Position numbers and translations under genes: made by a program
Assembly: GCA_000242935.3 (NCBI GenBank)
Contig: CP007053.1
Span: 6,247,001 to 6,311,000 of the forward strand
Direction of reading: 5' to 3'
From: Opitutaceae bacterium TAV5
Lineage (GTDB): Bacteria; Verrucomicrobiota; Verrucomicrobiia; Opitutales; Opitutaceae
Length of the DNA: 64,000 bases
Part shown: positions 1 to 64,000 of the stretch, piece after piece
Position numbering within the stretch: the stretch's first letter is position 1
Layout: every line of letters begins with the position of its first letter
The notes under the pieces: model-generated
What the model was told of the DNA's origin: nothing
Databases searched by the model: none
The model's input: only the letters and a program-made list of their open reading frames with translations

Positions 1-418
1 CGGCTACGGCGTCGGTGGCGCGGCGATGTTTCGCAACCGCAGCGGCCAGCGCCTCGGCGACCTCGCGGCGGGGACGCTCGTCGTTTACGAAGCCGTCGAG
101 CAGGCGCCGCTTCCGGTCGATATGGCGACCGGTGGCGCGGGCGATGGCAACGCGACCGCACGCGGACGTTTCAACAGCTTGCGCGGCCACGCCGTGCCCG
201 TGGCGCGGCTGCGCCAGGCCGTGACGCCCGGCGAAGCCCGCCTCGCCCGCGATGCCCTCGCCCGGCGCGACTTGCTGGAGCCCGCCGCGCGCCTCGCGCT
301 GTTCGCCCGGCTGGCGGACTATTTCCGCACCCTCGGCCGCCTCCCGCCCGCCCTCACCGAAGGCGTCCCCGACGAACAGCTCGTGCGCAACGTCGTCGCC
401 GTCCTGTTCGGCAAATGA
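1..418 (+). CDS. RDD family membrane protein, 3' part
   Basis: The gene enters the window from the left; 138 codons are visible, reading from base 2 to the TGA at 416-418. The visible part opens with the end of an RDD domain, including the segment FRNRSGQRLGDLAAGTLVVY, which is characteristic of the last RDD helix and the loop after it. A hydrophilic Arg/Ala-rich tail of about 100 residues follows. RDD proteins are small multi-helix membrane proteins of poorly defined role, sometimes linked to ion exchange. accA follows after 71 bases on the same strand. The family call is fairly secure; the function is unknown. Confidence 0.75.
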   Translation, partial: GYGVGGAAMFRNRSGQRLGDLAAGTLVVYEAVEQAPLPVDMATGGAGDGNATARGRFNSLRGHAVPVARLRQAVTPGEARLARDALARRDLLEPAARLALFARLADYFRTLGRLPPALTEGVPDEQLVRNVVAVLFGK

Positions 419-489
419 CCGCCCCCCCTCTCCGGCCCCATCCGCGCGCCTCATTGACAGGCACGCTTTCACCCGCCTGGCTTTCCCGG

Positions 490-1470
490 ATGGAATCACC
501 GGCCTACACACTGGAGTTTGAAAAACCGTTGCGCGATCTCAGCGCGCAACTGGAGCAACTCCGGCAACAGTCGCTCGAAAACAACCTCGATCTCTCCGCC
601 GAAATCGCCGGCATCGAGAAAAAAATCACCGCGACCCAGCGTGAGATCTACACCTCCCTTTCCCCGTGGCAGCGCGTCCAGATCGCCCGCCATCCCCGGC
701 GACCGTACGCCCTCGATTACGTCGCCGCTCTCTGCGAGGATTTCATCGAGCTTCACGGCGACCGCCAGTACAACGACGACCGGGCGCTCGTCGGCGGCAC
801 CGCCTTCTTCCGGGGCGAGTCCGTCATGATCGTCGCCCAGCAAAAAGGTCGCGATACCAGGGACAAGATTGCCCGCAATTTCGGCATGCCCCAGCCCGAA
901 GGCTACCGCAAGGCGCTCCGCCTCATGCGGCTCGCCGAGAAATTCGGTCTTCCCGTTATCACTTTCATCGATACCCCGGGCGCATATCCCGGCATCGGTT
1001 CCGAAGAGCGGCATGTTTCCGAAGCCATCGCCACCAACCTCCGCGAGATGGCCATGCTTCGCACCCCCTCGATCTCGGTGGTGGTCGGCGAAGGCGGTTC
1101 CGGCGGCGCGCTCGGGATCGGCGTCACCGACCGTGTGCTCATTTTCGAAAACAGCTATTACTCGGTCATCTCGCCCGAAGGTTGCGCCGCCATCCTCTGG
1201 AAAGACCCGGCCGCCGCCCCCCGGGCCGCCGAGGCGCTGAAAATCAACGCCGACCAGCTTTCGAAGCTGGGAGTCGTCGATGAAGTGATTCCCGAACCCT
1301 ACGGCGGCGCGCATCACAATCCCGAAAAGGCGGCCGCCGCGCTCGGCACCGCCCTGCACAAACACCTTCGCGAACTCCGCCAGCTCTCGCAGGAAGACCT
1401 CCTCGACCGGCGTTACGAACGCTATCGCCACCTCGGCACCTTCGAGGAAGCCGGCGCCGTCCGCAGCTGA
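490..1470 (+). CDS. accA: acetyl-CoA carboxylase carboxyltransferase subunit alpha
   Basis: AccA pairs with AccD to transfer the carboxyl group from carboxybiotin to acetyl-CoA, giving malonyl-CoA for fatty acid synthesis in the cytoplasm. The 326-residue product matches the usual family length of about 320. The N-terminal helical region (MESPAYTLEFEKPLRDL) is followed by the crotonase-like carboxyltransferase fold, with FIDTPGAYPGIGSEERH and GEGGSGGALGIG, the conserved substrate-binding loops. An in-frame ATG at 415 exists, but the extra 25 residues do not resemble the family, so 490 is preferred. The gene ends 3 bases before the stop of the convergent ilvA gene, with no obvious terminator between them. 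No accD is in the window. Confidence 0.95.
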   Translation: MESPAYTLEFEKPLRDLSAQLEQLRQQSLENNLDLSAEIAGIEKKITATQREIYTSLSPWQRVQIARHPRRPYALDYVAALCEDFIELHGDRQYNDDRALVGGTAFFRGESVMIVAQQKGRDTRDKIARNFGMPQPEGYRKALRLMRLAEKFGLPVITFIDTPGAYPGIGSEERHVSEAIATNLREMAMLRTPSISVVVGEGGSGGALGIGVTDRVLIFENSYYSVISPEGCAAILWKDPAAAPRAAEALKINADQLSKLGVVDEVIPEPYGGAHHNPEKAAAALGTALHKHLRELRQLSQEDLLDRRYERYRHLGTFEEAGAVRS

Positions 1471-1473
1471 GGA

Positions 1474-3027
1474 TCATCCGTCCGCCAGCCGCCGGCTCGC
1501 GGCCGCATCCACCGGCTTGCACGAGCGGTAGCCTTCGCCGTGCTCGGGCGGGATCGCCGCGAGGAAGGCATCGCGCCGCGCCGTATCCGGGAAATCGAGA
1601 CCGATGAGCGCGCGCCCGATCCGTTCGCCCGACTGCCGGTAGTTGAAATAACAGATGCTCGCCTCGTCGCGGATCAGCCGCGCGAGAAACGCGTGCAGCG
1701 CGCCCGGCCGTTCGTAAAAGTCGAGTCGCAGAAACGCCGGGCACGTCAGCAGGTCGCCGCGCAGCGGGATCGCGCGGAAGGCCACGTCCACCGCTCCCGT
1801 CAGGTCTTCCCACTCGTAACCGCCCGCATCCAGCCTTCCCGGCAGCGCATCCAGCACCGCCGCGTCGTCCGCGCTCGCCGTGAACACCGGCCACGCCTCG
1901 TCGTCGCGCTGCTTGCCATACTGGAAATCGGCCACGTTGACGCCGGCGAAACACGTGTCGAGCAGCGCCAGCATCGAGCCGGGCCGCTCCGGGATGCGCA
2001 CGCGGAAGGTCCGCGTCGTGTTGCGCGCCGCGCCCTCCGACTGCGCGATGAGGCCGAGCTGGAGAAAATCGATGTTGGCCCCGGAAACGACGATCAGGAC
2101 GCGCTTGCCAGCGAGGGCGGCGCGGTTTTTCAGGACCGCCGCCAGCCCCATCGCGCCCGACGGCTCCGACACGCAGCGGAGCGTTTCCCAGAGGATGCGG
2201 ATCGCCGCGCTCACCTCGGCGTTGGTCACCGTTTCCACGCGGTCGAGCGCCTCCTTGCAGATCAGGAACGGCAGTTCGCCCGCCTTGCGCACCGCGGTGC
2301 CGTCGCAGAAAATATCCACTTCGTCGATCGCCACCGGCTTCCCCGCCGCCAGCGCCGCCTTCATCGACGCCTGCCCCGCGCCCTCCACGCCGACGGTCTC
2401 GATGCCCGGCCAGAACGTTTTCAGCCAGCAGGCCGCCGCCGCCGCCAGCCCGCCGCCGCCGATCTGCAAAAACACCGCATCGAACGGCCCGTGTCCGGAA
2501 AGCACCACCTCGTCGGCCAGCGTCCCCTGCCCCGCCATCACGCGCAGGTCGTCATAAGCGTGCACGTAAACCGCGCCGCTGGCCTGCTCGTCCTCGCGCG
2601 CGGCCGTCACGGCCTCGTCATAGCTGTCGCCCGAAAGGATGATCTGCACGCAATCGCCGCCGTGGTGGATGACGGCATCCTGCTTCACGCGCGGCGTCGA
2701 GCGCGGCATGTAGATGCGGGCGCGGATGCCGAGCGTGCGCGCCGCCAGCGCGATGCCCTGCGCGTGGTTGCCGGCCGAGGCCGTGACCACCCCGCGCGCC
2801 GCCTCTTCCGGCGTGAGCACGGCCATGCGGTTGCAGGCGCCGCGCCACTTGTAGGCCTTGACCGGGGACAGATCCTCGCGCTTCACCCAGATCTCCGGCC
2901 CCGGCGCGGAGCCCGGCAGCACCAGTCGCTCCAGCGGCGTCGGTTGCCCGAAACGGTAAACCCGTTCGCGGGCAAAAAGGATTTCCTGGCGCAGTTGCCG
3001 GTCGAGAGGCAGGTTGTCGCTTCGCAT
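1474..3027 (-). CDS. ilvA: biosynthetic threonine dehydratase (threonine deaminase)
   Basis: IlvA deaminates threonine to 2-oxobutanoate with PLP, the first committed step of isoleucine synthesis. The protein has 517 residues, close to E. coli IlvA (514). The catalytic domain holds the PLP-lysine segment KREDLSPVKAYKWRGA and the glycine-rich phosphate loop IGGGGLAAA. Two ACT-like regulatory repeats follow, beginning near FRVRIPERPGSMLALLDTCF and FLRLDFYERPGALHAFLARL. This two-repeat architecture is the isoleucine-inhibited biosynthetic form, not the short catabolic one. The ATG at 3027 gives the family N-terminus. The open frame continues far upstream, but that part is antisense to nrdA and is not coding. 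Confidence 0.95.
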   Translation of the reverse strand: MRSDNLPLDRQLRQEILFARERVYRFGQPTPLERLVLPGSAPGPEIWVKREDLSPVKAYKWRGACNRMAVLTPEEAARGVVTASAGNHAQGIALAARTLGIRARIYMPRSTPRVKQDAVIHHGGDCVQIILSGDSYDEAVTAAREDEQASGAVYVHAYDDLRVMAGQGTLADEVVLSGHGPFDAVFLQIGGGGLAAAAACWLKTFWPGIETVGVEGAGQASMKAALAAGKPVAIDEVDIFCDGTAVRKAGELPFLICKEALDRVETVTNAEVSAAIRILWETLRCVSEPSGAMGLAAVLKNRAALAGKRVLIVVSGANIDFLQLGLIAQSEGAARNTTRTFRVRIPERPGSMLALLDTCFAGVNVADFQYGKQRDDEAWPVFTASADDAAVLDALPGRLDAGGYEWEDLTGAVDVAFRAIPLRGDLLTCPAFLRLDFYERPGALHAFLARLIRDEASICYFNYRQSGERIGRALIGLDFPDTARRDAFLAAIPPEHGEGYRSCKPVDAAASRRLADG

Positions 3028-3339
3028 GAAGCGGGCATCCAGGCACCCGCGCCCGCCCGGAGCAATCCCGCCCTGCGCCGCCTCCGGAAAAAGTGCCGGA
3101 AAACAGGCCGGGAAGAACCTTGCCTTTTCCCGCAACCACCCCGTCCGCCCATCGGCAATCCCCGGCCCCGAACCAAAAAACACGGCAAACCACTGCCATA
3201 ATCGGACCTTCCGCAATCCCGGCCAATCCTCCCTTTTCTTCTGCCCCAAAAGACCCACCCTGAACCCTCCCTCGCCGGGATTTCCGGTCCCTCTTTTTAA
3301 CCACACGCCACACTCGCAAACCCATTCCATAATTTGCCA
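3028..3339. other. divergent intergenic region ilvA / nrdA
   Basis: These 312 bases separate two divergent genes and should hold both promoters. A CATAAT hexamer at 3328-3333 ends only six bases before the nrdA ATG, which would make the nrdA transcript leaderless or nearly so. No good -35 partner is visible. I do not see an NrdR-box-like pair or a riboswitch. No coding potential is convincing here. Confidence 0.4.
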
Positions 3340-5643
3340 ATGACTTACATCATCAAGGACGCCGGAAAACGCCAGCTCCCCTTCGACCGCGAGCGCATCA
3401 CCCGCTACCTCGGCCAGATCCACGCCGGGTTTCCGCAGCTCGACCTCGAGGATTACCGGACAAAACTCTTCACCTTTATCGAAAGCCGGGAAACCTTCGC
3501 CGCCGACGACCTGGTCGATGCCATGATCCGCGAGGCCGAGGCCCGCACCGACGTGCACCTCCCGCAATGGGAGATGTTCGCCGCCCGCCTCTACCTCAAC
3601 AAGCTCTACAAGAAAGCCAGCAAGAACCGGTTTTACGATGCCGACGACCGTTACGGCTCCTACGTCGGCCTCCAGGAAAGCCTCGCCGACCGCGGCGTCT
3701 ACTCCGGCGACATCCTCCACAGCTACTCGAAGGATGAACTCGTCGCCGCCGGCAAACTCGTCGACCCCGAAAAGGACAAGCTCTTCACCTACACCGGCCT
3801 CTACCTGCTCGCCTCCCGCTACCTCGCCACCGGCGAGACCGGCGCCGTCTACGAACTCCCCCAGGAACGCTGGCTCACCATCGCCCTCTTCCTCATGCAG
3901 GACGAGCCCCGCGCCACGCGCATGACGCTCGTCCGCGAAGCCTACTGGGCGCTCTCCAACCTCTACATGACGGTGGCCACGCCCACGCTCGCCAACGCCG
4001 GCAAACGCGGCGGCCAGCTCTCCAGTTGCTTCATCGACACCGTCGACGACAGCCTGCAAGGCATCTACGACAGCAACACCGACGCCGCCCGCGTCAGCAA
4101 ACACGGCGGCGGCGTCGGCGCCTACCTCGGCTACGTCCGCTCCAGCGGTTCCACCATCCGCGGCGTCTCCCGCGCCAGCGGCGGCGTCATCCCCTGGATC
4201 AAGCAGCTCAACAACACCGCCGTCAGCGTCGACCAGCTCGGCCAGCGCAAGGGCGCCATCGCCGTCTACCTCGACGTCTTCCACAAGGACATCGAAGGTT
4301 TCCTCGACCTCCGCCTCAACAACGGCGACCAGCGTCTCCGCGCCCACGACATCTTCACCTCCGTCTGCATCCCCGACATCTTTATGGAAGCCGTCGAGCG
4401 CCGCGGCGACTGGTACCTCTTCGACCCGCACGAGGTTTACGAAAAGAAGGGCTGGTATCTGCAGGACTACTACGACGAACAGCGCGGCTCCGGCACCTTC
4501 CGCGAAAAGTACCGGGAACTCGTTTCCGACGAGACCGTGAGCAAGAAGATCGTCAAGGCCATCGACATCGCCAAGCGCATCATGGTCAGCCAGCTCGAGA
4601 CCGGCACTCCGTTCATGTTCTACCGCGACGAGGTCAACCGCATGAACCCCAACAAGCACCAGGGCATGGTGTACTCCAGCAACCTCTGCACCGAGATCCT
4701 GCAAAACATGAGCCCCACCCGCATGATCCAGGAGATGATCAGCGGAGACCAGATCGTGATCACCAAAAAGGCCGGCGACTTCGTCGTCTGCAACCTCTCC
4801 TCCATCAACCTCGCCCGCGCCGTCATGGCCGACGAGCAGACCAGAAGCACCGAACTGATCGCCGAGAAAAGCACCCTCGCCCGCCTCATCGACATCCAGG
4901 TGCGCATGCTCGACAACGTCATCGACCTCAACCAGCTCCCCGTCCCGCAGGCCACCATCACCAACCGCAAGTACCGCTCCATCGGCCTCGGCACCTTCGG
5001 CTGGCACCACCTCCTCGCGCTCAAGGGCATCGCCTGGGACACGCCCGAGGCCGAGACCTTCGCCGACACCCTGTACGAGGAAATCAACTACCTCGCCATC
5101 CAGGCCAGCCACGCTCTCGCGAAGGAAAAGGGCGCGTATCCCGTTTTCCGCGGCAGCGACTGGCAGACCGGCGAGTATTTCCACCGCCGCGCCTACACTG
5201 CCGACCGCTGGCAGCGCCTCGCCGCCGCCGTCGCCACCTCCGGCATCCGCAACGCGTACCTCATGGCCGTCGCGCCCAACATGAGCACCGCGCAGATCGC
5301 CGGCTCCACCGCCTCCATCGATCCGGTGTTCAGCGTCTTCTACTACGAGGAGAAAAAGGACTACCGCCGTCCCGTCATCGCGCCCGACCTCTCGCTCGAA
5401 ACCTGGCCGTACTACGAAAAAGGCGCCTGGAAACTCGATCAGCTCGCCAGCATCCGCCAGAACGCCCGCCGCCAGCGCCACGTGGACCAGTCGCAGAGCT
5501 TCAACCTCTACGTCCCCAGCGCCATCCGTGCCAGCAAGCTCCTCGAACTCCACCTCACCGCCTGGAAGGAAGGCCTGAAAACCACCTACTACGTCCGCTC
5601 CAACGACATCGACGTCAACGAGTGCGAATGGTGCTCCAGTTAA
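3340..5643 (+). CDS. nrdA: ribonucleoside-diphosphate reductase class I, alpha subunit
   Basis: The large subunit of class I ribonucleotide reductase reduces NDPs to dNDPs using a radical generated in NrdB. The product has 767 residues. Residues 1 to about 95 form an ATP-cone allosteric domain (YIIKDAGKRQLPFD to AARLYLNKLYKKA), so dATP inhibition is expected. The catalytic barrel shows the active-site cysteines in QLSSCF (Cys230), NLCTEI and DFVVCNLSSINLAR. The radical-transfer tyrosine pair is TYYVRS, and the C-terminal redox tail NECEWCSS carries a CxxC pair. The start at 3340 is an ATG; an in-frame TTG two codons earlier is less likely. nrdB follows after 72 bases. No Shine-Dalgarno motif is visible. 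Confidence 0.96.
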   Translation: MTYIIKDAGKRQLPFDRERITRYLGQIHAGFPQLDLEDYRTKLFTFIESRETFAADDLVDAMIREAEARTDVHLPQWEMFAARLYLNKLYKKASKNRFYDADDRYGSYVGLQESLADRGVYSGDILHSYSKDELVAAGKLVDPEKDKLFTYTGLYLLASRYLATGETGAVYELPQERWLTIALFLMQDEPRATRMTLVREAYWALSNLYMTVATPTLANAGKRGGQLSSCFIDTVDDSLQGIYDSNTDAARVSKHGGGVGAYLGYVRSSGSTIRGVSRASGGVIPWIKQLNNTAVSVDQLGQRKGAIAVYLDVFHKDIEGFLDLRLNNGDQRLRAHDIFTSVCIPDIFMEAVERRGDWYLFDPHEVYEKKGWYLQDYYDEQRGSGTFREKYRELVSDETVSKKIVKAIDIAKRIMVSQLETGTPFMFYRDEVNRMNPNKHQGMVYSSNLCTEILQNMSPTRMIQEMISGDQIVITKKAGDFVVCNLSSINLARAVMADEQTRSTELIAEKSTLARLIDIQVRMLDNVIDLNQLPVPQATITNRKYRSIGLGTFGWHHLLALKGIAWDTPEAETFADTLYEEINYLAIQASHALAKEKGAYPVFRGSDWQTGEYFHRRAYTADRWQRLAAAVATSGIRNAYLMAVAPNMSTAQIAGSTASIDPVFSVFYYEEKKDYRRPVIAPDLSLETWPYYEKGAWKLDQLASIRQNARRQRHVDQSQSFNLYVPSAIRASKLLELHLTAWKEGLKTTYYVRSNDIDVNECEWCSS

Positions 5644-5715
5644 AGCTGCCGAAGGACTGAAAGCGTCCGTCCAACAATTCTTGATTTTTAATTATCATTC
5701 TTAATTCCACACGTC

Positions 5716-6768
5716 ATGTCCGATCTCGCCACCGCGCCTCTCCGCCGCATCAAGATCCTCGATCCGCTGAGCCCCAACCGCTCCACCGCCATCATCAACG
5801 GCAACACCAGCGGCATCCTCAACTGGAACGACATCCCCTACCCGTCCTTTTACCGCGCCTACAAGGAGCTCTCCACCAACTTCTGGATTCCCGACGAGGT
5901 CGACATGAAGGGCGACGCCAAACAGTACCCGCTCCTCTCCGAACGCGAGAAATACGCCTACGACGCCATCATCGGCCTGCTCGCCACGCTCGATTCCCCG
6001 CAGACACGCTTCATCTACAACGTCGCCGAATACGTCACCGACCCGGCTGTCCACGCCAACACCGCCATCATCGGCCAGCAGGAAGTCATCCACAACGAAA
6101 GCTACTCCTACGTCCTCGCCTCCATCACCAACCTCCAGGAGCAAAACCGCGTCTTCGAACTCGCCCGCACCCATCCCACCATCGTCAAGCGCAACCAGCC
6201 CATCATGGACGCCTACGACACGTTCATGGCCGACAAGACCGCGCCCCACCTCGTCCGCGCGCTCATCCAGTCCAGCATCCTCGAAGGCATCAATTTTTAC
6301 AGCGGCTTCGCCTACTTCTACAATCTGGTCCGCCAAAACAAGATGACCGGCACCGGGAAAATCATCAGCTTCATCAATCGCGACGAACTCGCGCATTCGA
6401 AATTCATCAGCGAAGTCATCCGCGCCATCCTCGGCGAGAATCCCGAACTGCAGACCGACGACCTCCTGCGCTACACGCACAACGCCTTCCGCCACGCCGT
6501 CGAGCTGGAGAGCGAATGGTCGCAGGAAGTCCTCACCGGGATCGACGGCATCGACGTCACCGGGATGGTCGGCTACGTGAAATACCGCGCCAACAAGATG
6601 CTCGGCATGCTCGGCATCCCCGAGATGTATCCCGGCTACGGCGAGAACACCCTGCCCTGGATTCGCGCCTACGCGGACAACTTCACGCAGACAAAGACCG
6701 ATTTTTTCGAAATGCGGAACAGCAGCTACAAAAAGACCAACGTCGACAACGGCTTCGACGACCTCTGA
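5716..6768 (+). CDS. nrdB: ribonucleoside-diphosphate reductase class I, beta subunit
   Basis: This 350-residue radical-generating subunit partners NrdA. All expected metal ligands are present: Asp93 (LATLDSPQ), Glu123 and His126 (QQEVIHNESY), Glu190 (LEGINFY), Glu224 and His227 (NRDELAHSKF). The radical tyrosine is retained as Tyr130, four residues after His126 as in E. coli NrdB. It is therefore a Tyr-radical type rather than the Tyr-less Ic or Ie forms. The sequence alone does not settle whether the metal centre is di-iron or di-manganese. The flavodoxin gene downstream leaves a class Ib-like, NrdI-assisted manganese cofactor possible. Confidence 0.95.
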   Translation: MSDLATAPLRRIKILDPLSPNRSTAIINGNTSGILNWNDIPYPSFYRAYKELSTNFWIPDEVDMKGDAKQYPLLSEREKYAYDAIIGLLATLDSPQTRFIYNVAEYVTDPAVHANTAIIGQQEVIHNESYSYVLASITNLQEQNRVFELARTHPTIVKRNQPIMDAYDTFMADKTAPHLVRALIQSSILEGINFYSGFAYFYNLVRQNKMTGTGKIISFINRDELAHSKFISEVIRAILGENPELQTDDLLRYTHNAFRHAVELESEWSQEVLTGIDGIDVTGMVGYVKYRANKMLGMLGIPEMYPGYGENTLPWIRAYADNFTQTKTDFFEMRNSSYKKTNVDNGFDDL

Positions 6769-6769
6769 C

Positions 6770-6884
6770 GTGGCATGGGGCATCCTGCCCATGATTCCGG
6801 CGTGGCACGGGCTTCCAGCCCGTGTTCCGGACCATGCACACCGGCGGCGCCACGCGCCGTCCACGGCCAGGATGGCCGTGCCAC
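6770..6884. repeat. cluster of three REP-like hairpins between nrdB and the flavodoxin gene
   Basis: Three palindromic units lie in the 167-base gap. Unit one (6775-6792) is ATGGGGCATCCTGCCCAT, unit two (6806-6824) is CACGGGCTTCCAGCCCGTG, and unit three (6861-6884) is in the opposite orientation. Each carries the same GTGGCA head on its leading side. They look like dispersed REP units. As strong hairpins directly after nrdB they could also stabilise or attenuate the nrdAB transcript. Confidence 0.7.
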
Positions 6885-6935
6885 CTGGCCCCGATCCTTA
6901 TCCGCCAAATCCGTAGTCAAAAACCCGAAAGCGGC

Positions 6936-7412
6936 ATGAACATCCTCCTCGCCTACGACTCCCTCAGCGGCAACACCCGTGAAGCTTCCCGCCTGATCCG
7001 CGAAGCCCTTGCTTCCGCCGGTCACGACGTCACGGAAATCTGCGTCTCCGCCACCGCCGACCACGCCGAAGCGCTCTCCCGCGCCTGGGACCTGCACGTC
7101 CTCGGCACGTGGACCGGCGGACTCGGCCGCACGCCCGCGGGCATGAAAGCCTTCGTCGCGCGTCTCGCCTCTCTCCCGCCCGCGCTCCGGCCGACCGACG
7201 TCGCCCTCTTCGGCACCGGCGAGACGCAGTGGGGGCTGCCGTATTTCTGCGGCGCCCTCGACCGCCTCGCCGCGTATTTCAAAACCGGCTACCCGCTCCT
7301 GAAAATCGAACAGATGCCGACCAACGAAAAAACCCTCCGGGAAATCGCCGACTGGGTCCGCGCTGTCATCCGGAAAGCTGAAACGCGAAAAACTGAAATA
7401 AGGGAGGTTTAA
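6936..7412 (+). CDS. flavodoxin family protein, possible RNR partner
   Basis: The product is a 158-residue flavodoxin-fold protein expected to bind FMN and transfer electrons in the cytoplasm. The N-terminus MNILLAYDSLSGNTREASRL holds the phosphate-binding loop SLSGNT at about residues 9-14. FGTGETQWG near residue 90 fits the flavin-facing loop. The ATG at 6936 gives the canonical flavodoxin start; a longer frame from 6822 runs through repeat DNA and is rejected. Its place after nrdAB and before a thioredoxin gene recalls class Ib nrdI-nrdH neighbours. NrdI itself is shorter and differs in its loops, so a role in cofactor maintenance for NrdB is an inference. Confidence 0.8.
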   Translation: MNILLAYDSLSGNTREASRLIREALASAGHDVTEICVSATADHAEALSRAWDLHVLGTWTGGLGRTPAGMKAFVARLASLPPALRPTDVALFGTGETQWGLPYFCGALDRLAAYFKTGYPLLKIEQMPTNEKTLREIADWVRAVIRKAETRKTEIREV

Positions 7413-7580
7413 AAAATTCATTTTTGAACAGAAGATAACAAAGGTAACGAAGGTAAAACAGAGAAGACTCCGGATGATAATTTATTTATTTAAACAGAGT
7501 TAAGCGCGAGTGAATCATAGACATCCTTGGTTGTTCTTCGTTCTCTTCGTTGCCCTCTGTTCAATTTTCAGAACCTCCCA
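7402..7580. repeat. imperfect palindromic element
   Basis: The left arm (about 7402-7459) and right arm (about 7528-7580) are imperfect inverted copies: both read GGAGGTT, then AATT and GAACAGA, then AACGAAG in the same relative order when the right arm is reverse-complemented. The centre is AT-rich. The right arm (7529-7578) recurs as a diverged copy at 25401-25450. The element begins inside the last codons of the flavodoxin gene. This looks like a small non-autonomous mobile or REP-like sequence; no coding sequence lies in it. Confidence 0.65.
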
Positions 7581-7662
7581 TAGAGTTCCCGATTTCCCTT
7601 TCTCCTCCGCCAGCCAGATTTTGATTTCAGTTTTTCAGCTTTCAGCATTTTAGCGTTTTCTC

Positions 7663-7986
7663 ATGACCACCGTCACCATCACCACTCCCGCCGAATTCGA
7701 AACCTTCAAAAAAACCACGCCGCTCTTCCTCGCCGATTTCTGGAAGGACAACTGCATGAACTGCAAGATGCTCGAACTCTCCTTTCAGAAAGCCGCGCAA
7801 ACTTCGCCCGCTCCCTTCGCCACGCTCACCCTTGCGAAGCTCAAGCTCGAGGACCTCGGCGAGGAAATTTTTCACGCCCACGCCGTCCGCCAGGCCCCGA
7901 CTCTCGTCCTGTTCCGCGACGGCCGGGAAACCGCCCGCCTCGGCGGTTTCATCGCCCCCGAAAAAATCACCGCCCTTCTGGCCTGA
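7663..7986 (+). CDS. thioredoxin family protein with CMNC active site
   Basis: This is a 107-residue thioredoxin-fold protein without a signal peptide. The redox motif is Cys31-Met-Asn-Cys34 in FWKDNCMNCKML, and the cis-proline is in RQAPTLVLFRDG. Standard thioredoxins have WCGPC, so the CMNC centre marks a specialised member. Lying 250 bases after the flavodoxin and downstream of nrdAB, it is a plausible reductant for the NrdA C-terminal CxxC pair, in the way NrdH serves class Ib enzymes. NrdH itself is shorter and glutaredoxin-like. A general disulfide reductase role is the alternative. Confidence 0.85.
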   Translation: MTTVTITTPAEFETFKKTTPLFLADFWKDNCMNCKMLELSFQKAAQTSPAPFATLTLAKLKLEDLGEEIFHAHAVRQAPTLVLFRDGRETARLGGFIAPEKITALLA

Positions 7987-8062
7987 AGCCGCCCGGCCAA
8001 TCCCGCGCTTGCATCTGCGCCCGGCACCGGGCATCCAGCCAGTTCCCGGTCCTTTCCCGCGC

Positions 8063-9223
8063 ATGCCGTCCACTTCACGCCGCACTTCGGTTTTCACCGA
8101 GTCCCTGATCCGCGAGATGACTCGCGTCGCCCGGCAGCACGGGGCGATCAACCTCTCGCAAGGTTTTCCCGACGGCGATCCGCCCGCCGCACTCATCCGC
8201 GCCGCCAAGGACGCCATGGACGCCGGCCGCCACCAGTACGCCATCACCTGGGGCTCGCCCGAACTGCGCACCGCCCTCGCCGACAAAATCACCCGCTTCA
8301 CCGGCCTGCCGCCCGTCGACCCCGAGCGCGACCTCGTCGTCACCTGCGGCGCGACCGAGGCCATGATGGTCGCCATGATGACCGTCTGCGACCCCGGCGA
8401 CCGCGTCGGCATGTTTTCGCCCTTCTACGAAAACTACAACGCCGACTGCATCCTCACCGGCGCCACGCCCGTCCACGTGCCGCTGCATCCGCCGCATTAC
8501 CGGTTCGATCCCGCGGAACTGCGTGCCGCTTTCGTCGCGGGCGGCGGCCTGAAAGCCTTCATCCTCTGCAACCCCTCCAACCCCTGCGGCCGCGTCTTCA
8601 CCCGCGACGAACTTTTGCAGATCGCCGCGCTCGCCGCGGAGTTCGACACCTTCGTCATCACCGATGAAGTCTACGAACACCTCGTCTTCGACGGACGGCA
8701 ACACGTCTATTTTGCCACCCTGCCCGGCATGGCGGAACGCACACTCTCCTGCTCCTCGCTGTCGAAGACGTTTTCCATCACCGGCTGGCGCCTCGGCTAC
8801 GTCCACGCGACGCCCGCCATCATCGCGCAGGCCCGCAAGGTTCACGATTTTCTCACCGTCGGCGCCGCCGCCCCGCTGCAACACGCCGTCGTCACCGCGC
8901 TCGGTTTTCCGCCGGAATACTACGCCGGGCTCGCCGCCGACTACCAGGCGCAGCGCGACATCCTCCTCGGTTATCTCGACCGGACCGGCCTCCCTTACAC
9001 CAGGCCGGAAGGCGCCTATTTCGTGATGCTCGACATCTCCGCCTTCGGTTACGCGAGCGACGTGGAGTTTTCCCACTGGATGACCCGCGAGATCGGCGTG
9101 GCCCCCGTCCCCGGATCGAGTTTTTTTCCGTACCCGGAAAACCGTTACGTCCGCCTCAATTTCGCCAAAGGCCCGGAAACACTCCACGCCGCCGGCGAAC
9201 GCCTGCTCCGGCTGGCGCGCTGA
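8063..9223 (+). CDS. class I/II PLP-dependent aminotransferase
   Basis: This is a fold-type I aminotransferase of 386 residues. The N-terminal INLSQGFPDGDPP segment, NPSNPCGRVF, and the PLP-lysine motif SLSKTFSITGWRLGY place it near the aspartate, methionine and kynurenine aminotransferases. The substrate cannot be fixed from sequence alone; the SQGFPD start resembles the methionine/kynurenine (YbdL-like) branch. The ATG at 8063 starts the conserved N-terminus, whereas the longer frame from 7832 overlaps the thioredoxin gene. It ends 13 bases from the convergent cysteine synthase gene. A methionine-salvage or sulfur amino acid role would suit the neighbours but is inference. Confidence 0.9.
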   Translation: MPSTSRRTSVFTESLIREMTRVARQHGAINLSQGFPDGDPPAALIRAAKDAMDAGRHQYAITWGSPELRTALADKITRFTGLPPVDPERDLVVTCGATEAMMVAMMTVCDPGDRVGMFSPFYENYNADCILTGATPVHVPLHPPHYRFDPAELRAAFVAGGGLKAFILCNPSNPCGRVFTRDELLQIAALAAEFDTFVITDEVYEHLVFDGRQHVYFATLPGMAERTLSCSSLSKTFSITGWRLGYVHATPAIIAQARKVHDFLTVGAAAPLQHAVVTALGFPPEYYAGLAADYQAQRDILLGYLDRTGLPYTRPEGAYFVMLDISAFGYASDVEFSHWMTREIGVAPVPGSSFFPYPENRYVRLNFAKGPETLHAAGERLLRLAR

Positions 9224-9236
9224 GTCTCCATGCAGA

Positions 9237-10334
9237 TCAGCCGGCTTCGGTCGGCGGCACCTCGGCCAGACGGTCGAGAAACTCCAGCCCTTCCGAAACC
9301 GGCGTGAGTTTCTGCTCCGCCAGCCAGGCAGGGTTGTAGAGTTTCGACGCGTAGCGCGCGCCGCCGTCGCACAGCACGGTGACGATGACCTGACCGGGGC
9401 CGCGCTCGCGCGCCAGCCGCAGCGCGCCGGCCACGTTGATCGCCGACGAAAGACCGAGATACAGACCCTCGCGGCGCAGGAGATGATAGAGGACTTCCAC
9501 CGCCACCGGATCGCCGATGCGGTACGCATCATCGACGAGAGAAGCCGCCACATTTTTCGTCACGCGGCCCTGCCCGATGCCTTCGGCCACGGAATCGCCG
9601 TCGTCGGTGTCGGTGTTGCCGTTTGTGAACCACGACCACATCGCCGCGCCGTACGGGTCGGCGCAGACGGCGCGGACGGACGATGACCGTTCCTTGAGAA
9701 ACCGGCTGACGCCGGCCAGCGTGCCGCCCGAGCCGATGGAGGCCACGAAGGCCGTCACGCGTCCATCCGTCTGTTCCCATATTTCGGGGCCGGTGGTGCG
9801 GTAATGGCCGTCGAGGTTGGCGGTGTTGTCGAACTGGTTGGCCCACCAGCCGCCGTCGATCGCCCCGGCGGTGCGGCGCGCGATGTGCTGGTAATTGTCG
9901 GGGTCCTTGTAAGGTTTGGGCGGCACGCGACGGACCTCGGCGCCGAGCGTCTTGAGGAGGTCGGTCTTCTCGTGGCTGAAATTGTCGGGCACGATAAAAA
10001 TGCTGCGATAACCCCGCGAGAGTCCGACGAGCGCGAGACCGATGCCGGTGTTGCCCGCCGTGCCCTCGACGATGGTGCCGCCGGGCCGGAGCGCGCCGCT
10101 GCGCTCGGCATCCTCGATCAGGGCGAGCGCGGCGCGGTCCTTCACCGAGCCGCCGGGATTCTGGAACTCGGCCTTGCCGAGAATCTCGCAGCCGGTGGTC
10201 TCGGAAAGATGGCGCAGCCGGATGAGCGGCGTGCAGCCGACCGCGCCCGGAAACCCTTCGGCGATTTTCGGCCCCGGAAAGGCGGCGACGGAGGTGGCAG
10301 AGGACGGTGTGGAGGTGGTTGTGGTGGCGGACAT
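9237..10334 (-). CDS. cysK: cysteine synthase family protein (O-acetylserine sulfhydrylase type)
   Basis: This fold-type II PLP enzyme condenses O-acetylserine with sulfide, or thiosulfate in CysM-like members, to make cysteine. It has 365 residues, slightly longer than CysK (about 320). The PLP-lysine motif is NPGGSVKDRAA, the substrate loop is EGTAGNTGIGLA, and the phosphate loop GSGGTLAG follows. The Ser/Thr-rich N-terminal tail (MSATTTTSTPSS) is extra. The gene is last in the minus-strand run sseA, YeeE, DUF255, cysK. A thiosulfate transporter and a rhodanese upstream suggest that it uses thiosulfate or sulfide released from it. The ATG at 10334 lies 37 bases after the DUF255 stop. Confidence 0.9.
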   Translation of the reverse strand: MSATTTTSTPSSATSVAAFPGPKIAEGFPGAVGCTPLIRLRHLSETTGCEILGKAEFQNPGGSVKDRAALALIEDAERSGALRPGGTIVEGTAGNTGIGLALVGLSRGYRSIFIVPDNFSHEKTDLLKTLGAEVRRVPPKPYKDPDNYQHIARRTAGAIDGGWWANQFDNTANLDGHYRTTGPEIWEQTDGRVTAFVASIGSGGTLAGVSRFLKERSSSVRAVCADPYGAAMWSWFTNGNTDTDDGDSVAEGIGQGRVTKNVAASLVDDAYRIGDPVAVEVLYHLLRREGLYLGLSSAINVAGALRLARERGPGQVIVTVLCDGGARYASKLYNPAWLAEQKLTPVSEGLEFLDRLAEVPPTEAG

Positions 10335-10371
10335 GACGGGCGAAAAAGATGAAATCGGGTGCCGGAAAAGA

Positions 10372-12725
<2,354 letters not shown>

Positions 12726-12729
<4 letters not shown>

Positions 12730-13931
12730 TGACCGATCCTCCGGCGGAATTTCAGCCCCGTCCACACGCCGCCGAAAAGCGCCGCGGCAAAAATCCAGCC
12801 CGAGAGCGCCAGCGCATTCACCCCGGAAAGCAGCGTGCCGATGGTGCAACCGAGCGAGATCATCGAGCCGAAGCCGAGCAGCACACCGCCGGCCAGGGCA
12901 AGGACGACGCGCGGCCACGGCGGACGTTCCGGCACGAACGCCCCCGAACCCACGCCCGCCGCCACCGCCGCGGCGACGAGGCCGACGACAAAGAGCGCGT
13001 TGGGCGTGAGCGCGGCGGCCCCGGCGGGATCGCCCGTGGCGCAGCCGGCCAGCCCGTCGAGTCCCGGCAGCGAAAGCGGCGACACGCCCCAGTGCGTGCC
13101 GAGCTTGCGCGAGAGGCGGCCCAGTTCGGCCGTGACGCCGAGCGGCGTGGCGCGCAGGTACACCGCCGCGCCGAGCAACCCCGCGCCGACGCCGCCGATC
13201 CAGTGCGGCCAGCGCCGCACGAAAACCGCCTCCGCCAGCGTGGCCAGCGTGCGCGGGGGTCGCGCGGCCGACGGCAGCGGATCCACGCGCCCGCGCCGCC
13301 ACACGAGAAAGGCGAGCAGGCCGATCACCGCGAGCTGGACAACCGCGGCGAGGGCGTAGCCTCCCGCCGTGCGCGGCAGCCACACGACCGGCGCTTCCGT
13401 GACGGCGTGCAGGTAAAAAAACTCCCACGAATTGAACCCGAGGATGAAACCTCCGGCAGCCCCCGCGAGGGCGACCGGGGCGAGCAGCGAACCTTCGCCC
13501 AACCGGTAGAGATGCGCGCTCAGGCACGAACCGGAAAGCGCCATGCCCGCGCCGAACGCGAAGCCGCCGACCAGCAAATGCCAGCCGGCCGGCCCGATGT
13601 GCGCGCGCGGCGGCAGATGCCCGGCCTCGGGAAACGGCACCCAGGCTCCGAAAATGACGAGGTAGCCGACCGTGCCCGCAGCGAGCGCGGCCAGCAGGCC
13701 GAGGACGGGGCGGGCGTCGCGCTCCTCGATAAATTCGCGTAGCCCGCAATAGAAGCAGAAACGCGAACGTTGCAGGAGCACGCCGAAAACCGCCCCGCTC
13801 AGCAGGGCCCACGAACCGGCGCGCCCGTAGGCCGCGCTGCCGTGCAGCCACCACGCCGCGGAGCCGAGGCCGGCGAGCAGCAGCAGCGGGAGGGTTATGC
13901 GAAAGGTCGAGGCGAGGCGGGTGACGGGCAT
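12726..13931 (-). CDS. YeeE/YedE (TsuA-type) thiosulfate transporter family protein
   Basis: This is a 401-residue integral membrane protein with roughly nine or more hydrophobic segments, spanning both repeats of the YeeE/YedE family. The conserved cysteine positions are present: [26 protein letters not shown] and [14 protein letters not shown]. In the characterised thiosulfate transporter TsuA, such cysteines line the path and relay the substrate. Thiosulfate or another small sulfur species is therefore the likely cargo. It sits between a tandem rhodanese and the DUF255 and cysK genes on the same strand, which supports a sulfur uptake route. Translation of the next gene overlaps its stop by four bases. 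Confidence 0.85.
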
Positions 13932-14032
13932 CGGATGAGGTGGGCGCGGGAAAAAAGCGGCGGCACGGCATGGCTACCGGCCGGGACGACCCGACCGGTA
14001 ACCGCCGGCTGGCGCGTGAAAATGTGGCGACC

Positions 14033-14962
14033 TTACTTCCCGTCCCAGACGGTGCCCGAGGGATTGTCGATGGGCACGCCGACGGCGTTGCCGTATTCGG
14101 TCCAGGAACCGTCGTATTGCCTGGCCGGATACCCGAGAATCTGCGTGAGCGCGAACCAGGTGTGGCTGGAACGCTCGCCGATGCGGCAGTAGACGATGGC
14201 CGGCTTGCTGCCGTCGACGCCGACATCGGCGTAGAGGGCCTTCAGTTCTTCGGGCGACTTGAAGGTGCCGTCCTCGTTGACGGCCTTGACCCAGGGCACG
14301 TTGACCGCGCCCGGCACGTGGCCCGCGCGGATGGAGAGTTCCTTGCTGTTGGCCGGGGCGAAGAGTTTTCCGGAGTACTCGTCCGGGGACCGGATATCGA
14401 GGAGCTTCACGTCGGCCTTGCCTTCGGCGGCGGCGACCACGTCGGGCAGGCGCGCGCGGAGGTCGGAGTTGACCTGCGTCACCTGGTACTGCGTCGCGCG
14501 GGCGGAGGCGGGAATGGTGTCGAGCGGACGTTTTTCGGCTTCCCATTTCTTGCGTCCGCCGTCGACAAGGCGCACGTCGCCGTGACCGTAGACATTAAAA
14601 ATCCACGCGCCCCAGGCGGCGAACCAGTTGTTGTTGTCGCCGTAGAGGACGACGGTGGTTTCCGGCGTGATGCCGAGGCGCGAGGCGAGCGCCTCGAATT
14701 GCTCTTGCGAGACGATGTCGCGGCGGACCGTGTCCACGAGATCGGAGTGCCAGCTCACGTTGTGCGCGCCGGGGATGTGACCCTGCTCGTAGAGCCCCGG
14801 ATTGACGGAGACCTCGATGATACGGACGGCGGGATTCGCGGCGTTTTGCGCCGCCCATTCGGTGGTGACGAGCACCTCTTTGGCGGAGACGCTGGCGGGA
14901 GTGGCGACTGCGACGGCGGCCACCAGGGCGGCCGCGAGCGCGGAGGCGAGACGGGATTTCAT
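14033..14962 (-). CDS. sseA: exported tandem-rhodanese sulfurtransferase
   Basis: This is a thiosulfate or 3-mercaptopyruvate sulfurtransferase of 309 residues with two rhodanese modules. An N-terminal signal peptide ([20 protein letters not shown], cleavage near residues 27-28) predicts export. The inactive first module covers about residues 30-145. The second holds the active-site loop at Cys259, CRIGERS, close to the CRxGx[RT] form typical of thiosulfate enzymes. An ATG at 14962 starts the signal peptide; the longer frame from 15121 is not needed. It is first in the minus-strand operon with YeeE, DUF255 and cysK, so periplasmic sulfur transfer could feed the transporter. Confidence 0.9.
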
Positions 14963-15137
14963 GCGTGTAGTTGTCTGGATATTTTCCGGGTGAAGCCCGT
15001 GTAGACGGAGGCAGTGAAAGCGTCCGGAACACGGGGCCGAGAGACTTCCATGAGCATGGTCAGCATCTGCGGTGAGATTACGGGTGACAGAACCTTTTCC
15101 TGGCGGAATCAGGAGGCGCACAGGCGCATTAATTCTG

Positions 15138-15167
15138 ACTATTCAGGTAGGAAATAAAATTTGTCAA
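15138..15167 (-). promoter_or_regulatory. candidate sigma70-like promoter for the sseA-YeeE-DUF255-cysK operon
   Basis: On the minus strand a perfect TTGACA (15167-15162) is followed after 18 bases by AATAGT (15143-15138), which matches TATAAT at four of six positions. It lies about 175 bases upstream of the sseA ATG in an AT-rich stretch. The -10 is weak and the lineage's promoter consensus is not known to me, so this is tentative. Confidence 0.3.
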
Positions 15168-15326
15168 CGCGCCGACGAAAAAAAGATGATAACTTTCACT
15201 CAACCCGTTTTTCCAAAACGGGAAACCCGACTCATGAATTCAACGACGAAGGTTTCGTGAAAGCAAAATTCCAATTAAATAGATAAAGATACAAATAAAT
15301 AACCTCGGAGCAAGCCCCTGGGTATT

Positions 15327-15353
15327 GGAGCGGCGGCGTCTCGCCGCCGCTCC
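15327..15353. repeat. GC-rich REP-like hairpin
   Basis: A perfect 12-bp stem GGAGCGGCGGCG / CGCCGCCGCTCC encloses a 3-base loop (15339-15341) and is preceded by TT. The same TTGGAG...GCGGCGGCGTC sequence occurs at 20430, so it belongs to a dispersed family. Confidence 0.65.
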
Positions 15354-15460
15354 GACAAGCCGAAGCACGCTCCGGGGTACCACCAAGGGAATGAACGGAG
15401 CTGGCGGAGGCAGCCTGCTTGTTTCTTCCGGCGCTTTGTGTCTGGCTGAAGGACGTATCC

Positions 15461-15923
15461 ATGAATCGACAACGCGTACCCGTTCACGGCCTCGATGATT
15501 ATGCGGAGGCCGTACACCCGATGGACGATATCCATGTGGGGCGTTTCGAGGACACCGCCACCCGGATGCCCAACCGCGTGCCACTGCACCGCCACGACTA
15601 CTACGAGGTGTTCTGGCTCGATGGAGGAACAGATTTTGAAGGTCCAGACGGTAGGCGAGTATGCGGCCCGGTTGCACGTTTCCCCCGACCGGCTGAGCGA
15701 GGCCGTGCGCGAGGCCACCGGCCATCCGGCCGGCGAGCTTATCCGGCAGCGTCAACTGCTGGAGGCCCGGCGGCTGCTCGCGCATACGACACGCTCCGTA
15801 TCCGAAATCGCCTACGCGCTGAACTTTCAGGACCCGGCATATTTCAGCCGGTTTTTCCGACGGCTCACCGGCCAGTCGCCGGGAGAGTTCCGCGAGGACT
15901 TTCTGGCCAAACACCCGCTTTGA
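15461..15923 (+). pseudogene. remnant of an AraC-family transcriptional regulator
   Basis: Two pieces of an AraC-type regulator lie in different frames. The N-terminal piece from ATG 15461 reads into the start of an AraC cupin domain (MPNRVPLHRHDYYEVFWLDG) and loses homology near 15625. The C-terminal piece, in another frame from 15621, is an intact double helix-turn-helix (VGEYAARLHVSPDRLSEAV ... SVSEIAYALNFQDPAYFSRF) ending at 15923. A whole AraC regulator needs about 290 residues, so most of the cupin domain appears deleted with a frame change. The 100-residue HTH piece has its own ATG at 15621 and might still be translated, but its effector domain is gone. Confidence 0.75.
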
Positions 15924-16229
15924 CCCGTTCAGGGCTCCTCGTTACGCACACCTGGAAGTCGGCGAAGGACCTGCGCCGGCCGCCGTATCTCGTCGTGCGG
16001 GTGAAGGTGAACCGGCCCCGCGATTCCGGACCATGAAACCCGACGCTTTCCGTATCGGACCGGCATCGACGCCGGCACGACCGTCATGCGCCGGGCGCCC
16101 GAAAACGCGCGGTCGCTCTGGCCGCTCCTTTCCGGCGTGGCGCGCCGTTCCGCAAAAACACAGGCCTGCGCGGGGAAAATACCTGTTGATCCGATTGTCA
16201 TAAATCCGGTTCCGGATAATGATCTTACC
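15924..16229. other. non-coding stretch before dps
   Basis: About 300 bases with no supported gene. The end (16180-16229) is less GC-rich and probably holds the dps promoter, with a TTGAT at about 16186 and an AATGAT near 16219. The spacing is not canonical and no clear OxyR-type or Fur-type site was recognised. Confidence 0.35.
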
Positions 16230-16766
16230 GTGAAAACCACCGAATCCGCCACACTCACCCGCAAATTCGAAATCCCGCTGGCCACGCCCACGGATCTCAC
16301 CGCGAAAGCCACGAAGGATCTCTCCGGAGCCCTGAACACGCTGCTCGCCGACGTCTTCGCGCTCTTCCTGAAAACGAAAAATTTCCACTGGCATATCAGC
16401 GGCCCGCACTTCCGCGATTATCACCTCCTTCTCGACGAGCAGGCGGCCCAGTTGCTCGCGTTGACCGACGACCTCGCCGAGCGCGTGCGCAAGATCGGCG
16501 GCACCACGTTGCGATCCATCGGCCACATCTCGCGCCTGCAGCGCGTGCTCGACAACGATGCGGACTACGTCGAACCCCTCGACATGCTCGCCGAGCTGCG
16601 CGAGGACAACCAGACGCTCATCGTCCATCTGCGCAAGGCGCATGAGGTGTGTGACGAACACCACGACATCGCCACGGCCAGCCTCATCGAGAACTGGGTG
16701 GACGAGGCCGAGCGCCGCGTCTGGTTCCTCTTCGAGACCACCCGCACCGGCACGCCGCGGCACTGA
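16230..16766 (+). CDS. dps: Dps-like ferritin, DNA protection during starvation
   Basis: Dps proteins form a 12-subunit cage that oxidises and stores iron and protects DNA from peroxide. The product has 178 residues from a GTG at 16230. The ferroxidase residues are visible in KTKNFHWHISGPHFRDYHLL and LLDEQAAQL, where the His and the Asp/Glu from neighbouring subunits form the intersubunit site. The N-terminal extension (about 30 residues) is typical of family variation. An ATG at 16086 is in frame, but the added 48 residues are Arg/Pro-rich and unlike Dps. The GTG choice is moderately sure. A stress chaperone pair follows. Confidence 0.88.
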   Translation: MKTTESATLTRKFEIPLATPTDLTAKATKDLSGALNTLLADVFALFLKTKNFHWHISGPHFRDYHLLLDEQAAQLLALTDDLAERVRKIGGTTLRSIGHISRLQRVLDNDADYVEPLDMLAELREDNQTLIVHLRKAHEVCDEHHDIATASLIENWVDEAERRVWFLFETTRTGTPRH

Positions 16767-16799
16767 GCGCGGGCCTCCCGCGCCGGCTGACGCATCCTT

Positions 16800-17804
16800 A
16801 TGGCAGTTGACTTCAAAGACTACTATGCCGTCCTCGGCGTGTCCCGCGACGCGAGCCAGGAGGAAATCAAGCAGGCGTTTCGCACGCTCGCCCGCAAATA
16901 CCACCCGGACGTGGCGAAGGACAAGGAAACCGCCGAGGACAAATTCAAGGAAATCAACGAGGCGAACGAGGTCCTGAGCGACCCGGAGAAACGCCGGAAA
17001 TACGACGAACTCGGCGCCAGCCGGGAGTACGGCGGCCCGGGCCCGGGCTATGCAGGCGCACAGGCGCAAGGCGGTCCGGGTGCGGAGTCAGGCCAGGAAT
17101 TCCATTTCGGCGGCACCACCGGTTTCAGCGATTTCTTCGAGCAGTTTTTTGGCGGACACGCGGGTCCGGGGCACGCGGCCGGTTATGAGGACATGTTTCG
17201 CCGGGCCGGACAACACGGCGCCGCCAGCGGCGAATTTCGAATGCCCGGCGCCGACATCGAAGGCGCCATCCTGGTGACGCTGGACGAAGCCATGCGGGGT
17301 TCGTCCCGGCAGATATCGCTCCAGCGCCTCGATCCGGAAACCGGCAAGCCCGAGACCGAGACCTTCACCGTGCGCATTCCCCCGGGAGCGACGGAAGGCC
17401 GCCGGATTCGCGTGCCGGGCAAGGGCGGCCGTGGCACCGGTGGCGCCGAGCCTGGCGATCTCTTCCTGCGGGTCCGGCTGGCCGCGCACCCGGACTTCGA
17501 GGTGCGAGGGACGGACCTGTATCACGAACTGGAACTTACGCCGTGGGAGGCGGTGCTCGGCGCGCAAATCACCGTGCCCGCGCTGTCCGGAACGGTGAAA
17601 GTGCGTGTTCCGCCGGGCACGGGCAGTGACCGCCAGCTTCGCGTGCGCGGGCAAGGGCTGCCGAAGAACGCCGCGGGCGAGCGCGGGGATCTCTACATCA
17701 TCGTGAAAATCCGTGTGCCGGCGGAAATCACCGCGGCCCAACGCGCCCTCTGGGAAAATCTCGCCCGCACTTCGCATTTCAATCCCCGGCAACACGCGCC
17801 CTGA
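16800..17804 (+). CDS. cbpA: DnaJ-type co-chaperone CbpA
   Basis: This is a 334-residue J-domain protein that stimulates DnaK. The J domain occupies residues 5-70 with the HPD motif at residues 35-37. A Gly-rich linker follows (about 77-145), then two C-terminal beta-barrel substrate-binding domains with [19 protein letters not shown] and [21 protein letters not shown]. The DnaJ zinc-finger CxxCxGxG repeats are absent, which makes it CbpA-type rather than DnaJ. A CbpM-like gene follows after 21 bases, the usual cbpA-cbpM arrangement, where CbpM inhibits CbpA. Regulation together with dps in stationary phase is plausible. Confidence 0.93.
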
Positions 17805-17825
17805 TCTCCGCAACCCGACACCGCC

Positions 17826-18137
17826 ATGATCGCCGAAACCGAATCCTGCGCCCTGCAAATTTTCGAACCGGAGCCCGGCGCGATTTTTCCGATCGACACC
17901 GCCGCTCGTCTCGCCCGGATGTCGCGGCACAGCGTGCTCGTGTGTTGCCGGCGCGGTCTGGTCACGCCTCGCCTCGATCCTGTTTACGGCGGGTTCTACT
18001 TTGATCGGGACGCCATCCGCACGCTGCAGCGTATCGAGTATCTGCGCACCGCGTGCGGCGTGAACCTCGCCGGGATCGAAATCATCCTGAAACTGATGGC
18101 GGACGTGGAGGAATTGCGCGCCCTCGCGCGAATCTGA
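17826..18137 (+). CDS. cbpM: chaperone modulator CbpM-like MerR-fold protein
   Basis: The product has 103 residues. FPIDTAARLARMSRHSVLVC and a C-terminal ACGVNLAGIEIILKLMADVE match the MerR-like winged-helix fold of CbpM, which binds the CbpA J domain and blocks its interaction with DnaK. It directly follows cbpA on the same strand. The known pairing supports this reading more than a DNA-binding role, though a small MerR-type regulator cannot be excluded. Confidence 0.85.
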   Translation: MIAETESCALQIFEPEPGAIFPIDTAARLARMSRHSVLVCCRRGLVTPRLDPVYGGFYFDRDAIRTLQRIEYLRTACGVNLAGIEIILKLMADVEELRALARI

Positions 18138-18160
18138 ACCCGCGCCCCAAGGATACCGTC

Positions 18161-18889
18161 ATGAACAACCTGCTCCCGCACCTCTATCTCGTCCGGCACG
18201 GTGAAACCGCGTGGTCGCTCGCCGGCCGGCACACGGGCCGTTCCGAACTGCCGCTCACCGGGCAGGGGGAACTCGAATCGCGCCTGCTGGGGGAACGGCT
18301 GGCCGGCGCCGTTTTCAGCCATGTATTCACCAGCCCGCGACTGCGGGCGCGCCGCACCTGCGAATTGAGCGGACTCGGCGCGGGCGCGACGATCGAGCCG
18401 GATCTGGCGGAGTGGGATTACGGCGATTACGAAGGGAAACGCGCCAGCGAGATCCGGGAGGAGCGCCCCGACTGGGATATTTTCCGGGACGGATGCCCCG
18501 GCGGCGAAACGCCCGCGCAGGTGTCCGATCGCGCGGACCGGCTCCTCGCGCGGCTCCGCCAGTTGCGAGGGGATATCGCGCTCTTCACCCACGGTCACTT
18601 CGGGCGGGTCCTCGGGGTGCGCTGGATCGGCCTGCCGCTGGCGCAGGCCCGGCATTTCCTGCTCGGCACCGCCTCGCTCAGTGTCCTCGGCCATGAGCAC
18701 GGCCGGGACGAGGAACCGGCCATCGCCCTGTGGGGCGCGGTGTCCGGCGGCCTGCTCGACGCCGGGCGACGCCTGCGCGAGAATGAGGCCGGAATCCTGA
18801 AACAGCGTGCCATCGAACGCTGGGAAAATGAGGGAGGCGAGATTCCCGGCCTGCCGGCGAACCATCAGGGAAACCCCGATGCGCTTTAG
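18161..18889 (+). CDS. histidine phosphatase superfamily protein
   Basis: The product is a 242-residue branch-1 histidine phosphatase (phosphoglycerate mutase-like). The catalytic motif LYLVRHGETAWS is near residue 10, the second conserved Arg is in TSPRLRARRTCE, the acidic residue is in DLAEWDYGDYEGKRASEI, and the second His is in LFTHGHFGRVLG. The core is about 190 residues; the last 50 residues (RENEAGILKQRAIERW) are extra and hydrophilic. SixA, CobC and GpmB are all in this superfamily and the substrate is not evident. The start at 18161 follows the cbpM stop by 23 bases. It may be in the same transcript. Confidence 0.88.
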   Translation: MNNLLPHLYLVRHGETAWSLAGRHTGRSELPLTGQGELESRLLGERLAGAVFSHVFTSPRLRARRTCELSGLGAGATIEPDLAEWDYGDYEGKRASEIREERPDWDIFRDGCPGGETPAQVSDRADRLLARLRQLRGDIALFTHGHFGRVLGVRWIGLPLAQARHFLLGTASLSVLGHEHGRDEEPAIALWGAVSGGLLDAGRRLRENEAGILKQRAIERWENEGGEIPGLPANHQGNPDAL

Positions 18890-18924
18890 GCTGGAAGCCC
18901 GACGACCTCGCCGGGCCTCCAGCC
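18889..18924. repeat. REP-like hairpin
   Basis: GGCTGGAAGCCCG (18889-18901) and CGGGCCTCCAGCC (18912-18924) form an inverted pair with one mismatch. The left arm is the complement of the CGGGCTTCCAGCC core at 6808, so this is another copy of the family seen after nrdB. It starts at the last base of the phosphatase gene. Confidence 0.65.
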
Positions 18925-19023
18925 CGCTTCCGCGGGAAAACACAGACATGGACGGGCAAAGTGCCGGCCCGGATGGTCGCGGGGACGCACTTTGTGGGTA
19001 GGTTGGGGTCAACTCATCACATT

Positions 19024-20406
19024 ATGCCAATCTCCACCGTAAATCCCTGCACCAACGAAGTCGTCAAAACCTTCGACGAGATGACGCCCGCCGCCATCGA
19101 AACCGCCCTCGCCACCGCCGACCAGGCCTTCCGCTCCTGGCGCACGACCCGTTATGAAGATCGCTCGCTCCTCCTCCACAAGGTCGCCTCGCTCCTGCGC
19201 GAGCAGAAGACCGAACTTTCCCGCCTGATCACCCTCGAAATGGGCAAGCTGATCGCCGAGAGCGAAGGCGAGATCGACCTGAGCGCGGACATCTTCGACT
19301 ACTACGCCGACCACGCGCCCGGCCTCCTCGCCGACAAACCCGTCCCGACCAGACTCGGCGAAGCGTTCATCCGCCACGACCCGATCGGCGTCCTCCTCGG
19401 CGTCGAACCGTGGAATTTCCCCTTCTACCAGGTCGCGCGTTTCGCCGCGCCCAATGTGATGATCGGCAATGTCGTGCTGGTGAAGCACGCCTCCATCGTC
19501 CCGCAATGCGCCATCGCCATCGAGGAGATCTTCAAGGAGGCGGGCGCCCCCGCCGGCGTTTATACCAACCTGCTGATCCCGGGCGGGAAAATCTCCGCCC
19601 TCGTCGCCGACGACCGGATCAAGGGCGCGTCCCTCACCGGCAGCGAGGAGGCGGGCGCGAGCCTGGCGGCAGCCGCCGGCAAGAGCCTGAAAAAATCCGT
19701 CCTCGAACTCGGCGGCAGCGACGCCTTCATCGTGCTGGAGGATGCCGACATCGACAAGGCCGTCGAATGGGCCTGGGTCGGGCGCATGAACAACACCGGC
19801 CAGTGTTGCGTCGCCGCCAAGCGCCTCATCGTCGTGGAAGCCGTGGCCGGCGCGTTCACGAAAAAATTCGTCGCCCGCATGAGCAATCTGCGCGCGGGCG
19901 ATCCGCTCGACAAAACCACGCAGCTCGGCCCCCTGAGTTCGGAGGAAGCCGCCGTGCACCTCGACGAGCAGGTCCGGCGCACGGTCAAGGGCGGCGCCAC
20001 CGTCCTGCTCGGCGGCAAGCGTCTCGCACGCAAGGGCGCATTCTTCGAGGTCACCGTGCTCACGGACATCAAGCCCGACAACCCCGCCTACTACGAAGAA
20101 CTCTTCGGCCCGGTGGCGGCCATCTATCGCGTGGCCGACGAGGCGGCGGCCGTGGCGCTGGCCAACGATTCGCCCTTCGGCCTCGGCGGCTCCGTCTTCA
20201 CCCGCGACATCGAACGCGGCAAGCGCATCGCGGGCCGGATCGACACCGGCATGGTGTTCATCAACCACCCGACCTGGACCGCGCCCGAGCTGCCCTTCGG
20301 CGGCGTGAAACGCTCGGGCTACGGCCGCGAACTCTCGTCCCTCGGCGTGGAGGAATTCGTCAACAAGAAGCTCATCCGCGTCTCGGATGTGAACGACCCG
20401 TTCTGA
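19024..20406 (+). CDS. NAD(P)-dependent succinate-semialdehyde dehydrogenase / aldehyde dehydrogenase
   Basis: This is an aldehyde dehydrogenase superfamily member of 460 residues. Cofactor and catalytic motifs are complete: GVEPWNFPFYQ, LTGSEEAGASLA, the general base Glu in VLELGGSDAF, and the nucleophile in NNTGQCCVAAKR. The compact length and the NPCTNEVVKTF start are like the short GabD/Sad-type succinate-semialdehyde dehydrogenases, which feed GABA carbon to the TCA cycle. No GABA aminotransferase is nearby, so the physiological aldehyde is not proven. The ATG at 19024 begins the conserved N-terminus; an earlier in-frame start at 18961 would add non-homologous residues. Confidence 0.9.
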   Translation: MPISTVNPCTNEVVKTFDEMTPAAIETALATADQAFRSWRTTRYEDRSLLLHKVASLLREQKTELSRLITLEMGKLIAESEGEIDLSADIFDYYADHAPGLLADKPVPTRLGEAFIRHDPIGVLLGVEPWNFPFYQVARFAAPNVMIGNVVLVKHASIVPQCAIAIEEIFKEAGAPAGVYTNLLIPGGKISALVADDRIKGASLTGSEEAGASLAAAAGKSLKKSVLELGGSDAFIVLEDADIDKAVEWAWVGRMNNTGQCCVAAKRLIVVEAVAGAFTKKFVARMSNLRAGDPLDKTTQLGPLSSEEAAVHLDEQVRRTVKGGATVLLGGKRLARKGAFFEVTVLTDIKPDNPAYYEELFGPVAAIYRVADEAAAVALANDSPFGLGGSVFTRDIERGKRIAGRIDTGMVFINHPTWTAPELPFGGVKRSGYGRELSSLGVEEFVNKKLIRVSDVNDPF

Positions 20407-20708
20407 GCGGCGGCGGAAAAGCGGCCGACTTGGAGGAGCGGCGGCGTCCCCGCCGCCGGACGGGACAAAAGTCCCGCAGGAGTGGGCACGCTGATGCGCG
20501 TCCGGCGACGAGGACGTCGGCCGCTCCAATGCCTGGAGTTTGCTCCGGGCATTTTCAGTCTGAAATTCGCGATTGAAACCGCGGATTTCACCGATGGCTG
20601 AAGATGATCAGGGCATTACGGTTCCTACGACCGTAACCCGGAACTGTCTGCTCGCCGCGCCGCCCGCGGCCGGACAAGTTCCTCCCTCCGAATCTCCAGC
20701 TCCCGCTC
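20407..20708. other. repeat-bearing intergenic region before the antiporter gene
   Basis: About 300 bases without a gene. The first 120 are occupied by a GC-rich palindromic repeat (20430-20529). The remainder contains GCGGATTTCACCGATG (20581-20596), a fragment that resembles the ATTTCACTGA core of the hairpin at 55377. The antiporter promoter must lie here but is not clear. Confidence 0.45.
20430..20529. repeat. composite GC-rich palindromic repeat
   Basis: Outer ends TTGGAGGAGCGG and CCGCTCCAA are inverted copies with a 2-base indel. Inside, GGCGG...CCGCC and CGGGACAAAAGTCCCG (a perfect 6-bp stem with AAAA loop) form further hairpins. It shares its TTGGAG-GCGGCGGCGTC start with the hairpin at 15327. 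Confidence 0.6.
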
Positions 20709-23003
20709 ATGGAAGGCATCGATCTCATCCAGGACCTCGCCATCACGCTGCTCGCGGCCGGCATCGCGGGCGTGCTCTGCAAGCGCGCCGGCCTTTCCGT
20801 CATCGTCGGCTACCTGCTGGCCGGCATCGTCATCGGCCCCTACACGCCGCCGTTCTCGCTCATCACCGACGTGCCGCGCATCGAGACGCTTTCACAGGTG
20901 GGGCTCACGTTCCTCATGTTTTCCATCGGGCTCGGCTTCAGCCTCACCAAGCTCCGCCAGATGGGCGCGGGCGCGTTCGTCGCCACGATCCTCGCCGCGC
21001 TGCTGGTGTTCAACTTCACGCAACTCATCGGCCTGATCGCGGGCTGGTCACACCTGCAAGGCCTCTTCGTCGCCGCCATCTTCATGGTCTCCAGTTCGGC
21101 GGTGGTGGCGAAGGTCGTGCGCGAACTCAACCTGGACCACGACCGCACCGGGCAACTCGCGGTCGGGGTCACGGTCAACGAGGACGTGGTGGCGGTGGTC
21201 ATGCTCGCCGTGCTGGCCGGGCAGAGCGCCGCCGGGGCCGCCTCCGTCCACCTCGGCAGCCTCGTCACCGGGTTGATCGCCTTCGTCGCGCTGCTGCTGG
21301 TCTCCGGCCTGCTCTTCGTTCCCCGCCTGCTGCGGCGGATGGAGCTCGCTCACACCGATCCCGAACTGCGCACGCTGCTCGTCGCCGGGCTGCTCTTCCT
21401 CATGGCGCTGGTTGCGGTCAAGGCCGGCTACTCGCTCGCCCTCGGCGCCTTCCTCCTCGGCGCGATCGTCGCGGAGATGCCGCAGAAGCCGGGAATCGAA
21501 AAGGCGTTCGCCGGCACGCGCGACATGTTCAGCAGCGTGTTCTTCGTGTCCATCGGCATGATGATCGACGTGCGCCTCTTCGGCGAAGTCTGGCCGGCCA
21601 TCCTCGGGCTGGGCCTGCTGATGATCGCCGTGCGCGTGGTGGCCGTCTGGCTGGCGCTGATCGCGGTCGGCGAACCCTCGGCGGAGGCCCGCCGCGCCGG
21701 ACTGATGCTCATCCCCATCGGCGAATTTTCGTTCCTGACCGCGCAGATGGGCGTGAAGTCGGGCGCGCTGCCCGCCAAGGCCTATCCCGTCGTGGTCGGC
21801 ATCTCGATCCTCACGGTCTTCGTCACGCCCTTCCTCAATCAACACGCCGGCCCCTTGCTGCGCGGGTGCGACCGCCTCGAGCCCGGCTGGTTCAAGCGCG
21901 GCCTCGACGCCTGGCACCGGTGGCTGGCGCAGCTCGCCGGGCTGGGCCACGGGCGGCGCTGGTGGGAACTGGGCCGCCACCACGTGATCCTGCTCACCCT
22001 GCACCTGCTGCTGCTCACGGGGCTGACCACGTTTTCCGAACTGATCTTCCGATCCATCCAGCAGAGCCCGCTGGCGGCCAACCTCGATCCCCTCGGGTTC
22101 AAGGTGATTTTCTGGGTAGTGTTTGGCTGCGTGCTGCTCATCCCGCTGATCGCGCTCTGGCGCGCGCTCTCGGCGCTCGCGACGCTCTTTGCCCGGACGG
22201 CCGCCGAGCGCCTGCCGCGTCTGCCGGTGCGGCCGATGGAGGCGTGCGCGAAGGTGCTCGGCGGCGCGGGGCTGGCGTATTACCTTTCGCAGGTGCTGCC
22301 CGTCGCCTCGCTCGCGCGCTGGCTCTGGCTCGTGATCCTCGCGGTCGCCGGCGGGGTCGTATTCGTTTTCTACCGCCGGCTCGCCGCGCTTAACGAGAAC
22401 TGGCAAAGCGATCTCACCGCCGCCTTCGACGGCGGCGCGCCGGCCACTCCGGAAGGCACCGCCGCGCTCGGCTCGCAGCCCTGGGTGGGCGACGCCCGCT
22501 CGTGGGACCTCAACGTGCAGGAATGCGTGCTGCCCGAACGCGCCGCGTGCGCCGGCCGCACGCTGGGCGAACTGGATGTGCGGGCGCGCTTCGGCTGCTC
22601 CGTCGTGGAAATCGACCGACAAGGAACCGTGCTGATCGCGCCCGATCTCGCGACCCGGCTTTACGCGGGCGACCGCCTCCTGCTGCTCGGGCGAAGCGAA
22701 AACCTCGGGCGCGCCCGTGCCGACCTGAGCGCGGGCAAAACTGCAGGCGAGACGCACAGCATTGACGAATGCCGCCTCGAATCGGTTGCGGTGCCTGCGA
22801 CGTTTGCGGCTGCGCTCACGGTCGCTGAAATGCAGGACGCGGCCGGCAGCCATGTGCTCGTCGTGGGCATCGAACGGGCCGGGGTGCGCCACGTAAACCC
22901 GGTGGGCGCCGATCCGATCCGGCCGTCCGATCTTCTGCTTGTCCTCGGCGAGCCCGACAAGGTCCAGGCGCTCCGCCGCTGGCTGGCGTCCAGGTCGGAA
23001 TGA
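20709..23003 (+). CDS. CPA2-type cation:proton antiporter (KefB/RosB-like) with C-terminal TrkA_C domains
   Basis: This is a 764-residue membrane protein. The first 390 residues hold about twelve transmembrane segments of the Na+/H+ exchanger fold, with GYLLAGIVIGPYTPPF, FSIGLGFSLTKLRQMG and the AFLLGAIVAEMP segment. Further hydrophobic helices follow around residues 420-560. The final 150 residues contain two regions like TrkA_C ligand-binding domains (ECVLPERAACAGRTLGELDV and ECRLESVAVPATFAAALTV), each ending with DRLLLLG or DLLLVLG. I see no full Rossmann TrkA_N. K+ or Na+ efflux coupled to protons is the likely role; the ion is not determinable. It stands alone in its transcription unit. 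Confidence 0.88.
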   Translation: MEGIDLIQDLAITLLAAGIAGVLCKRAGLSVIVGYLLAGIVIGPYTPPFSLITDVPRIETLSQVGLTFLMFSIGLGFSLTKLRQMGAGAFVATILAALLVFNFTQLIGLIAGWSHLQGLFVAAIFMVSSSAVVAKVVRELNLDHDRTGQLAVGVTVNEDVVAVVMLAVLAGQSAAGAASVHLGSLVTGLIAFVALLLVSGLLFVPRLLRRMELAHTDPELRTLLVAGLLFLMALVAVKAGYSLALGAFLLGAIVAEMPQKPGIEKAFAGTRDMFSSVFFVSIGMMIDVRLFGEVWPAILGLGLLMIAVRVVAVWLALIAVGEPSAEARRAGLMLIPIGEFSFLTAQMGVKSGALPAKAYPVVVGISILTVFVTPFLNQHAGPLLRGCDRLEPGWFKRGLDAWHRWLAQLAGLGHGRRWWELGRHHVILLTLHLLLLTGLTTFSELIFRSIQQSPLAANLDPLGFKVIFWVVFGCVLLIPLIALWRALSALATLFARTAAERLPRLPVRPMEACAKVLGGAGLAYYLSQVLPVASLARWLWLVILAVAGGVVFVFYRRLAALNENWQSDLTAAFDGGAPATPEGTAALGSQPWVGDARSWDLNVQECVLPERAACAGRTLGELDVRARFGCSVVEIDRQGTVLIAPDLATRLYAGDRLLLLGRSENLGRARADLSAGKTAGETHSIDECRLESVAVPATFAAALTVAEMQDAAGSHVLVVGIERAGVRHVNPVGADPIRPSDLLLVLGEPDKVQALRRWLASRSE

Positions 23004-23075
23004 GGTCCAAAGAACGTTCGCTCAGGGTAATACCGGGCGAGGCCGTGGCCAATCAGGCCGGGGTTGAAACTCGCC

Positions 23076-23690
23076 TCAATACGCGTAGCTCACTTTTCGG
23101 CCCGTTTGACGGGAGCCCCAGGTGTAGGCGAGCCAGGCAAATTCCTTGCGCGGATCGATCCGGTCAATGGCCGGCTGCCAGACTCCGGTGAGCCGGAAAC
23201 CGGAGTCCGTGCGCTCCAGCGGATAGAGGCGATCGGGACCCGGGTCCGATGGCGCGGAGCCCGGGGGCGGGGAGTCGGGAACGGCGAAATAAATCCGGTG
23301 CAGGACGTAAACTTTTGACCACGCCCGACGCCAGGCGGCGAGATGCTCCGGCGGCACGGTGATGGTGGTGACGGGTCGCGTGTACAGGGAGCCGTAATCG
23401 TCGGGAAAAGTTTCCAGGTGCGGGCGGGCATGCTCGAACCTCGCCAGGTAATTGAATTCCACATACCGAAGCTCCCTGAAGCTCAGTCCGGAAAACGACT
23501 GGCAGAGTTCGACGAGGGCCGCCCCTTCGGTTGCGAGCGTTTCGGGCCGCATGTCGCTCCAGGCCGGAGCGTCGGCGAGAGCCTGGATCATCCGGTCGAG
23601 CTCCCCGGTGCTCCGCGAAGCATGCGAGCACCCCGCCCACAGAAGCAGCGGCGGGAGAAGCAGACCGGTGAACAGGAATCGCGCGTTCAT
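23076..23690 (-). CDS. hypothetical lipoprotein
   Basis: The product has 204 residues from an ATG at 23690. MNARFLFTGLLLPPLLLWAG precedes a lipobox Cys21, so the mature protein is probably anchored to a membrane. The body has no domain I recognise; it is rich in aromatic residues (RPHLETFPDDYGSLY, AWSKVYVLHRIYFAVP). The gene is convergent with the antiporter gene and lies 40 bases after the start of ggt on the same strand as ggt, upstream of it in coordinates but downstream in transcription. It may be co-transcribed with ggt. Function unknown. Confidence 0.7.
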   Translation of the reverse strand: MNARFLFTGLLLPPLLLWAGCSHASRSTGELDRMIQALADAPAWSDMRPETLATEGAALVELCQSFSGLSFRELRYVEFNYLARFEHARPHLETFPDDYGSLYTRPVTTITVPPEHLAAWRRAWSKVYVLHRIYFAVPDSPPPGSAPSDPGPDRLYPLERTDSGFRLTGVWQPAIDRIDPRKEFAWLAYTWGSRQTGRKVSYAY

Positions 23691-23730
23691 GGGAGTAACC
23701 GGATGATCATGATGGCAGGAACAAAGAGGA

Positions 23731-25335
23731 TCAGAAACCCGCCGCCACGCCGTCGCGGCGCGGGTCGCTGGCGGCGACGTAGCCCTGATCGGGATCGTCC
23801 GAAAGCCGCCAGATGAACTGGCCGGACCCGAATGCCATCGGATCCACACTCGTCTCCGGACGGTGGCCGCGCGCGATCAGGCCGTCGCGGATGTGCGGCG
23901 GGAACGACGGCTCGAAACCGACGGTGAGTCCCGTCTCGACTTTCCAGCGCGGCGCATCGCAGGCGGCCTGCGGTTGCTGTCCGTAGGTGAGCATCCGCAC
24001 CAGCGTCTGCACATGCCCTTGCGGCTGCATCGGACCGCCGACCACGCCAAAACTCAGGACAGGTTTCCCCGCCTTCGTCAGGAAGCCGGGAATGATGGTA
24101 TGAAACGGGCGTTTGCCACCTGCGACGGCATTCGGGTGGCACGGATCGGGCGAAAAGCCGCTGCCGCGATTTTGCAGCGAGATACCCGTGCCCGGCACGA
24201 CCACGCCGCTGCCGAACCCGGCGAAGTTGGACTGGATCAGGCTGATCATCCGGCCGCCTTCGTCGGCGGCGGTAATAAAAATCGTGCCGCCGCGCGGAGG
24301 CGCGCCGTGGTGGAAATCCGTCGCCCGGTCCAGGTCGATCAGACGCGCCCGCGATTCCAGGTAAGCGTCGTCGAGCAGGTCGGCGGCGGTCACTTCGGTC
24401 ATGGCGCGGGCGTCGCCGACCCAGCGATACACGTCGGCGAAGGCGAGCTTCATGGCTTCGATCTGCACGTGATGCGACTCGACGGAATCGGGCGGCAGGC
24501 TCCGGAGGTCGAGCTTGTCGAGGATGCCGAACGCGATGAGCGCGGCGATGCCCTGGCCGTTGGGCGGGATTTCGTGGACGGTATGGCCGGCGTAATCCTT
24601 CGATATCGGCTCCACCCACTCCGGTCTGTATCCGGAAATATCGGACAAGGTCAGCGCGCCGCCGTGCGCGCGGCTGTGGGCGACGAGTTTTTCGGCGAGT
24701 TCTCCGCGGTAAAATGCTTCACCGCGCGTCGCCGCGATTTTTCCCAGCGTGGCGGCAGCATCGGCAAACACAAATTTCTCGCCCGGCGCCGGCGCGCGTC
24801 CTCCGGGCAGGAACGTTTCGGCGAAACCGGGCTGGTCCCGGAGCGCGGGCACCTGCGCCGCCCACTTGTGCGCGATGTGCGGCGTGATCACGTGCCCGCG
24901 TTCCGCGAGTTCGATCGCGGTTTCGAGCAGGTCGGCGAAGGGAAGCCGGCCGAAGCGTCCGGAGAGCGCCACCCACCCGGCGACGGCTCCCGGCACGGTC
25001 ACGGAATCCCAGCCGCGGCGGGGCAGCCGGCCGCCATGTTTGCGGCGGAAATAATCCACGCTCCACGCCGCCGGCGCGGAGCCGGAGGCGTTGAGCCCGT
25101 GCAATGCCGCGCCGTCCCATACCAGCGCGAAGCTGTCGCTGCCGAGTCCGTTGGCCACCGGCTCGACAATGGTGATGGCGGCCGCGGCGGCGATGGCGGC
25201 ATCGATGGCATTGCCGCCGCGGTGAAGGATGCGCACGCCGGCTTGCGCGGCCAGCGGGTGCGAGGTGGCGACGACGTTGCGGGCGAAGAGCGGGCTGCGC
25301 GTGGAGGGCCAGGGATTGTTCCAGTCGAAGGACAT
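23731..25335 (-). CDS. ggt: gamma-glutamyltransferase
   Basis: The gamma-glutamyltransferase precursor of 534 residues cleaves and transfers gamma-glutamyl groups, for instance from glutathione, releasing Cys-Gly. The N-terminal nucleophile fold is complete: HPLAAQAGVRILHRGGNAID near residues 26-45, and the predicted autocleavage and catalytic threonine Thr351 in PPRGGTIFITAADEGG. The oxyanion and gamma-glutamyl binding region is GSGFSPDP ... KRPFHTIIPG. The usual TTHF after the cleavage site is TIFIT here, as in many bacterial paralogues. No signal peptide is obvious, so a cytoplasmic location is suggested. A role in recycling glutathione sulfur would fit the sulfur-rich neighbourhood but is inference. 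Confidence 0.92.
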   Translation of the reverse strand: MSFDWNNPWPSTRSPLFARNVVATSHPLAAQAGVRILHRGGNAIDAAIAAAAAITIVEPVANGLGSDSFALVWDGAALHGLNASGSAPAAWSVDYFRRKHGGRLPRRGWDSVTVPGAVAGWVALSGRFGRLPFADLLETAIELAERGHVITPHIAHKWAAQVPALRDQPGFAETFLPGGRAPAPGEKFVFADAAATLGKIAATRGEAFYRGELAEKLVAHSRAHGGALTLSDISGYRPEWVEPISKDYAGHTVHEIPPNGQGIAALIAFGILDKLDLRSLPPDSVESHHVQIEAMKLAFADVYRWVGDARAMTEVTAADLLDDAYLESRARLIDLDRATDFHHGAPPRGGTIFITAADEGGRMISLIQSNFAGFGSGVVVPGTGISLQNRGSGFSPDPCHPNAVAGGKRPFHTIIPGFLTKAGKPVLSFGVVGGPMQPQGHVQTLVRMLTYGQQPQAACDAPRWKVETGLTVGFEPSFPPHIRDGLIARGHRPETSVDPMAFGSGQFIWRLSDDPDQGYVAASDPRRDGVAAGF

Positions 25336-25400
25336 GGCGCGGTGAAGGGAGAATCAGATCGATTTCGTAAATTGTTCAGAAATGAATGATAAACGGCTGT

Positions 25401-25450
25401 GGTTGTTCTTCGTTCTCTTTGTTGCCTTCTGTCCAATTTCCAGAGGTTCC
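25401..25450. repeat. diverged copy of the 7529-7578 repeat arm
   Basis: About 43 of 50 bases match 7529-7578, including GGTTGTTCTTCGTTCTCT and the AATTT-CAGA tail. Only this arm is present; no inverted partner was found nearby. It lies in the 166-base gap between ggt and the DszC-like gene. Confidence 0.65.
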
Positions 25451-25501
25451 CCCAAGGCTGGCCGTGTGTAATATATTTCTGAATACGTAGCGTTGCGGGT
25501 C

Positions 25502-26791
25502 TCAGGCAGTGCGGATTGGCGGGACGGGCCAGTCGCCGTGCAGGTACCAGACGCCGAGGTCGCGCAGGCGGTAGTCGATCGGATCGTGCAGGGAGTGGGT
25601 GCGGATGTTGCGCCAGAAGCGGTCGAGACCGAAACGCGAGGCCGTGGCGCGCGCGCCCGCCGCGTCAAAAATCTGCTCCGCCACTTCCAGTCCGACGCGG
25701 GCGTTGAACACCTTGGTCTCGCTGATCGCCAGCGCCAGGCCGTGATGCTCCTCCTCCGGCAAGTCATCCCGCTGCGCCCAGGCGGCATCGTAGCGGGCGA
25801 GGACGGCGTCGGTGAGGGCGCGCGCGGCGGAGAGCTGGGTCCATAGATTGCCGTAGCGGTGCAGCACATACGGATCGCGCCCGGCGGATTCGACGCCGGG
25901 GGCAAGGTGGGAGCGGGAGTTTTCCAGCGTGTAACGCCGGCCTTCGGCGAGCGCTCCAAAACCGATGCCGAGATAGAGATTGGCGAGGATGAGTTGCGAG
26001 ATGCCGTTGCGCAGGCCGCCCCGGACTTCGTCGAGCGAGGGTGCATGGGCCAGCACTTCGTCGGGGGCGATGGTCACGTTGTCGAAGCGCACAGTGCCGC
26101 TGTCGGTCTGGCGCTGGCCGATGTTGTCCCAGTCGTCGTTGACCGTGATGCCGGCGCGGGCGGTGGGAACAACCGCCATGTGACGGCGCAGGCGGTCGGC
26201 GCCGTTGCGATGGAGGGAGACGGTCAGCATGTCGGAGCCGAGCGCGCCCGAACAGAAGCGCTTGGTGGCGGTGAGGCGCAGCGTGCCATCGGCTTCGGTG
26301 CGTGTGTCGGGCTCGGTGGCGAGCGGGCTCAGGGCGTTGCCCCAGAACCAGTTTTTTTCGATCGTGCCACGCAGGTAACGTTCGCGCTGGGCCTCGTCGC
26401 CGAAGCAGAGGACGCTCGCCACCTGGAGGTGATGAAACCCGAGGATGTGAGCCAGCGAACTGTCCGCCTCGGCCAGGCGACGAATGATTTTGAGGATACG
26501 CGACCACGGCAGTTCCTCGCCGCCCCAGGCGCGCGGGACGGAAAGCGTGAGCAGGCCGGCGGCACGGAGTCGTTCACGTTCCTCGCGGGCGTGACCTCCG
26601 CGGCGGTCGCGTTCGATCGCGGTGGCGGCGAGTTGACGCGCCACGCGCTCGACGGTTTTATCGAGACCGGATACGGAAAAACCATCCTCGTTCACGCCGG
26701 GAGAATAACCCGGCTGATGACAACGCAATCCGTGCCGGACAGTCGGTGAAAAATGCGCCGATATGACGGGAGGAGCATCCGGATGCTTCAT
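25502..26791 (-). CDS. DszC/SfnB-type flavin-dependent monooxygenase (acyl-CoA dehydrogenase fold)
   Basis: The product has 429 residues. Landmarks shared with the dibenzothiophene monooxygenase DszC and with SfnB are seen along the whole protein: ATAIERDRRGG, TKRFCSGALGSD, DDWDNIGQRQTDSG, and the C-terminal block FGLDRFWRNIRTHSLHDP with the catalytic-region histidines. DszC uses FMNH2 and O2 to oxidise organic sulfide to sulfone; SfnB is tied to dimethyl sulfone use. The substrate here is not known. It is the last gene of a seven-gene minus-strand operon, and its ATG overlaps the rhodanese stop by four bases (26788-26791), which fixes the start. The partners for such chemistry, DszA-like and DszB-like genes, are in the same region. 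Confidence 0.9.
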   Translation of the reverse strand: MKHPDAPPVISAHFSPTVRHGLRCHQPGYSPGVNEDGFSVSGLDKTVERVARQLAATAIERDRRGGHAREERERLRAAGLLTLSVPRAWGGEELPWSRILKIIRRLAEADSSLAHILGFHHLQVASVLCFGDEAQRERYLRGTIEKNWFWGNALSPLATEPDTRTEADGTLRLTATKRFCSGALGSDMLTVSLHRNGADRLRRHMAVVPTARAGITVNDDWDNIGQRQTDSGTVRFDNVTIAPDEVLAHAPSLDEVRGGLRNGISQLILANLYLGIGFGALAEGRRYTLENSRSHLAPGVESAGRDPYVLHRYGNLWTQLSAARALTDAVLARYDAAWAQRDDLPEEEHHGLALAISETKVFNARVGLEVAEQIFDAAGARATASRFGLDRFWRNIRTHSLHDPIDYRLRDLGVWYLHGDWPVPPIRTA

Positions 26792-28410
26792 GGCCGGACA
26801 CGGGCGGGTTGATGGACATCGAAGCGGGCGGTGCCGTCGCGGCGGATTTGCTCCGGGAGACCGAGCTCCCATGCGATGTAGTGGCTTTTGAAATCATCGG
26901 GGTTGCCGGTCTCTTCCAGCGGACGCCGGTAAACGTCATCGGGCGGCACGGCGAGCCGGATGAGTCCTTTTTCGAGAGGATGCCCGGCGGCCTGCCACGC
27001 GGCGAAGCCGCCGGCCAGCGCTTCGACGCGGGCGACGGTCAGCTCCTGGAATTCGGCCTGGGCGAAGGCGGCGAGGTATCCGTCTTCGGATACGAGGACG
27101 AGACGATCCGCATCGGGCAGCGCGGGCAGGCCCTCGGCGGCGCGGGCGCGGGGGACATACCATGCGCCGGGAATGTGGCCGGCGGCGAAATCCCGGCCCG
27201 GACGCAGGTCAACCACCACGAGTTTCAGGCCGGCGGTGCCGGAGGGGGCCGCCGCCAGCGTGTCCGCATCGATGAACGGCGTTTCGGGCGGCCGGGGCCG
27301 GACGGGCGCGGCCGCCGGGCCGGGGACGAGCCGGTCGCCGAGCCCGTCGGCGAGCACCGCCACCTCGCTCCAGCCGAGTTGTCGAAGCCAGGAGGCGGTG
27401 AGCGCGGCGCGCACGCCGTCGTCGTCGGCGAGGACGACGCGGGAGGAGAGGACGCCGATGTACTCGTCCGTCGCCTGCACGAGCTGGCCGCCCGCGGCGT
27501 GGGCAAAACCGGGCGCGTGGCGCGCGGCGTGCTCCTCCGGGCTGCGCACGTCGAATTTGTACAAGGTGCGCTGCTCCGATTCGGCTTCCCACGCGGCGAG
27601 GGCGTCGGCCCCGAAAAAGCGGATGCCGGTTTGCCGCGCGAGGTCCCGGGCGGCCTCGCGGGCGCGGCGATGGTTTTCCGGATCGAGACGGGCGGGAGCG
27701 CGGCGGGCGGCGCCGTGTTCGAGCTCGAGGCCGGCGAGGTTCCAGCCGATGTTGCCGTGGCGCAGCCCGACCACGTTCTTGAAAATGCCGGCGTTGATGA
27801 GCGCCTGCGTGCCGATGAGGCTGCGCGTGCGGCCGGCGCAATGGATCACGAGTTGCGTGTCGGGCGTGCGCAGGAGCTCCGCGGCGCGCAGCACGAGTTC
27901 GGCGCCGGGGATGTTGATCGAGCCGGGTATGGTGGCGGCCTGGTATTCGGCGAACGGGCGATCGTCGATGACGACGAGATTCTCGCCGCGATCGAGCCGC
28001 GCCTTCAGCTCGGCGGCGTCGATCTCGGGCGTGCCGGCCTGCTGCTCGACGACCTCGCCGAAGGCCTTGCTGGCGACATTGGTGTCACGAAACAGTTCGC
28101 CGCCCGCGCGCCGCCAGTCGGCGAGGGTGCCGCCGACAGCGGTGATGTTGGTGTAACCCAGCGCATTCAGTCGCTCCGCCCCGCGACGGACGAGTCCCTG
28201 ACCGCCGTCGAAGAGGATGACCGGCACCGAGCGCCGCGGCACGAGAGAAAAAATGCGCTCCTCCAGTCGGCCGAGCGGGAGGTTGACCGCAAAGAGCGGC
28301 TTGGAGCGGCCGTGCGGGCCGGCTTCGCGGAGGTCGATGAAGGCGAGTTCGCGTCCGGCGCGAAGGAGTTCGCGAACGGCGGCGGGTTCGAGGGTCGGGA
28401 GGCTGGACAT
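26788..28410 (-). CDS. four-module rhodanese protein, one active-site cysteine
   Basis: This 540-residue cytoplasmic protein consists of four rhodanese-like modules, at roughly residues 7-110, 127-230, 275-375 and 385-490. Only module two has a catalytic loop, HCAGRTRS with Cys191. The matching loops of the others read FDGGQGL, ADDDGVR and SEDGYLA, with no Cys. Rhodaneses carry persulfide sulfur or move it between acceptors. Its place between DJ-1 and DszC-like genes in an organosulfur operon suggests sulfur transfer or sulfite/thiosulfate handling after C-S cleavage. Four-module rhodaneses are recurrent partners of such operons, but the reaction is not defined. The ATG at 28410 gives the natural N-terminus. 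Confidence 0.88.
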   Translation of the reverse strand: MSSLPTLEPAAVRELLRAGRELAFIDLREAGPHGRSKPLFAVNLPLGRLEERIFSLVPRRSVPVILFDGGQGLVRRGAERLNALGYTNITAVGGTLADWRRAGGELFRDTNVASKAFGEVVEQQAGTPEIDAAELKARLDRGENLVVIDDRPFAEYQAATIPGSINIPGAELVLRAAELLRTPDTQLVIHCAGRTRSLIGTQALINAGIFKNVVGLRHGNIGWNLAGLELEHGAARRAPARLDPENHRRAREAARDLARQTGIRFFGADALAAWEAESEQRTLYKFDVRSPEEHAARHAPGFAHAAGGQLVQATDEYIGVLSSRVVLADDDGVRAALTASWLRQLGWSEVAVLADGLGDRLVPGPAAAPVRPRPPETPFIDADTLAAAPSGTAGLKLVVVDLRPGRDFAAGHIPGAWYVPRARAAEGLPALPDADRLVLVSEDGYLAAFAQAEFQELTVARVEALAGGFAAWQAAGHPLEKGLIRLAVPPDDVYRRPLEETGNPDDFKSHYIAWELGLPEQIRRDGTARFDVHQPARVRP

Positions 28411-28453
28411 GGCGGATGTGGTGGCGGTGCGGTGGATGCGAGGGGGGCGTGGT

Positions 28454-29116
28454 TCAGGAGACCAGGCCGTGGACCCGGGCAAACGGATCGCGGGCGCTGT
28501 TTTCGCGCCATTCGTATTCGGCGGCTTGCGCGATGCCGATGGCGGTATCGCGGTCGAACAGCCGCGCGACGATGGCGAGGGCGAGGTCGATGCCGGCAGC
28601 GACTCCGGACGAGGTGAAAAATTTGCCGTCTTCCACCCAGCGTGCTTCCGGCACCCAGTGGACGCCGGGGCCTTGGGATACGGCCCACGGGAAGGCGCGC
28701 TTGTTGGAGGTGGCGCGGTGTCCGTCGAGCAAGCCGGCGCGGGCGAGGAGCGCGCTGCCGGTGCAGACGCTGGCCACGAGCGGCGTGGTTTCGGCGAGCC
28801 GGCGCAGGGATTCGAGGAGAGCGGCGTTGTCCACCTCGCGACGGGTTCCCTGCCCTCCCGGGACGAGCAGCACGTCGAGCGGACCGGGATCAGCGAAGGC
28901 ACGGTCGGCGACGGTCGCCGGTCCGTGCGAGGCGCGCACGGAGCCGGGAGCGGCGGCGAGCGTGACGATGCGGACACGCTCGCGCAGGATACTGAAAATT
29001 CCGAGCGGACCGTAGAGGTCGAGCGACTGGAAGTCGTCAAAGAGAAATGCACCGATCACGAGCGGGCGTTCGGCGGTGCAGATCGAGGCGGACTGGACGG
29101 TGGCGGCGGTGCTCAT
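28454..29116 (-). CDS. DJ-1/PfpI family protein (isonitrile hydratase-like)
   Basis: The product has 220 residues of the class I glutamine amidotransferase-like DJ-1/PfpI fold. The nucleophile cysteine lies in SVCTGSALLARAGLLDG, the standard elbow. LVIGAFLFDDFQSLDLYGPL at the start and YEWRENSARDPF at the end are like the InhA (isonitrile hydratase) and AraC-linked branch. There is no DNA-binding domain. In the operon it may act as a hydratase, amidase or glyoxalase-like enzyme, or in redox stress protection; none is shown by sequence. It follows the nitroreductase gene by 27 bases. Confidence 0.85.
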   Translation of the reverse strand: MSTAATVQSASICTAERPLVIGAFLFDDFQSLDLYGPLGIFSILRERVRIVTLAAAPGSVRASHGPATVADRAFADPGPLDVLLVPGGQGTRREVDNAALLESLRRLAETTPLVASVCTGSALLARAGLLDGHRATSNKRAFPWAVSQGPGVHWVPEARWVEDGKFFTSSGVAAGIDLALAIVARLFDRDTAIGIAQAAEYEWRENSARDPFARVHGLVS

Positions 29117-29143
29117 TTTCAGAATTTACGGTTTCTTCCGGCA

Positions 29144-30013
29144 TCAGGAGAGATCAAACCCCTGTTCGCGGACATACGCGCCGAAGTCGGCGCGGGCGGG
29201 CGTGGCGTACTGGCGGGCCTTGTCCTCGGACCAGCCGTAGAAGGCGGCGATGCCGAAACGGCCGGTGTCCTGTTGTTCCGGATACGGAAGACGGGCGGCG
29301 CGGTGGCGGTCCCAGGCATCGATTTTTCCGGCGAGTCCGGCGTCGTCGTAGCGGTCGTCGTGGACGTTGAGTTCCAGCGGGAGCCGCGGGACGATGCGGC
29401 CGCCGAAAAACGGATAGCCGAGTGTCAGGCCGGCGACAGGGAAAACGTGTTCGGGCAGGCCGAGAAGATCGCTGACGGTGCGGGCGTGGTTGCGGATGGC
29501 GCTGATCGGGCAGGTGCCGAGCCCGGCGGCGTTGGCGGCGTGAATGAACGCGCCGAGCACGATGCCGGCGTCGACCGCGGCATTGAAAAATGCGTCGAGG
29601 TGGTCGTTGGCGAAGGCGTGGCCGCGCAGTCCGGAAACCTTGCGAAGGCGGCGGTTGTCACCGATGAAGACGAGGAAAACCGGAGCCTCGCGCACCCACG
29701 GCATCGACGGAAGCAGATCCGCGATGACGGCGCGTTTGGCAGGATCGGCAACGCGGAGGATGCCGGCCTGCTGGAGATCGCTCTTCGACGGCGAGGAGAG
29801 CGCGGCGGCGTAGAGGAGTTGCAGGAGTTCGTCGCTCACGGGCGCGCCGGTGTAGCGCCGGTGGGTGTTATGCTCGAGAAAGCCGGCCAGCACGGCGGCG
29901 CCGGGCTGATCGGGCGCGACCGGGAGCGTCGTGCCGAAACGGGCGTCGAGCGCGCGGGCGATGCGTTCGCCGGCGGTGAGGGCGGTGTCGGGGGCGAGGG
30001 CGGTGGTGCTCAT
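29144..30013 (-). CDS. nitroreductase-family NAD(P)H oxidoreductase
   Basis: This is a flavin-binding nitroreductase-fold protein of 289 residues. The family signature is HNTHRRYTGAPVSDELLQLL, SSPSKSDLQQAGILRV and the LGTCPISAIRNH segment. Its overall form is nearest the NfsA/FRP-type NADPH enzymes, which can reduce FMN. In this operon it could provide reduced flavin to the two LLM monooxygenases and the DszC-like enzyme, replacing a DszD-type reductase, or reduce a pathway intermediate. Its ATG overlaps the stop of the amidohydrolase gene by four bases (30010-30013), indicating translational coupling. The N-terminal MSTTALAPDTALTAGE tail resembles tails of other island proteins. Confidence 0.85.
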   Translation of the reverse strand: MSTTALAPDTALTAGERIARALDARFGTTLPVAPDQPGAAVLAGFLEHNTHRRYTGAPVSDELLQLLYAAALSSPSKSDLQQAGILRVADPAKRAVIADLLPSMPWVREAPVFLVFIGDNRRLRKVSGLRGHAFANDHLDAFFNAAVDAGIVLGAFIHAANAAGLGTCPISAIRNHARTVSDLLGLPEHVFPVAGLTLGYPFFGGRIVPRLPLELNVHDDRYDDAGLAGKIDAWDRHRAARLPYPEQQDTGRFGIAAFYGWSEDKARQYATPARADFGAYVREQGFDLS

Positions 30014-31062
30014 GCGAGAGCCGGGGCCTTGGCGGCGAGGAGGGCGCGGCCGTTTTCGACGTAGATGAGGCGGCGTTCCTCCTCCGTGAGAATGGCGTCG
30101 AGCGTTTCGATGCCTTTCCGGATCGAGGGCATGGGACCGTAGTCGGAGCCGAACAGGATGCGGTCGGCGCCGAAGGCATCGACGGCGGCGCGCACGGAAC
30201 GCGGCGTGGTCGAGTAGGGTCCGGGATCGAAATAGAGACGGCGGAATTTTTTCACGGGATCGTCCCCGGCGACGCCGGAAAACGCGCCCCACTGCCGGAT
30301 GTGTTCGGCGACATACGGGATCGCGCCGCCGAGCATGACGATCTGCACGGTGACGTCGGGATAGTCGTCGAGAAAATCGGTCAGGCCGAGGGTGATCGCC
30401 CCGGCGGCGAGCTGGCTGTCGCTGAGCAGGCTGGTGCGGGCCCATTCGGTGTCCTCGGGCAGGACGAGCGGCGGCTGGCCGGGAATGGCCGGGCTGGCCG
30501 CGCCCCGGTGGATGAGCAGGTGACTGCGGTGTTTTTGCGCGACCTCGAAAACCGGCGCGAGGGTCCGTGCGCCGCGCAAGGTGGCGAAGGCATTGAGCGG
30601 AAGCGCCGCGCCGAGGAAACCGGGTTCGGCATGGACGCGTTCGAGTTCCTCCGCGGCCCAGGCGAGATCCGAAGTCGGGAGCGCGGCGAGCGCCGAAAAG
30701 CGGTCCGGATGCCGGCGGACGAGGGCGGCGAGGTCGTCGTTGATGCCGCGGAAGAGCGGCTTGATCTCGTCGGCCGTGAGCGCGGCGTCGTAACCGAGCG
30801 GCACGGCGTAGGAGAGAATCTGCCGCTCCACGCCATTTTCGTCGAGGTGGCGGAGCCGGGCCTCGACGTCGGTGGCGGTGTCCCAGAGCGGGAACGGATG
30901 CGTGGCGGGTCCGGTGGCGTCGGTGGCGCGGGCGATGACGCGCCCGCCGTCGGCATCGGTGATGATACGCGGCGTTTTTGTGCGCTGGCTGAGGATGCGA
31001 ATCTCGGTCGGCGTGATGACGTGCGTGTGCCAGTCGGTGATTCCGGTGAGTTTTTCAGGCAT
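30010..31062 (-). CDS. amidohydrolase 2 family protein
   Basis: This is a 350-residue metal-dependent hydrolase or decarboxylase of the amidohydrolase_2 family (ACMSD-like). The metal motif WHTHVI is near residue 11, with a second histidine in LLIHRGAA and the metal Asp in ILFGSDYGPMP. FLPD-like and DPGPYSTTP segments match the family's barrel. In this operon it may process the carbon skeleton left after monooxygenase attack, by hydrolysis or decarboxylation of an aromatic or carboxylated intermediate. Its substrate is not evident. It overlaps the upstream LLM monooxygenase gene by eight bases and the downstream gene by four, so it is embedded tightly in the operon. Confidence 0.88.
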   Translation of the reverse strand: MPEKLTGITDWHTHVITPTEIRILSQRTKTPRIITDADGGRVIARATDATGPATHPFPLWDTATDVEARLRHLDENGVERQILSYAVPLGYDAALTADEIKPLFRGINDDLAALVRRHPDRFSALAALPTSDLAWAAEELERVHAEPGFLGAALPLNAFATLRGARTLAPVFEVAQKHRSHLLIHRGAASPAIPGQPPLVLPEDTEWARTSLLSDSQLAAGAITLGLTDFLDDYPDVTVQIVMLGGAIPYVAEHIRQWGAFSGVAGDDPVKKFRRLYFDPGPYSTTPRSVRAAVDAFGADRILFGSDYGPMPSIRKGIETLDAILTEEERRLIYVENGRALLAAKAPALA

Positions 31063-32440
31063 GGACGGGAGGGTTCGATGTTTGGTTTTTGGCAATGGCA
31101 GCGCGCGCGTGGCGATTGGCCGGGCGGGCGAGGCCGAGGTTTTCGCGGAGCGTGCGGCCTTCGTAGTCGGTGCGGAAGAGGCCGCGGCGGCGCAGTTCGG
31201 GGATGATGTGCCCGATGAAGTCGTCGAGCCCGCCCGGATACGTCGGAGGCATGACGTTGAAGCCGTCGGCCGCCTGGTTGACGAACCACTCCTCGAGCTG
31301 GTCGGTGATCTGCGCGGGCGTGCCGATGATTGTCCAGTGGCCGCGCGCGCCGGCAATGCGGAGGTAAAGCTGGCGGATGCTGAGGTTTTCACGGCGGGCC
31401 AGATCGACGAGGATTTTCTGGCGGCTTTGTGGTCCTTCGGTCCCGGGAAGATCGGGCAACGGTCCGTCGAGCGGGTAGCCGGAAAGATCGACGTTGCCGA
31501 GAAGGCTGGAGAGCTGTTTCAGGCCGACTTGCGGGTGGACGAGTTTTTGCAGGTCCTCGTATTTCTGGCGCGCTTCTTCCTCAGTGCGTCCGATGACGGG
31601 AAACACGCCGGGCATGATGACCACCTGGTCGGGAGTGCGCCCGTATTTGGCGAGCCGTCCCTTGAGGCTGGCGTAGAAGGCGCGGGCGTTGGCGAGGGTG
31701 GTGTGCGCGGTGAAAATGGCTTCGCCGGTTTTCGCGCCGAGTTCCTGGCCGTCTTCGGAGGAACCGGCCTGCACGAGCACCGGGTGACCTTGCGGCGGAC
31801 GGGCGATGTTGAGCGGGCCGCGCACGGAAAAATGTTTTCCGCGGTGGTCGAGAACGTGAAGTTTCTCCGGATGGAAAAAGCGTCCGGTGGCCTTGTCGCG
31901 GATGAAGGCGTCGTCTTCCCAGCTGTCCCAGAGCCCGGTGGCAACATCGACGAATTCTTCGGCGCGGGCGTAGCGGTCGGCATGCGCGTAGTGGTGATCG
32001 AGGTTGAAATTGCGGGCCTGGATTTCGGTGGAGGACGTGACGATGTTCCAGCCGGCGCGACCACCGCTGAGGTGATCGAGCGAGGCGAAGGCGCGGGCGA
32101 GCGTGTAGGGCTCGTTGAAGCTCGTGGACGCGGTAGCGATCAGACCGATACGGTCGGTCACGGTAGCGAGCGCGGAGAGCAGCGTGAGGGGCTCGAAGCC
32201 CGCGCCGCGTCCGGTGAGGGACAGGGTGTCGATGTCTTCGGAGCCGTGGACGACGGCGCCGTCGGCGAGGAAAAGCGCGTCGAACCGCGCCTGCTCGGCT
32301 TTTTGGGCGATACGGCGGTAATAGTCGAAATCGAGGTCGCCGCCGCTCACGGCGTCAGGGTGCCGCCAGGAGGCGACGTGGTGGCCGGTGCCGGCGAGGA
32401 AGAGACCCAGCTTGATCTGGCGTTGGCGGGAAGTGCTCAT
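31055..32440 (-). CDS. DszA/NtaA/SnaA-type LLM flavin-dependent monooxygenase, copy 2
   Basis: This is a two-component FMNH2-dependent monooxygenase of the bacterial luciferase-like superfamily, 461 residues. It shares with DszA-class enzymes the KLGLFLAGTGHHVASWRHPD start, STSFNEPYTLARAFASLDHL, SGGRAGWNIVTSS, PVLVQAGSS and the C-terminal RTDYEGRTLRENLGL. DszA opens dibenzothiophene sulfone by C-S cleavage to a sulfinate; other members act on nitrilotriacetate, EDTA or alkyl sulfones, so the substrate is open. It is the second gene of the minus-strand operon, 62 bases after its paralogue. Confidence 0.93.
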   Translation of the reverse strand: MSTSRQRQIKLGLFLAGTGHHVASWRHPDAVSGGDLDFDYYRRIAQKAEQARFDALFLADGAVVHGSEDIDTLSLTGRGAGFEPLTLLSALATVTDRIGLIATASTSFNEPYTLARAFASLDHLSGGRAGWNIVTSSTEIQARNFNLDHHYAHADRYARAEEFVDVATGLWDSWEDDAFIRDKATGRFFHPEKLHVLDHRGKHFSVRGPLNIARPPQGHPVLVQAGSSEDGQELGAKTGEAIFTAHTTLANARAFYASLKGRLAKYGRTPDQVVIMPGVFPVIGRTEEEARQKYEDLQKLVHPQVGLKQLSSLLGNVDLSGYPLDGPLPDLPGTEGPQSRQKILVDLARRENLSIRQLYLRIAGARGHWTIIGTPAQITDQLEEWFVNQAADGFNVMPPTYPGGLDDFIGHIIPELRRRGLFRTDYEGRTLRENLGLARPANRHARAAIAKNQTSNPPVHA

Positions 32441-32502
32441 GAGTGTGGTCAGGTTGGTGTTCGGTGTTCAGGGTTTGGCGTGCTTGGGCGGGTATCCGGT
32501 TT

Positions 32503-33885
32503 TCAGGCGAGGACAGCCGTGTTTTGCCGGGCGCGGGCATGGCGGCTGACGGGGCGGGCGAGGCCGAGATTTTCGCGGAGCGTGCGGCCTTCGTATTCGG
32601 TGCGAAAGAGGCCGCGGCGTTGCAGTTCGGGGATGACGAGGTTGGCGAAATCCTCGAGACCGCCGGGCAGATACGGAGCCATGACGTTGAAGCCGTCCGC
32701 CCCCTGTTTGACGAACCACTCCTCGAGCTGGTCGGCGACCTGGACGGGTGTGCCGATGACGGTCCAGTGGCCGCGGGCGCCGGCGATGGCCTCGTAGAGC
32801 TGGCGGATGGTGAGGTTTTCGCGCCGCGCAAGGTCGATCATCACCTGCTGGCGGCTCGGGCTGCCGTTGGTCGAGGGCAGGTCGTCGAAGGGCAGCGGAC
32901 CGTCCACCGGATACGGTGAGAGATCGAAGTTGCCGAGCAACGCGGAGAGGAGCGAAAGGCCGACCTCGGGCTGGATGAGAGCGGTGATCCGCTCGTATTT
33001 GTCGCGGGCTTCCTGCTCCGTGCGGCCGATCCAGGCCTGCACGCCGGGCATGATTTTCACCTGGTCGGGGGTGCGTCCGTATTTGTGCAGGCGGCCCTTG
33101 AGGCTGGCATAGAAGGCGCGGGCGTTGGCCAGACTGGTGTGCGCGGTGAAGATGACCTCGCTGGTGCGGGCGGCGAGTTCCTGGCCGGCGTCGGAAGAAC
33201 CGGCCTGCACGAGCACCGGATAACCCTGCGGCGGGCGGGCGACGTTGAGCGGACCGCGCACGGAGTAATGGGCGCCGCGATGGTTGAGAACGTGGAGTTT
33301 TGCCGGATCAAAATTGCGTCCGGTGGTCTTGTCGCGGATGAAGGCGTCGTCGTCCCAGCTGTCCCAGAGCCCGGTCACGACATCGACGAATTCTTCGGCC
33401 CGGGCGTAGCGGTCGGCATGGGCATAATGTTCTTCGAGATTGAAGTTTTTCGCCTCGAAGAGATTCGAGGACGTGACGATGTTCCAGCCGGCGCGGCCGC
33501 CGCTGAGGTGATCGAGCGAGGCGAATTTGCGGGCGAGGTTGTAGGGTTCGTTGAAACTCGTGGACGCGGTGGCCACCAGGCCGATGTTCCGGGTGATGGC
33601 CGCCAGCGAGGAAAGCAGCGTGATCGGCTCGTATTGCGAAAAACCGTGCGCGGTGCGGCTGAGGACATCGGTCTCGCGGCCGTGAATGCCGGCGCTGTCG
33701 GCAAGGAAAACGGTGTCGAATTTCGCGCGTTCGCCGAGTTCGACGAGGCGGCGGTAGTGTTCGAAGTTGAGGTGCCCGTCAGCGGTGGCATCGGGATGGC
33801 GCCAGGAGGCGACGTGGTGGCCGTTCGGATAGATGAAGAGGCCGAGCTTGATCTGAGGTTTTCTGGCGGAGGATGAAGTGCCCAT
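32503..33885 (-). CDS. DszA/NtaA/SnaA-type LLM flavin-dependent monooxygenase, copy 1
   Basis: This 460-residue paralogue of the following gene shares GHHVASWRHPDA, ASTSFNEPYNLARKFASLDH and SGGRAGWNIVTSSN near the FMN site, and LRENLGLARPVSRHARA at the end. It belongs to the DszA/NtaA/SnaA class, which uses reduced FMN from a partner reductase to oxidise organosulfur or organonitrogen compounds. It is the first gene of the seven-gene operon; the promoter should lie in the 267 bases upstream. Two adjacent diverged copies suggest two substrates or two successive oxidations. The start at 33885 gives MGTSSSARKPQIKLGLFIYP. Confidence 0.93.
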   Translation of the reverse strand: MGTSSSARKPQIKLGLFIYPNGHHVASWRHPDATADGHLNFEHYRRLVELGERAKFDTVFLADSAGIHGRETDVLSRTAHGFSQYEPITLLSSLAAITRNIGLVATASTSFNEPYNLARKFASLDHLSGGRAGWNIVTSSNLFEAKNFNLEEHYAHADRYARAEEFVDVVTGLWDSWDDDAFIRDKTTGRNFDPAKLHVLNHRGAHYSVRGPLNVARPPQGYPVLVQAGSSDAGQELAARTSEVIFTAHTSLANARAFYASLKGRLHKYGRTPDQVKIMPGVQAWIGRTEQEARDKYERITALIQPEVGLSLLSALLGNFDLSPYPVDGPLPFDDLPSTNGSPSRQQVMIDLARRENLTIRQLYEAIAGARGHWTVIGTPVQVADQLEEWFVKQGADGFNVMAPYLPGGLEDFANLVIPELQRRGLFRTEYEGRTLRENLGLARPVSRHARARQNTAVLA

Positions 33886-34152
33886 AGGTGTGGAGGCGGG
33901 TGTGGATCATTGATATCCTGACTCCGGGTCTTCGGCATTCTCCGTCCGCCGTTACGCTGTTGCATAAAAACGGATACGGATTCTCCGGTCCGGAGCGCCT
34001 CCACCGGTGTGGTGGGCTGTGAGTTTTTTACGTTTTATGAAACGCGCCGCGGAAGCTCCCGAAAACCGGGTGGCGTGAGAATCCGCTCGCGGAAGGCCGG
34101 CATGAGGGCCGGCCGGTGCAGACTGTCGAAATGAAAATGGCGGCGGGCGCGA

Positions 34153-34746
34153 TCAGTTGGCGGCCGTCGCGGAAGATGTCGGTGAAGGCAAGGCCGCCGC
34201 ATCGGGACCAGCGGATGCGGCGGCGGGGATCGTCGCCGTCACCCCCTCGTGCTTGCGGCCGCGCAAGGTGATGGACTCGATGACGACACCGAGCTCCCCC
34301 GGTGTTTTCAGCCAGGGAGCGTTGCCTTCGTAGCGGGAAGTGCCGCCGGCAAACTCTCCGGTGGCGACGTTGGCGACCGGTGCGAGGATGAGAAACCGTT
34401 CCCGGCCGTCCGCCGTGACGCGGAACTCGAACCCTTCGGCCGACGTTTCCAGAGCGGAAGCGCCGTCGGTGTCGAGTGTCCGCAAGGTGAGGATGCCCTC
34501 GTCGCGGTCCACCGAGAGTTCGATGTGATAGACGCTGCCTTCGGGCGAGAAGAGCACCGCGCCGCGCTCCCGGGCCGCCTCCTTGGCGGCGGCAATCACG
34601 GCAGGGTCGCCCGGTTTTTTCGAGCAGCCGGAAACGGAGAAGGCCGACATCGCGACGGCCAGCAGCAGGACCGGCAGGGACCTTGCATGAAATGCCGGTC
34701 GAACCGGGATGGAAAGCAGGCGGACAAGAACGGAAGAGGACAGCAT
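34153..34746 (-). CDS. hypothetical lipoprotein
   Basis: The product has 197 residues. A signal segment (LPVLLLAVAMSAFSVSGCSK) ends in a lipobox with Cys at about residue 41. The mature part has a beta-rich pattern (VYHIELSVDRDEGILTLRTL, ESITLRGRKHEGVTATIP) but no domain I recognise; the tail is Ala/Ser/Pro-rich. It lies last in a minus-strand group with a haem-binding protein and a DUF2059 protein, separated by 57 bases from the haem-binding gene. The start could also be 34803, but 34746 gives a more compact signal peptide. Function unknown. Confidence 0.65.
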   Translation of the reverse strand: MLSSSVLVRLLSIPVRPAFHARSLPVLLLAVAMSAFSVSGCSKKPGDPAVIAAAKEAARERGAVLFSPEGSVYHIELSVDRDEGILTLRTLDTDGASALETSAEGFEFRVTADGRERFLILAPVANVATGEFAGGTSRYEGNAPWLKTPGELGVVIESITLRGRKHEGVTATIPAAASAGPDAAALPSPTSSATAAN

Positions 34747-34803
34747 GGTGACAGAAGTTACAGAACAGGTGGATGGCGGGTTGGAAACGGGTGGACAGAG
34801 CAT

Positions 34804-35391
34804 TCAGTGCGGAGGAGGCGGCGCCAGGGCGGCTCCGTCCGCCTCGCGCTCGGTCCGGGCTTTTTGGCGAAGACGGGCGGCTTCCTCCGAAGCCCAGGTG
34901 GCAAGCCGTGTCACCTCCTCCGCCGTCAGTCGGGCGTCGCCATGCAATCGCAGATACGCGGGCAGCGGCATGCTGCCGAAGGCGATGGCCTCGCTGACCG
35001 AATCCCAGCGCCGGGAAAGGCGTTCGCTGGAATATTCGGGCATGGCGTTGAAGTCGAGCCGGCGCAGGCCGCCGCGCACGTGAGTGTTGATGTACCAGCC
35101 GACCGGCTGCACCTCCGCATACCACGGATAGCGGGTCGTGCGGGAATGGCAGTCGAAACAGCTGTTTTTCAGGACCGTTTGAATATCCTCCGGCACGCCG
35201 AGAGCGCCCAGCGGATCGGGTCCGCCGGCGGCGCCGGGCGGCGTAATGTTTTTTTCAGGACGGGCAAACTGGATGACGAGGAACAGACCGGACGCGGCCA
35301 GTGCATAGTTCCGGATGCGCCGGCCCAGCGTGGAAGGCAGCTTCTGCGGCAGGGAGCCTGACGGGATGGCGGGATTTCCGGAATTGGACAT
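34804..35391 (-). CDS. haem-binding domain membrane-anchored protein
   Basis: This 195-residue protein has an N-terminal membrane anchor (NYALAASGLFLVIQFARP), then a c-type haem motif CFDCH at about residues 79-83. NPVGWYINTHVRGG-like and MPLPAYLRLHGDARLT segments match the small haem_bd (PF14376-like) proteins. Such proteins are periplasmic-facing and the axial ligand is expected to be a His or Met from the later segment. The role is electron transfer or haem sensing, not defined. It lies between a DUF2059 gene and a lipoprotein gene, all on the minus strand. Confidence 0.82.
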   Translation of the reverse strand: MSNSGNPAIPSGSLPQKLPSTLGRRIRNYALAASGLFLVIQFARPEKNITPPGAAGGPDPLGALGVPEDIQTVLKNSCFDCHSRTTRYPWYAEVQPVGWYINTHVRGGLRRLDFNAMPEYSSERLSRRWDSVSEAIAFGSMPLPAYLRLHGDARLTAEEVTRLATWASEEAARLRQKARTEREADGAALAPPPPH

Positions 35392-35437
35392 GGACGGAGG
35401 AAAAGAAACAATGCGTAACAGAAAAATGAATACCGGT

Positions 35438-36025
35438 TCAGCGCGCCTTGTATTTGTTGAGGACGAGACCGACTTCCCGGTTGAGAATCTCCTGCTTGCT
35501 CGCCGCGTATTCCTGGCGGATGGTCACCGCCTCCAGAAACAGATCAGGCAGGCGCGCCGCCGCCTTCCTGCCGGCGGGCGTGCGATAAAAGGCGAGCAGT
35601 TCCTCGAGTTCTCCGGCCGAAAAGACGCGGACGTAAGCCTGTGCGAGACGCGGCCGGATCTCCTCCCAGCGGATTTCGCGCTCGAACCATTTTTCGAGCG
35701 CCGTCCGCACCGCCTCGATGCCCTCGCTCGGGAATCCGCTGGCTTTCAGCTTCGCCGCCAGATCATCGACCGTGCTGTCGAACTCGGTTTTCAGCCCGCC
35801 TCGCGCATCCGTGACGTCAAGGATCTCGAACGCCAGCGTCGTCGCAACGCCATCGGGGTCGTTTTTTATTCCGGTCACTTCCCCCGCCACCGGCCCCGCG
35901 GACGGGGTTCCCGGCACCGGAGCGGGCTGCGCGGCAGAGCGGGGGACGAAGAGAGCGGTGGCCAGGCAGGAGACCGATGCGGCCGTTCCAAAAATCAGGT
36001 GGCCCCCTGAAAACAGTTTCTTCAT
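35438..36025 (-). CDS. DUF2059 domain exported protein
   Basis: The product has 195 residues from ATG 36025. MKKLFSGGHLIFGTAASVSC is a signal peptide start. The C-terminal half carries the DUF2059 pattern: RPRLAQAYVRVFSAGELEEL followed by LAFYRTPAGRKAAARLPDLF. DUF2059 proteins are periplasmic and of unknown function. A second in-frame ATG at 36049 would add eight residues, but 36025 gives a standard signal peptide. It is first of three minus-strand genes and sits against a long AT-rich intergenic region that presumably holds its promoter. Confidence 0.82.
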   Translation of the reverse strand: MKKLFSGGHLIFGTAASVSCLATALFVPRSAAQPAPVPGTPSAGPVAGEVTGIKNDPDGVATTLAFEILDVTDARGGLKTEFDSTVDDLAAKLKASGFPSEGIEAVRTALEKWFEREIRWEEIRPRLAQAYVRVFSAGELEELLAFYRTPAGRKAAARLPDLFLEAVTIRQEYAASKQEILNREVGLVLNKYKAR

Positions 36026-36717
36026 GTAAAAAGTCAGGTAAACGAGCAATGCATGGAGTCAAGACAGATCACGATTAATTAATACTTTTTTAGTATTGTT
36101 TTGTTACTTGTTTATTCAAAGATAGTTAATTAAAATATCATTTTATAAAAAAACTGAATCAGAAATTCTTATACCCGAATTTTTTAATTTATTCTTGCTT
36201 TACCAATTCAATAATCATACCAAGGTGATCTGAAATAAAACCGGGCTCGACGAGAGCCGCTCTACACCGACCAGGCAACTGGAGGCGTTTCTGCCACGAC
36301 CTTCCATGTTCGCCTTTTTTCATTTTTTCCGACTGCCCGCCGCCCGCGCACCACACAGGCGTGCCAGCGTACAGACGGAGAGTTTCCGGCACAGTTCGCG
36401 TCCCGACCAAGGGAGCGGCTTTCCCGGATTGAATCCGCACATCGATCGTGTGCCGGCCGTATCCGTATCGCCGTTGCGATCCATGCCAGGATTCTCCAGT
36501 AACCGCCACCGCCGCTACCACCACTTCAAGCGGGGCTGTTGTTGAAGTTTGCTCCCGACGAAACGCGCGGAGCCCGGCCGTTTCCGGCCGCTCTCCCGCA
36601 TCCCGCGTTCTTACCCGGCGCTTCCGGGCAATCCGCGGCTCCCTCCGTCCGTCCGCTGCTCCCGCTCTCGCCATCCCGGCCGCGGGGGGGGGCGGCATCC
36701 ACATCAACTACACATTA
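36026..36717. other. long divergent intergenic region upstream of the porin
   Basis: Nearly 700 bases without a supported gene. 36060-36235 is strikingly AT-rich compared with the flanks and includes AATACTTTTTTAGTATT, a small hairpin. 36236-36717 is GC-rich with no recognised motif except CCGTATCCGTATCG at 36458. This must contain the promoters for DUF2059 (minus) and the porin and transporter island (plus). The long leader before the porin could hold an RNA regulator, but I could not assign one. Confidence 0.45.
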
Positions 36718-38175
36718 ATGAACAGATACCGCAAGCTCACCACCGCCGCCCTCCTCGCCGCGGCCACGACGTTCGGCCCCGTGGCTCCCGCCCGCGCCGA
36801 CGAAGCCGCCCTCCAGAAGCAGATCAACGATCTGCAGGAGACCGTCCGCCAGTTGCAGGCGCAGCTGGAGGCCGACCGCGCCGAGAGGAAAAAATTCCTC
36901 GACTCCTCCCGCGAGGCCGCCGTGGCCGACACCACCCCGGTCCGGAGTCCGTCCTCCTCCTCCCGCACGCCGGGCATCGACCCGTCCTCCACCTCGCTGG
37001 ACGGCGTGCGGCGCGACACGTTTGCCACCAGCGGCGTCAGCACCGCGACCGCCGAAGATCTCGAATCGGTCCGCGAACAGATCGGCGACCAGCTCGACCG
37101 CCGGCTGCGCGTCCGCAACGGCGTCGGCGTCGTTGTCAACGGCAGCGCGATCGTCCGCTACACGGACGACGAGAATCCCAATACTTCCCGCGGTCTCACG
37201 ATTCCCTCGGCCACCCTCGGTTTCAGCGGCAGCCTCCGCTCGGATCCGGTTGACGAGGGTGACGTCAACTACTCGCTTTCCTTCAACTATGGCACCGGTG
37301 CCAGCGGCAGCGTGAACGATGCCTGGGTGCAGTGGAATGTGAAAACCCTCGGCAAGGGCGAGCTCGAGCCCGCCTGGACTCTCGGTTTCACACTCGGCCA
37401 GCAGGCCGTCCTCTTCGGTAACGACAACACCGGCAACGAAGAAACCCGCCCCACCATCAATACGGCCGGTTATCTGGGAGAATTCCGCACTCGCGACATC
37501 GGCCTGACCGCCACCGGCGGCTTCAACTGGAATTACGACGCCTCCGCCCCCGCCGGTCTCGAAAACGTCCCCACGATCGCCTACACGCTGGGCGGCTTCA
37601 ACGGCAACGGCACCGGCGCCGAGGACAACGACGACAAGGCCTTCCTCGGCAAACTCGTCTACGCCCCCTTCACCAAATACAACACCTTCTTCCAGGGCCT
37701 GAAGTTCGGCTACTCCTATATCCAGTGGGATTCCGGCAGCGGCTCCGGTCGTATCAGCAACAAGCTCAACAGCATTCACGCCGAGTGGCTCAAGCTCCCC
37801 TTCCTCGTCACCGCCGAATACGTCTGGGGCGAAGGCTGGGACCAACGCGGCCCGGGCTTCGGCCCGGCCGTGGACAAGGACGACTTCGTCTTCACCGTCT
37901 TCTACCGCCCCGGCAAGCTTCCCGACTTCGAGCCGCTCTTCCGCTACGACCGCTTCCGGCAAAACAAGGACCGCTCCGACAACGGCCTGCGCGAGACTTA
38001 CACTGTCGGCTTCAACTACTACTGGTGGCAGGTCGATCCCGTTGTCCGCCGCACTTACGAGACCACCAAGACCGAGCGCGTGATCAAGCTCCAGGTGAAC
38101 TACAACTTCGTGAAAGACGACACCACCGCCTGGGACGACAACCAGTTGCTGACCCAGCTCGTTTTCAACTTCTGA
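36718..38175 (+). CDS. outer-membrane porin with N-terminal coiled coil
   Basis: The product has 485 residues. A signal peptide (MNRYRKLTTAALLAAATTFG ... ARA) is followed by a short coiled coil (LQKQINDLQETVRQLQAQLE, about residues 32-60). A beta-barrel of the phosphate-selective porin O/P type follows, ending in TQLVFNF with the terminal Phe expected for Bam recognition. It likely lets small anions cross the outer membrane. It is the first plus-strand gene upstream of the substrate-binding protein and ABC transporter genes, so it may admit the sulfonates or other substrates they handle. The upstream open frame from 36448 is not part of the protein. Confidence 0.88.
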   Translation: MNRYRKLTTAALLAAATTFGPVAPARADEAALQKQINDLQETVRQLQAQLEADRAERKKFLDSSREAAVADTTPVRSPSSSSRTPGIDPSSTSLDGVRRDTFATSGVSTATAEDLESVREQIGDQLDRRLRVRNGVGVVVNGSAIVRYTDDENPNTSRGLTIPSATLGFSGSLRSDPVDEGDVNYSLSFNYGTGASGSVNDAWVQWNVKTLGKGELEPAWTLGFTLGQQAVLFGNDNTGNEETRPTINTAGYLGEFRTRDIGLTATGGFNWNYDASAPAGLENVPTIAYTLGGFNGNGTGAEDNDDKAFLGKLVYAPFTKYNTFFQGLKFGYSYIQWDSGSGSGRISNKLNSIHAEWLKLPFLVTAEYVWGEGWDQRGPGFGPAVDKDDFVFTVFYRPGKLPDFEPLFRYDRFRQNKDRSDNGLRETYTVGFNYYWWQVDPVVRRTYETTKTERVIKLQVNYNFVKDDTTAWDDNQLLTQLVFNF

Positions 38176-38226
38176 CCCTCCTCCCTCGCCATCCGCTTTT
38201 TCCTGCAACCGGGAAAACCTGACATC

Positions 38227-39306
38227 ATGAAAAACAAATACCATATCCGCACCAGGACCGCGGCCACGCTGGCCGCTATGACCGCCCTCGCCTCCCTCGT
38301 CGCCACCACCACCGCCTCCGCCGCTCCGAAGAAACTGGATGTCATCAACATCCCGCTCAACTCGTGGACGTCCATCGCCGCCAAGAAAGGCTGGCTTCAG
38401 CAAGAGTACGCCAAGTACGGCACCCGCGTCTCCCTGCTCGACCAGGGAACCGCGGCGGTCGCCGGACAGGAAGCCGCCCTGCTCGCCCGCGGCGACCTGC
38501 ACTTCGCCTCCCGCATGTCCTACCCGGCGCTCATCCACAAATCCAACGGACTCGATGCCCTCATCATCTGGCAATCCGAGCAGTCCGACATCTACCGCAC
38601 GCCTCTCATCGCACTGCGCGAATCGCCGCTCGAGAGCATCGCCGACCTGAAAGGCAAAAACTTCGGAGGAAGCCGCGTCGGTTGCGGCTGGAGTTCTCCC
38701 TACGAAGCGCTCCGCGACAATGGCCTGCCGCTCGACACTCCCGTCAAGCGGGGTGAAGTGCGTTTCACGACCATTTCCAGCTCCACCGGCCTGACCTCGG
38801 CGCTTCTCGGCGGCAAGATCGACTTCACTGCCACGCATATCGCGCTCGGCGGCTGGGCCAATCTCGTCACCCAGGGTGTCATCAAGGTCATCGGACGCAG
38901 TCCGGCGGATGGAGAATACGTCAAGGGCGCAGGCCGCCCGGCCTTCTTCGCACTCACCAGGTTCGCGAACGAATATCCCGAGCTCGTCAAAGCTTTCCTC
39001 GACGTCCGCGCCCGAACCACCAAGTGGATCGTCGAGAATCCCGACGAGGCCGCATCCATCATCGCCCGCGAGACCCGTGTGCCTCGCTACGTCGCCAAGT
39101 TCATGATCACCGACGCCTCCGCATTCGACTTCATGGCCGGTGAACCCAGCTACGAGACGGCCGTCGCCAGCATCAAGTCGTTCCAGAAATGGTATAAGGA
39201 AAACGACGACGATATCCTCGCCAAACAGTCTCTCTCCGACGCCCAGATCGAAGCCTTCGTCGACAAACGGTTTTTCAAAGGAGGCGAATTCTCCATCTAC
39301 AACTGA
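38227..39306 (+). CDS. ABC transporter substrate-binding protein (SsuA/NMT1-like), exported
   Basis: This 359-residue periplasmic binding protein has a clear signal peptide (LAAMTALASLVATTTASA) and a two-domain NMT1/SsuA fold: KLDVINIPLNSWTSIAAKKG, IADLKGKNFGGSRVG and GKIDFTATHIALGGW. It is the only member of this superfamily in the island with a signal peptide, so it is the likely binding partner of the permease and ATPase. Sulfonates, sulfate esters, taurine or nitrate are typical ligands for this group; sulfonates fit the context. A strong intrinsic terminator follows at 39338, probably raising its level over the permease genes downstream. Confidence 0.9.
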   Translation: MKNKYHIRTRTAATLAAMTALASLVATTTASAAPKKLDVINIPLNSWTSIAAKKGWLQQEYAKYGTRVSLLDQGTAAVAGQEAALLARGDLHFASRMSYPALIHKSNGLDALIIWQSEQSDIYRTPLIALRESPLESIADLKGKNFGGSRVGCGWSSPYEALRDNGLPLDTPVKRGEVRFTTISSSTGLTSALLGGKIDFTATHIALGGWANLVTQGVIKVIGRSPADGEYVKGAGRPAFFALTRFANEYPELVKAFLDVRARTTKWIVENPDEAASIIARETRVPRYVAKFMITDASAFDFMAGEPSYETAVASIKSFQKWYKENDDDILAKQSLSDAQIEAFVDKRFFKGGEFSIYN

Positions 39307-39337
39307 TCCGCCATCGTATCCGTTTCTCCAGGCGCCA

Positions 39338-39376
39338 CCGCATGGACGGTCGTCCAGCGCCGTCCATGCGGTTTTT
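39338..39376 (+). terminator. intrinsic terminator or attenuator between SBP and permease genes
   Basis: A perfect 12-bp stem CCGCATGGACGG (39338-39349) / CCGTCCATGCGG (39360-39371) with a 10-base loop is followed by TTTTT. It lies 32 bases after the SBP stop and 82 before the permease start, so partial read-through would give excess binding protein. Confidence 0.85.
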
Positions 39377-39457
39377 CCTGCCGTTTGTTTCAACTCTGTC
39401 CACGCCTCACCCGTTTTCGTCCGCAGCTCCGATTCCGCAATCCGTATCCGCATTTTC

Positions 39458-40363
39458 ATGAATTCCGTCACTGCCGCAACTACCGCCGCCACCTCGGGCG
39501 CCGCCGTTCCTTCCGCTCATCCCGAAGCCTCCGGCGTGGCGCCCCGGACGCGCGGCGCCTCCACCGTCACCACCGCAGCCGGAAGCCGCAAGCGGTACGC
39601 GCGGATCAAACCGGGCTATGTGCTTCCGGTCATTCTCCCGATCGTCATCCTTGCCGCCTGGCAGCTCGCCACGACCAACGTCTGGGTGCCGCCGATCATG
39701 CTGCCCTCGCCCGTACGCGTCTTCAACACCGCCCGGGATCTTTTCGCGGACGGCATTCTCTTCAACGATTTTATCACCAGCATCACCATCGTCATCCAGG
39801 GGTTTGCCTGGGGCTCAAGCATCGGCCTCGTGCTCGGCGCCTGGGCCGGTCTTTCGCGCCACGTCGAGCGTTTCTTCGGACCGACGCTCGATGCCCTCCG
39901 CTCCGTGCCGCCGCTCGCCATCCTGCCGCTCATCATTCTCTGGGCGGGCGTCGGCGATCTCGGCAAGGTCATCGTCATCTCGAAGACCGTGTTTTTCCCG
40001 GTCTTTCTCAACACCGTGCAAGGCATCCGCTCCGTACAGAAGGAATACGTCGAGGTCGGCCATGTCTTCAGGCTCACCCGCTGGCAATTTGTCCGCAAGA
40101 TCATCGTCCCGGGCGCCCTGCCCTCGATCCTCGTCGGCGTGCGCTTTGCCGCCGGCCTCTCGTGGGCAATGATCATCGCCGCCGAAATGCTCTCCGGTCA
40201 CGAAGGCCTCGGCTATCTGATCCAGCGCGCCCAGGACCTCCTCTTCACGGACCAGATGTTCGTCGCCATCTTCGTCATCGCCGCCTTCGGCCTCGGGCTC
40301 GACCTGATTCTCCGCCGCATCGAACGCCGCCTCCTCCGCTGGAAACAGGGTTATGTCGGATGA
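39458..40363 (+). CDS. ABC transporter permease, SsuC/TauC-like
   Basis: This is an inner-membrane permease of the BPD_transp_1 family, 301 residues, with about six transmembrane segments from residue 52 onward. The EAA-type loop that docks with the ATPase is visible in EYVEVGHVFRLTRWQFVRKI followed by VPGALPSILVG. The 45 N-terminal residues are a Ser/Thr/Ala-rich tail without membrane character, unlike SsuC, and resemble the tails of other proteins here. Seven desulfinase-like genes come directly after, then the ATPase gene. The start at ATG 39458 follows AATCCGTATCCG, a motif that recurs upstream of other genes in the region. Confidence 0.9.
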   Translation: MNSVTAATTAATSGAAVPSAHPEASGVAPRTRGASTVTTAAGSRKRYARIKPGYVLPVILPIVILAAWQLATTNVWVPPIMLPSPVRVFNTARDLFADGILFNDFITSITIVIQGFAWGSSIGLVLGAWAGLSRHVERFFGPTLDALRSVPPLAILPLIILWAGVGDLGKVIVISKTVFFPVFLNTVQGIRSVQKEYVEVGHVFRLTRWQFVRKIIVPGALPSILVGVRFAAGLSWAMIIAAEMLSGHEGLGYLIQRAQDLLFTDQMFVAIFVIAAFGLGLDLILRRIERRLLRWKQGYVG

Positions 40364-40430
40364 CGCCCCGTATCCATTTCCATAACACCACTCCCTGACA
40401 GCCCGCTTCAGATTTCAGACTTCTTCCTCC

Positions 40431-41525
40431 ATGAGCACCATCGCCACCACCACACCTGCCAGCACCGCCACGACTTCGCCCGCCGGCAAGTCCGCCCTTC
40501 TCGACGTCTATTACACCATCTGCCCGACCTTCGTCGCCTCGCACATCGCGCTCGAGCTCGGCTGGCTCGACGAGGAGTTCCGCAAGGCCGGGGCCAACCT
40601 CAAGTACCTGCGTGCCATTCCCGGTGACGCCGGCTGGCTGCCACACTTCAGCCACAAGTTCGACGGGCATCTCTTCCGTGACGGCGGCAACATTCCCTCC
40701 ATCTGGGCGCACGCCGACCATCGCCCCACCCGTCTCCTCGGCCTCACCGCCGCGCCTTCCGGCGGACAGATTCTCGTCCTCGCCAACTCCGGCATCCACC
40801 GCGTCGCCGACCTGCGCGGCCGCAAGTTCGGCCTCACCCGAAGCCTGAATGCCGCCAAGGTCGACTTTGCCCGCGGCACTGCCGAGCGCGGCATCGAGGT
40901 CTCGCTCGCGCTCCACGGCCTCACCCGCAAGGACGTTGAGATCGTCGATCTTCCCTATGCCGACGACCGCTCCCACGGCCATGGCGTCAAGCCTTCCGAA
41001 ATCTGGATTCGCAATCAGGTGAAGAACCAGTACCTCGAAGGCGACGACATCGCCGCGCTGCGCGAAGGCCGTATCGACGCCCTCTACAGCCATGCCAACC
41101 GCTCCGCCGCCCTCGTGCGCACCGGCGAGTTCAAGGTCATCGAGGACCTCGGCCGTCATCCCGACTGGACGCTCGGCGTCGCCAACAGCCCTTGGGCCAT
41201 CACCGTCGACCAGGATCTCGTTGACAAGAAACCCGGGGTGGCCGTCGCCTACCTGCGCGCCGTCATCCGCGCCGGACGATGGGCCAACGCCCACCATGAA
41301 GCCGCCGCTGCGCTTCTCCATCCGTTCTCGCTGCAGCCGACCGTCGAGGACACCGCCCGCGCGATCGAATCGATCGACCTCGTTCCCAACCTTTCCCCGC
41401 AAAACATCGCGGGCATCACCATCGAGAAAGATTTCCTGCTCTCGCACGGCTACGTGAAGCGCGACTTCGACGTGAAGCAATGGGCCGCGCCCGACCTCCT
41501 CGCCGAAGCCTGGCGCAGCCTCTGA
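40431..41525 (+). CDS. DszB-like desulfinase paralogue 1 (annotated elsewhere as ABC substrate-binding protein)
   Basis: The product has 364 residues and no signal peptide. After a Thr/Ala-rich tail (residues 1-20), YYTICP holds Cys31. PHFSH holds His72, and LFRDGGNIPSIW holds Arg83 and Gly86. These correspond to Cys27, His60, Arg70 and Gly73 of the sulfinate desulfinase DszB, with one more residue between His and Arg than in DszB. The C-terminus DFLLSHGYVKRDFDVKQWAA aligns with the DszB end (FLLTNN ... QWAAPEFL). The likely role is cytoplasmic release of sulfite from an organic sulfinate made by the LLM monooxygenases; the substrate is unknown. It is first of seven tandem copies. Confidence 0.8.
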   Translation: MSTIATTTPASTATTSPAGKSALLDVYYTICPTFVASHIALELGWLDEEFRKAGANLKYLRAIPGDAGWLPHFSHKFDGHLFRDGGNIPSIWAHADHRPTRLLGLTAAPSGGQILVLANSGIHRVADLRGRKFGLTRSLNAAKVDFARGTAERGIEVSLALHGLTRKDVEIVDLPYADDRSHGHGVKPSEIWIRNQVKNQYLEGDDIAALREGRIDALYSHANRSAALVRTGEFKVIEDLGRHPDWTLGVANSPWAITVDQDLVDKKPGVAVAYLRAVIRAGRWANAHHEAAAALLHPFSLQPTVEDTARAIESIDLVPNLSPQNIAGITIEKDFLLSHGYVKRDFDVKQWAAPDLLAEAWRSL

Positions 41526-41572
41526 ATCACATCCGCGTTCCCGGCCTCCGCCCATCACCACCACCACTCCGC

Positions 41573-42643
41573 ATGAGCACCTCCCCGTCCGCCCCCCTCC
41601 ACTCCACGGCCACCGCATCCACTCCGGTCGCGGCGATCTACACCCTCTGCCCGGTCCTTGTCGCGTCCAACATCGCCGTCGAGCTCGGGTGGCTCGACGA
41701 GGAGTTTGCCCGCGCCGGCGCCCGCGCCATTTACCTGCGCTCCCTGCCCAGCAGCGGAAGCTGGGAGGCGCACTTCAATCACGATTCACCCAGTCTTTTC
41801 CGTGACGGCGGCAACAGCCCCGCCATCCACGCCCGCGCCGATCTGCGCGACACCCGCCTCCTCGGGCTCACCCAGGCCCAGCCGGCGGGCAAGATTCTCG
41901 TCCGCGCCGACGCCCCCGTTTACCGCGTCGCCGACCTGAAGGGCCGCCGCTTCGCCCTGTATCGGAGCCTCAACGACGACAAGATCGACCACCGCCGCGC
42001 CACCTCCGAACACGGCATCGAAAAAACGCTCACCGTCCACGGCCTCACCCGCGCCGACATCGAGATCGTCGACATCGACGATGACGACGACCGCCCCGGC
42101 CTGCCAGCGCAACGTCCCGCCGAGCTCTGGGCCCGGTATCCCCGCAATGGCTGGACCCTCGAAGCCATCGCGCTGAAGGAAGGCCGCGTCGACGCCCTCT
42201 TCGATTATTCCGTCGGCGGAGCCCGCGCGCTCGAGCAGACCGGCGAGTTCAAGGTCATCGAGGACCTCGACCGCCATCCCGACTGGACGCTCAGGATCGC
42301 CAACTCCCCGCGCACGATCTCGGTCAGCGCAGAGTTTGCCGACCAGCACCCGGAAGTCGTTGTCGCCTTCCTGCGTGCCAGCATCCGCGCCGGCCGCTGG
42401 ATCAACGCCCATCCCGATGCCGCCGCCGAGCTCTTCCGCCGCGTCACCGTCTATCCCGACGCCGCCTCCATCGCCGCGGCGCTGCCGCATTACGACCTCG
42501 TACCCGATCTTTCCGCACAAAACCTCGCCGGCCTCCAGATCGAGACCGATTTCCTCCACGCCCGCGGCTACATCCAAAACGCCCTCGACGTAAAAACCTG
42601 GGCCGCGCCCGACTACCTCGCCGAAGCCCTCCGCACCCTCTGA
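41573..42643 (+). CDS. DszB-like desulfinase paralogue 2
   Basis: The product has 356 residues, without a signal peptide. The catalytic set is kept: Cys26 in IYTLCP, His67 in EAHFNH, Arg77 and Gly80 in LFRDGGNSPAIH, with the DszB-like ten-residue His-to-Arg spacing. It is one of the more diverged copies: the IWA of the common IPSIWA is replaced by IHA, and the middle region (DDDDRPGLPAQRPAELWARY) is its own. The C-terminus ends FLHARGYIQNALDVKTWAAP rather than the usual FLLSHGYIKRDFDV. Divergence around the active site suggests another substrate. The start at ATG 41573 follows 47 non-coding bases. Confidence 0.8.
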   Translation: MSTSPSAPLHSTATASTPVAAIYTLCPVLVASNIAVELGWLDEEFARAGARAIYLRSLPSSGSWEAHFNHDSPSLFRDGGNSPAIHARADLRDTRLLGLTQAQPAGKILVRADAPVYRVADLKGRRFALYRSLNDDKIDHRRATSEHGIEKTLTVHGLTRADIEIVDIDDDDDRPGLPAQRPAELWARYPRNGWTLEAIALKEGRVDALFDYSVGGARALEQTGEFKVIEDLDRHPDWTLRIANSPRTISVSAEFADQHPEVVVAFLRASIRAGRWINAHPDAAAELFRRVTVYPDAASIAAALPHYDLVPDLSAQNLAGLQIETDFLHARGYIQNALDVKTWAAPDYLAEALRTL

Positions 42644-42695
42644 CCCGGCGCCCTCCTCCGCTGCCACCAACTCCCAACTACAAACTTCCACACCT

Positions 42696-43784
42696 ATGTC
42701 CACCACCACGCTCCCGGCTCCCGCCGCCTCCGCCCAAACGCAAACCGCGTCCTCCGCCTCGCTCACCGAGGTCGTTTACACCATCTGCCCGGTCTTCGTC
42801 GCCTCGCACGTCGCCGTCGAGCTCGGCTGGCTCGACGAGGAGCTCCGCAAGGCCGGCGCCAGCCTCAAGTATCTCCGCTCGCTCTCGCCCGAGATCGGCT
42901 GGCTCCCGCACTTCAGCCACAAACTCGACAACCTCTTCCGCGACGGCGGCAACATCCCGTCTATCTGGGCCCACGCCGACAACGTGCGCACCCGCCTCAT
43001 CGGCCTCACCTGGTCGCCCGCCGGCGGACGCATCCTCACCCGCGCCGATTCCGGCATCTATCGCGTGGCCGGGCTGCGCGGCCGCAAGTTCGGCCTCAGC
43101 AAGAGCCTCAACGCCGACAAAGTCGATTGGTGGCGCGGCACCGGCGAGCGTTCCATCGAAGTCGCCCTCGGCCTTGCCGGCCTCACCCGCAAGGACGTCG
43201 AGATCGTTGACATCGGGAACCCCGACAACATCGGCCTCGGCAATGCCTCCAAACCCGCCGACCTCTGGACCCATCGCCGCCGCGACGACCTCTATTTCAC
43301 ACCCGAGGTGCAGGCGCTCCGCGACGGCAAGGTCGACGCCGTTTACAGCAGCTACGGACGCGCCCTCGCGCTCGAACGCACCGGCGAGTTCAAGAGCATC
43401 GAGGACCTTGAAAACCATCCCGACTGGACGCTGCAAATCGCCAACAGCCCCTGGGCCCTGACGGTCAACGCCGACCTCGCCGACAGCCATCCCGAAATCG
43501 TCGTCGCCTTCCTGCGCGCCTCGCTCCGCGCCGGCCGCTGGGTCAACGCCAATCGCGAAGCCGCCGCCACGATCCTCCATCGCGTCACCTACTACCCGAC
43601 CGTCGAGGACACCGCCCGGGCCATCCGCCACGTCGACTTCGTCCACAATCTCTCTCCGCGCAACCTCGCCGGCATCGGGATCGAAAAGGAATTCCTGCTC
43701 ACCCACGGCTACATCAAGCGCGACTTCGACGTCAACGCCTGGGCCGCCCACGACCTCCTCGCCGAGGCACACCGCTCCCTCTGA
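42696..43784 (+). CDS. DszB-like desulfinase paralogue 3
   Basis: The product has 362 residues and no signal peptide. It shows Cys31 (VYTICPVF), His72 (LPHFSHKL), Arg82 and Gly85 (LFRDGGNIPSIW), and a C-terminus LLTHGYIKRDFDVNAWAAHD. The MSTTTLPAPAAS tail resembles copies 5-7 and the ATPase. The variable loop (about residues 170-205) reads DIGNPDNIGLGNASKPADLW and differs from the other copies. This copy and copy 1 look closest to each other over the N-terminal half (VASH.A.ELGWLDEE.RKAGA). A cytoplasmic desulfinase is the favoured reading; an unexported ligand-binding protein is the alternative. Confidence 0.8.
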   Translation: MSTTTLPAPAASAQTQTASSASLTEVVYTICPVFVASHVAVELGWLDEELRKAGASLKYLRSLSPEIGWLPHFSHKLDNLFRDGGNIPSIWAHADNVRTRLIGLTWSPAGGRILTRADSGIYRVAGLRGRKFGLSKSLNADKVDWWRGTGERSIEVALGLAGLTRKDVEIVDIGNPDNIGLGNASKPADLWTHRRRDDLYFTPEVQALRDGKVDAVYSSYGRALALERTGEFKSIEDLENHPDWTLQIANSPWALTVNADLADSHPEIVVAFLRASLRAGRWVNANREAAATILHRVTYYPTVEDTARAIRHVDFVHNLSPRNLAGIGIEKEFLLTHGYIKRDFDVNAWAAHDLLAEAHRSL

Positions 43785-43822
43785 ACCCGCCTATCCGCAA
43801 ACTCCCTCTCTCCGCCAAAAAC

Positions 43823-44956
43823 ATGAGTGCCACTCTCTCCGACATCCCGGCCGCAAAGTCCGGCCAGACAAAAACCGCCGCGTCTCCGGCGGTTGAAATC
43901 ACCTACACCATCTGCCCGATTTACGTGGCCTCTCATGTCGCCCTCGAACTCGGCTGGCTGGAGGAAGAAATCCGCAAGGCCGGAGGTTCGCCCGGTTTCC
44001 TGCGCGCCAAGCCCGACAACGGCCTCCACGCCCATTTCAGTCATCGCCATGACAATCTTTTCCGCGACGGCGGCATCGTCCCTTCCATCTGGGCCAAGGC
44101 CGACAACACCGACACCACGCTCCTCGCCCTGACCGCCGCGCCTCATGGCGGCGGCCAGATTCTCGTCCGGGCCGACTCCGGCATCCGCCGCGTGGCCGAC
44201 CTGCGCGGTCGCAAGATCGGACTCTCCCGCATCACCAATCCGGGCAAGATCGACTGGTGGCGCGCCACCTCCGAACGCGGCATCGAGCTCGCCCTCGCCC
44301 TCCACGGCCTCGGCCGCGACGATGTCCGGATCGTCGATGTCGAGCACGACGACAGTCACTTCTCCGGTCGCGGCGCCGGGCATCCCCAGGTCGGCGGTTT
44401 TCTCACCGGCGCCAAACCCGCCGACGCGTGGGCTCGCCTCCGCGAAAGGACGATCCCCGGCTTCGTCCCCGAAGTGCAGGCTCTCCAGGACGGCCAGGTC
44501 GATGCCGTGTTCACCAACTTCGGCCGCGCCATCGCCCTGCAACGCACCGGCCTTTTCACCGCGATCGAGGACCTCGGCCGCCATCCGGACTGGACGCTGC
44601 AAGTCTCCAACAGCCCGTGGGCGCTGACGGTCAACACCGACCTCGTCAAAAACCATCCGGAAATCGTCGTCGCGTATCTCCGCGCCGCCATCCGCGCCGG
44701 CCGCTGGATCAACGCCCATCGCGCCGCCGCCGCCGACATCCTCCATCGCGTCACCTATCCGCCGACGCCCGCCGACACACTGCGCGAGATCACGCCGGTC
44801 GATTTCGTACCGAATCTTTCCGCACAGAATCTCGCCGCCGCCGAAATCAAAAAACAGTTCCTCCTCTCGCACGGTTACATCAAGCGCGACTTCAGCGTGA
44901 AGGAATGGGCTGCGCCCGACCTCCTCGCCCAGGCCCACCGCAGCCTTCCCGCCTGA
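43823..44956 (+). CDS. DszB-like desulfinase paralogue 4
   Basis: This is the longest copy, with 377 residues. It has Cys31 (TYTICPIY), His71 (HAHFSHRH), and Arg81 and Gly84 (LFRDGGIVPSIW). The extra length is a loop in the middle (about residues 170-215; HDDSHFSGRGAGHPQVGGFL) that no other copy has. The His- and Gly-rich loop may shape the substrate pocket. The end reads FLLSHGYIKRDFSVKEWAAP. As with its neighbours there is no signal peptide and no Shine-Dalgarno sequence; the ATG follows CCGCCAAAAAC. The gene precedes the AACTCTAAACTC spacer repeat. Confidence 0.8.
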   Translation: MSATLSDIPAAKSGQTKTAASPAVEITYTICPIYVASHVALELGWLEEEIRKAGGSPGFLRAKPDNGLHAHFSHRHDNLFRDGGIVPSIWAKADNTDTTLLALTAAPHGGGQILVRADSGIRRVADLRGRKIGLSRITNPGKIDWWRATSERGIELALALHGLGRDDVRIVDVEHDDSHFSGRGAGHPQVGGFLTGAKPADAWARLRERTIPGFVPEVQALQDGQVDAVFTNFGRAIALQRTGLFTAIEDLGRHPDWTLQVSNSPWALTVNTDLVKNHPEIVVAYLRAAIRAGRWINAHRAAAADILHRVTYPPTPADTLREITPVDFVPNLSAQNLAAAEIKKQFLLSHGYIKRDFSVKEWAAPDLLAQAHRSLPA

Positions 44957-44990
44957 ACTCTAAACTCTAAACACTAAACTCCAGACACCC
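44957..44990. repeat. AAACTCTAAACTC spacer repeat, copy A
   Basis: The 34-base spacer between paralogues 4 and 5 is an A/C/T-rich near-tandem array (ACTCTAAACTCTAAACACTA then AACTCC) with almost no G. The spacer between paralogues 5 and 6 has nearly the same sequence, which points to duplication of a gene-plus-spacer unit. Confidence 0.75.
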
Positions 44991-46088
44991 ATGTCCACCG
45001 CCACGCTCCCGACTCCTGCCGCCGCCACCGCCGCGCCCGCGCAATCCGCCGACGCCGCTCCCGTCATCCAGGCCAACTACACCATTTGCCCGGTGCTCGT
45101 CGCCTCCAACGTCGCCGTCGAACTCGGCTGGCTCGAGGAGGAAATCCGCAAGGTCGGCGGCAACCTCAACTACCTCGGCGCCCTGCCCGAGTCCGTCGGC
45201 TTCCTCCCGCACTTCAGTCACAAGCTCGACAACTTTTTCCGCGATGGCGGCAACATCCCCGCCATCTGGGCCAAGGCCGACCACACCGACACCCGGCTCA
45301 TCGGCCTGACTGCCGCCGCCCGCAGCGCCGGCCATATTCTGGTGCGCGCCGATTCCGGCGTCCACACCGTGGCCGGTCTGCGCGGACGCAAGTTCGGCCT
45401 CTATCGCAGCCTCAATGCCGGCAAGGTCGACTTCTGGCGCGGCACTGGCGAGCGTGCCATCGAGCTCGCCCTCGCCCTGCACGGCCTTGCCCGCAAGGAC
45501 GTCGAGATTCTCGATCTCGATCACGACGACGACACCTTCCGCCGCGGCGGCAAGCCCTCCGAAATTTTCAAGGACGACGTCCCGAGCTTTGCCGAAGTCG
45601 AGGTCAACGCCCTCGCCGAAGGCCGCGTCGATGCCATCTATTCCTGGCCGGGCCGTTCCCGCCGGCTCGAGGCCACGGGCACGTTCAAGGTCATCGAAGA
45701 TCTCGACCGCCATCCCGACTGGACGCTCGGCGTCGCCAACAGCCCGTGGACGATCACCGTCAACACCGCGTTCTCGAAAGAGCACCCGGAAGTCGTCGTC
45801 GCCTACCTCCGCGCTGCCATCCGCGCCGGCCGCTGGGTCAACGCCAACCGCGCCGCCGCCGCCGACATTCTCCAGCGCGTCGCCTTCGGCTTGGACATCG
45901 ACGAAGTCCGCGCCTACGTCGCCACGCTCCCCGACTTCGTTCCTGACCTCTCGGCCAAAAACCTCGCCGGCATTGAAATCGAAAAACAGTTCCTGCTCTC
46001 GCACGGCTACATCAGCCGAGACTTCGACGTGAAACAGTGGGCCGCTCCCGAATTCCTCGAACAAGCCCGCCGCTCCCTCTCCGCCTGA
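44991..46088 (+). CDS. DszB-like desulfinase paralogue 5
   Basis: The product has 365 residues. It has Cys33 (NYTICPVL), His74 (LPHFSHKL), and Arg84 and Gly87 (FFRDGGNIPAIW), with a MSTATLPTPAAATAA tail. The middle loop is LDHDDDTFRRGGKPSEIFKD, shorter and acidic. The C-terminus FLLSHGYISRDFDVKQWAAP retains the DszB end motif. It lies between two nearly identical spacers, which suggests that it or a neighbour arose by a recent unit duplication. There is no signal peptide. The enzyme reading rests on active-site conservation, as for the other copies. Confidence 0.8.
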   Translation: MSTATLPTPAAATAAPAQSADAAPVIQANYTICPVLVASNVAVELGWLEEEIRKVGGNLNYLGALPESVGFLPHFSHKLDNFFRDGGNIPAIWAKADHTDTRLIGLTAAARSAGHILVRADSGVHTVAGLRGRKFGLYRSLNAGKVDFWRGTGERAIELALALHGLARKDVEILDLDHDDDTFRRGGKPSEIFKDDVPSFAEVEVNALAEGRVDAIYSWPGRSRRLEATGTFKVIEDLDRHPDWTLGVANSPWTITVNTAFSKEHPEVVVAYLRAAIRAGRWVNANRAAAADILQRVAFGLDIDEVRAYVATLPDFVPDLSAKNLAGIEIEKQFLLSHGYISRDFDVKQWAAPEFLEQARRSLSA

Positions 46089-46127
46089 ACTCCAAACTCT
46101 AAACACTAAACTCCAAACAAAACACCT
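46089..46127. repeat. AAACTCTAAACTC spacer repeat, copy B
   Basis: ACTCCAAACTCTAAACACTA then AACTCCAAAC, almost the same as the 44957-44990 spacer over its first 30 bases, and again directly after a Ser-Ala or Pro-Ala stop context (GCCTGA). Confidence 0.75.
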
Positions 46128-47210
46128 ATGTCCACCGCCACCCTTCCGACCACCGTCACCACCGCTCCCGTCGCGACCCAAACACCTGTCGCGATCGATA
46201 TCCACTACACCATCTGCCCCGTCTTCGTCGCCTCCAACGTTGCGCTCGAACTCGGGTGGATCGAAGAGGAAGTCAAAAAAGCCGGCGGCAAACTGAACTA
46301 CCTGTTCACCGGCTCCGACGACGCCCACTACCTTCCCCACTTCAGTCACCGGCACGACAACCTCTTCCGCGATGGCGGCAACATTCCCTCCATCTGGGCC
46401 AAGGCCGACAACACCGACACCACGCTCGTCGGCCTCACCTGGGCGCCGCATGGCGGCCAGATCGTCGTCCGCGCCGGTTCCGGCATTCATCGCGCCGCCG
46501 ACCTCGCCGGCCGCCGCATTGCCCTCTACAAAAGCGAACACGCCGGCAAGGTCGACTGGTGGCGCGCCACCAGCCATCACGGCATCCTTCTCGCGCTCAA
46601 ACTCGCCGGCCTCACCACCGATGATGTCGAACTGGTGGACATCAATGACGCCGACCGCCCCTGGGGCGGTGGCGCCCGTCCCGCCGATGTCTGGGCCACC
46701 CGTCCCGCCGAACGCCGCATCCTCGGCTCCGAAGGCGTGGCGCTGCGCGAAGGCCAGGTGGATGCTCTCTTCACCAGCCTCGGCCGCGCCCGCTCGCTGG
46801 TGGAGACCGGCGAGTTCACCATCATCGAGGATCTCGGCCGCCACCCCGACTGGACGCTCCAGATCAACAACAGCCCCTGGGCGCTGACCGTGAACACCGA
46901 ACTCGCGCAAAAGCATCCGGAAATCGTCACCGGCTATGTTCGCGCCGCCGTCCGTGCCGGACGCTGGATCAACGCCAACCGCGCCGCTGCCGCGGAAATT
47001 CTCCACCGGACCAATTTTTATCCCTCGGTCGCTTCTCTGGAGCAGGCCATCCGGCACATCGACTTCGTGCCCAACCTCTCCGCGCGCAACCTCGCCGCCA
47101 TCACTCTCCAGAAAAACTTCCTCCTGAAATACGGCTACATCAAAAACGACTTCGACGTATCCTCCTGGGCCGATGCCCGCTTCCTCAACGAAGCGGCGAA
47201 CAGCCTCTGA
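46128..47210 (+). CDS. DszB-like desulfinase paralogue 6
   Basis: The product has 360 residues. It has Cys30 (HYTICPVF), His71 (LPHFSHRH), and Arg81 and Gly84 (LFRDGGNIPSIW). The tail is MSTATLPTTVTTAPVATQTP. Differences from the other copies are clustered: FTGSDDAHY before the active His, DLAGRRIALYKSEHAGK in place of the common DLRGRKFGL.RSLNAGK, and a C-terminus FLLKYGYIKNDFDVSSWADA that loses the usual QWAAP. It is thus a well-diverged copy with an intact catalytic set. A palindromic repeat sits in the 180-base gap to copy 7. Confidence 0.8.
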   Translation: MSTATLPTTVTTAPVATQTPVAIDIHYTICPVFVASNVALELGWIEEEVKKAGGKLNYLFTGSDDAHYLPHFSHRHDNLFRDGGNIPSIWAKADNTDTTLVGLTWAPHGGQIVVRAGSGIHRAADLAGRRIALYKSEHAGKVDWWRATSHHGILLALKLAGLTTDDVELVDINDADRPWGGGARPADVWATRPAERRILGSEGVALREGQVDALFTSLGRARSLVETGEFTIIEDLGRHPDWTLQINNSPWALTVNTELAQKHPEIVTGYVRAAVRAGRWINANRAAAAEILHRTNFYPSVASLEQAIRHIDFVPNLSARNLAAITLQKNFLLKYGYIKNDFDVSSWADARFLNEAANSL

Positions 47211-47243
47211 TTCCCGATTCCCTGATCACCACTCCACACCCTC

Positions 47244-47345
47244 GGCAGGGGAGCCCCGCTGAGGCGTCCGGTTCGGGCGGCGATTCCATTCCGGTTCGTC
47301 CCATTTCGCGGCCTCTCGCGAACGCCTCATCCGGGCTCCCCTGCC
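47244..47345. repeat. 102-bp palindromic element between paralogues 6 and 7
   Basis: Perfect 13-base ends GGCAGGGGAGCCC (47244-47256) and GGGCTCCCCTGCC (47333-47345) are inverted copies; an inner pair TGAGGCGT (47260-47267) / ACGCCTCA (47322-47329) extends the arms. It breaks the otherwise short spacing of the desulfinase array and looks like a small non-autonomous insertion. As RNA it would form a large hairpin in the operon transcript. Confidence 0.8.
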
Positions 47346-47390
47346 ACCCGATTCCAACGACAAAATTCAAACTGCCAACTCCCGCCACTC

Positions 47391-48479
47391 ATGAGCACCG
47401 CCACACTCACCGCCCCCGTCCAGTCGTCATCCGCCACCCGCGGTCTGACCGAAGCGTATTACACGATCTGCCCCGTCCTCACCGCCTCCAACGTCGCGGT
47501 CGAGCTCGGCTGGCTCGAAGACGAATTTCGCCGCGTGCACGCGAAACCTGTTTATCTGCGCTCCCTGCCCGGCAATGCCGGCTGGCTCCCGCACTACACA
47601 CACGCGCTCCATCCGCTCATCCGTGATGGCGGCTCCATCCCCACCATCCAGGTGCACGCCGATCTCGAGGACACCACGCTCGTCGCGCTCACCGGCAACC
47701 AGTCCGGCGGCCAGATCGTGACCCGCGCCGGCACCGGCATCCACCGCGTCGCCGACCTGCGCGGTCGCAAGATCGGCCTCTTCCACAGCCTCAACAAGGG
47801 CAAGATCGACTTCTCCCGCGCCACCGCCGAACGCGGCATTCTCCTCGCCCTCGAACTCGCCGGTCTCAAGCGCCAGGAGGTCGAAATCGTGGACCTCGAA
47901 GATGCCGACGACCCGTCCTTCCTCCAGCCCGCCTCGAAACCGTCCGGACTCTGGTCGCAACTCCGCGACGAGCGGGTCGGCTTCAACGGCCTCGGCAAGG
48001 ATGCGCAGGCGCTGCGCGACGGCCGCATCGACGCCATCTACGCCAATCACGGCCGTTCGCACACCCTCGTGCGCACCGGCGAGTTCACCGTCATCGAGGA
48101 TCTCTCGCGTTATCCCGACTGGACGCTCCAGATCGCCAACGGTCCGTCCACCAACGCCGTGAGCACCTCGCTCGCCAAAGAGCATCCGGAAATCGTCATC
48201 GCTTTCCTGCGCGCCTCGATCCGCGCCGGCCGCTGGATCAACGCCAACCGGGAGGCTGCCGCCGACATCTTCAAGCGCGTCACCTTCTTCACCTGCTCGC
48301 GGCAAATCCTGAAGGCGATCCGCGACATCGACTTTGTCCCCAATCTCTCGCCGCAAAATCTCGCCGCCACCACCCTCCAGAAAAACTTCCTCCGCGATCA
48401 CGGCTACCTGAAGAACGACTTCGATGTGAAGGACTGGGCCAACTCCGCCTTCCTCGAAGAAGCCCTGCGCGGACTCTGA
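47391..48479 (+). CDS. DszB-like desulfinase paralogue 7
   Basis: The product has 362 residues. It has Cys27 (YYTICPVL), His68 (LPHYTHAL), and Arg78 and Gly81 (LIRDGGSIPTIQ). It is the most divergent at the active site: HY replaces HF, LIR replaces LFR, and IQV replaces IWA. The end reads FLRDHGYLKNDFDVKDWANS. The tail MSTATLTAPVQSS is shared with copies 5 and 6. The ATPase gene begins 11 bases after its stop, so copy 7 and the ATPase are surely co-transcribed. No signal peptide is present. Confidence 0.8.
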   Translation: MSTATLTAPVQSSSATRGLTEAYYTICPVLTASNVAVELGWLEDEFRRVHAKPVYLRSLPGNAGWLPHYTHALHPLIRDGGSIPTIQVHADLEDTTLVALTGNQSGGQIVTRAGTGIHRVADLRGRKIGLFHSLNKGKIDFSRATAERGILLALELAGLKRQEVEIVDLEDADDPSFLQPASKPSGLWSQLRDERVGFNGLGKDAQALRDGRIDAIYANHGRSHTLVRTGEFTVIEDLSRYPDWTLQIANGPSTNAVSTSLAKEHPEIVIAFLRASIRAGRWINANREAAADIFKRVTFFTCSRQILKAIRDIDFVPNLSPQNLAATTLQKNFLRDHGYLKNDFDVKDWANSAFLEEALRGL

Positions 48480-48490
48480 ATCACGCACGC

Positions 48491-49372
48491 ATGTCCACCA
48501 CCGCCACACTCACCCGACCGGCCGCTTCCGTCGCCAGCTCCGCCCGCAAGAAAGGCTCCGCTGCCTCCCGCGAACAGCGCGGGCCTCGCACCCTGTACAT
48601 CGACGATGTCAGCAAGCACTTCCTCCTGAAGGATTCCTTGCTCCATGTCCTCGATCACGTCTCGTTCTCCGTCGAGCCTGGCGAGTTTGTGAGCCTGCTC
48701 GGCGCCAGCGGTTGCGGCAAGTCCACCCTTCTCCGCCACATCGTCGGTCTCGACAACGACTACGAAGGACAAATCCGCCTCGGCAGCGAAATCGTGCGCG
48801 GCACCAGCCTGGATCGCGGTGTCGTCTTCCAGGACCACCGTCTGCTCCCCTGGCTCAGCGTCGAGGACAACGTCAGCCTCGGCCTCATCAACAGCAAGCT
48901 GACCCGGCTCGAACGCCAGCTTGCCGTGCGCGAACACCTCGAACTGGTCGGCCTGCGCGGTTTCGAAAAATCGTATCCGCACCAGCTCTCCGGCGGCATG
49001 GCCCAGCGCGTCGCCATCGCCCGCGGCCTCGTCAACCGGCCCGAAGTGCTCCTCCTCGACGAACCGCTCGGCGCGCTCGACGCCATCACGCGGCTCAACC
49101 TTCAGGACGAGCTGCTGCGCATCTGGCGGCAGGAACAGGCGACCATGCTCCTCATCACCCACGATGTGGAGGAGGCGCTCTACCTCTCCGACCGCATCGT
49201 CGTCCTCGATGTGCGCCCGGGACGGGTCAAAGGCATCGTGCCCATTACGCTCGCGCGCCCGCGCGATCGCGTGAGCCATGCTTTCGCCGACCTCAAGCGC
49301 GAGGTGCTCGAACTGCTCTCCATCGAAATCCCCGGCTCTGCCGAGGACCCCTCCCTGGCCGGCAACATCTGA
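48491..49372 (+). CDS. ABC transporter ATP-binding protein, SsuB/TauB-like
   Basis: This 293-residue ATPase powers the permease encoded 8 kb upstream in the same operon. Walker A is GASGCGKST, the signature is QLSGGMAQRVAIARG, Walker B is VLLLDEPLGALDAIT, and the switch His is in LLITHDVEEALYLSDR. The closest relatives by motif are the nitrate/sulfonate/taurine importers. An extra 35-residue N-terminal tail (MSTTATLTRPAASVASSARK) is not part of the ABC fold and resembles the tails of the desulfinase copies. Its stop TGA overlaps by one base the ATG of the next gene. Confidence 0.94.
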   Translation: MSTTATLTRPAASVASSARKKGSAASREQRGPRTLYIDDVSKHFLLKDSLLHVLDHVSFSVEPGEFVSLLGASGCGKSTLLRHIVGLDNDYEGQIRLGSEIVRGTSLDRGVVFQDHRLLPWLSVEDNVSLGLINSKLTRLERQLAVREHLELVGLRGFEKSYPHQLSGGMAQRVAIARGLVNRPEVLLLDEPLGALDAITRLNLQDELLRIWRQEQATMLLITHDVEEALYLSDRIVVLDVRPGRVKGIVPITLARPRDRVSHAFADLKREVLELLSIEIPGSAEDPSLAGNI

Positions 49373-50484
49373 TGATGTATCGACGTTTCCAACACGACCT
49401 GACATGTAACGGCATGCGCTCCTGCATGCCGTCCGCAGGGAGTCCGTTCGCACCTGAAGAGGCCCCCGGGGCGGATCACAGGAAACCGGTCACCCTGGCC
49501 GCGCTCGTCATCGTTTTTTTCGCCTGCCTCGTGACCGGCTGCTCGCGTTCGTCATCCGATCCGGATACGACCGCCGCAGCCGGCGCGGAGGCCGGTGCGG
49601 AAACCGCGCCCTCCGGTCTCACCGAAAACCCGACCGCCGCAGCCGACGAGGACGATGGCGCGGTCCGGCATCCGTTGCGCGGAGAGATTGTCGACATCCT
49701 CGCCGCGCGCAGCACGCTCCTCGTTCTCCATGAAGACATCCCCGGCTTCATGCCTGCGATGACAATGGAATTCAAGGTCAGCGCCGGCGACCTCGCCATC
49801 GCCAAACCCGGCCGACGCATTCGCGCCACCCTCGTGCAGCGGGGTCACGACTATTCACTCGAACAGATCTGGCCCGACGACTCGGCCGCCACCGCGACCA
49901 TCGACCAAGCGGCCGCCGCGCTCGAAAAGAGCACCCGCTCCCTCGCCCGCAAACCCTATCCGTTCCGGGAGCAGGGCGACACCCTGCCCGACTTCACGCT
50001 CTACAACCAGAACGGCGAGGTGGTCGCCTTCGAGCGGTTCCGCGGGAAGCATGTGCTGATCAACTTCATCTTCACCCGCTGCCCCGTCGCCACCATGTGC
50101 CCGGCCGCGACCCTTCGCATGGCGCAGACCCAGAAACTGGCGCGCGAAGCCGATGTCGAAAACTTCGAACTCGTCTCCATCACGCTCGATCCCGCTTACG
50201 ACACGCCCGGCGTGCTCAAGGAATATGCCGACACCTACGGCATCGACCTTGCCAATTTTTCCTTTCTCACCGGACCGGAACCGGCCGTGAAGAACCTGCT
50301 CAAACAGCTCGGCATCGTCACCGGTTTCGAAGGCGGCATCCTTCGCCATTCCCTCGCCACGATCCTCATCAGCCCGGAAGGAAAAATCCTCCGGCGCGAC
50401 GACACCAGCGACTGGACGCCGCGCCTGTTCCTCGAACTTCTCCAGCCAAAATCCGGCGTCGCCACCCTCCCCTCGCCCCACTAG
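49372..50484 (+). CDS. CusF-like copper-binding domain fused to SCO1/SenC domain, lipoprotein
   Basis: The product has 370 residues from ATG 49372, overlapping the ATPase stop by one base. A membrane segment with lipobox (VFFACLVTGC, Cys57) suggests an envelope lipoprotein. Residues about 97-165 resemble CusF/PF11604 copper-binding domains, with LHEDIPGFMPAMTMEF supplying His120 and Met128/130/132. Residues 200-360 form a thioredoxin-fold SCO1/SenC domain with copper ligands Cys237 and Cys243 (FTRCPVATMCPA) and His in ILRHSLA. SCO proteins deliver copper to cytochrome c oxidase or act as thiol reductants. The Cys spacing (CX5C) differs from the classic CX3C. The first 38 residues may not be translated if a later start is used. 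Confidence 0.85.
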   Translation: MMYRRFQHDLTCNGMRSCMPSAGSPFAPEEAPGADHRKPVTLAALVIVFFACLVTGCSRSSSDPDTTAAAGAEAGAETAPSGLTENPTAAADEDDGAVRHPLRGEIVDILAARSTLLVLHEDIPGFMPAMTMEFKVSAGDLAIAKPGRRIRATLVQRGHDYSLEQIWPDDSAATATIDQAAAALEKSTRSLARKPYPFREQGDTLPDFTLYNQNGEVVAFERFRGKHVLINFIFTRCPVATMCPAATLRMAQTQKLAREADVENFELVSITLDPAYDTPGVLKEYADTYGIDLANFSFLTGPEPAVKNLLKQLGIVTGFEGGILRHSLATILISPEGKILRRDDTSDWTPRLFLELLQPKSGVATLPSPH

Positions 50485-50496
50485 ATTTCCACCATC

Positions 50497-51318
50497 ATGT
50501 CACAATCCATCCATACGCTTCTGCAAACCCGCTACGGCGACGCTGCTCCCGCCGTGGCGCCTTATGTCAACGAGACGATCACCACGCTTCTCAACCACCG
50601 CTCCGTGCGCGCCTTTCTGCCCGACGCCCTCGGCGAAGGCGTGCTCGAACTGATCGTCGCCGCCGCCCAGTCCGCTTCCACGTCCTCCAACATCCAGGCG
50701 TGGAGCGTCATCGCCGTGCAGGACCCCGAACGCAAGGCCCGGCTCGCCGCGCTCGCCGCCAACCAGAAACAGATCCTCGAAGCGCCGCTCTTCCTCGTCT
50801 GGGTAGCCGACCTCTCGCGCCTGCGCCGCATCGCCGATCACATCGGCGACCCCGCCGCCGGCCTCGAACGGCTCGACTCGTTCCTCGTCGGCGTGACCGA
50901 CACCACCATCGCCGCGCAGTCCGCCGTGGCCGCCGCCGAGTCGCTCGGTCTCGGCGTGGTTTACATCGGCGCCCTCCGCGCCCAGCCCGACAAGGTTGCC
51001 GCCGAGCTCAACCTCCCGGCCGGCTCCTTCCCGCTCTTCGGCCTCGTCGTCGGCAAACCCGATCCTTCCCGCCCGGCCTCCGTGAAACCGCGCCTGCCGC
51101 AGACCGTCGTGCTCCACCGCGAGCAATACTCGACCGAGCACGAGCGCAGCGGACTCGACGCCTACGAAACCACGATCCAGGCGTTCCAGGCCTCGCAAAA
51201 ACTCCCGATCCAGGAATGGCGCCGCCAGGCCGTCGGTCGCGTCAAGGCTCCCGAGGTTCCCAACGGCCGCACGCCCATCCAGGACGCGCTCGTGCAACTC
51301 GGCTTCACCGTTCCCTGA
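50497..51318 (+). CDS. NfsA/FRP-type NADPH:FMN oxidoreductase
   Basis: The product has 273 residues of the nitroreductase superfamily. The HRSVRAFLPDALGEGVLELI start, QSASTSSNIQAWSVIAVQ, and LGLGVVYIGALRAQPDKVA match the NfsA and Vibrio FRP branch, which reduces FMN with NADPH and supplies FMNH2 to LLM monooxygenases. In this setting it is a good candidate for the flavin reductase of the DszA-like and DszC-like enzymes, a function done by the unrelated DszD in Rhodococcus. It may also act on nitro or other substrates. It starts 13 bases after the SCO gene and ends the co-oriented run. Confidence 0.88.
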   Translation: MSQSIHTLLQTRYGDAAPAVAPYVNETITTLLNHRSVRAFLPDALGEGVLELIVAAAQSASTSSNIQAWSVIAVQDPERKARLAALAANQKQILEAPLFLVWVADLSRLRRIADHIGDPAAGLERLDSFLVGVTDTTIAAQSAVAAAESLGLGVVYIGALRAQPDKVAAELNLPAGSFPLFGLVVGKPDPSRPASVKPRLPQTVVLHREQYSTEHERSGLDAYETTIQAFQASQKLPIQEWRRQAVGRVKAPEVPNGRTPIQDALVQLGFTVP

Positions 51319-51332
51319 TCGTCCGGACCGTG

Positions 51333-51520
51333 GCGCGGGTGATCCGCCCGCCTCCACTCTTTCTCATTCTCGTTCTCTTTCTCCGGATCGTACTCCTTCT
51401 CGTACTCTTACTCGTGCTGCGGCGCGCCGTGCGAGTGCCGGAGCAGGAGAACGATCAGGAGAAAGAGAAAGAGTACGGGAACGATTCCGGAGTGGCGCGG
51501 GTCCCCCCGCCCGCTCCGTA
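51333..51520. repeat. pyrimidine-rich palindromic repeat region
   Basis: A pyrimidine-rich arm (51360-51415: TTCTCTTTCTCCGGATCGTA and similar) is complemented by a purine-rich arm (51438-51477: GAGCAGGAGAACGATCAGGA and similar), giving a long imperfect hairpin. It is flanked by two units GTGGCGCGGGT...CCGCCCGC at 51333 and 51493. There is no coding sequence in 51319-51652. Confidence 0.6.
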
Positions 51521-51652
51521 ACGCCACGTTATCCGTATCCATGACCGCCTGCAGTCCGGCTTATTAGTTTTCCCGGCATCATCCCTTCGCTTGCGCCTGC
51601 CGGTCGCGACGCGAGCATTCCCTTTTCCGATTCTTCGCGCTGCCACGTCCGC

Positions 51653-52123
51653 ATGCACCTTCACCGTCCACAACGCCGCCGCCACTTCCTGCGCATCCTC
51701 GCGCGGCGCTGGCGCGCGGACCTGGGCCGCAAGCTCTCGCTCGTCGCCGTGCTCGCGGCGTGGCTGGTGGCCACCGGCTCGCACTGGGATCTCGTGCAAA
51801 CCTTCGCATGGGCTCGCATGGTGATCAGCTACTCGCAGGACATGCCGGTCACCGAGGCGCTCCTGCTCACGTTCAGCGGCAACGCGCCTTGCGATATCTG
51901 CAATGTCGTCACCGCCGGCAAAAAAGCCCAGGACCAGGACCCTGCCTCGACGTCCGGCGCCGGCGCCATCGGCAAGCACGCCGACGGCAAAATCCTTCTC
52001 GCTCTTTCCCCGGCTCCGCTGAGCGCGCCTGACGCGCCGGCCGCCGACAGCTGGCCCGGATCCGTGATACACGAACCGGCCATCCCCGCCTACCCCGTCC
52101 CCGTGCCCCCGCCACGAGCCTGA
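51653..52123 (+). CDS. hypothetical membrane-anchored protein with CxxC
   Basis: The product has 156 residues. A basic N-terminus (MHLHRPQRRRHFLRILARRW) precedes one hydrophobic segment (LSLVAVLAAWLVATGSHWDL). A CDIC pair follows in FSGNAPCDICNVVTAGKKAQ, then a Pro/Ala-rich tail. It resembles small predicted inner-membrane proteins often found next to TonB-dependent metal receptors (DUF2946-like), but the resemblance is in layout rather than strong sequence. It precedes an exported hypothetical protein and a TonB receptor. A metal-related role is an inference. Confidence 0.6.
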   Translation: MHLHRPQRRRHFLRILARRWRADLGRKLSLVAVLAAWLVATGSHWDLVQTFAWARMVISYSQDMPVTEALLLTFSGNAPCDICNVVTAGKKAQDQDPASTSGAGAIGKHADGKILLALSPAPLSAPDAPAADSWPGSVIHEPAIPAYPVPVPPPRA

Positions 52124-52139
52124 GCCGCCTCCGGCATTC

Positions 52140-52320
52140 GGGTGTAACTCAAAATTGTATCAACGCCGGTGTAGGGGCGCACTTCACGTGCGCCCGTTCG
52201 CGGGACGAAGCTCCGATGACCATCAACGGGCGCACGTGAAGTGCGCCCCTACACCGGAGCCCAGGCGCCTCCGGGTTTCGGAATCCTTCGCTGCGTTGAC
52301 ACCACTTTGAGTTACACCCC
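52140..52320. mobile_element. MITE-like element with 9-bp target duplication
   Basis: The 181-base element has imperfect terminal inverted repeats (left GGGTGTAACTCAAA and ATCAACGC; right end inverted GGGTGTAACTCAAA and GTCAACGC). Inside is a second inverted pair of about 27 bases, TAGGGGCGCACTTCACGTGC and its complement. It is flanked by direct repeats CCGGCATTC at 52131-52139 and 52321-52329. It codes for nothing visible. It is inserted between the hypothetical gene at 51653 and the exported protein gene at 52433. Confidence 0.85.
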
Positions 52321-52432
52321 CCGGCATTCTTCCGGCGTCAGACAGCTCGGCCGCTCTCTCGTACGCCTGCCGCGGCTGCACGCCGCGCGCTGCGCATTTC
52401 CGTGCACTCCTCGCACAATCCACCCGTTTTTT

Positions 52433-53221
52433 ATGAAACCTCCATTTTTCTTCTCTACACTCATCCTTCTCGCCACCGCCCTTCCGGCTTCGGCTCACCT
52501 CAGCTTCAGAGGCCGCGATCTCGGCTCCTTCGACGGCACTTCGACCGTATCCGTCATCATCGACAACCAGACCGTCGCCAACAACTCCGGCTGGGCCGAC
52601 GGCACGTTCGAAACGCTCGCCGACTCCCACAAGGTCCGCCCTTATCGTTTCACGCTGGCCGCGCCCGCTGCCGTCACGATCACGGTTTCGGCTCACGCCG
52701 CCGCCACCGACCAGTCCGCCGGCGGCCTGCTGCCCGGCTTCTCACTCTACGCCGGGCTCCCGCACCTCCCGCCCGATCCGCTGGACTACGATGGCTCTTC
52801 CGTGACGCTCGCCTGGCTCGCCTCCCTCGGCGGCACGCAGCCGAAACACGGCGCGTTCGACGCACTCCGGTCATTCCGGATCGGCAACGACGCTGCCACC
52901 GCCACCAACGGTTCCTTCGATTTTGCCGCGCTCTCGACTCTCGCCTTCATCGGCTACGCGGCCGACGGCGGCCCGGCCAATCTCGGCGAAGGTTCCGGAG
53001 CGACCGGCGACGGCACGGCCGACGGCCAGGTCTCCGGCTCCTGGCAACTCCCCGCCGGCAGCTACACGCTTTTTGTCGGCGGGGCCGATCACGCCCACCG
53101 CGAAAACTCCGGGAGCGGCTACGGCGTCGCCGTCACTCTCCGGATCGCCCCGCCCGCGGGCGATGCCCCCGCCGCCACGCATCACCCGCACTCCGGGAGC
53201 CACGGCACGACCACCCGCTGA
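52433..53221 (+). CDS. hypothetical exported protein with His-rich tail
   Basis: The product has 262 residues. MKPPFFFSTLILLATALPAS is a signal peptide with cleavage near residue 21. The mature protein is beta-rich (HLSFRGRDLGSFDGTSTVSV, YRFTLAAPAAVTITVSAHAA, GSWQLPAGSYTLFVGGAD) and ends THHPHSGSHGTTTR, which may bind metal. I do not recognise the family, though the tandem beta-strand character is like secreted carbohydrate or cell-surface modules. It precedes the TonB receptor gene by 27 bases and so may be an accessory protein to it. The start at 52433 gives the signal peptide. Confidence 0.75.
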   Translation: MKPPFFFSTLILLATALPASAHLSFRGRDLGSFDGTSTVSVIIDNQTVANNSGWADGTFETLADSHKVRPYRFTLAAPAAVTITVSAHAAATDQSAGGLLPGFSLYAGLPHLPPDPLDYDGSSVTLAWLASLGGTQPKHGAFDALRSFRIGNDAATATNGSFDFAALSTLAFIGYAADGGPANLGEGSGATGDGTADGQVSGSWQLPAGSYTLFVGGADHAHRENSGSGYGVAVTLRIAPPAGDAPAATHHPHSGSHGTTTR

Positions 53222-53248
53222 TTTTTCAACCACATCCATCGCATTCCC

Positions 53249-55333
53249 ATGTCCTTTTCCCGTTCGCTCCTTCTCTTTCTCCTTCCGGCAGCATCCCTGC
53301 TCGCCGAGCCCGCACCCGGCACCGATGCCACCAGCGCCGCGCCGGTCAAACTGGATGACGTCAACGTCACCGCCGACCGGCCCGCCTCGCTCACGGTCGG
53401 CACGCTCGACGCCGCCAGAGCCGGACTCGCGCTCACGCCCGGGGGCACCGAAGTCATCGATCCGGCCAGCTACCTGATCGGCCGCTCCTCCACGGTCGCC
53501 GACACCTTCGCATTCGCGCCCGGCGTGTTCGCGCAGTCGCGGTTCGGTTCCGACGAAGCCCGCCTCTCCATCCGCGGCTCCGGCCTCCAGCGCACCTTCC
53601 ACGGCCGCGGCATCCGCGTCCTCCAGGACGGCGTGCCCGTCAACCTCGCCGACGGCAGTTTCGACATGCAGTCGCTCGAACCGACCGCCGCCGCCTGGAT
53701 CAACGTCTGGCGCGGGGCCAACGCTCTCGCGTACGGCTCGTCCACGCTCGGCGGCGCCATCGACTACGTCTCCCTCACCGGCCGCACCTCCCCCGCCCTC
53801 TTCGGCCGGCTCGAACTCGGCTCGTGGGATTATCTCCGCGCCACGTTCGCCGGCGGCGGCGTCACCGCCGACGGCCGCGCCGACGCCTACGCCTCGTTCA
53901 CCGAACAGACACAGGACGGTTTCCGCCGCCACGCCGACCAGAACAACCAGCGTGTTTTCGCCAACGCCGGCTGGCAGTTTTCCGACGTTGCCGAAACGCG
54001 CCTCTTCCTCACCGCGGTCCGCACCGATTCCGAGCTTCCCGGCAACCTCACCAAGGCCCAGCTCGAAACCGATCCCCGCCAGGCCGCCGCCGCCAACGTC
54101 GCGCAGGACCAGCATCGCGACTACGACCTGCTCCGCGCCGCCAGCGTCACCACCGTGCGCACCGGCGACACCACCTGGACGCTCACCGGCGCATGGACGT
54201 ACAAGGACCTCGATCATCCGATCTACCAGGTCATCGACCAGCTCTCCAATGATGCCGCCCTCGGTATCAACTTCGAAAATACAAGCGACCTTTTCGGCCG
54301 CGACAACCGGCTCCGGGGCGGCGTGCTCTTCACCCGCGGCGAGATCAACGCCGCCAATTACGTCAACAACGCCGGCCGCCGTGGCGCGCTTCTCGCCAAA
54401 GCCAACCAGACCGCCACCAATGTCGAAGGCTTCGCCGAGGACCAGTTCGCGCTCGGCGGCGGCTTCACGCTCGTCGCCGGCGCCAACGCCTCATGGAACC
54501 GCCGCGAAAACGACCAGCTCGCCGGCGCAGGCTCCGGTTACGATCTCGATTACCATCGCATCTCGCCGAAACTCGGCCTGCGCCGGGATGCTGCGCTCGC
54601 GGAGCCCGGCGCAAGCCTGCAATTCTACCTCAACGCCTCGGGCAGCTACGAACCGCCCTCGTTCAGCGAGACCGTGACCAACGACACCGCCCGCGACGCG
54701 CAGACTGCCCGCACCCTCGAACTCGGCACCCGCGGCACCCGCGGGCCCGTCCGCTGGGACGTGTCGCTCTACTACGCGGAGGTGAAGAACGAACTCCTCA
54801 CGCTCGCCGATCCGGTCACCTCGCTCACCACCACCGTCAACGCCGACCGCACCACGCACGCCGGCGTCGAGGCCGGACTCGACGTGGATCTTCTCGGCTC
54901 CCGCTGGAGCGACAATCCCGACAACCGCCTCGTTGCCTCGCTTGCCTGGACGTGGGGCCGGTTCCGTTTCGATGACGATGCCGTTTATGGCAACAACACC
55001 CTCGCCGGCCTGCCCCCGCAACTCATCCGCGGCCAGCTCCTCTGGCGGCACCGCGCCGGCTGGTACGCCGGACCGACGGTCGAATGGGTGCCCGAAAAAA
55101 CCTGGATCGACCAGCGCAACACCCTCTCTGCCGATCCGTATGCCATCGTGGGCTTCCGCCTCGGTCGCCGCCAGGAGCACGGCATCTCCTGGTTTGTCGA
55201 AGCCCGCAACCTCACCGACAAACGCTACGCCGCGACCACCGGCGTGATCGAGGATGCCGGCGGCGTCGACCAGGCACAGTTCCTGCCCGGCGACGGCCGC
55301 AGCGTCTACGCCGGGCTCGAATATCGCTGGTGA
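53249..55333 (+). CDS. TonB-dependent outer membrane receptor
   Basis: This is a 694-residue TonB-dependent receptor. A signal peptide (MSFSRSLLLFLLPAASLLA) is followed by a plug domain, about residues 30-175 (ARLSIRGSGLQRTFHGRGIR, then VWRGANALAYGSSTLGGAID). A 22-strand barrel completes it, ending in VYAGLEYRW with the terminal aromatic residue. The best-known siblings are siderophore, haem, cobalamin or copper receptors. Adjacent copper-associated genes (CusF-SCO fusion, His-tailed protein) favour copper or another metal complex, but the ligand is not shown by the sequence. Confidence 0.93.
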   Translation: MSFSRSLLLFLLPAASLLAEPAPGTDATSAAPVKLDDVNVTADRPASLTVGTLDAARAGLALTPGGTEVIDPASYLIGRSSTVADTFAFAPGVFAQSRFGSDEARLSIRGSGLQRTFHGRGIRVLQDGVPVNLADGSFDMQSLEPTAAAWINVWRGANALAYGSSTLGGAIDYVSLTGRTSPALFGRLELGSWDYLRATFAGGGVTADGRADAYASFTEQTQDGFRRHADQNNQRVFANAGWQFSDVAETRLFLTAVRTDSELPGNLTKAQLETDPRQAAAANVAQDQHRDYDLLRAASVTTVRTGDTTWTLTGAWTYKDLDHPIYQVIDQLSNDAALGINFENTSDLFGRDNRLRGGVLFTRGEINAANYVNNAGRRGALLAKANQTATNVEGFAEDQFALGGGFTLVAGANASWNRRENDQLAGAGSGYDLDYHRISPKLGLRRDAALAEPGASLQFYLNASGSYEPPSFSETVTNDTARDAQTARTLELGTRGTRGPVRWDVSLYYAEVKNELLTLADPVTSLTTTVNADRTTHAGVEAGLDVDLLGSRWSDNPDNRLVASLAWTWGRFRFDDDAVYGNNTLAGLPPQLIRGQLLWRHRAGWYAGPTVEWVPEKTWIDQRNTLSADPYAIVGFRLGRRQEHGISWFVEARNLTDKRYAATTGVIEDAGGVDQAQFLPGDGRSVYAGLEYRW

Positions 55334-55376
55334 GACGGGAAACGCATCCTGCATCTCTTCCGCCGTGTTCGCTCCT

Positions 55377-55408
55377 GACCACGGATTTTGTCAGTGAAAT
55401 CCGTGGTC
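55377..55408. repeat. perfect 12-bp hairpin between TonB receptor and META gene
   Basis: GACCACGGATTT (55377-55388) and AAATCCGTGGTC (55397-55408) are exact inverted copies with an 8-base loop, followed by AAAAAA on the plus strand. There is no T-run after it, so it is not a standard terminator for the receptor gene, but it could act at the convergent 3' ends. A related fragment AAATCCGTAGTCAAAAA is at 6907. Confidence 0.6.
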
Positions 55409-55423
55409 AAAAAACCGGTCCGT

Positions 55424-55921
55424 TCACCTGGCGGCGGCGAATTCCAGCCGCACGCCGTTGCCGGCGAGAACGAGGCGGTCGTCCTCCAGCCGCACTTCGT
55501 TCACCTGCTTCAGATCGGCGAGATAATCCCGTTCGCGTTCCATCGCCTCGGGCAGACCCGCCATCATCGTGGTGACCAACCCCTGCGTGAGATCGAGAGC
55601 ACCGGCTTCCGTCAGCCGGGCGACGCCCATGTAGCGGTTGACGCCAGCCATGCCGCCGATCCGGTTGCCTTCACCGATCGTGAACGTGATCGGGCCGGGA
55701 TCACGGGTGCTGCCATCGGCAGAAACCCATTGATCGAGTTTCCATGACCGGCCGGCGATTTGTGCCAGCGTTTCTTCCGTAGTCGCGGATTCTTCGGGAG
55801 CCGCCGCGCCAGCGGCAGCGGGGGACGTGAGGGCGCCGGCGCCGGATGACCGGCAGCCGGAAAACGGAAGCGCCAGAGCGAGGGCGAGAAGCGGGAAGGT
55901 GAGCAATTTTGTCGGGTTCAT
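55424..55921 (-). CDS. META domain (HslJ-like) lipoprotein
   Basis: The product has 165 residues. A signal peptide with lipobox Cys23 (LLALALALPFSGCRSSG) is followed by an Ala-rich linker and a META/HslJ domain (GRSWKLDQWVSADGSTRDPG; GEGNRIGGMAGVNRYMG). The conserved central G.aGCN is G.AGVN here, without the Cys. META-domain proteins are linked to heat resistance, adhesion or protease-related envelope stress, and their ligand is unclear. The gene is convergent with the TonB receptor. Confidence 0.85.
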   Translation of the reverse strand: MNPTKLLTFPLLALALALPFSGCRSSGAGALTSPAAAGAAAPEESATTEETLAQIAGRSWKLDQWVSADGSTRDPGPITFTIGEGNRIGGMAGVNRYMGVARLTEAGALDLTQGLVTTMMAGLPEAMERERDYLADLKQVNEVRLEDDRLVLAGNGVRLEFAAAR

Positions 55922-56034
55922 GATGTTATTTTTATTCGGATTTCATTCATTGTCCAATGACTGGCGGTAAAGTCGGGGAAATTGAAAATCGGTGACCTGT
56001 AGTTGTTAATCGATGACAAATCCGGATTTTCCGC

Positions 56035-57627
56035 TCATGGATCTCCCTCCGTGGCGGCAGTCAGGGCCTTGACGGGAATCCGCAGCGTCACGTGCGTGCC
56101 GGCTCCGGGTGTCGATTCGACGGCGAGCTCGCCGCCCGTCAGGAAGGCCCGTTCCTGCATGGTCCGGAGTCCATACCGGGGACGGCTTGCGCGCTGGCAG
56201 GCGCTGTCGAAACCCCGCCCGTCGTCCTTCACCGAAAAAACGAATACGCCGGCCTCGCAACGCAGGCTTACCCGGATGTGCTTCGCCCTGCCGTGCGTCA
56301 CGGCGTTGGCGAGCGCCTCCTGCAACACCCGGAAAAGATGCTCGCGCACCGCGACCGGCAGGATCGGCAAATCTTCATCGGCGCATACCTCCACCTCGAT
56401 GCGGTGCCGGCCCGCGAACGCGGCGCAATGATCCCGGGCAACACCGGAAAAATCGTTCCGGTCGAGCAGTTCGGGCCGCAATCCGTCGATGTTCTGGCGC
56501 AGTTCGTCCACAGCTACACCGAGCTCCGCGATACACGGCTGGATGTGCCGGTCGAAATCGAGCGCTTCGACGTGCTGGAGCATTTTCATCTGCAAAACGA
56601 CGGCCTGGACGGTCTGGCAGACGCTGTCGTGGAGGTCGCGCGAGAGGCGGCGGCGCTCGGCTTCCTGGGCGTTGAGCACGCGGGTGGAAACACCGCGCAA
56701 CTCGTTCTCGGCCCGGCGCTGGTTAAAGTTGCCCGAGGCGACAAGGAGCGTCGTCGCCATCAGGTTGAGCAAAAGGCAGTGTCCGATGATGACCTGATCG
56801 GCCGTGGGCGCGATGCCGGCGAACGACGCCTGGATCACATGGCCCCCGGCGATGCTCGTGTAGAAAAGGCAATTGGAGATCACCGCGGCCGCCGTGCCGT
56901 TGCGCAGGCCGATCATGACAGAGGCTGCGGCCATCACGAGAATGCCGGGCGCGACCGGTTCTCCGTTTCGCTCGAAAGTGAAAGTCAGCCACGCGCCTGT
57001 CATCAACATCGCAAGGTAGGCCAGATACTCGCCCGCGCGCCGCCGCTCGGCCCGGACCTCGGCCATGCAGATCATCAGCACCAGCGGTGTGAACGCCACC
57101 ACGCTGGCCGTCTCGCCCAGCCACCAGATGAGGACCTTTTGCCAGAAAAAATCGGTCGCAGGCAGCACTCCCTCCCACTTGTAACAGCAGAAAACGGCAA
57201 ACGGCAGCCCGACGAGGCCGCCGCCCACACCGATCAGGGTGATGTCGAAACGCACGCTTGGCAGGATCGTCCAGGCCGGGAAAAAACGGCGGATGATCCA
57301 GGCAGAAACCACCGCATGAATCGTGGATTCGATGCCGACCGTCGGGTGAACCGACAGCGGGAAAAAGCAGACGAGCGCCAGCACGTGCCCCAGGTAGATG
57401 GCCGGAGCCTGGCGCAACCCGTAGAGAAGAAGCAGCGCGATCGAGCAGCCGGTCTCCGGCCAGAAAACGGCCGCCCAGCTCCGCTCGCCGCCGGAAAGAG
57501 CCGTCCTGCTGATAAAGATGCTCAGCCATACGCAGGCAAAGGTGACGACCAGCGAAACGAGACCCGCACACAGATGCCCGGCGGGCGTGGACGGCGGCAG
57601 GGGAGAACGCAGACCGCGGTTTGGCAT
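56035..57627 (-). CDS. MASE1-domain sensor histidine kinase (NarL-type)
   Basis: This is a 530-residue sensor kinase. Residues about 15-305 form an eight-helix MASE1-type membrane sensor. A HisKA_3 dimerisation domain follows with the phospho-accepting His in RRRLSRDLHDSVCQTVQAV. Then comes the HATPase domain with the N-box EALANAVTHG and the G-box DDGRGFD. HisKA_3 kinases partner NarL/FixJ-type response regulators; one such regulator is at 62022. The TetR gene lies 32 bases upstream on the same strand, so both are likely co-transcribed. The sensed signal is not known. Confidence 0.92.
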   Translation of the reverse strand: MPNRGLRSPLPPSTPAGHLCAGLVSLVVTFACVWLSIFISRTALSGGERSWAAVFWPETGCSIALLLLYGLRQAPAIYLGHVLALVCFFPLSVHPTVGIESTIHAVVSAWIIRRFFPAWTILPSVRFDITLIGVGGGLVGLPFAVFCCYKWEGVLPATDFFWQKVLIWWLGETASVVAFTPLVLMICMAEVRAERRRAGEYLAYLAMLMTGAWLTFTFERNGEPVAPGILVMAAASVMIGLRNGTAAAVISNCLFYTSIAGGHVIQASFAGIAPTADQVIIGHCLLLNLMATTLLVASGNFNQRRAENELRGVSTRVLNAQEAERRRLSRDLHDSVCQTVQAVVLQMKMLQHVEALDFDRHIQPCIAELGVAVDELRQNIDGLRPELLDRNDFSGVARDHCAAFAGRHRIEVEVCADEDLPILPVAVREHLFRVLQEALANAVTHGRAKHIRVSLRCEAGVFVFSVKDDGRGFDSACQRASRPRYGLRTMQERAFLTGGELAVESTPGAGTHVTLRIPVKALTAATEGDP

Positions 57628-57659
57628 TCAGTCTCCTCCTTTCCTCGCGGCGGCCTCTC

Positions 57660-58424
57660 TCATCGGCTTTCCCCGTCCCGGGCGGCTTTCGCCGCGGCCC
57701 TTGTCTTGACGGAATCCCCGACCGGCATCTCCACCCGCCCGGCAGGCTCGGGCAGACCAAGCGGAAGGCACTGGTACCAGGCGATCCGGTGCGAGGCGTG
57801 CAGGATCCATTCCACCGGATACGAAGCCCACCCGCGGTCGAGCAGCCGCAGGTTTCGCGTCGTGACCGGATAAAAAACCTGCGCCCAGAACAGGGAAAAC
57901 CACGCCTCCATGTCGTGCTCCGGACGATCGGGGCAAAGCCGTGCCAGCAGCTCCGCGACACGATGCTGCAGGGGGGCGAAATGCTCCAGCACCATGAGTT
58001 GCGCCTCTTCCAGCCCGTCGGCAAAAACCCGCAACAACAGGCCATTGATCGCCGGCAGTCGCTCCGGTCCGTGGATGAGGAACATCAGATTCTTCACGGA
58101 GGCATGCAGGGCGTCGGAAATCTCGCGGGGCGAGGGTGTCTCGCCGAGCGCAAAAAGCGGGTCGAAAAACCGGTCGAGTCGCGGGGTCTCGACGAGGTAA
58201 TTGCGAACCACCTCGACAAACAGCCGCTCCTTGGAACGGAAATGGTGGAACAGCGATGCGAAGACGACATCCGCCTCCTTCGCGATGTCACGGATGCTGG
58301 CGTCGGCGAAACCTTTCCGGGCAAACACTGCACTCGCCGCCTCCAGGATTTTCTCGCGCGAACGCTGGCCGGAACGGTTGATCCACGGCGCACGGCTGAT
58401 GGTTTTGTCTTTCGGTTGAGTCAT
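57660..58424 (-). CDS. TetR family transcriptional regulator
   Basis: The product has 254 residues from ATG 58424. The N-terminal helix-turn-helix is ILEAASAVFARKGFADASIR followed by DIAKEADVVFASLFHHF, the classic TetR form. The C-terminal ligand and dimer domain (about 190 residues) has RLPAINGLLLRVFADGLEEA and is long for the family; it looks like the CerR/AefR (DUF1956) branch. It probably regulates its own gene and the following kinase gene. The frame continues to 58484, but ATG 58424 gives the natural start. The inducer is unknown. Confidence 0.88.
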   Translation of the reverse strand: MTQPKDKTISRAPWINRSGQRSREKILEAASAVFARKGFADASIRDIAKEADVVFASLFHHFRSKERLFVEVVRNYLVETPRLDRFFDPLFALGETPSPREISDALHASVKNLMFLIHGPERLPAINGLLLRVFADGLEEAQLMVLEHFAPLQHRVAELLARLCPDRPEHDMEAWFSLFWAQVFYPVTTRNLRLLDRGWASYPVEWILHASHRIAWYQCLPLGLPEPAGRVEMPVGDSVKTRAAAKAARDGESR

Positions 58425-58510
58425 GAGATCTGGAGGCGAAGGAGCCTGGTCGCCCCGCCCCGCACTCCTTCGCGGGGGAAGCATGATTTTTTACGGATGA
58501 GGCCGGCCAT

Positions 58511-59548
58511 CTATCCGGCGGCGGGCGACGGCGAACCGGTTGCCTCGAGCGCGGGCATTCCGGCTGTTTTCTGCAAACCGGCATTCTCTTCCGCCCGGAG
58601 GTGCAGGCGAGACCACGGAGTGGCGCCGCCGTTGCGATAGCCCGGCGAGGGGCGCTTGCAGTTGTAGTGGTGGAGCCACTTCACAAAGTCGTCCGCCAGC
58701 GGGGCCATTCCCGCCGCCGCCGGACTGCCGGAGTACGCGGACCCGCCCAGGCGCACATTGAGCGGCAGCCGGAAATCCCGGATGAGAATCCGGCTGAACT
58801 GTTCGACGAAGCCGTTGGCGTGGAGTGCCGACCGCTGGCGATGCCGGATTCCGCATGTCGTCAGGTAGGCCGGGAACGGATGACTCTCCGTGCGCCCGTA
58901 GATGCTGTCGCGCGTCGTCAGCACGGCCCCCACGGGCGTGCCCTGGCGCGCGTACCAGGGCAACACATGATCGTGAAGCAGGCCGATGGCTTCGCGTGTC
59001 GTCGCTCCGGCATACAGCCCGCCCGTGACATAGCCGCTGAACGTATCGATCGCGATATGGGCATGCACCCATCCGGAGCCGGCCAGCCGGGCGATCGGGA
59101 AATGAGCCTGGCAAACCCTCTCGCCCGGCCGCGTGCTCTCCTCGTGACGTTCACGCAAGGCCGGGTTGAAACGCTCCAGCTTCGCCCACTCCGGCGCGGC
59201 CGGTTCGCGTTTTCCGTCCATCCACTCGCGCTCGAGCCATTCGAGATAATCCCTCTGGAGCCCGCCCTGCATTCCATGGTTCTCGATGATCTTCGCCACC
59301 GTGTTGCGCGAGATCGCGACGCCATGCCGCGCCCGGATCTCCCCCCGGATGGACTCGAGCGACTGGTGCGGGACGTTCGCAACGGTTTCGATAATGAAAG
59401 CCACGATCTCCGGCGGGGTCGGCCTGGGCCGGCGCGACCGCGCGGCAGAGGGTTGCCGCACCGATTCGATGAACCGGTCAACGAACGAGGACGACTGCGG
59501 AAAACCGTCATGCGGTGGCGGCGGTGTAGGGTGCGGGTCTTCTGGCAT
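58511..59548 (-). CDS. IS481-like integrase-core protein, likely catalytically altered
   Basis: This is a 345-residue protein with a helix-turn-helix N-terminus (SRNTVAKIIENHGMQGGLQR) and a retroviral integrase (rve) core. VHAHIAIDTFSGYVTGGLYA and ALHANGFVEQFSRIL match the IS481 and IS3 class. Asp214 (TTRDSIYGRT) and Glu249 have a DDx34E spacing. At the position where the first catalytic Asp is expected (Q-x-D before the core) the protein reads CQAHFPI, so the first acid may be His149. No terminal inverted repeats or target duplication were seen around it. It may be a decayed insertion sequence or a domesticated DNA-binding protein. Confidence 0.75.
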   Translation of the reverse strand: MPEDPHPTPPPPHDGFPQSSSFVDRFIESVRQPSAARSRRPRPTPPEIVAFIIETVANVPHQSLESIRGEIRARHGVAISRNTVAKIIENHGMQGGLQRDYLEWLEREWMDGKREPAAPEWAKLERFNPALRERHEESTRPGERVCQAHFPIARLAGSGWVHAHIAIDTFSGYVTGGLYAGATTREAIGLLHDHVLPWYARQGTPVGAVLTTRDSIYGRTESHPFPAYLTTCGIRHRQRSALHANGFVEQFSRILIRDFRLPLNVRLGGSAYSGSPAAAGMAPLADDFVKWLHHYNCKRPSPGYRNGGATPWSRLHLRAEENAGLQKTAGMPALEATGSPSPAAG

Positions 59549-60373
59549 GGGAAAAAAGGAATCTGGCAAACGGGAAATGGAGGGAGATCGCAGGGAAAGA
59601 CGGTGCGCGCCTCGCTGATGCGGACCTGCGGTCAGGCGCAACGCGGCGGCAACGGCACCGGGATTCACGGGATCGGATGGATATAACAAGGGAGGCGATC
59701 ACTCGGAGGGAAGATTCATGCTACCATTATATCACTCACAGTTCCAGTCGGGTAAATACCCTACAAAACAACAAGTACCTTTTGTTAAGTAAGTTAAGTC
59801 ACACAAATTACGGATAACCGGCGGAGAATAGTGACATCGACCCAGGCCCGGACCTCGACATATCAGAATGCGGACGAACAATGATTACACACTTGGACAA
59901 TATCCATACATTCGTATGCATAATGGCGCATGGCATAGTTGTATAAGGAGGTTGCACAACGGTCGCTGCATCGTTCCCCGCATTTCCGGGAAGGCTGTGC
60001 GCCGCACCGTCACCGTCCCCTCGGGCGGGCAACTGCCGGCGGCTTCCGGCGCGGCGGAAGGCTGTGGTTCGGATCGGGGAGGTGAGTGTGGTCATGGTAT
60101 CGTTGTCCCTGACGGCGGCCTGCCGATCGGGACACCGGAGAGTGTAGGCTCCTTCACGGGATGCAGCCAGTTGGGCAATGTCCTGATCCTCACCGGCCGC
60201 ACGGTCGGCTGGCTGATGCCGGAACGGAACCGATTTCCGACCGGCCGGTTGCAATAACCGGCTCCTCACCTGCGTGTTACCGATTGGTCTTTTGACGGTT
60301 TTTCACGAAGGAGAGGCCGCCGCCGGTCCAGGGGACTTTCCTCACGCTTCCGGCCGGCCGCGAGGGCGGGCGC
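59549..60373. other. long intergenic region without a convincing gene
   Basis: About 825 bases. 59710-59960 is AT-rich for this genome, with small dyads (GGGTAAATACCC at 59752; CATACATTCGTATG at 59906). A CATAAT (59919) preceded by TGGACA 19 bases earlier could be a weak promoter on the plus strand. Two overlapping open frames in opposite directions have no family resemblance, so I leave both uncalled. It may hold remains of the insertion sequence flank. Confidence 0.4.
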
Positions 60374-61999
60374 CTACGCCTGCGCGGGCGCCGTCAGCGG
60401 CACCTTGACCGTGACGACGGTTCCGCGGCCCGGGCTCGAATCGATCCGCAGCGATCCTCCGACCAGCAGTGCCCGCTCCTCCATCGTGCGCAGGCCCAGG
60501 TGCAGGCGATCCTTTGTCTCGTCCACCGCGAGATCGAAGCCGCTGCCGTTGTCCGTAATCCGCATTCGCAGCCAGCCCGGGTGCCGGTTTGACAGCGACA
60601 GCGTCACTTCCACGACCGAAGCCTTGCCGTGCTGCAGGGCGTTGGACACCGCCTCCTGCACGAGGCGAAACAGGTGTTCGCGCACCTCGAGCGGCAGCCG
60701 TTCGGCCTCGCCGCCGGTTTCGTCCGAAAAGAGCACGTCCGCCTCCGAACGTTCCTCGATCTGCGCGCAATAATCCGCCAGCACATCGGCAAAAGCGCTC
60801 CGGTCGAGCATCTCGGGCCGCAGACCCGCGACCGTGCGGCGCAAGTCCTTGAGCGCGGCGGAAAGATCGCTGGCCACCGCCTCCATCTCCGACTCCGGCG
60901 ACGCGCCGCCCGCACGTCCCTCCCCTGCTCCGCTGGCGGCGAGGCGCAGCCGCATGATGGCGCCGAAAATCGCCTGGCTGGCGCCGTCGTGCAGATCGGA
61001 GGAGAGGCGGCGGCGCTCGATTTCCTGAGCCTTGAGCACGCGGGACGACACCCTGTGCAGTTCCCTGTCCGCGCGCCAGTAGTCGTAAAAACCGCCCGCC
61101 ACCAGCAGGCAGATGGCCGTCGCTTCGAAGATGATCGCATCGAACTCCGTCTGCATTCCGGCAACCCCGGCGGTGCCCGGGCCGCCCGGAAAACCTGCCT
61201 GGATGGCTGCCGCCACGACCAGCAAGGCCATATTGGAAAAGATCGCCCCGATCACCCCGCATCGCAACGCGATCACGCAGCCGAGCACGATCAGCACCGT
61301 GATGGCCATGATCGGGCGCGGCCCGCCCTCGCTCAGCACCAGCCACGCCACATAGACACACAACGCGATCTGGCCCAGCGCCCAGAGCATCGATTTCACC
61401 GAACGCCAGCCGTTCTCGCGAAACGAGGGCCGGAGCAGCAGCACCGCCGGCGTAAACACGATGACGCTGGCGCAATCGCCCATCCACCACTCCAGAAAAC
61501 CCGCCCGGAAACCGATGCCGGGATGGAGGTGCTGTTCGATGAAATACCAGGCCGGCCAGGCGGTCAGCGTTGCCGGGATCAAGGCGCCGGCCACGATCAT
61601 GATCGCAAAAAACCGCGTGCTCGGGACGTAGCGAGGCCCGCGTGGCCAGGCCCACCGGATCAGCGTGCAACCCAGCGCGGCGTGCGCCGTGCCGATGGCC
61701 GCGCACAGCAGGGCCAGGAGCGGATCAAGCCAGCACAGGTACCCCGCCAGGTGTCCCGCCAGCACGCCCGGAAACAGACGCCGCCCCCGGAGCAGAAAAA
61801 TCCCCAGCGTGATGCCGCCGGGCGGCCAGAAAAACAGACTGCGTTCGAACCCCGCCACCTGCTGCACCAGCAGCGATCCGGCGACCACCACGAAGGAAAC
61901 GAGCGTGACGGCCAGTTGCCATCGCCACTCGATCAGGACGGGCTGGCCGGAGACCGGTGGAAACGGAGCGGGAATGACTTTCGGTATCACGGAAGACAC
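60374..61999 (-). CDS. MASE1-domain sensor histidine kinase, operon partner of the NarL-type regulator
   Basis: This sensor kinase has 541 residues, starting with GTG at 61999. The N-terminal 320 residues are a multi-helix MASE1 sensor (FFWPPGGITLGIFLL). HisKA_3 with the phospho-His in RRRLSSDLHDGASQAIFGAI and a HATPase domain (EAVSNALQHG, DNGSGFDLAVDE) follow. It is a paralogue of the kinase at 56035; both keep the same domain order and the AQEIERRRLS or AQEAERRRLS linker. The response regulator gene is 22 bases upstream on the same strand, a typical NarL-type pair. The N-terminus may be revised if another start is used, since no ATG is near. Confidence 0.9.
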   Translation of the reverse strand: MSSVIPKVIPAPFPPVSGQPVLIEWRWQLAVTLVSFVVVAGSLLVQQVAGFERSLFFWPPGGITLGIFLLRGRRLFPGVLAGHLAGYLCWLDPLLALLCAAIGTAHAALGCTLIRWAWPRGPRYVPSTRFFAIMIVAGALIPATLTAWPAWYFIEQHLHPGIGFRAGFLEWWMGDCASVIVFTPAVLLLRPSFRENGWRSVKSMLWALGQIALCVYVAWLVLSEGGPRPIMAITVLIVLGCVIALRCGVIGAIFSNMALLVVAAAIQAGFPGGPGTAGVAGMQTEFDAIIFEATAICLLVAGGFYDYWRADRELHRVSSRVLKAQEIERRRLSSDLHDGASQAIFGAIMRLRLAASGAGEGRAGGASPESEMEAVASDLSAALKDLRRTVAGLRPEMLDRSAFADVLADYCAQIEERSEADVLFSDETGGEAERLPLEVREHLFRLVQEAVSNALQHGKASVVEVTLSLSNRHPGWLRMRITDNGSGFDLAVDETKDRLHLGLRTMEERALLVGGSLRIDSSPGRGTVVTVKVPLTAPAQA

Positions 62000-62021
62000 G
62001 ACAGGGCGCGCGGTCGCGACG

Positions 62022-62786
62022 TCAGGCTCCCGGCGACGACACCGGAGACTGCGAGGGTTGCGACGAGGGAGTCATCGGTACGATGCCCGATGCCATCGCG
62101 AGGTGGATCAGTTCCGTCCCCTTGGTGACGTTGAACTTTTTCATGAGACGCGTGCGGTAAACCTCCACCGTCTTGGGGCTGAGAAACAGTTGCGCTCCGA
62201 TTTCCTTGGTCGAGAGTCCGCGTGTGATGCCCTGCAACACCTCGCGTTCGCGCGGAGCGAGTCGCGGTGTTTTCGGAGACGCTCCGGCCGCCGTCTCCAT
62301 CGTCCGGCTGAAAAGAAATTCCTCGCCCTGACAGACGCGGCGGATGATGGACGCGAGCGCATCGAAGGCGTCGTCCTTGGCGACAAAGGCGCAGGCCCCG
62401 GCATCAAACGCATCCTGCATCGCCAGGGGCGTCGCGTGCATCGTCAGCACAACGACACGTGTAGCGGGAAACTCCTTGCGCAGACTTCGCAGAAACCCTG
62501 CCCCCGTGCTGCCGGGCATGCTCAGGTCGGAGACCAGCACGTCGGGCCGGACGCGGGCGACCAGTTCCTTCGCCTCCGCGCCGTCGCTGGCGCCGCCGAC
62601 GTATTCCATATCCGGGCACATCCGGAGCAGGGCCTCGATGCCCTGACGCACCACGCGATGATCATCGGCAATCGCCACGGTGATGGGTCGGGAATACCCT
62701 GGCGCCGTAGCGGATGCGGCGTCGCCGGTTGCCGGGCTGACGCGATCTGACGGTGAGGGTGGCGAAGAAGCGCGGGAAGTCGTCAT
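62022..62786 (-). CDS. NarL/FixJ-type response regulator
   Basis: The product has 254 residues from ATG 62786. After a 35-residue Ser/Ala/Pro-rich tail comes the receiver domain: acidic pocket in VAIADDHRVVRQG, phospho-accepting Asp in DVLVSDLSMPGS, and the switch Thr and Lys in VLTMHATP and AFVAKDDAF. The LuxR-type helix-turn-helix is LAPREREVLQGITRGLSTKE then IGAQLFLSPKTVEVYRTRLM. It is transcribed with the MASE1 kinase gene downstream and probably is its target. The kinase at 56035 has no regulator beside it and may share this one. The target genes are not known. Confidence 0.93.
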   Translation of the reverse strand: MTTSRASSPPSPSDRVSPATGDAASATAPGYSRPITVAIADDHRVVRQGIEALLRMCPDMEYVGGASDGAEAKELVARVRPDVLVSDLSMPGSTGAGFLRSLRKEFPATRVVVLTMHATPLAMQDAFDAGACAFVAKDDAFDALASIIRRVCQGEEFLFSRTMETAAGASPKTPRLAPREREVLQGITRGLSTKEIGAQLFLSPKTVEVYRTRLMKKFNVTKGTELIHLAMASGIVPMTPSSQPSQSPVSSPGA

Positions 62787-63146
62787 GGCATGCGTCGGAA
62801 GGCTCCGGAATGAAGCCGTTCCGTTGTGGTCGGATCCGTGAAGGAACAGAAAGAAGTCCAGGTTGCGGTTGAGTCGGATAAGCAAGCCTGCCGCGCCGGA
62901 AGCGACTTCGGAATGCGCGCCCGGTGTGGCAGAACAGGCGGTAGCGGTTGACAGGAATGATGCACCAACCCGCCCGATGATCAACCAGAAGCATCGGTCT
63001 GGTCTCCCGCTCGCCAACGGCGCTCTCCGTCCGGAAGGATCACGACGAGGAGAGAAGGGGTAGATGATGGCCGCCAATTTCCCGCTGTCATCGGCATGAA
63101 CAAAGCAGCTTGCATTCCTTGCAAAAAAAACTGTAACAACTGCAAC
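62787..63146. other. divergent intergenic region between the response regulator and GbsR genes
   Basis: About 360 bases without a supported gene. On the plus strand TTGCAT (63110) and TGTAAC (63132), 16 bases apart, may be a promoter for the GbsR gene. TTGCATTCCTTGCAA at 63110-63124 is also a small dyad that could be an operator. If this promoter is right, the upstream ATG at 63096 cannot be the GbsR start. Confidence 0.35.
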
Positions 63147-63665
63147 ATGCCATCGTCATCACCGGCCGCTGCGACACCGCCTCCACTTTCCGATGCCCCG
63201 CCGCTCGACCTGGAGGTGATTGCGTTCTGGGTGCAGGTGGCGACGCTGCTCGGTTTTCCGCGCTCGGTCGGTGAAATCTACGGTCTTGTTTTCCTTTCCG
63301 AGCAGCCGCTGAGTGCCGACGACATTGTGGAAAAACTCGGCCTGAGCCGCAGCGGAGCCGGCCAGGGATTGAAGGTGTTGCTGGACATCGGTGCCATCCG
63401 GCCGGCGCACCAGCTTGCCAGCCGGAAGGACTATTACCAGCTCCAGACCGATCTGGGCATCCTGGTCAAACTCCTGCTCAACGCCCGCGTTCTGCCGCAA
63501 CTTGAGGAACTCGGCCGCCGCCGCGCCGCCCTCGCCGCCACCGTGGCTGAATCCGGCCCCGACCACCTCGCCCGGCGCTTCGAAAAACTCGACCGCTGGC
63601 GCGAAAAAGCCGAACCCATCCTCGCCCTGGTCAAGGGGCTGGCAGAAACCCGCACCAACTCATGA
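63147..63665 (+). CDS. GbsR/MarR family transcriptional regulator
   Basis: The product has 172 residues from ATG 63147. The winged helix has GEIYGLVFLSEQPLSADDIV then EKLGLSRSGAGQGLKVLLDI, the GbsR-type pattern, and a helical tail (LEELGRRRAALAATVAESGP). Proteins of this group often precede polysaccharide or osmolyte genes. The stop overlaps the rfbB ATG by four bases, so it is translated with the nucleotide-sugar gene. An earlier ATG at 63096 would add MNKAACIPCKKNCNNCN, a Cys-rich stretch that may just be leader. Confidence 0.85.
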   Translation: MPSSSPAAATPPPLSDAPPLDLEVIAFWVQVATLLGFPRSVGEIYGLVFLSEQPLSADDIVEKLGLSRSGAGQGLKVLLDIGAIRPAHQLASRKDYYQLQTDLGILVKLLLNARVLPQLEELGRRRAALAATVAESGPDHLARRFEKLDRWREKAEPILALVKGLAETRTNS

Positions 63666-64000
63666 ATCTGCTCGTCACCGGCGGCTGCGGTTTTATCGGC
63701 AGCAATTTTATTCGGCAGCGCCTCATCGAGGATAAAAAAAGCTCGCCGCTGCGCAAGCTCGTCAACCTCGACGCCCTCACCTACGCCGGAAATCCGGCCA
63801 ATCTCGCGGACCTTGCCGGCGACCCGCGGTACGTTTTCGTACATGGCAACATCGGAGATGAAGCCCTCGTTACCCGACTGCTTGCCGATTACGACATTGA
63901 CGCCATCATCAATTTCGCGGCCGAAAGCCACGTGGATCGCTCCATCAATTCACCGGAGCCGTTCATCCAGACGAATGTTGTCGGAACTCTGCGCCTCCTC
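63662..64000 (+). CDS. rfbB: dTDP-glucose 4,6-dehydratase, 5' part
   Basis: The first 113 codons of an extended short-chain dehydrogenase are visible; the gene continues beyond the window. The NAD-binding motif is LVTGGCGFIGSNFIRQ. LVNLDALTYAGNPANLADLA and NFAAESHVDRSINSPEPFIQ are diagnostic of RfbB/RmlB, the second step of dTDP-rhamnose synthesis, with the NIGD segment between. It starts inside the GbsR stop (ATGA overlap), which suggests coupled expression and cell-surface polysaccharide control. Confidence 0.93.
   Translation, partial: MNLLVTGGCGFIGSNFIRQRLIEDKKSSPLRKLVNLDALTYAGNPANLADLAGDPRYVFVHGNIGDEALVTRLLADYDIDAIINFAAESHVDRSINSPEPFIQTNVVGTLRLL

Follow-up and report, generated by a model that had tools for sequence, protein, structure and literature searches.

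The sulfinate desulfinase DszB shares the fold of periplasmic binding proteins. A cluster model of its active site, in the part of the article available to us, comprises S25, C27, H60, R70 and G73 (PMC6100217). The bdsABC genes of Gordonia terrae C-6, as far as the accessible text describes them, comprise one for a desulfinase and others that are DszA- and DszC-like; neighbouring locus numbers belong to genes of a sulfonate-type ABC transporter (PMC3868597). In the available part of another report, a plasmid carries a dszA homologue in five copies, and the bin concerned has no dszB (PMC6395730). We found no multi-copy dszB cluster among the listed literature matches on desulfinases and dszB. 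Here, we describe seven DszB-like genes in tandem in Opitutaceae bacterium TAV5, a bacterium isolated in culture whose genome paper does not mention desulfinases. The kind of family is already known; the new element, as predicted from the genome, would be DszB-like enzymes in seven copies with an importer. Positions refer to the window, i.e., the whole stretch of 64,000 nucleotides that was analysed.

Seven DszB-like genes within an ABC-importer operon

The array (40431-48479) consists of seven intact, adjacent and paralogous open reading frames on the + strand, encoding proteins of 356-377 aa and separated by gaps of 34-180 bp, in agreement with the tandem paralogues reported in the preliminary description. 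These are copies 1 (40431..41525, 364 aa), 2 (41573..42643, 356 aa), 3 (42696..43784, 362 aa), 4 (43823..44956, 377 aa), 5 (44991..46088, 365 aa), 6 (46128..47210, 360 aa) and 7 (47391..48479, 362 aa). The start of copy 2 is best placed at 41573, not at 41480. The other copies are 53-63% identical to copy 1. A 102-bp palindrome precedes copy 7; it was rejected as a mobile repeat element because it has a single match in the genome.

The array sits inside an ABC-importer operon, between the permease and ATPase genes. Upstream, on the same strand, are genes for a porin-like protein (36718..38175, weak match to Pfam Porin_O_P, 22.9 bits for a cut-off of 20.9), a secreted SsuA-type ABC substrate-binding protein (38227..39306) and an SsuC/TauC-like ABC permease (39458..40363, from 39290 in the profile scan). 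The SaoA/NrtD/SsuB-like ABC ATPase is encoded downstream (48491..49372, + strand). A terminator-like hairpin with 13-nt perfect arms lies between the binding-protein and permease genes (39337..39372, + strand, -34 kcal/mol, z -5.0) and may keep the binding protein in excess. The promoter scan returned 2 sites, compared with 2.1 in shuffled sequences.

Judging by N-terminal sequence and charge, none of the seven copies has a visible signal peptide. Their first 25 residues are rich in Ser, Thr, Ala and Pro and have a net charge of 0 or -1; the operon's own binding protein has a charge of +4 at its N-terminus, where a hydrophobic stretch begins at residue 15. The groups cannot be told apart by peak hydropathy alone, which is 1.6-2.3 for the copies and 2.1-2.6 for five binding proteins.

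Conservation of the DszB active site

The motifs YT[IL]CP, H[FY]xH and [FI]RDGG are each present in all seven copies, which bears out the earlier claim that YT[IL]CP, H[FY] and [FI]RDGG are common to them. The motif residues are C31, H72 and R83 in copy 1, C26, H67 and R77 in copy 2, C31, H71 and R81 in copy 4, C33, H74 and R84 in copy 5, C30, H71 and R81 in copy 6, and C27, H68 and R78 in copy 7. In copy 3, C31, H72, R82 and G85 stand at the motif positions, as had been stated, and the spacing of ten residues between His and Arg was correctly given for six copies (it is 11 in copy 1). The motif Cys is the sole cysteine in six of the seven proteins, including copy 1, and copy 7 has a second one at 302. 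The claim that most copies keep a C-terminal QWAAP motif held only in part: the Trp is found in all seven, but the exact motif only in copies 1 and 5, with WAAP in four copies and WAA in five.

All five residues of the DszB model are placed alike in the seven copies, S25 being represented by Thr. We compared 99 distinct relatives scoring above 100 bits (105 family matches after merging identical ones; matches below 100 bits were left out). The C, H, R, G and G columns are invariant in 99/99, and the site of S25 is Thr in 87 and Ser in 12. Most relatives came from a collection scan with the patterns ELGW[LI][ED][ED]E and IEDLx[RN][HY]PD, which contain no active-site residue. Since the columns are invariant and the scan patterns exclude these residues, their conservation goes beyond chance. 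None of the 12 binding-protein rows (10 aligned, 2 gapped) has the Cys, His or Arg, and the operon's own binding protein also lacks them. Tyr63 of DszB is replaced by His in every copy of the array, so the pocket would be unlike that of DszB.

Kinship with DszB and with binding proteins

The best sequence match of copy 3 is DszB (2de2, phmmer E 6.8e-11), which also ranks best in the profile search (E 3.1e-24). The structure comparison covered copies 3 and 2, whose AlphaFold models have pLDDT values of 92.2 and 93.2. For both, Foldseek ranked DszB (2de2/2de3) 1-3 by E-value (1.2e-19 and 1.9e-21, versus 2.7e-14 and 1.7e-16 for the best SsuA), and the top PDB match of copy 2 was DszB 2de3. The margin in TM-score is small (0.72-0.78 for DszB versus up to 0.74-0.75 for the best SsuA chains), and these copies are only 24-27% identical to DszB. 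Structure prediction and comparison with the PDB put DszB clearly ahead of SsuA by E-value and slightly by TM-score, as the kinship first proposed would have it.

An earlier, quick tree was split on the joining of DszB (91 with the family, 46 with the binding proteins). It had 76 rows, a chosen subset of 22 ABC-linked or related loci, 12 solo loci, Opitutaceae VE3 and single rows. In a second, careful tree, with ten of these rows dropped (seven of the family, three binding proteins) and five added, DszB and the DszB-like rows were split from 11 SsuA, TauA and other binding-protein rows at 100/99.5. The copies are outside the SsuA side of this branch, again in line with the preliminary description. 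The DszB branch in this tree is long (2.45).

Pfam NMT1 passes its cut-off in five of the seven copies. The NCBIfam matches of the array are solely SsuA-, taurine-, SaoX- or TRAP-type and all below cut-off; SsuA_fam scores 57-78 bits in all seven (cut-off of 163.5) and matches all 42 family members scanned. A 346-residue fragment of DszB itself matched no desulfinase model in NCBIfam and drew only SsuA-type models below cut-off (SsuA_fam 51 bits), which indicates a gap in annotation. On these profile matches, the array proteins are likely mislabelled as transporter parts.

Monooxygenases and sulfur genes in the neighbourhood

The genome has just two TIGR03860 (DszA-family) monooxygenases and a single DszC-like gene, and all three are located upstream of the array, at a distance of 6.5-14 kb. 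Both NtaA/DmoA/DszA-family FMN monooxygenases (31055..32440 and 32503..33885, - strand) match TIGR03860 over its cut-off; the one at 32503..33885 matches DszA 5tlc (E 3.9e-100), but its better-scoring matches are chains of the NTA-monooxygenase family, YtnJ and MoxC. The DszC/MsuC-like monooxygenase (25502..26695, - strand) matches MsuC 6u76 (E 5e-96), DszC (E 1.9e-85) and, below cut-off, NF043015 (E 4e-97). The same strand encodes a multi-domain rhodanese with a possible role in sulfur handling (26788..28410), a nitroreductase-family protein (29144..30013) and an amidohydrolase (30010..31062), a relative of which adjoins a Pseudomonas DszB-like gene (L081). A further nitroreductase-family protein is encoded at 50497..51318 (+ strand); both may be flavin reductases.

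These genes do not form a single operon of the dsz/4S type in TAV5: the - strand carries the DszA-family and DszC-like genes, at 25.5-33.9 kb, and the + strand carries the array, from 40.4 kb. G. terrae C-6, in the text available, differs in having one desulfinase and in having the monooxygenases in its operon (PMC3868597). In Sinorhizobium B11, consecutive genes are annotated as LLM oxidoreductase, DszB-like and acyl-CoA dehydrogenase, the superfamily of DszC. TIGR03860 had no match in six of the 21 genomes having DszB-like genes, five of these six being MAGs according to their titles. Among the 79 DszB-like loci of the locus map (which covered L025-L106), some of them on short contigs, 24 had an ABC ATPase match.

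Age and spread of the paralogues

The closest counterpart of the array is in Opitutaceae VE3 (JACSRI010000122.1, L029/L025), where a porin, a binding protein, a permease, a six-copy DszB-like array and an ATPase are alike, and a TIGR03860 gene (that at 32503..33885 in TAV5), two nitroreductases and a rhodanese are also present. VE3 differs in having one TIGR03860 gene, not two, and another order of the array copies; we found no DszC-like gene in it. Five TAV5 copies have 1:1 orthologues in VE3 (bootstrap/SH-aLRT): copy 2 with VE3 copy 6 (100/98), copy 3 with copy 1 (100/99), copy 5 with copy 3 (99/99), copy 6 with copy 4 (99/95) and copy 7 with copy 5 (100/99). Copies 1 and 4 have no clear 1:1 VE3 orthologue in the trees; they pair weakly (77/18), and the quick tree puts copy 1 beside copy 5. 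Copies 2, 6 and 7 belong to separate wider clades, each with Pseudomonadota rows. In the five orthologous pairs, dN is 0.15-0.26 versus a dS of 0.83-0.93, which is near saturation (NG86).

The seven-copy array is old. A recent tandem burst was rejected because five copies pair 1:1 with VE3 and three join clades with Pseudomonadota. The strong expansion claimed for the family is not a fresh one. Two partial surveys give an idea of copy numbers elsewhere. In the 21 genomes that loci led to, the six DszB-like copies of VE3 are followed by counts of five, four and four; Methylocystaceae FeB_33 has five over three contigs. In a sample of the phylum, DszB-like genes were found in two of 387 genomes, one being TAV5; at most five candidates were scored per genome, so this sample cannot count copies.

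The stretch 178-201, over the substrate-gating loop of DszB, has an identity of 0.16-0.29 among copies, versus a mean of 0.56. This variability fits different substrates per copy, yet it may be ordinary drift, since a second stretch with no known role (298-309) is equally variable (0.24). With one active site and a differing gating region, the copies most likely cover different sulfinates.

Proposed function and alternatives

Homology, active-site conservation, fold match, neighbourhood, and the age and spread of the paralogues make it probable that the products of the seven genes are sulfinate desulfinases of the DszB type, located in the cytoplasm; we infer their catalysis, location and substrates from these calculations. 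The copies and DszB have in common the fold, a full-length alignment, S/T25, C27, H60, R70, G73, RxGG, an N-terminus without visible signal peptide, and DszA-family and DszC-like genes near by. Unlike DszB, the copies have His for Tyr63, Thr for Ser25 and another gating loop, and are seven in one operon with an importer.

The importer would take up an organosulfur compound, which the monooxygenases, working with nitroreductase-family partners encoded near by, would where needed oxidise and cleave at the C-S bond to a sulfinate. Whichever copy fits the substrate would then desulfinate it: the Cys-His-Arg set in a binding-protein fold would cleave the C-S bond to give sulfite and a desulfurised carbon compound, and the sulfite would pass to sulfur assimilation. 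The mechanism of DszB has been computed for aromatic sulfinates, and the carbon part of the array substrates may differ.

The location between permease and ATPase genes could also mean that the copies serve the adjacent importer as additional substrate-binding proteins, each with its own sulfonate. SsuA/TauA proteins share with them the fold, this gene context and weak profile matches, SsuA_fam matching every family member scanned, and the matches that follow DszB are SsuA chains whose TM-scores are close to those of DszB. They differ, however, in being secreted, in lacking the Cys/His/Arg set and in their separate tree branch; moreover, the operon already has a secreted binding protein, and the SsuA_fam scores stay well under cut-off, just as for the DszB fragment. 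We consider this reading very unlikely.

A lyase that shares this fold but catalyses a different reaction, of the 4,5-dihydroxyphthalate decarboxylase type or like the HMP synthase Thi5, is improbable as well. Both enzymes are among the fold matches, several reactions are catalysed by proteins with this fold, and Tyr63 is replaced by His. Yet these matches are weaker than those of DszB, the neighbourhood is sulfur-related, and all five DszB residues are kept. The CCCFC motif of Thi5 is absent from all seven copies. Least probable of all are free-standing cytoplasmic sensors gating the ABC transporter, in the manner of CmpABCD, a bicarbonate transporter with a binding-protein-like C-terminal regulatory domain. 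The copies look cytoplasmic and are co-encoded with the ATPase, and the regulatory domain 9uak is among their fold matches (E 3.3e-9 and 4.7e-11), but the E-value of DszB is better by about ten orders of magnitude, a sensor would not need an invariant Cys-His-Arg set, and many DszB-like loci have no ABC match.

Significance of the putative desulfinase array

Within the desulfinase reading, we tentatively propose a bank of seven anciently diverged enzymes in an import-coupled operon, which may divide the labour by having a shared active site, different gates and a sulfinate class each; they would belong to a broad family, found in bacteria and methanogen-assigned bins, that is scored mainly as sulfonate-binding by profile libraries. 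If so, in the genomes without TIGR03860 the importer and desulfinase would desulfurise ready-made sulfinates without oxygen. According to the accessible part of a 2025 paper, the slow turnover of DszB is one reason why biodesulfurization is uneconomic (PMC12168087). The seven paralogues of this cultured bacterium, a natural set in which one active site goes with differing gates, offer a way to test what determines substrate range and product release. The array also suggests that a Verrucomicrobium of the termite gut may obtain sulfur from sulfinates.

Genomic organisation of the DszB-like array

The seven DszB-like genes are intact ORFs arranged head-to-tail on the forward strand (copies 1 to 7: 40431-41525, 41573-42643, 42696-43784, 43823-44956, 44991-46088, 46128-47210 and 47391-48479), with 53-63% identity to copy 1. 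A gene for a secreted SsuA-type binding protein (38227-39306) lies ahead of the array, separated from it by an ABC permease gene (39458-40363), and an ABC ATPase gene (48491-49372) starts 11 bp past copy 7. Judging from this gene order, the array looks to be placed inside an ABC-importer operon. By eye, the 20 bases preceding the start codons of the permease gene, the ATPase gene and all seven DszB-like genes (39458-48491) show no obvious Shine-Dalgarno sequence. A strong terminator-like hairpin (39337-39372) between the binding-protein and permease genes possibly sets an excess of binding protein. The 180-bp gap separating copies 6 and 7 contains a 102-bp imperfect palindrome (47244-47345; 40-nt arms, 78% complementary) with one match genome-wide; z is -5.8 for 47236-47352. 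The genome of this termite hindgut bacterium has 7,417,673 bases in two contigs (published sequences of 7,317,842 and 99,831, PMC4358385).

Relation to DszB and to binding proteins

Among PDB sequences, copy 3 had significant matches only to the desulfinase DszB (2de2) at E 6.8e-11 and to DszB carrying the C27S mutation (2de3) at E 1.8e-9; the best match after these had E 0.099. A profile of the seven copies reached E 3.1e-24 with DszB and no better than 5.1e-7 with SsuA-type chains. The preliminary description had taken the copies for desulfinases mislabelled as transporter binding proteins, and our careful tree (71 rows) agrees: one branch (100/99.5) separates DszB and 59 DszB-like rows from 11 SsuA, TauA and other binding-protein rows. 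A quick tree made earlier, in which distant DszB-like rows were fewer, placed DszB ambiguously (91 with the family, 46 with binding proteins); the DszB branch is long in both trees. In AlphaFold models of copies 3 and 2 (pLDDT 92.2 and 93.2), the three DszB chains rank first to third by E-value, ahead of chains of SsuA, TauA and Thi5. By TM-score the lead of DszB is slight (copy 2: 0.72-0.75 to DszB, 0.69-0.74 to SsuA 3uif).

Pfam NMT1 is above its cut-off in five of the seven copies, and SsuA_fam matches all 42 family members scanned, the seven copies scoring 57-78 bits (under the cut-off of 163.5). A DszB fragment likewise matches SsuA_fam weakly (51 bits), and in a scan of NCBIfam it matched no desulfinase model. 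Among 40 of the 93 matching plasmid records, 18 name the product: 17 as "ABC transporter substrate-binding protein" and one as "monooxygenase".

Active site and alternative functions

The residues used in a computational model of DszB are S25, C27, H60, R70 and G73, Cys27 acting as proton donor; its authors also describe an RXGG motif conserved across DszB homologues (PMC6100217). These residues align with T29, C31, H72, R82 and G85 of copy 3, which are identical in all seven copies; the position of DszB Tyr63 is His in all seven. The motif positions given in the preliminary description were correct, but its C-terminal QWAAP, said to be kept in most copies, is exact in only two of seven. Six copies have exactly one cysteine. 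Across 99 distinct relatives (>100 bits), most of them gathered with patterns free of active-site residues, the Cys, the two His, the Arg, the two Gly and the Pro after them never vary; at the S25 site 87 relatives carry Thr and 12 carry Ser.

The copies might be extra binding proteins; yet the Cys, His and Arg conserved in them occur in none of the ten SsuA/binding-protein rows aligned there (n = 12, two gapped). This conservation is the pattern of an enzyme, not of a transporter part. Cytoplasmic transporter sensors, or another lyase of the same fold, are further readings; all three alternatives are unlikely. We consider it likely that the seven copies are cytoplasmic sulfinate desulfinases releasing sulfite.

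Divergence of the copies

Five copies have 1:1 partners in the orthologous cluster of another Opitutaceae genome, VE3 (bootstrap 99-100, SH-aLRT 95-99). Copy 2 forms a clade with its VE3 partner and six Pseudomonadota rows (100/99), copy 7 belongs to a 14-row group (94/93) and copy 6 to a 6-row group (99/92). Both two-gene operons compared mix these groups (copies 2 and 7 in Uliginosibacterium, 2 and 6 in Aminobacter). In all five orthologue pairs dN was 0.15-0.26 against a dS, near saturation, of 0.83-0.93 (NG86).

Mean identity among the copies is 0.56 over 22-362, and falls in 12-residue blocks to 0.29 (178-189) and 0.16 (190-201). The DszB loop 187-204, described in PMC6100217 as turning helical upon substrate binding, aligns to 187-198, within these blocks (mean identity 0.28); block 298-309, without known role, is equally low (0.24). 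The site of DszB Gln65, whose mutation alters activity, is one of 11 positions constant within all five orthologue pairs and of at least three kinds between pairs. Such variation would fit copies serving different substrates, being compatible with this and not proof of it.

Related loci in other genomes

The VE3 locus encodes a porin, a binding protein, a permease, six DszB-like proteins, an ATPase, two nitroreductases, a rhodanese and one monooxygenase of the NtaA/DmoA/DszA family (TIGR03860); no DszC-like gene was found in VE3 at E 1e-30. Four other loci (L030, L031, L036, L044) combine an importer with one or two DszB-like genes, and in Sinorhizobium B11 such a gene has neighbours annotated as LLM oxidoreductase on one side and acyl-CoA dehydrogenase on the other. 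TIGR03860 was over its cut-off in 12 of the 21 genomes examined and had no match whatever in six (five of them MAGs), so the importer-desulfinase pair may sometimes be independent of such a monooxygenase.

In Spartobacteria and Omnitrophota bins, radical-SAM-like proteins are encoded next to the importer and the DszB-like genes (L030, 4698-5993; L072, 3819-5078, slightly under the Pfam cut-off). In two Pseudomonas loci (L058, L081) a DszB-like gene follows a putative cystathionine beta-lyase gene (by eye, from the start of the sequence), and L081 also encodes an amidohydrolase related to that of the window. A separate DszB-like clade (YTNCP ... IRFGG; L045-L105, 45 chosen loci, and L109) lacks ABC-operon matches, and the bins that carry it have been assigned to many phyla, among them Methanomicrobiales, Bacteroidales and Acidobacteriota. 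Its neighbours in the 45 loci, many of them short, include a putative FAD disulfide oxidoreductase (by eye; at least 21), SulP (at least 16), rhodanese (at least 12) and a bile-acid:sodium-symporter relative (at least 11); in Rhizobium leguminosarum 2-hydroxyacyl-CoA dehydratase and activase genes flank the clade's gene.

Sulfur-related neighbourhood and proposed pathway

On the reverse strand, 6.5-14 kb upstream of the array, are encoded two monooxygenases (31055-32440 and 32503-33885), a DszC/MsuC-like protein, a nitroreductase-family protein, a rhodanese and an amidohydrolase; another gene of the nitroreductase family starts at 50497. The monooxygenases match TIGR03860 with 588 and 600 bits (cut-off 279.7); the one compared with the PDB matches DszA at 3.9e-100, with nitrilotriacetate-monooxygenase-family, YtnJ and MoxC chains scoring better. 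The DszC/MsuC-like protein matches MsuC (E 5e-96), DszC (E 1.9e-85) and, under the cut-off of 850, NF043015 (325 bits). These two TIGR03860 members and this DszC-like gene were the only ones found in the genome (7.4 Mb, E 0.001). The gene set is close to the dsz set, yet it is not one operon. A gamma-glutamyltransferase-like gene (23731-25335; TIGR00066 318 bits, under the cut-off of 358) adjoins the DszC-like gene.

Desulfinase, DszA/DszC-like and ABC genes were already known together. The report on Gordonia terrae C-6 (PMC3868597) describes one desulfinase with DszA/DszC-like genes and lists sulfonate-type ABC genes, with neighbouring locus numbers, among benzothiophene-up-regulated genes. 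No multi-copy dszB cluster was among the matches listed in the open-licence literature on desulfinases and dszB, and relative to that literature the novelty is the sevenfold, anciently diverged array in the importer operon of a gut Verrucomicrobium. The ABC importer would take up an organosulfur compound, which would be oxidised to a sulfinate and then desulfinated by a DszB-like copy with release of sulfite, a chain that, taken as a whole, has in our view roughly even chances of being right.
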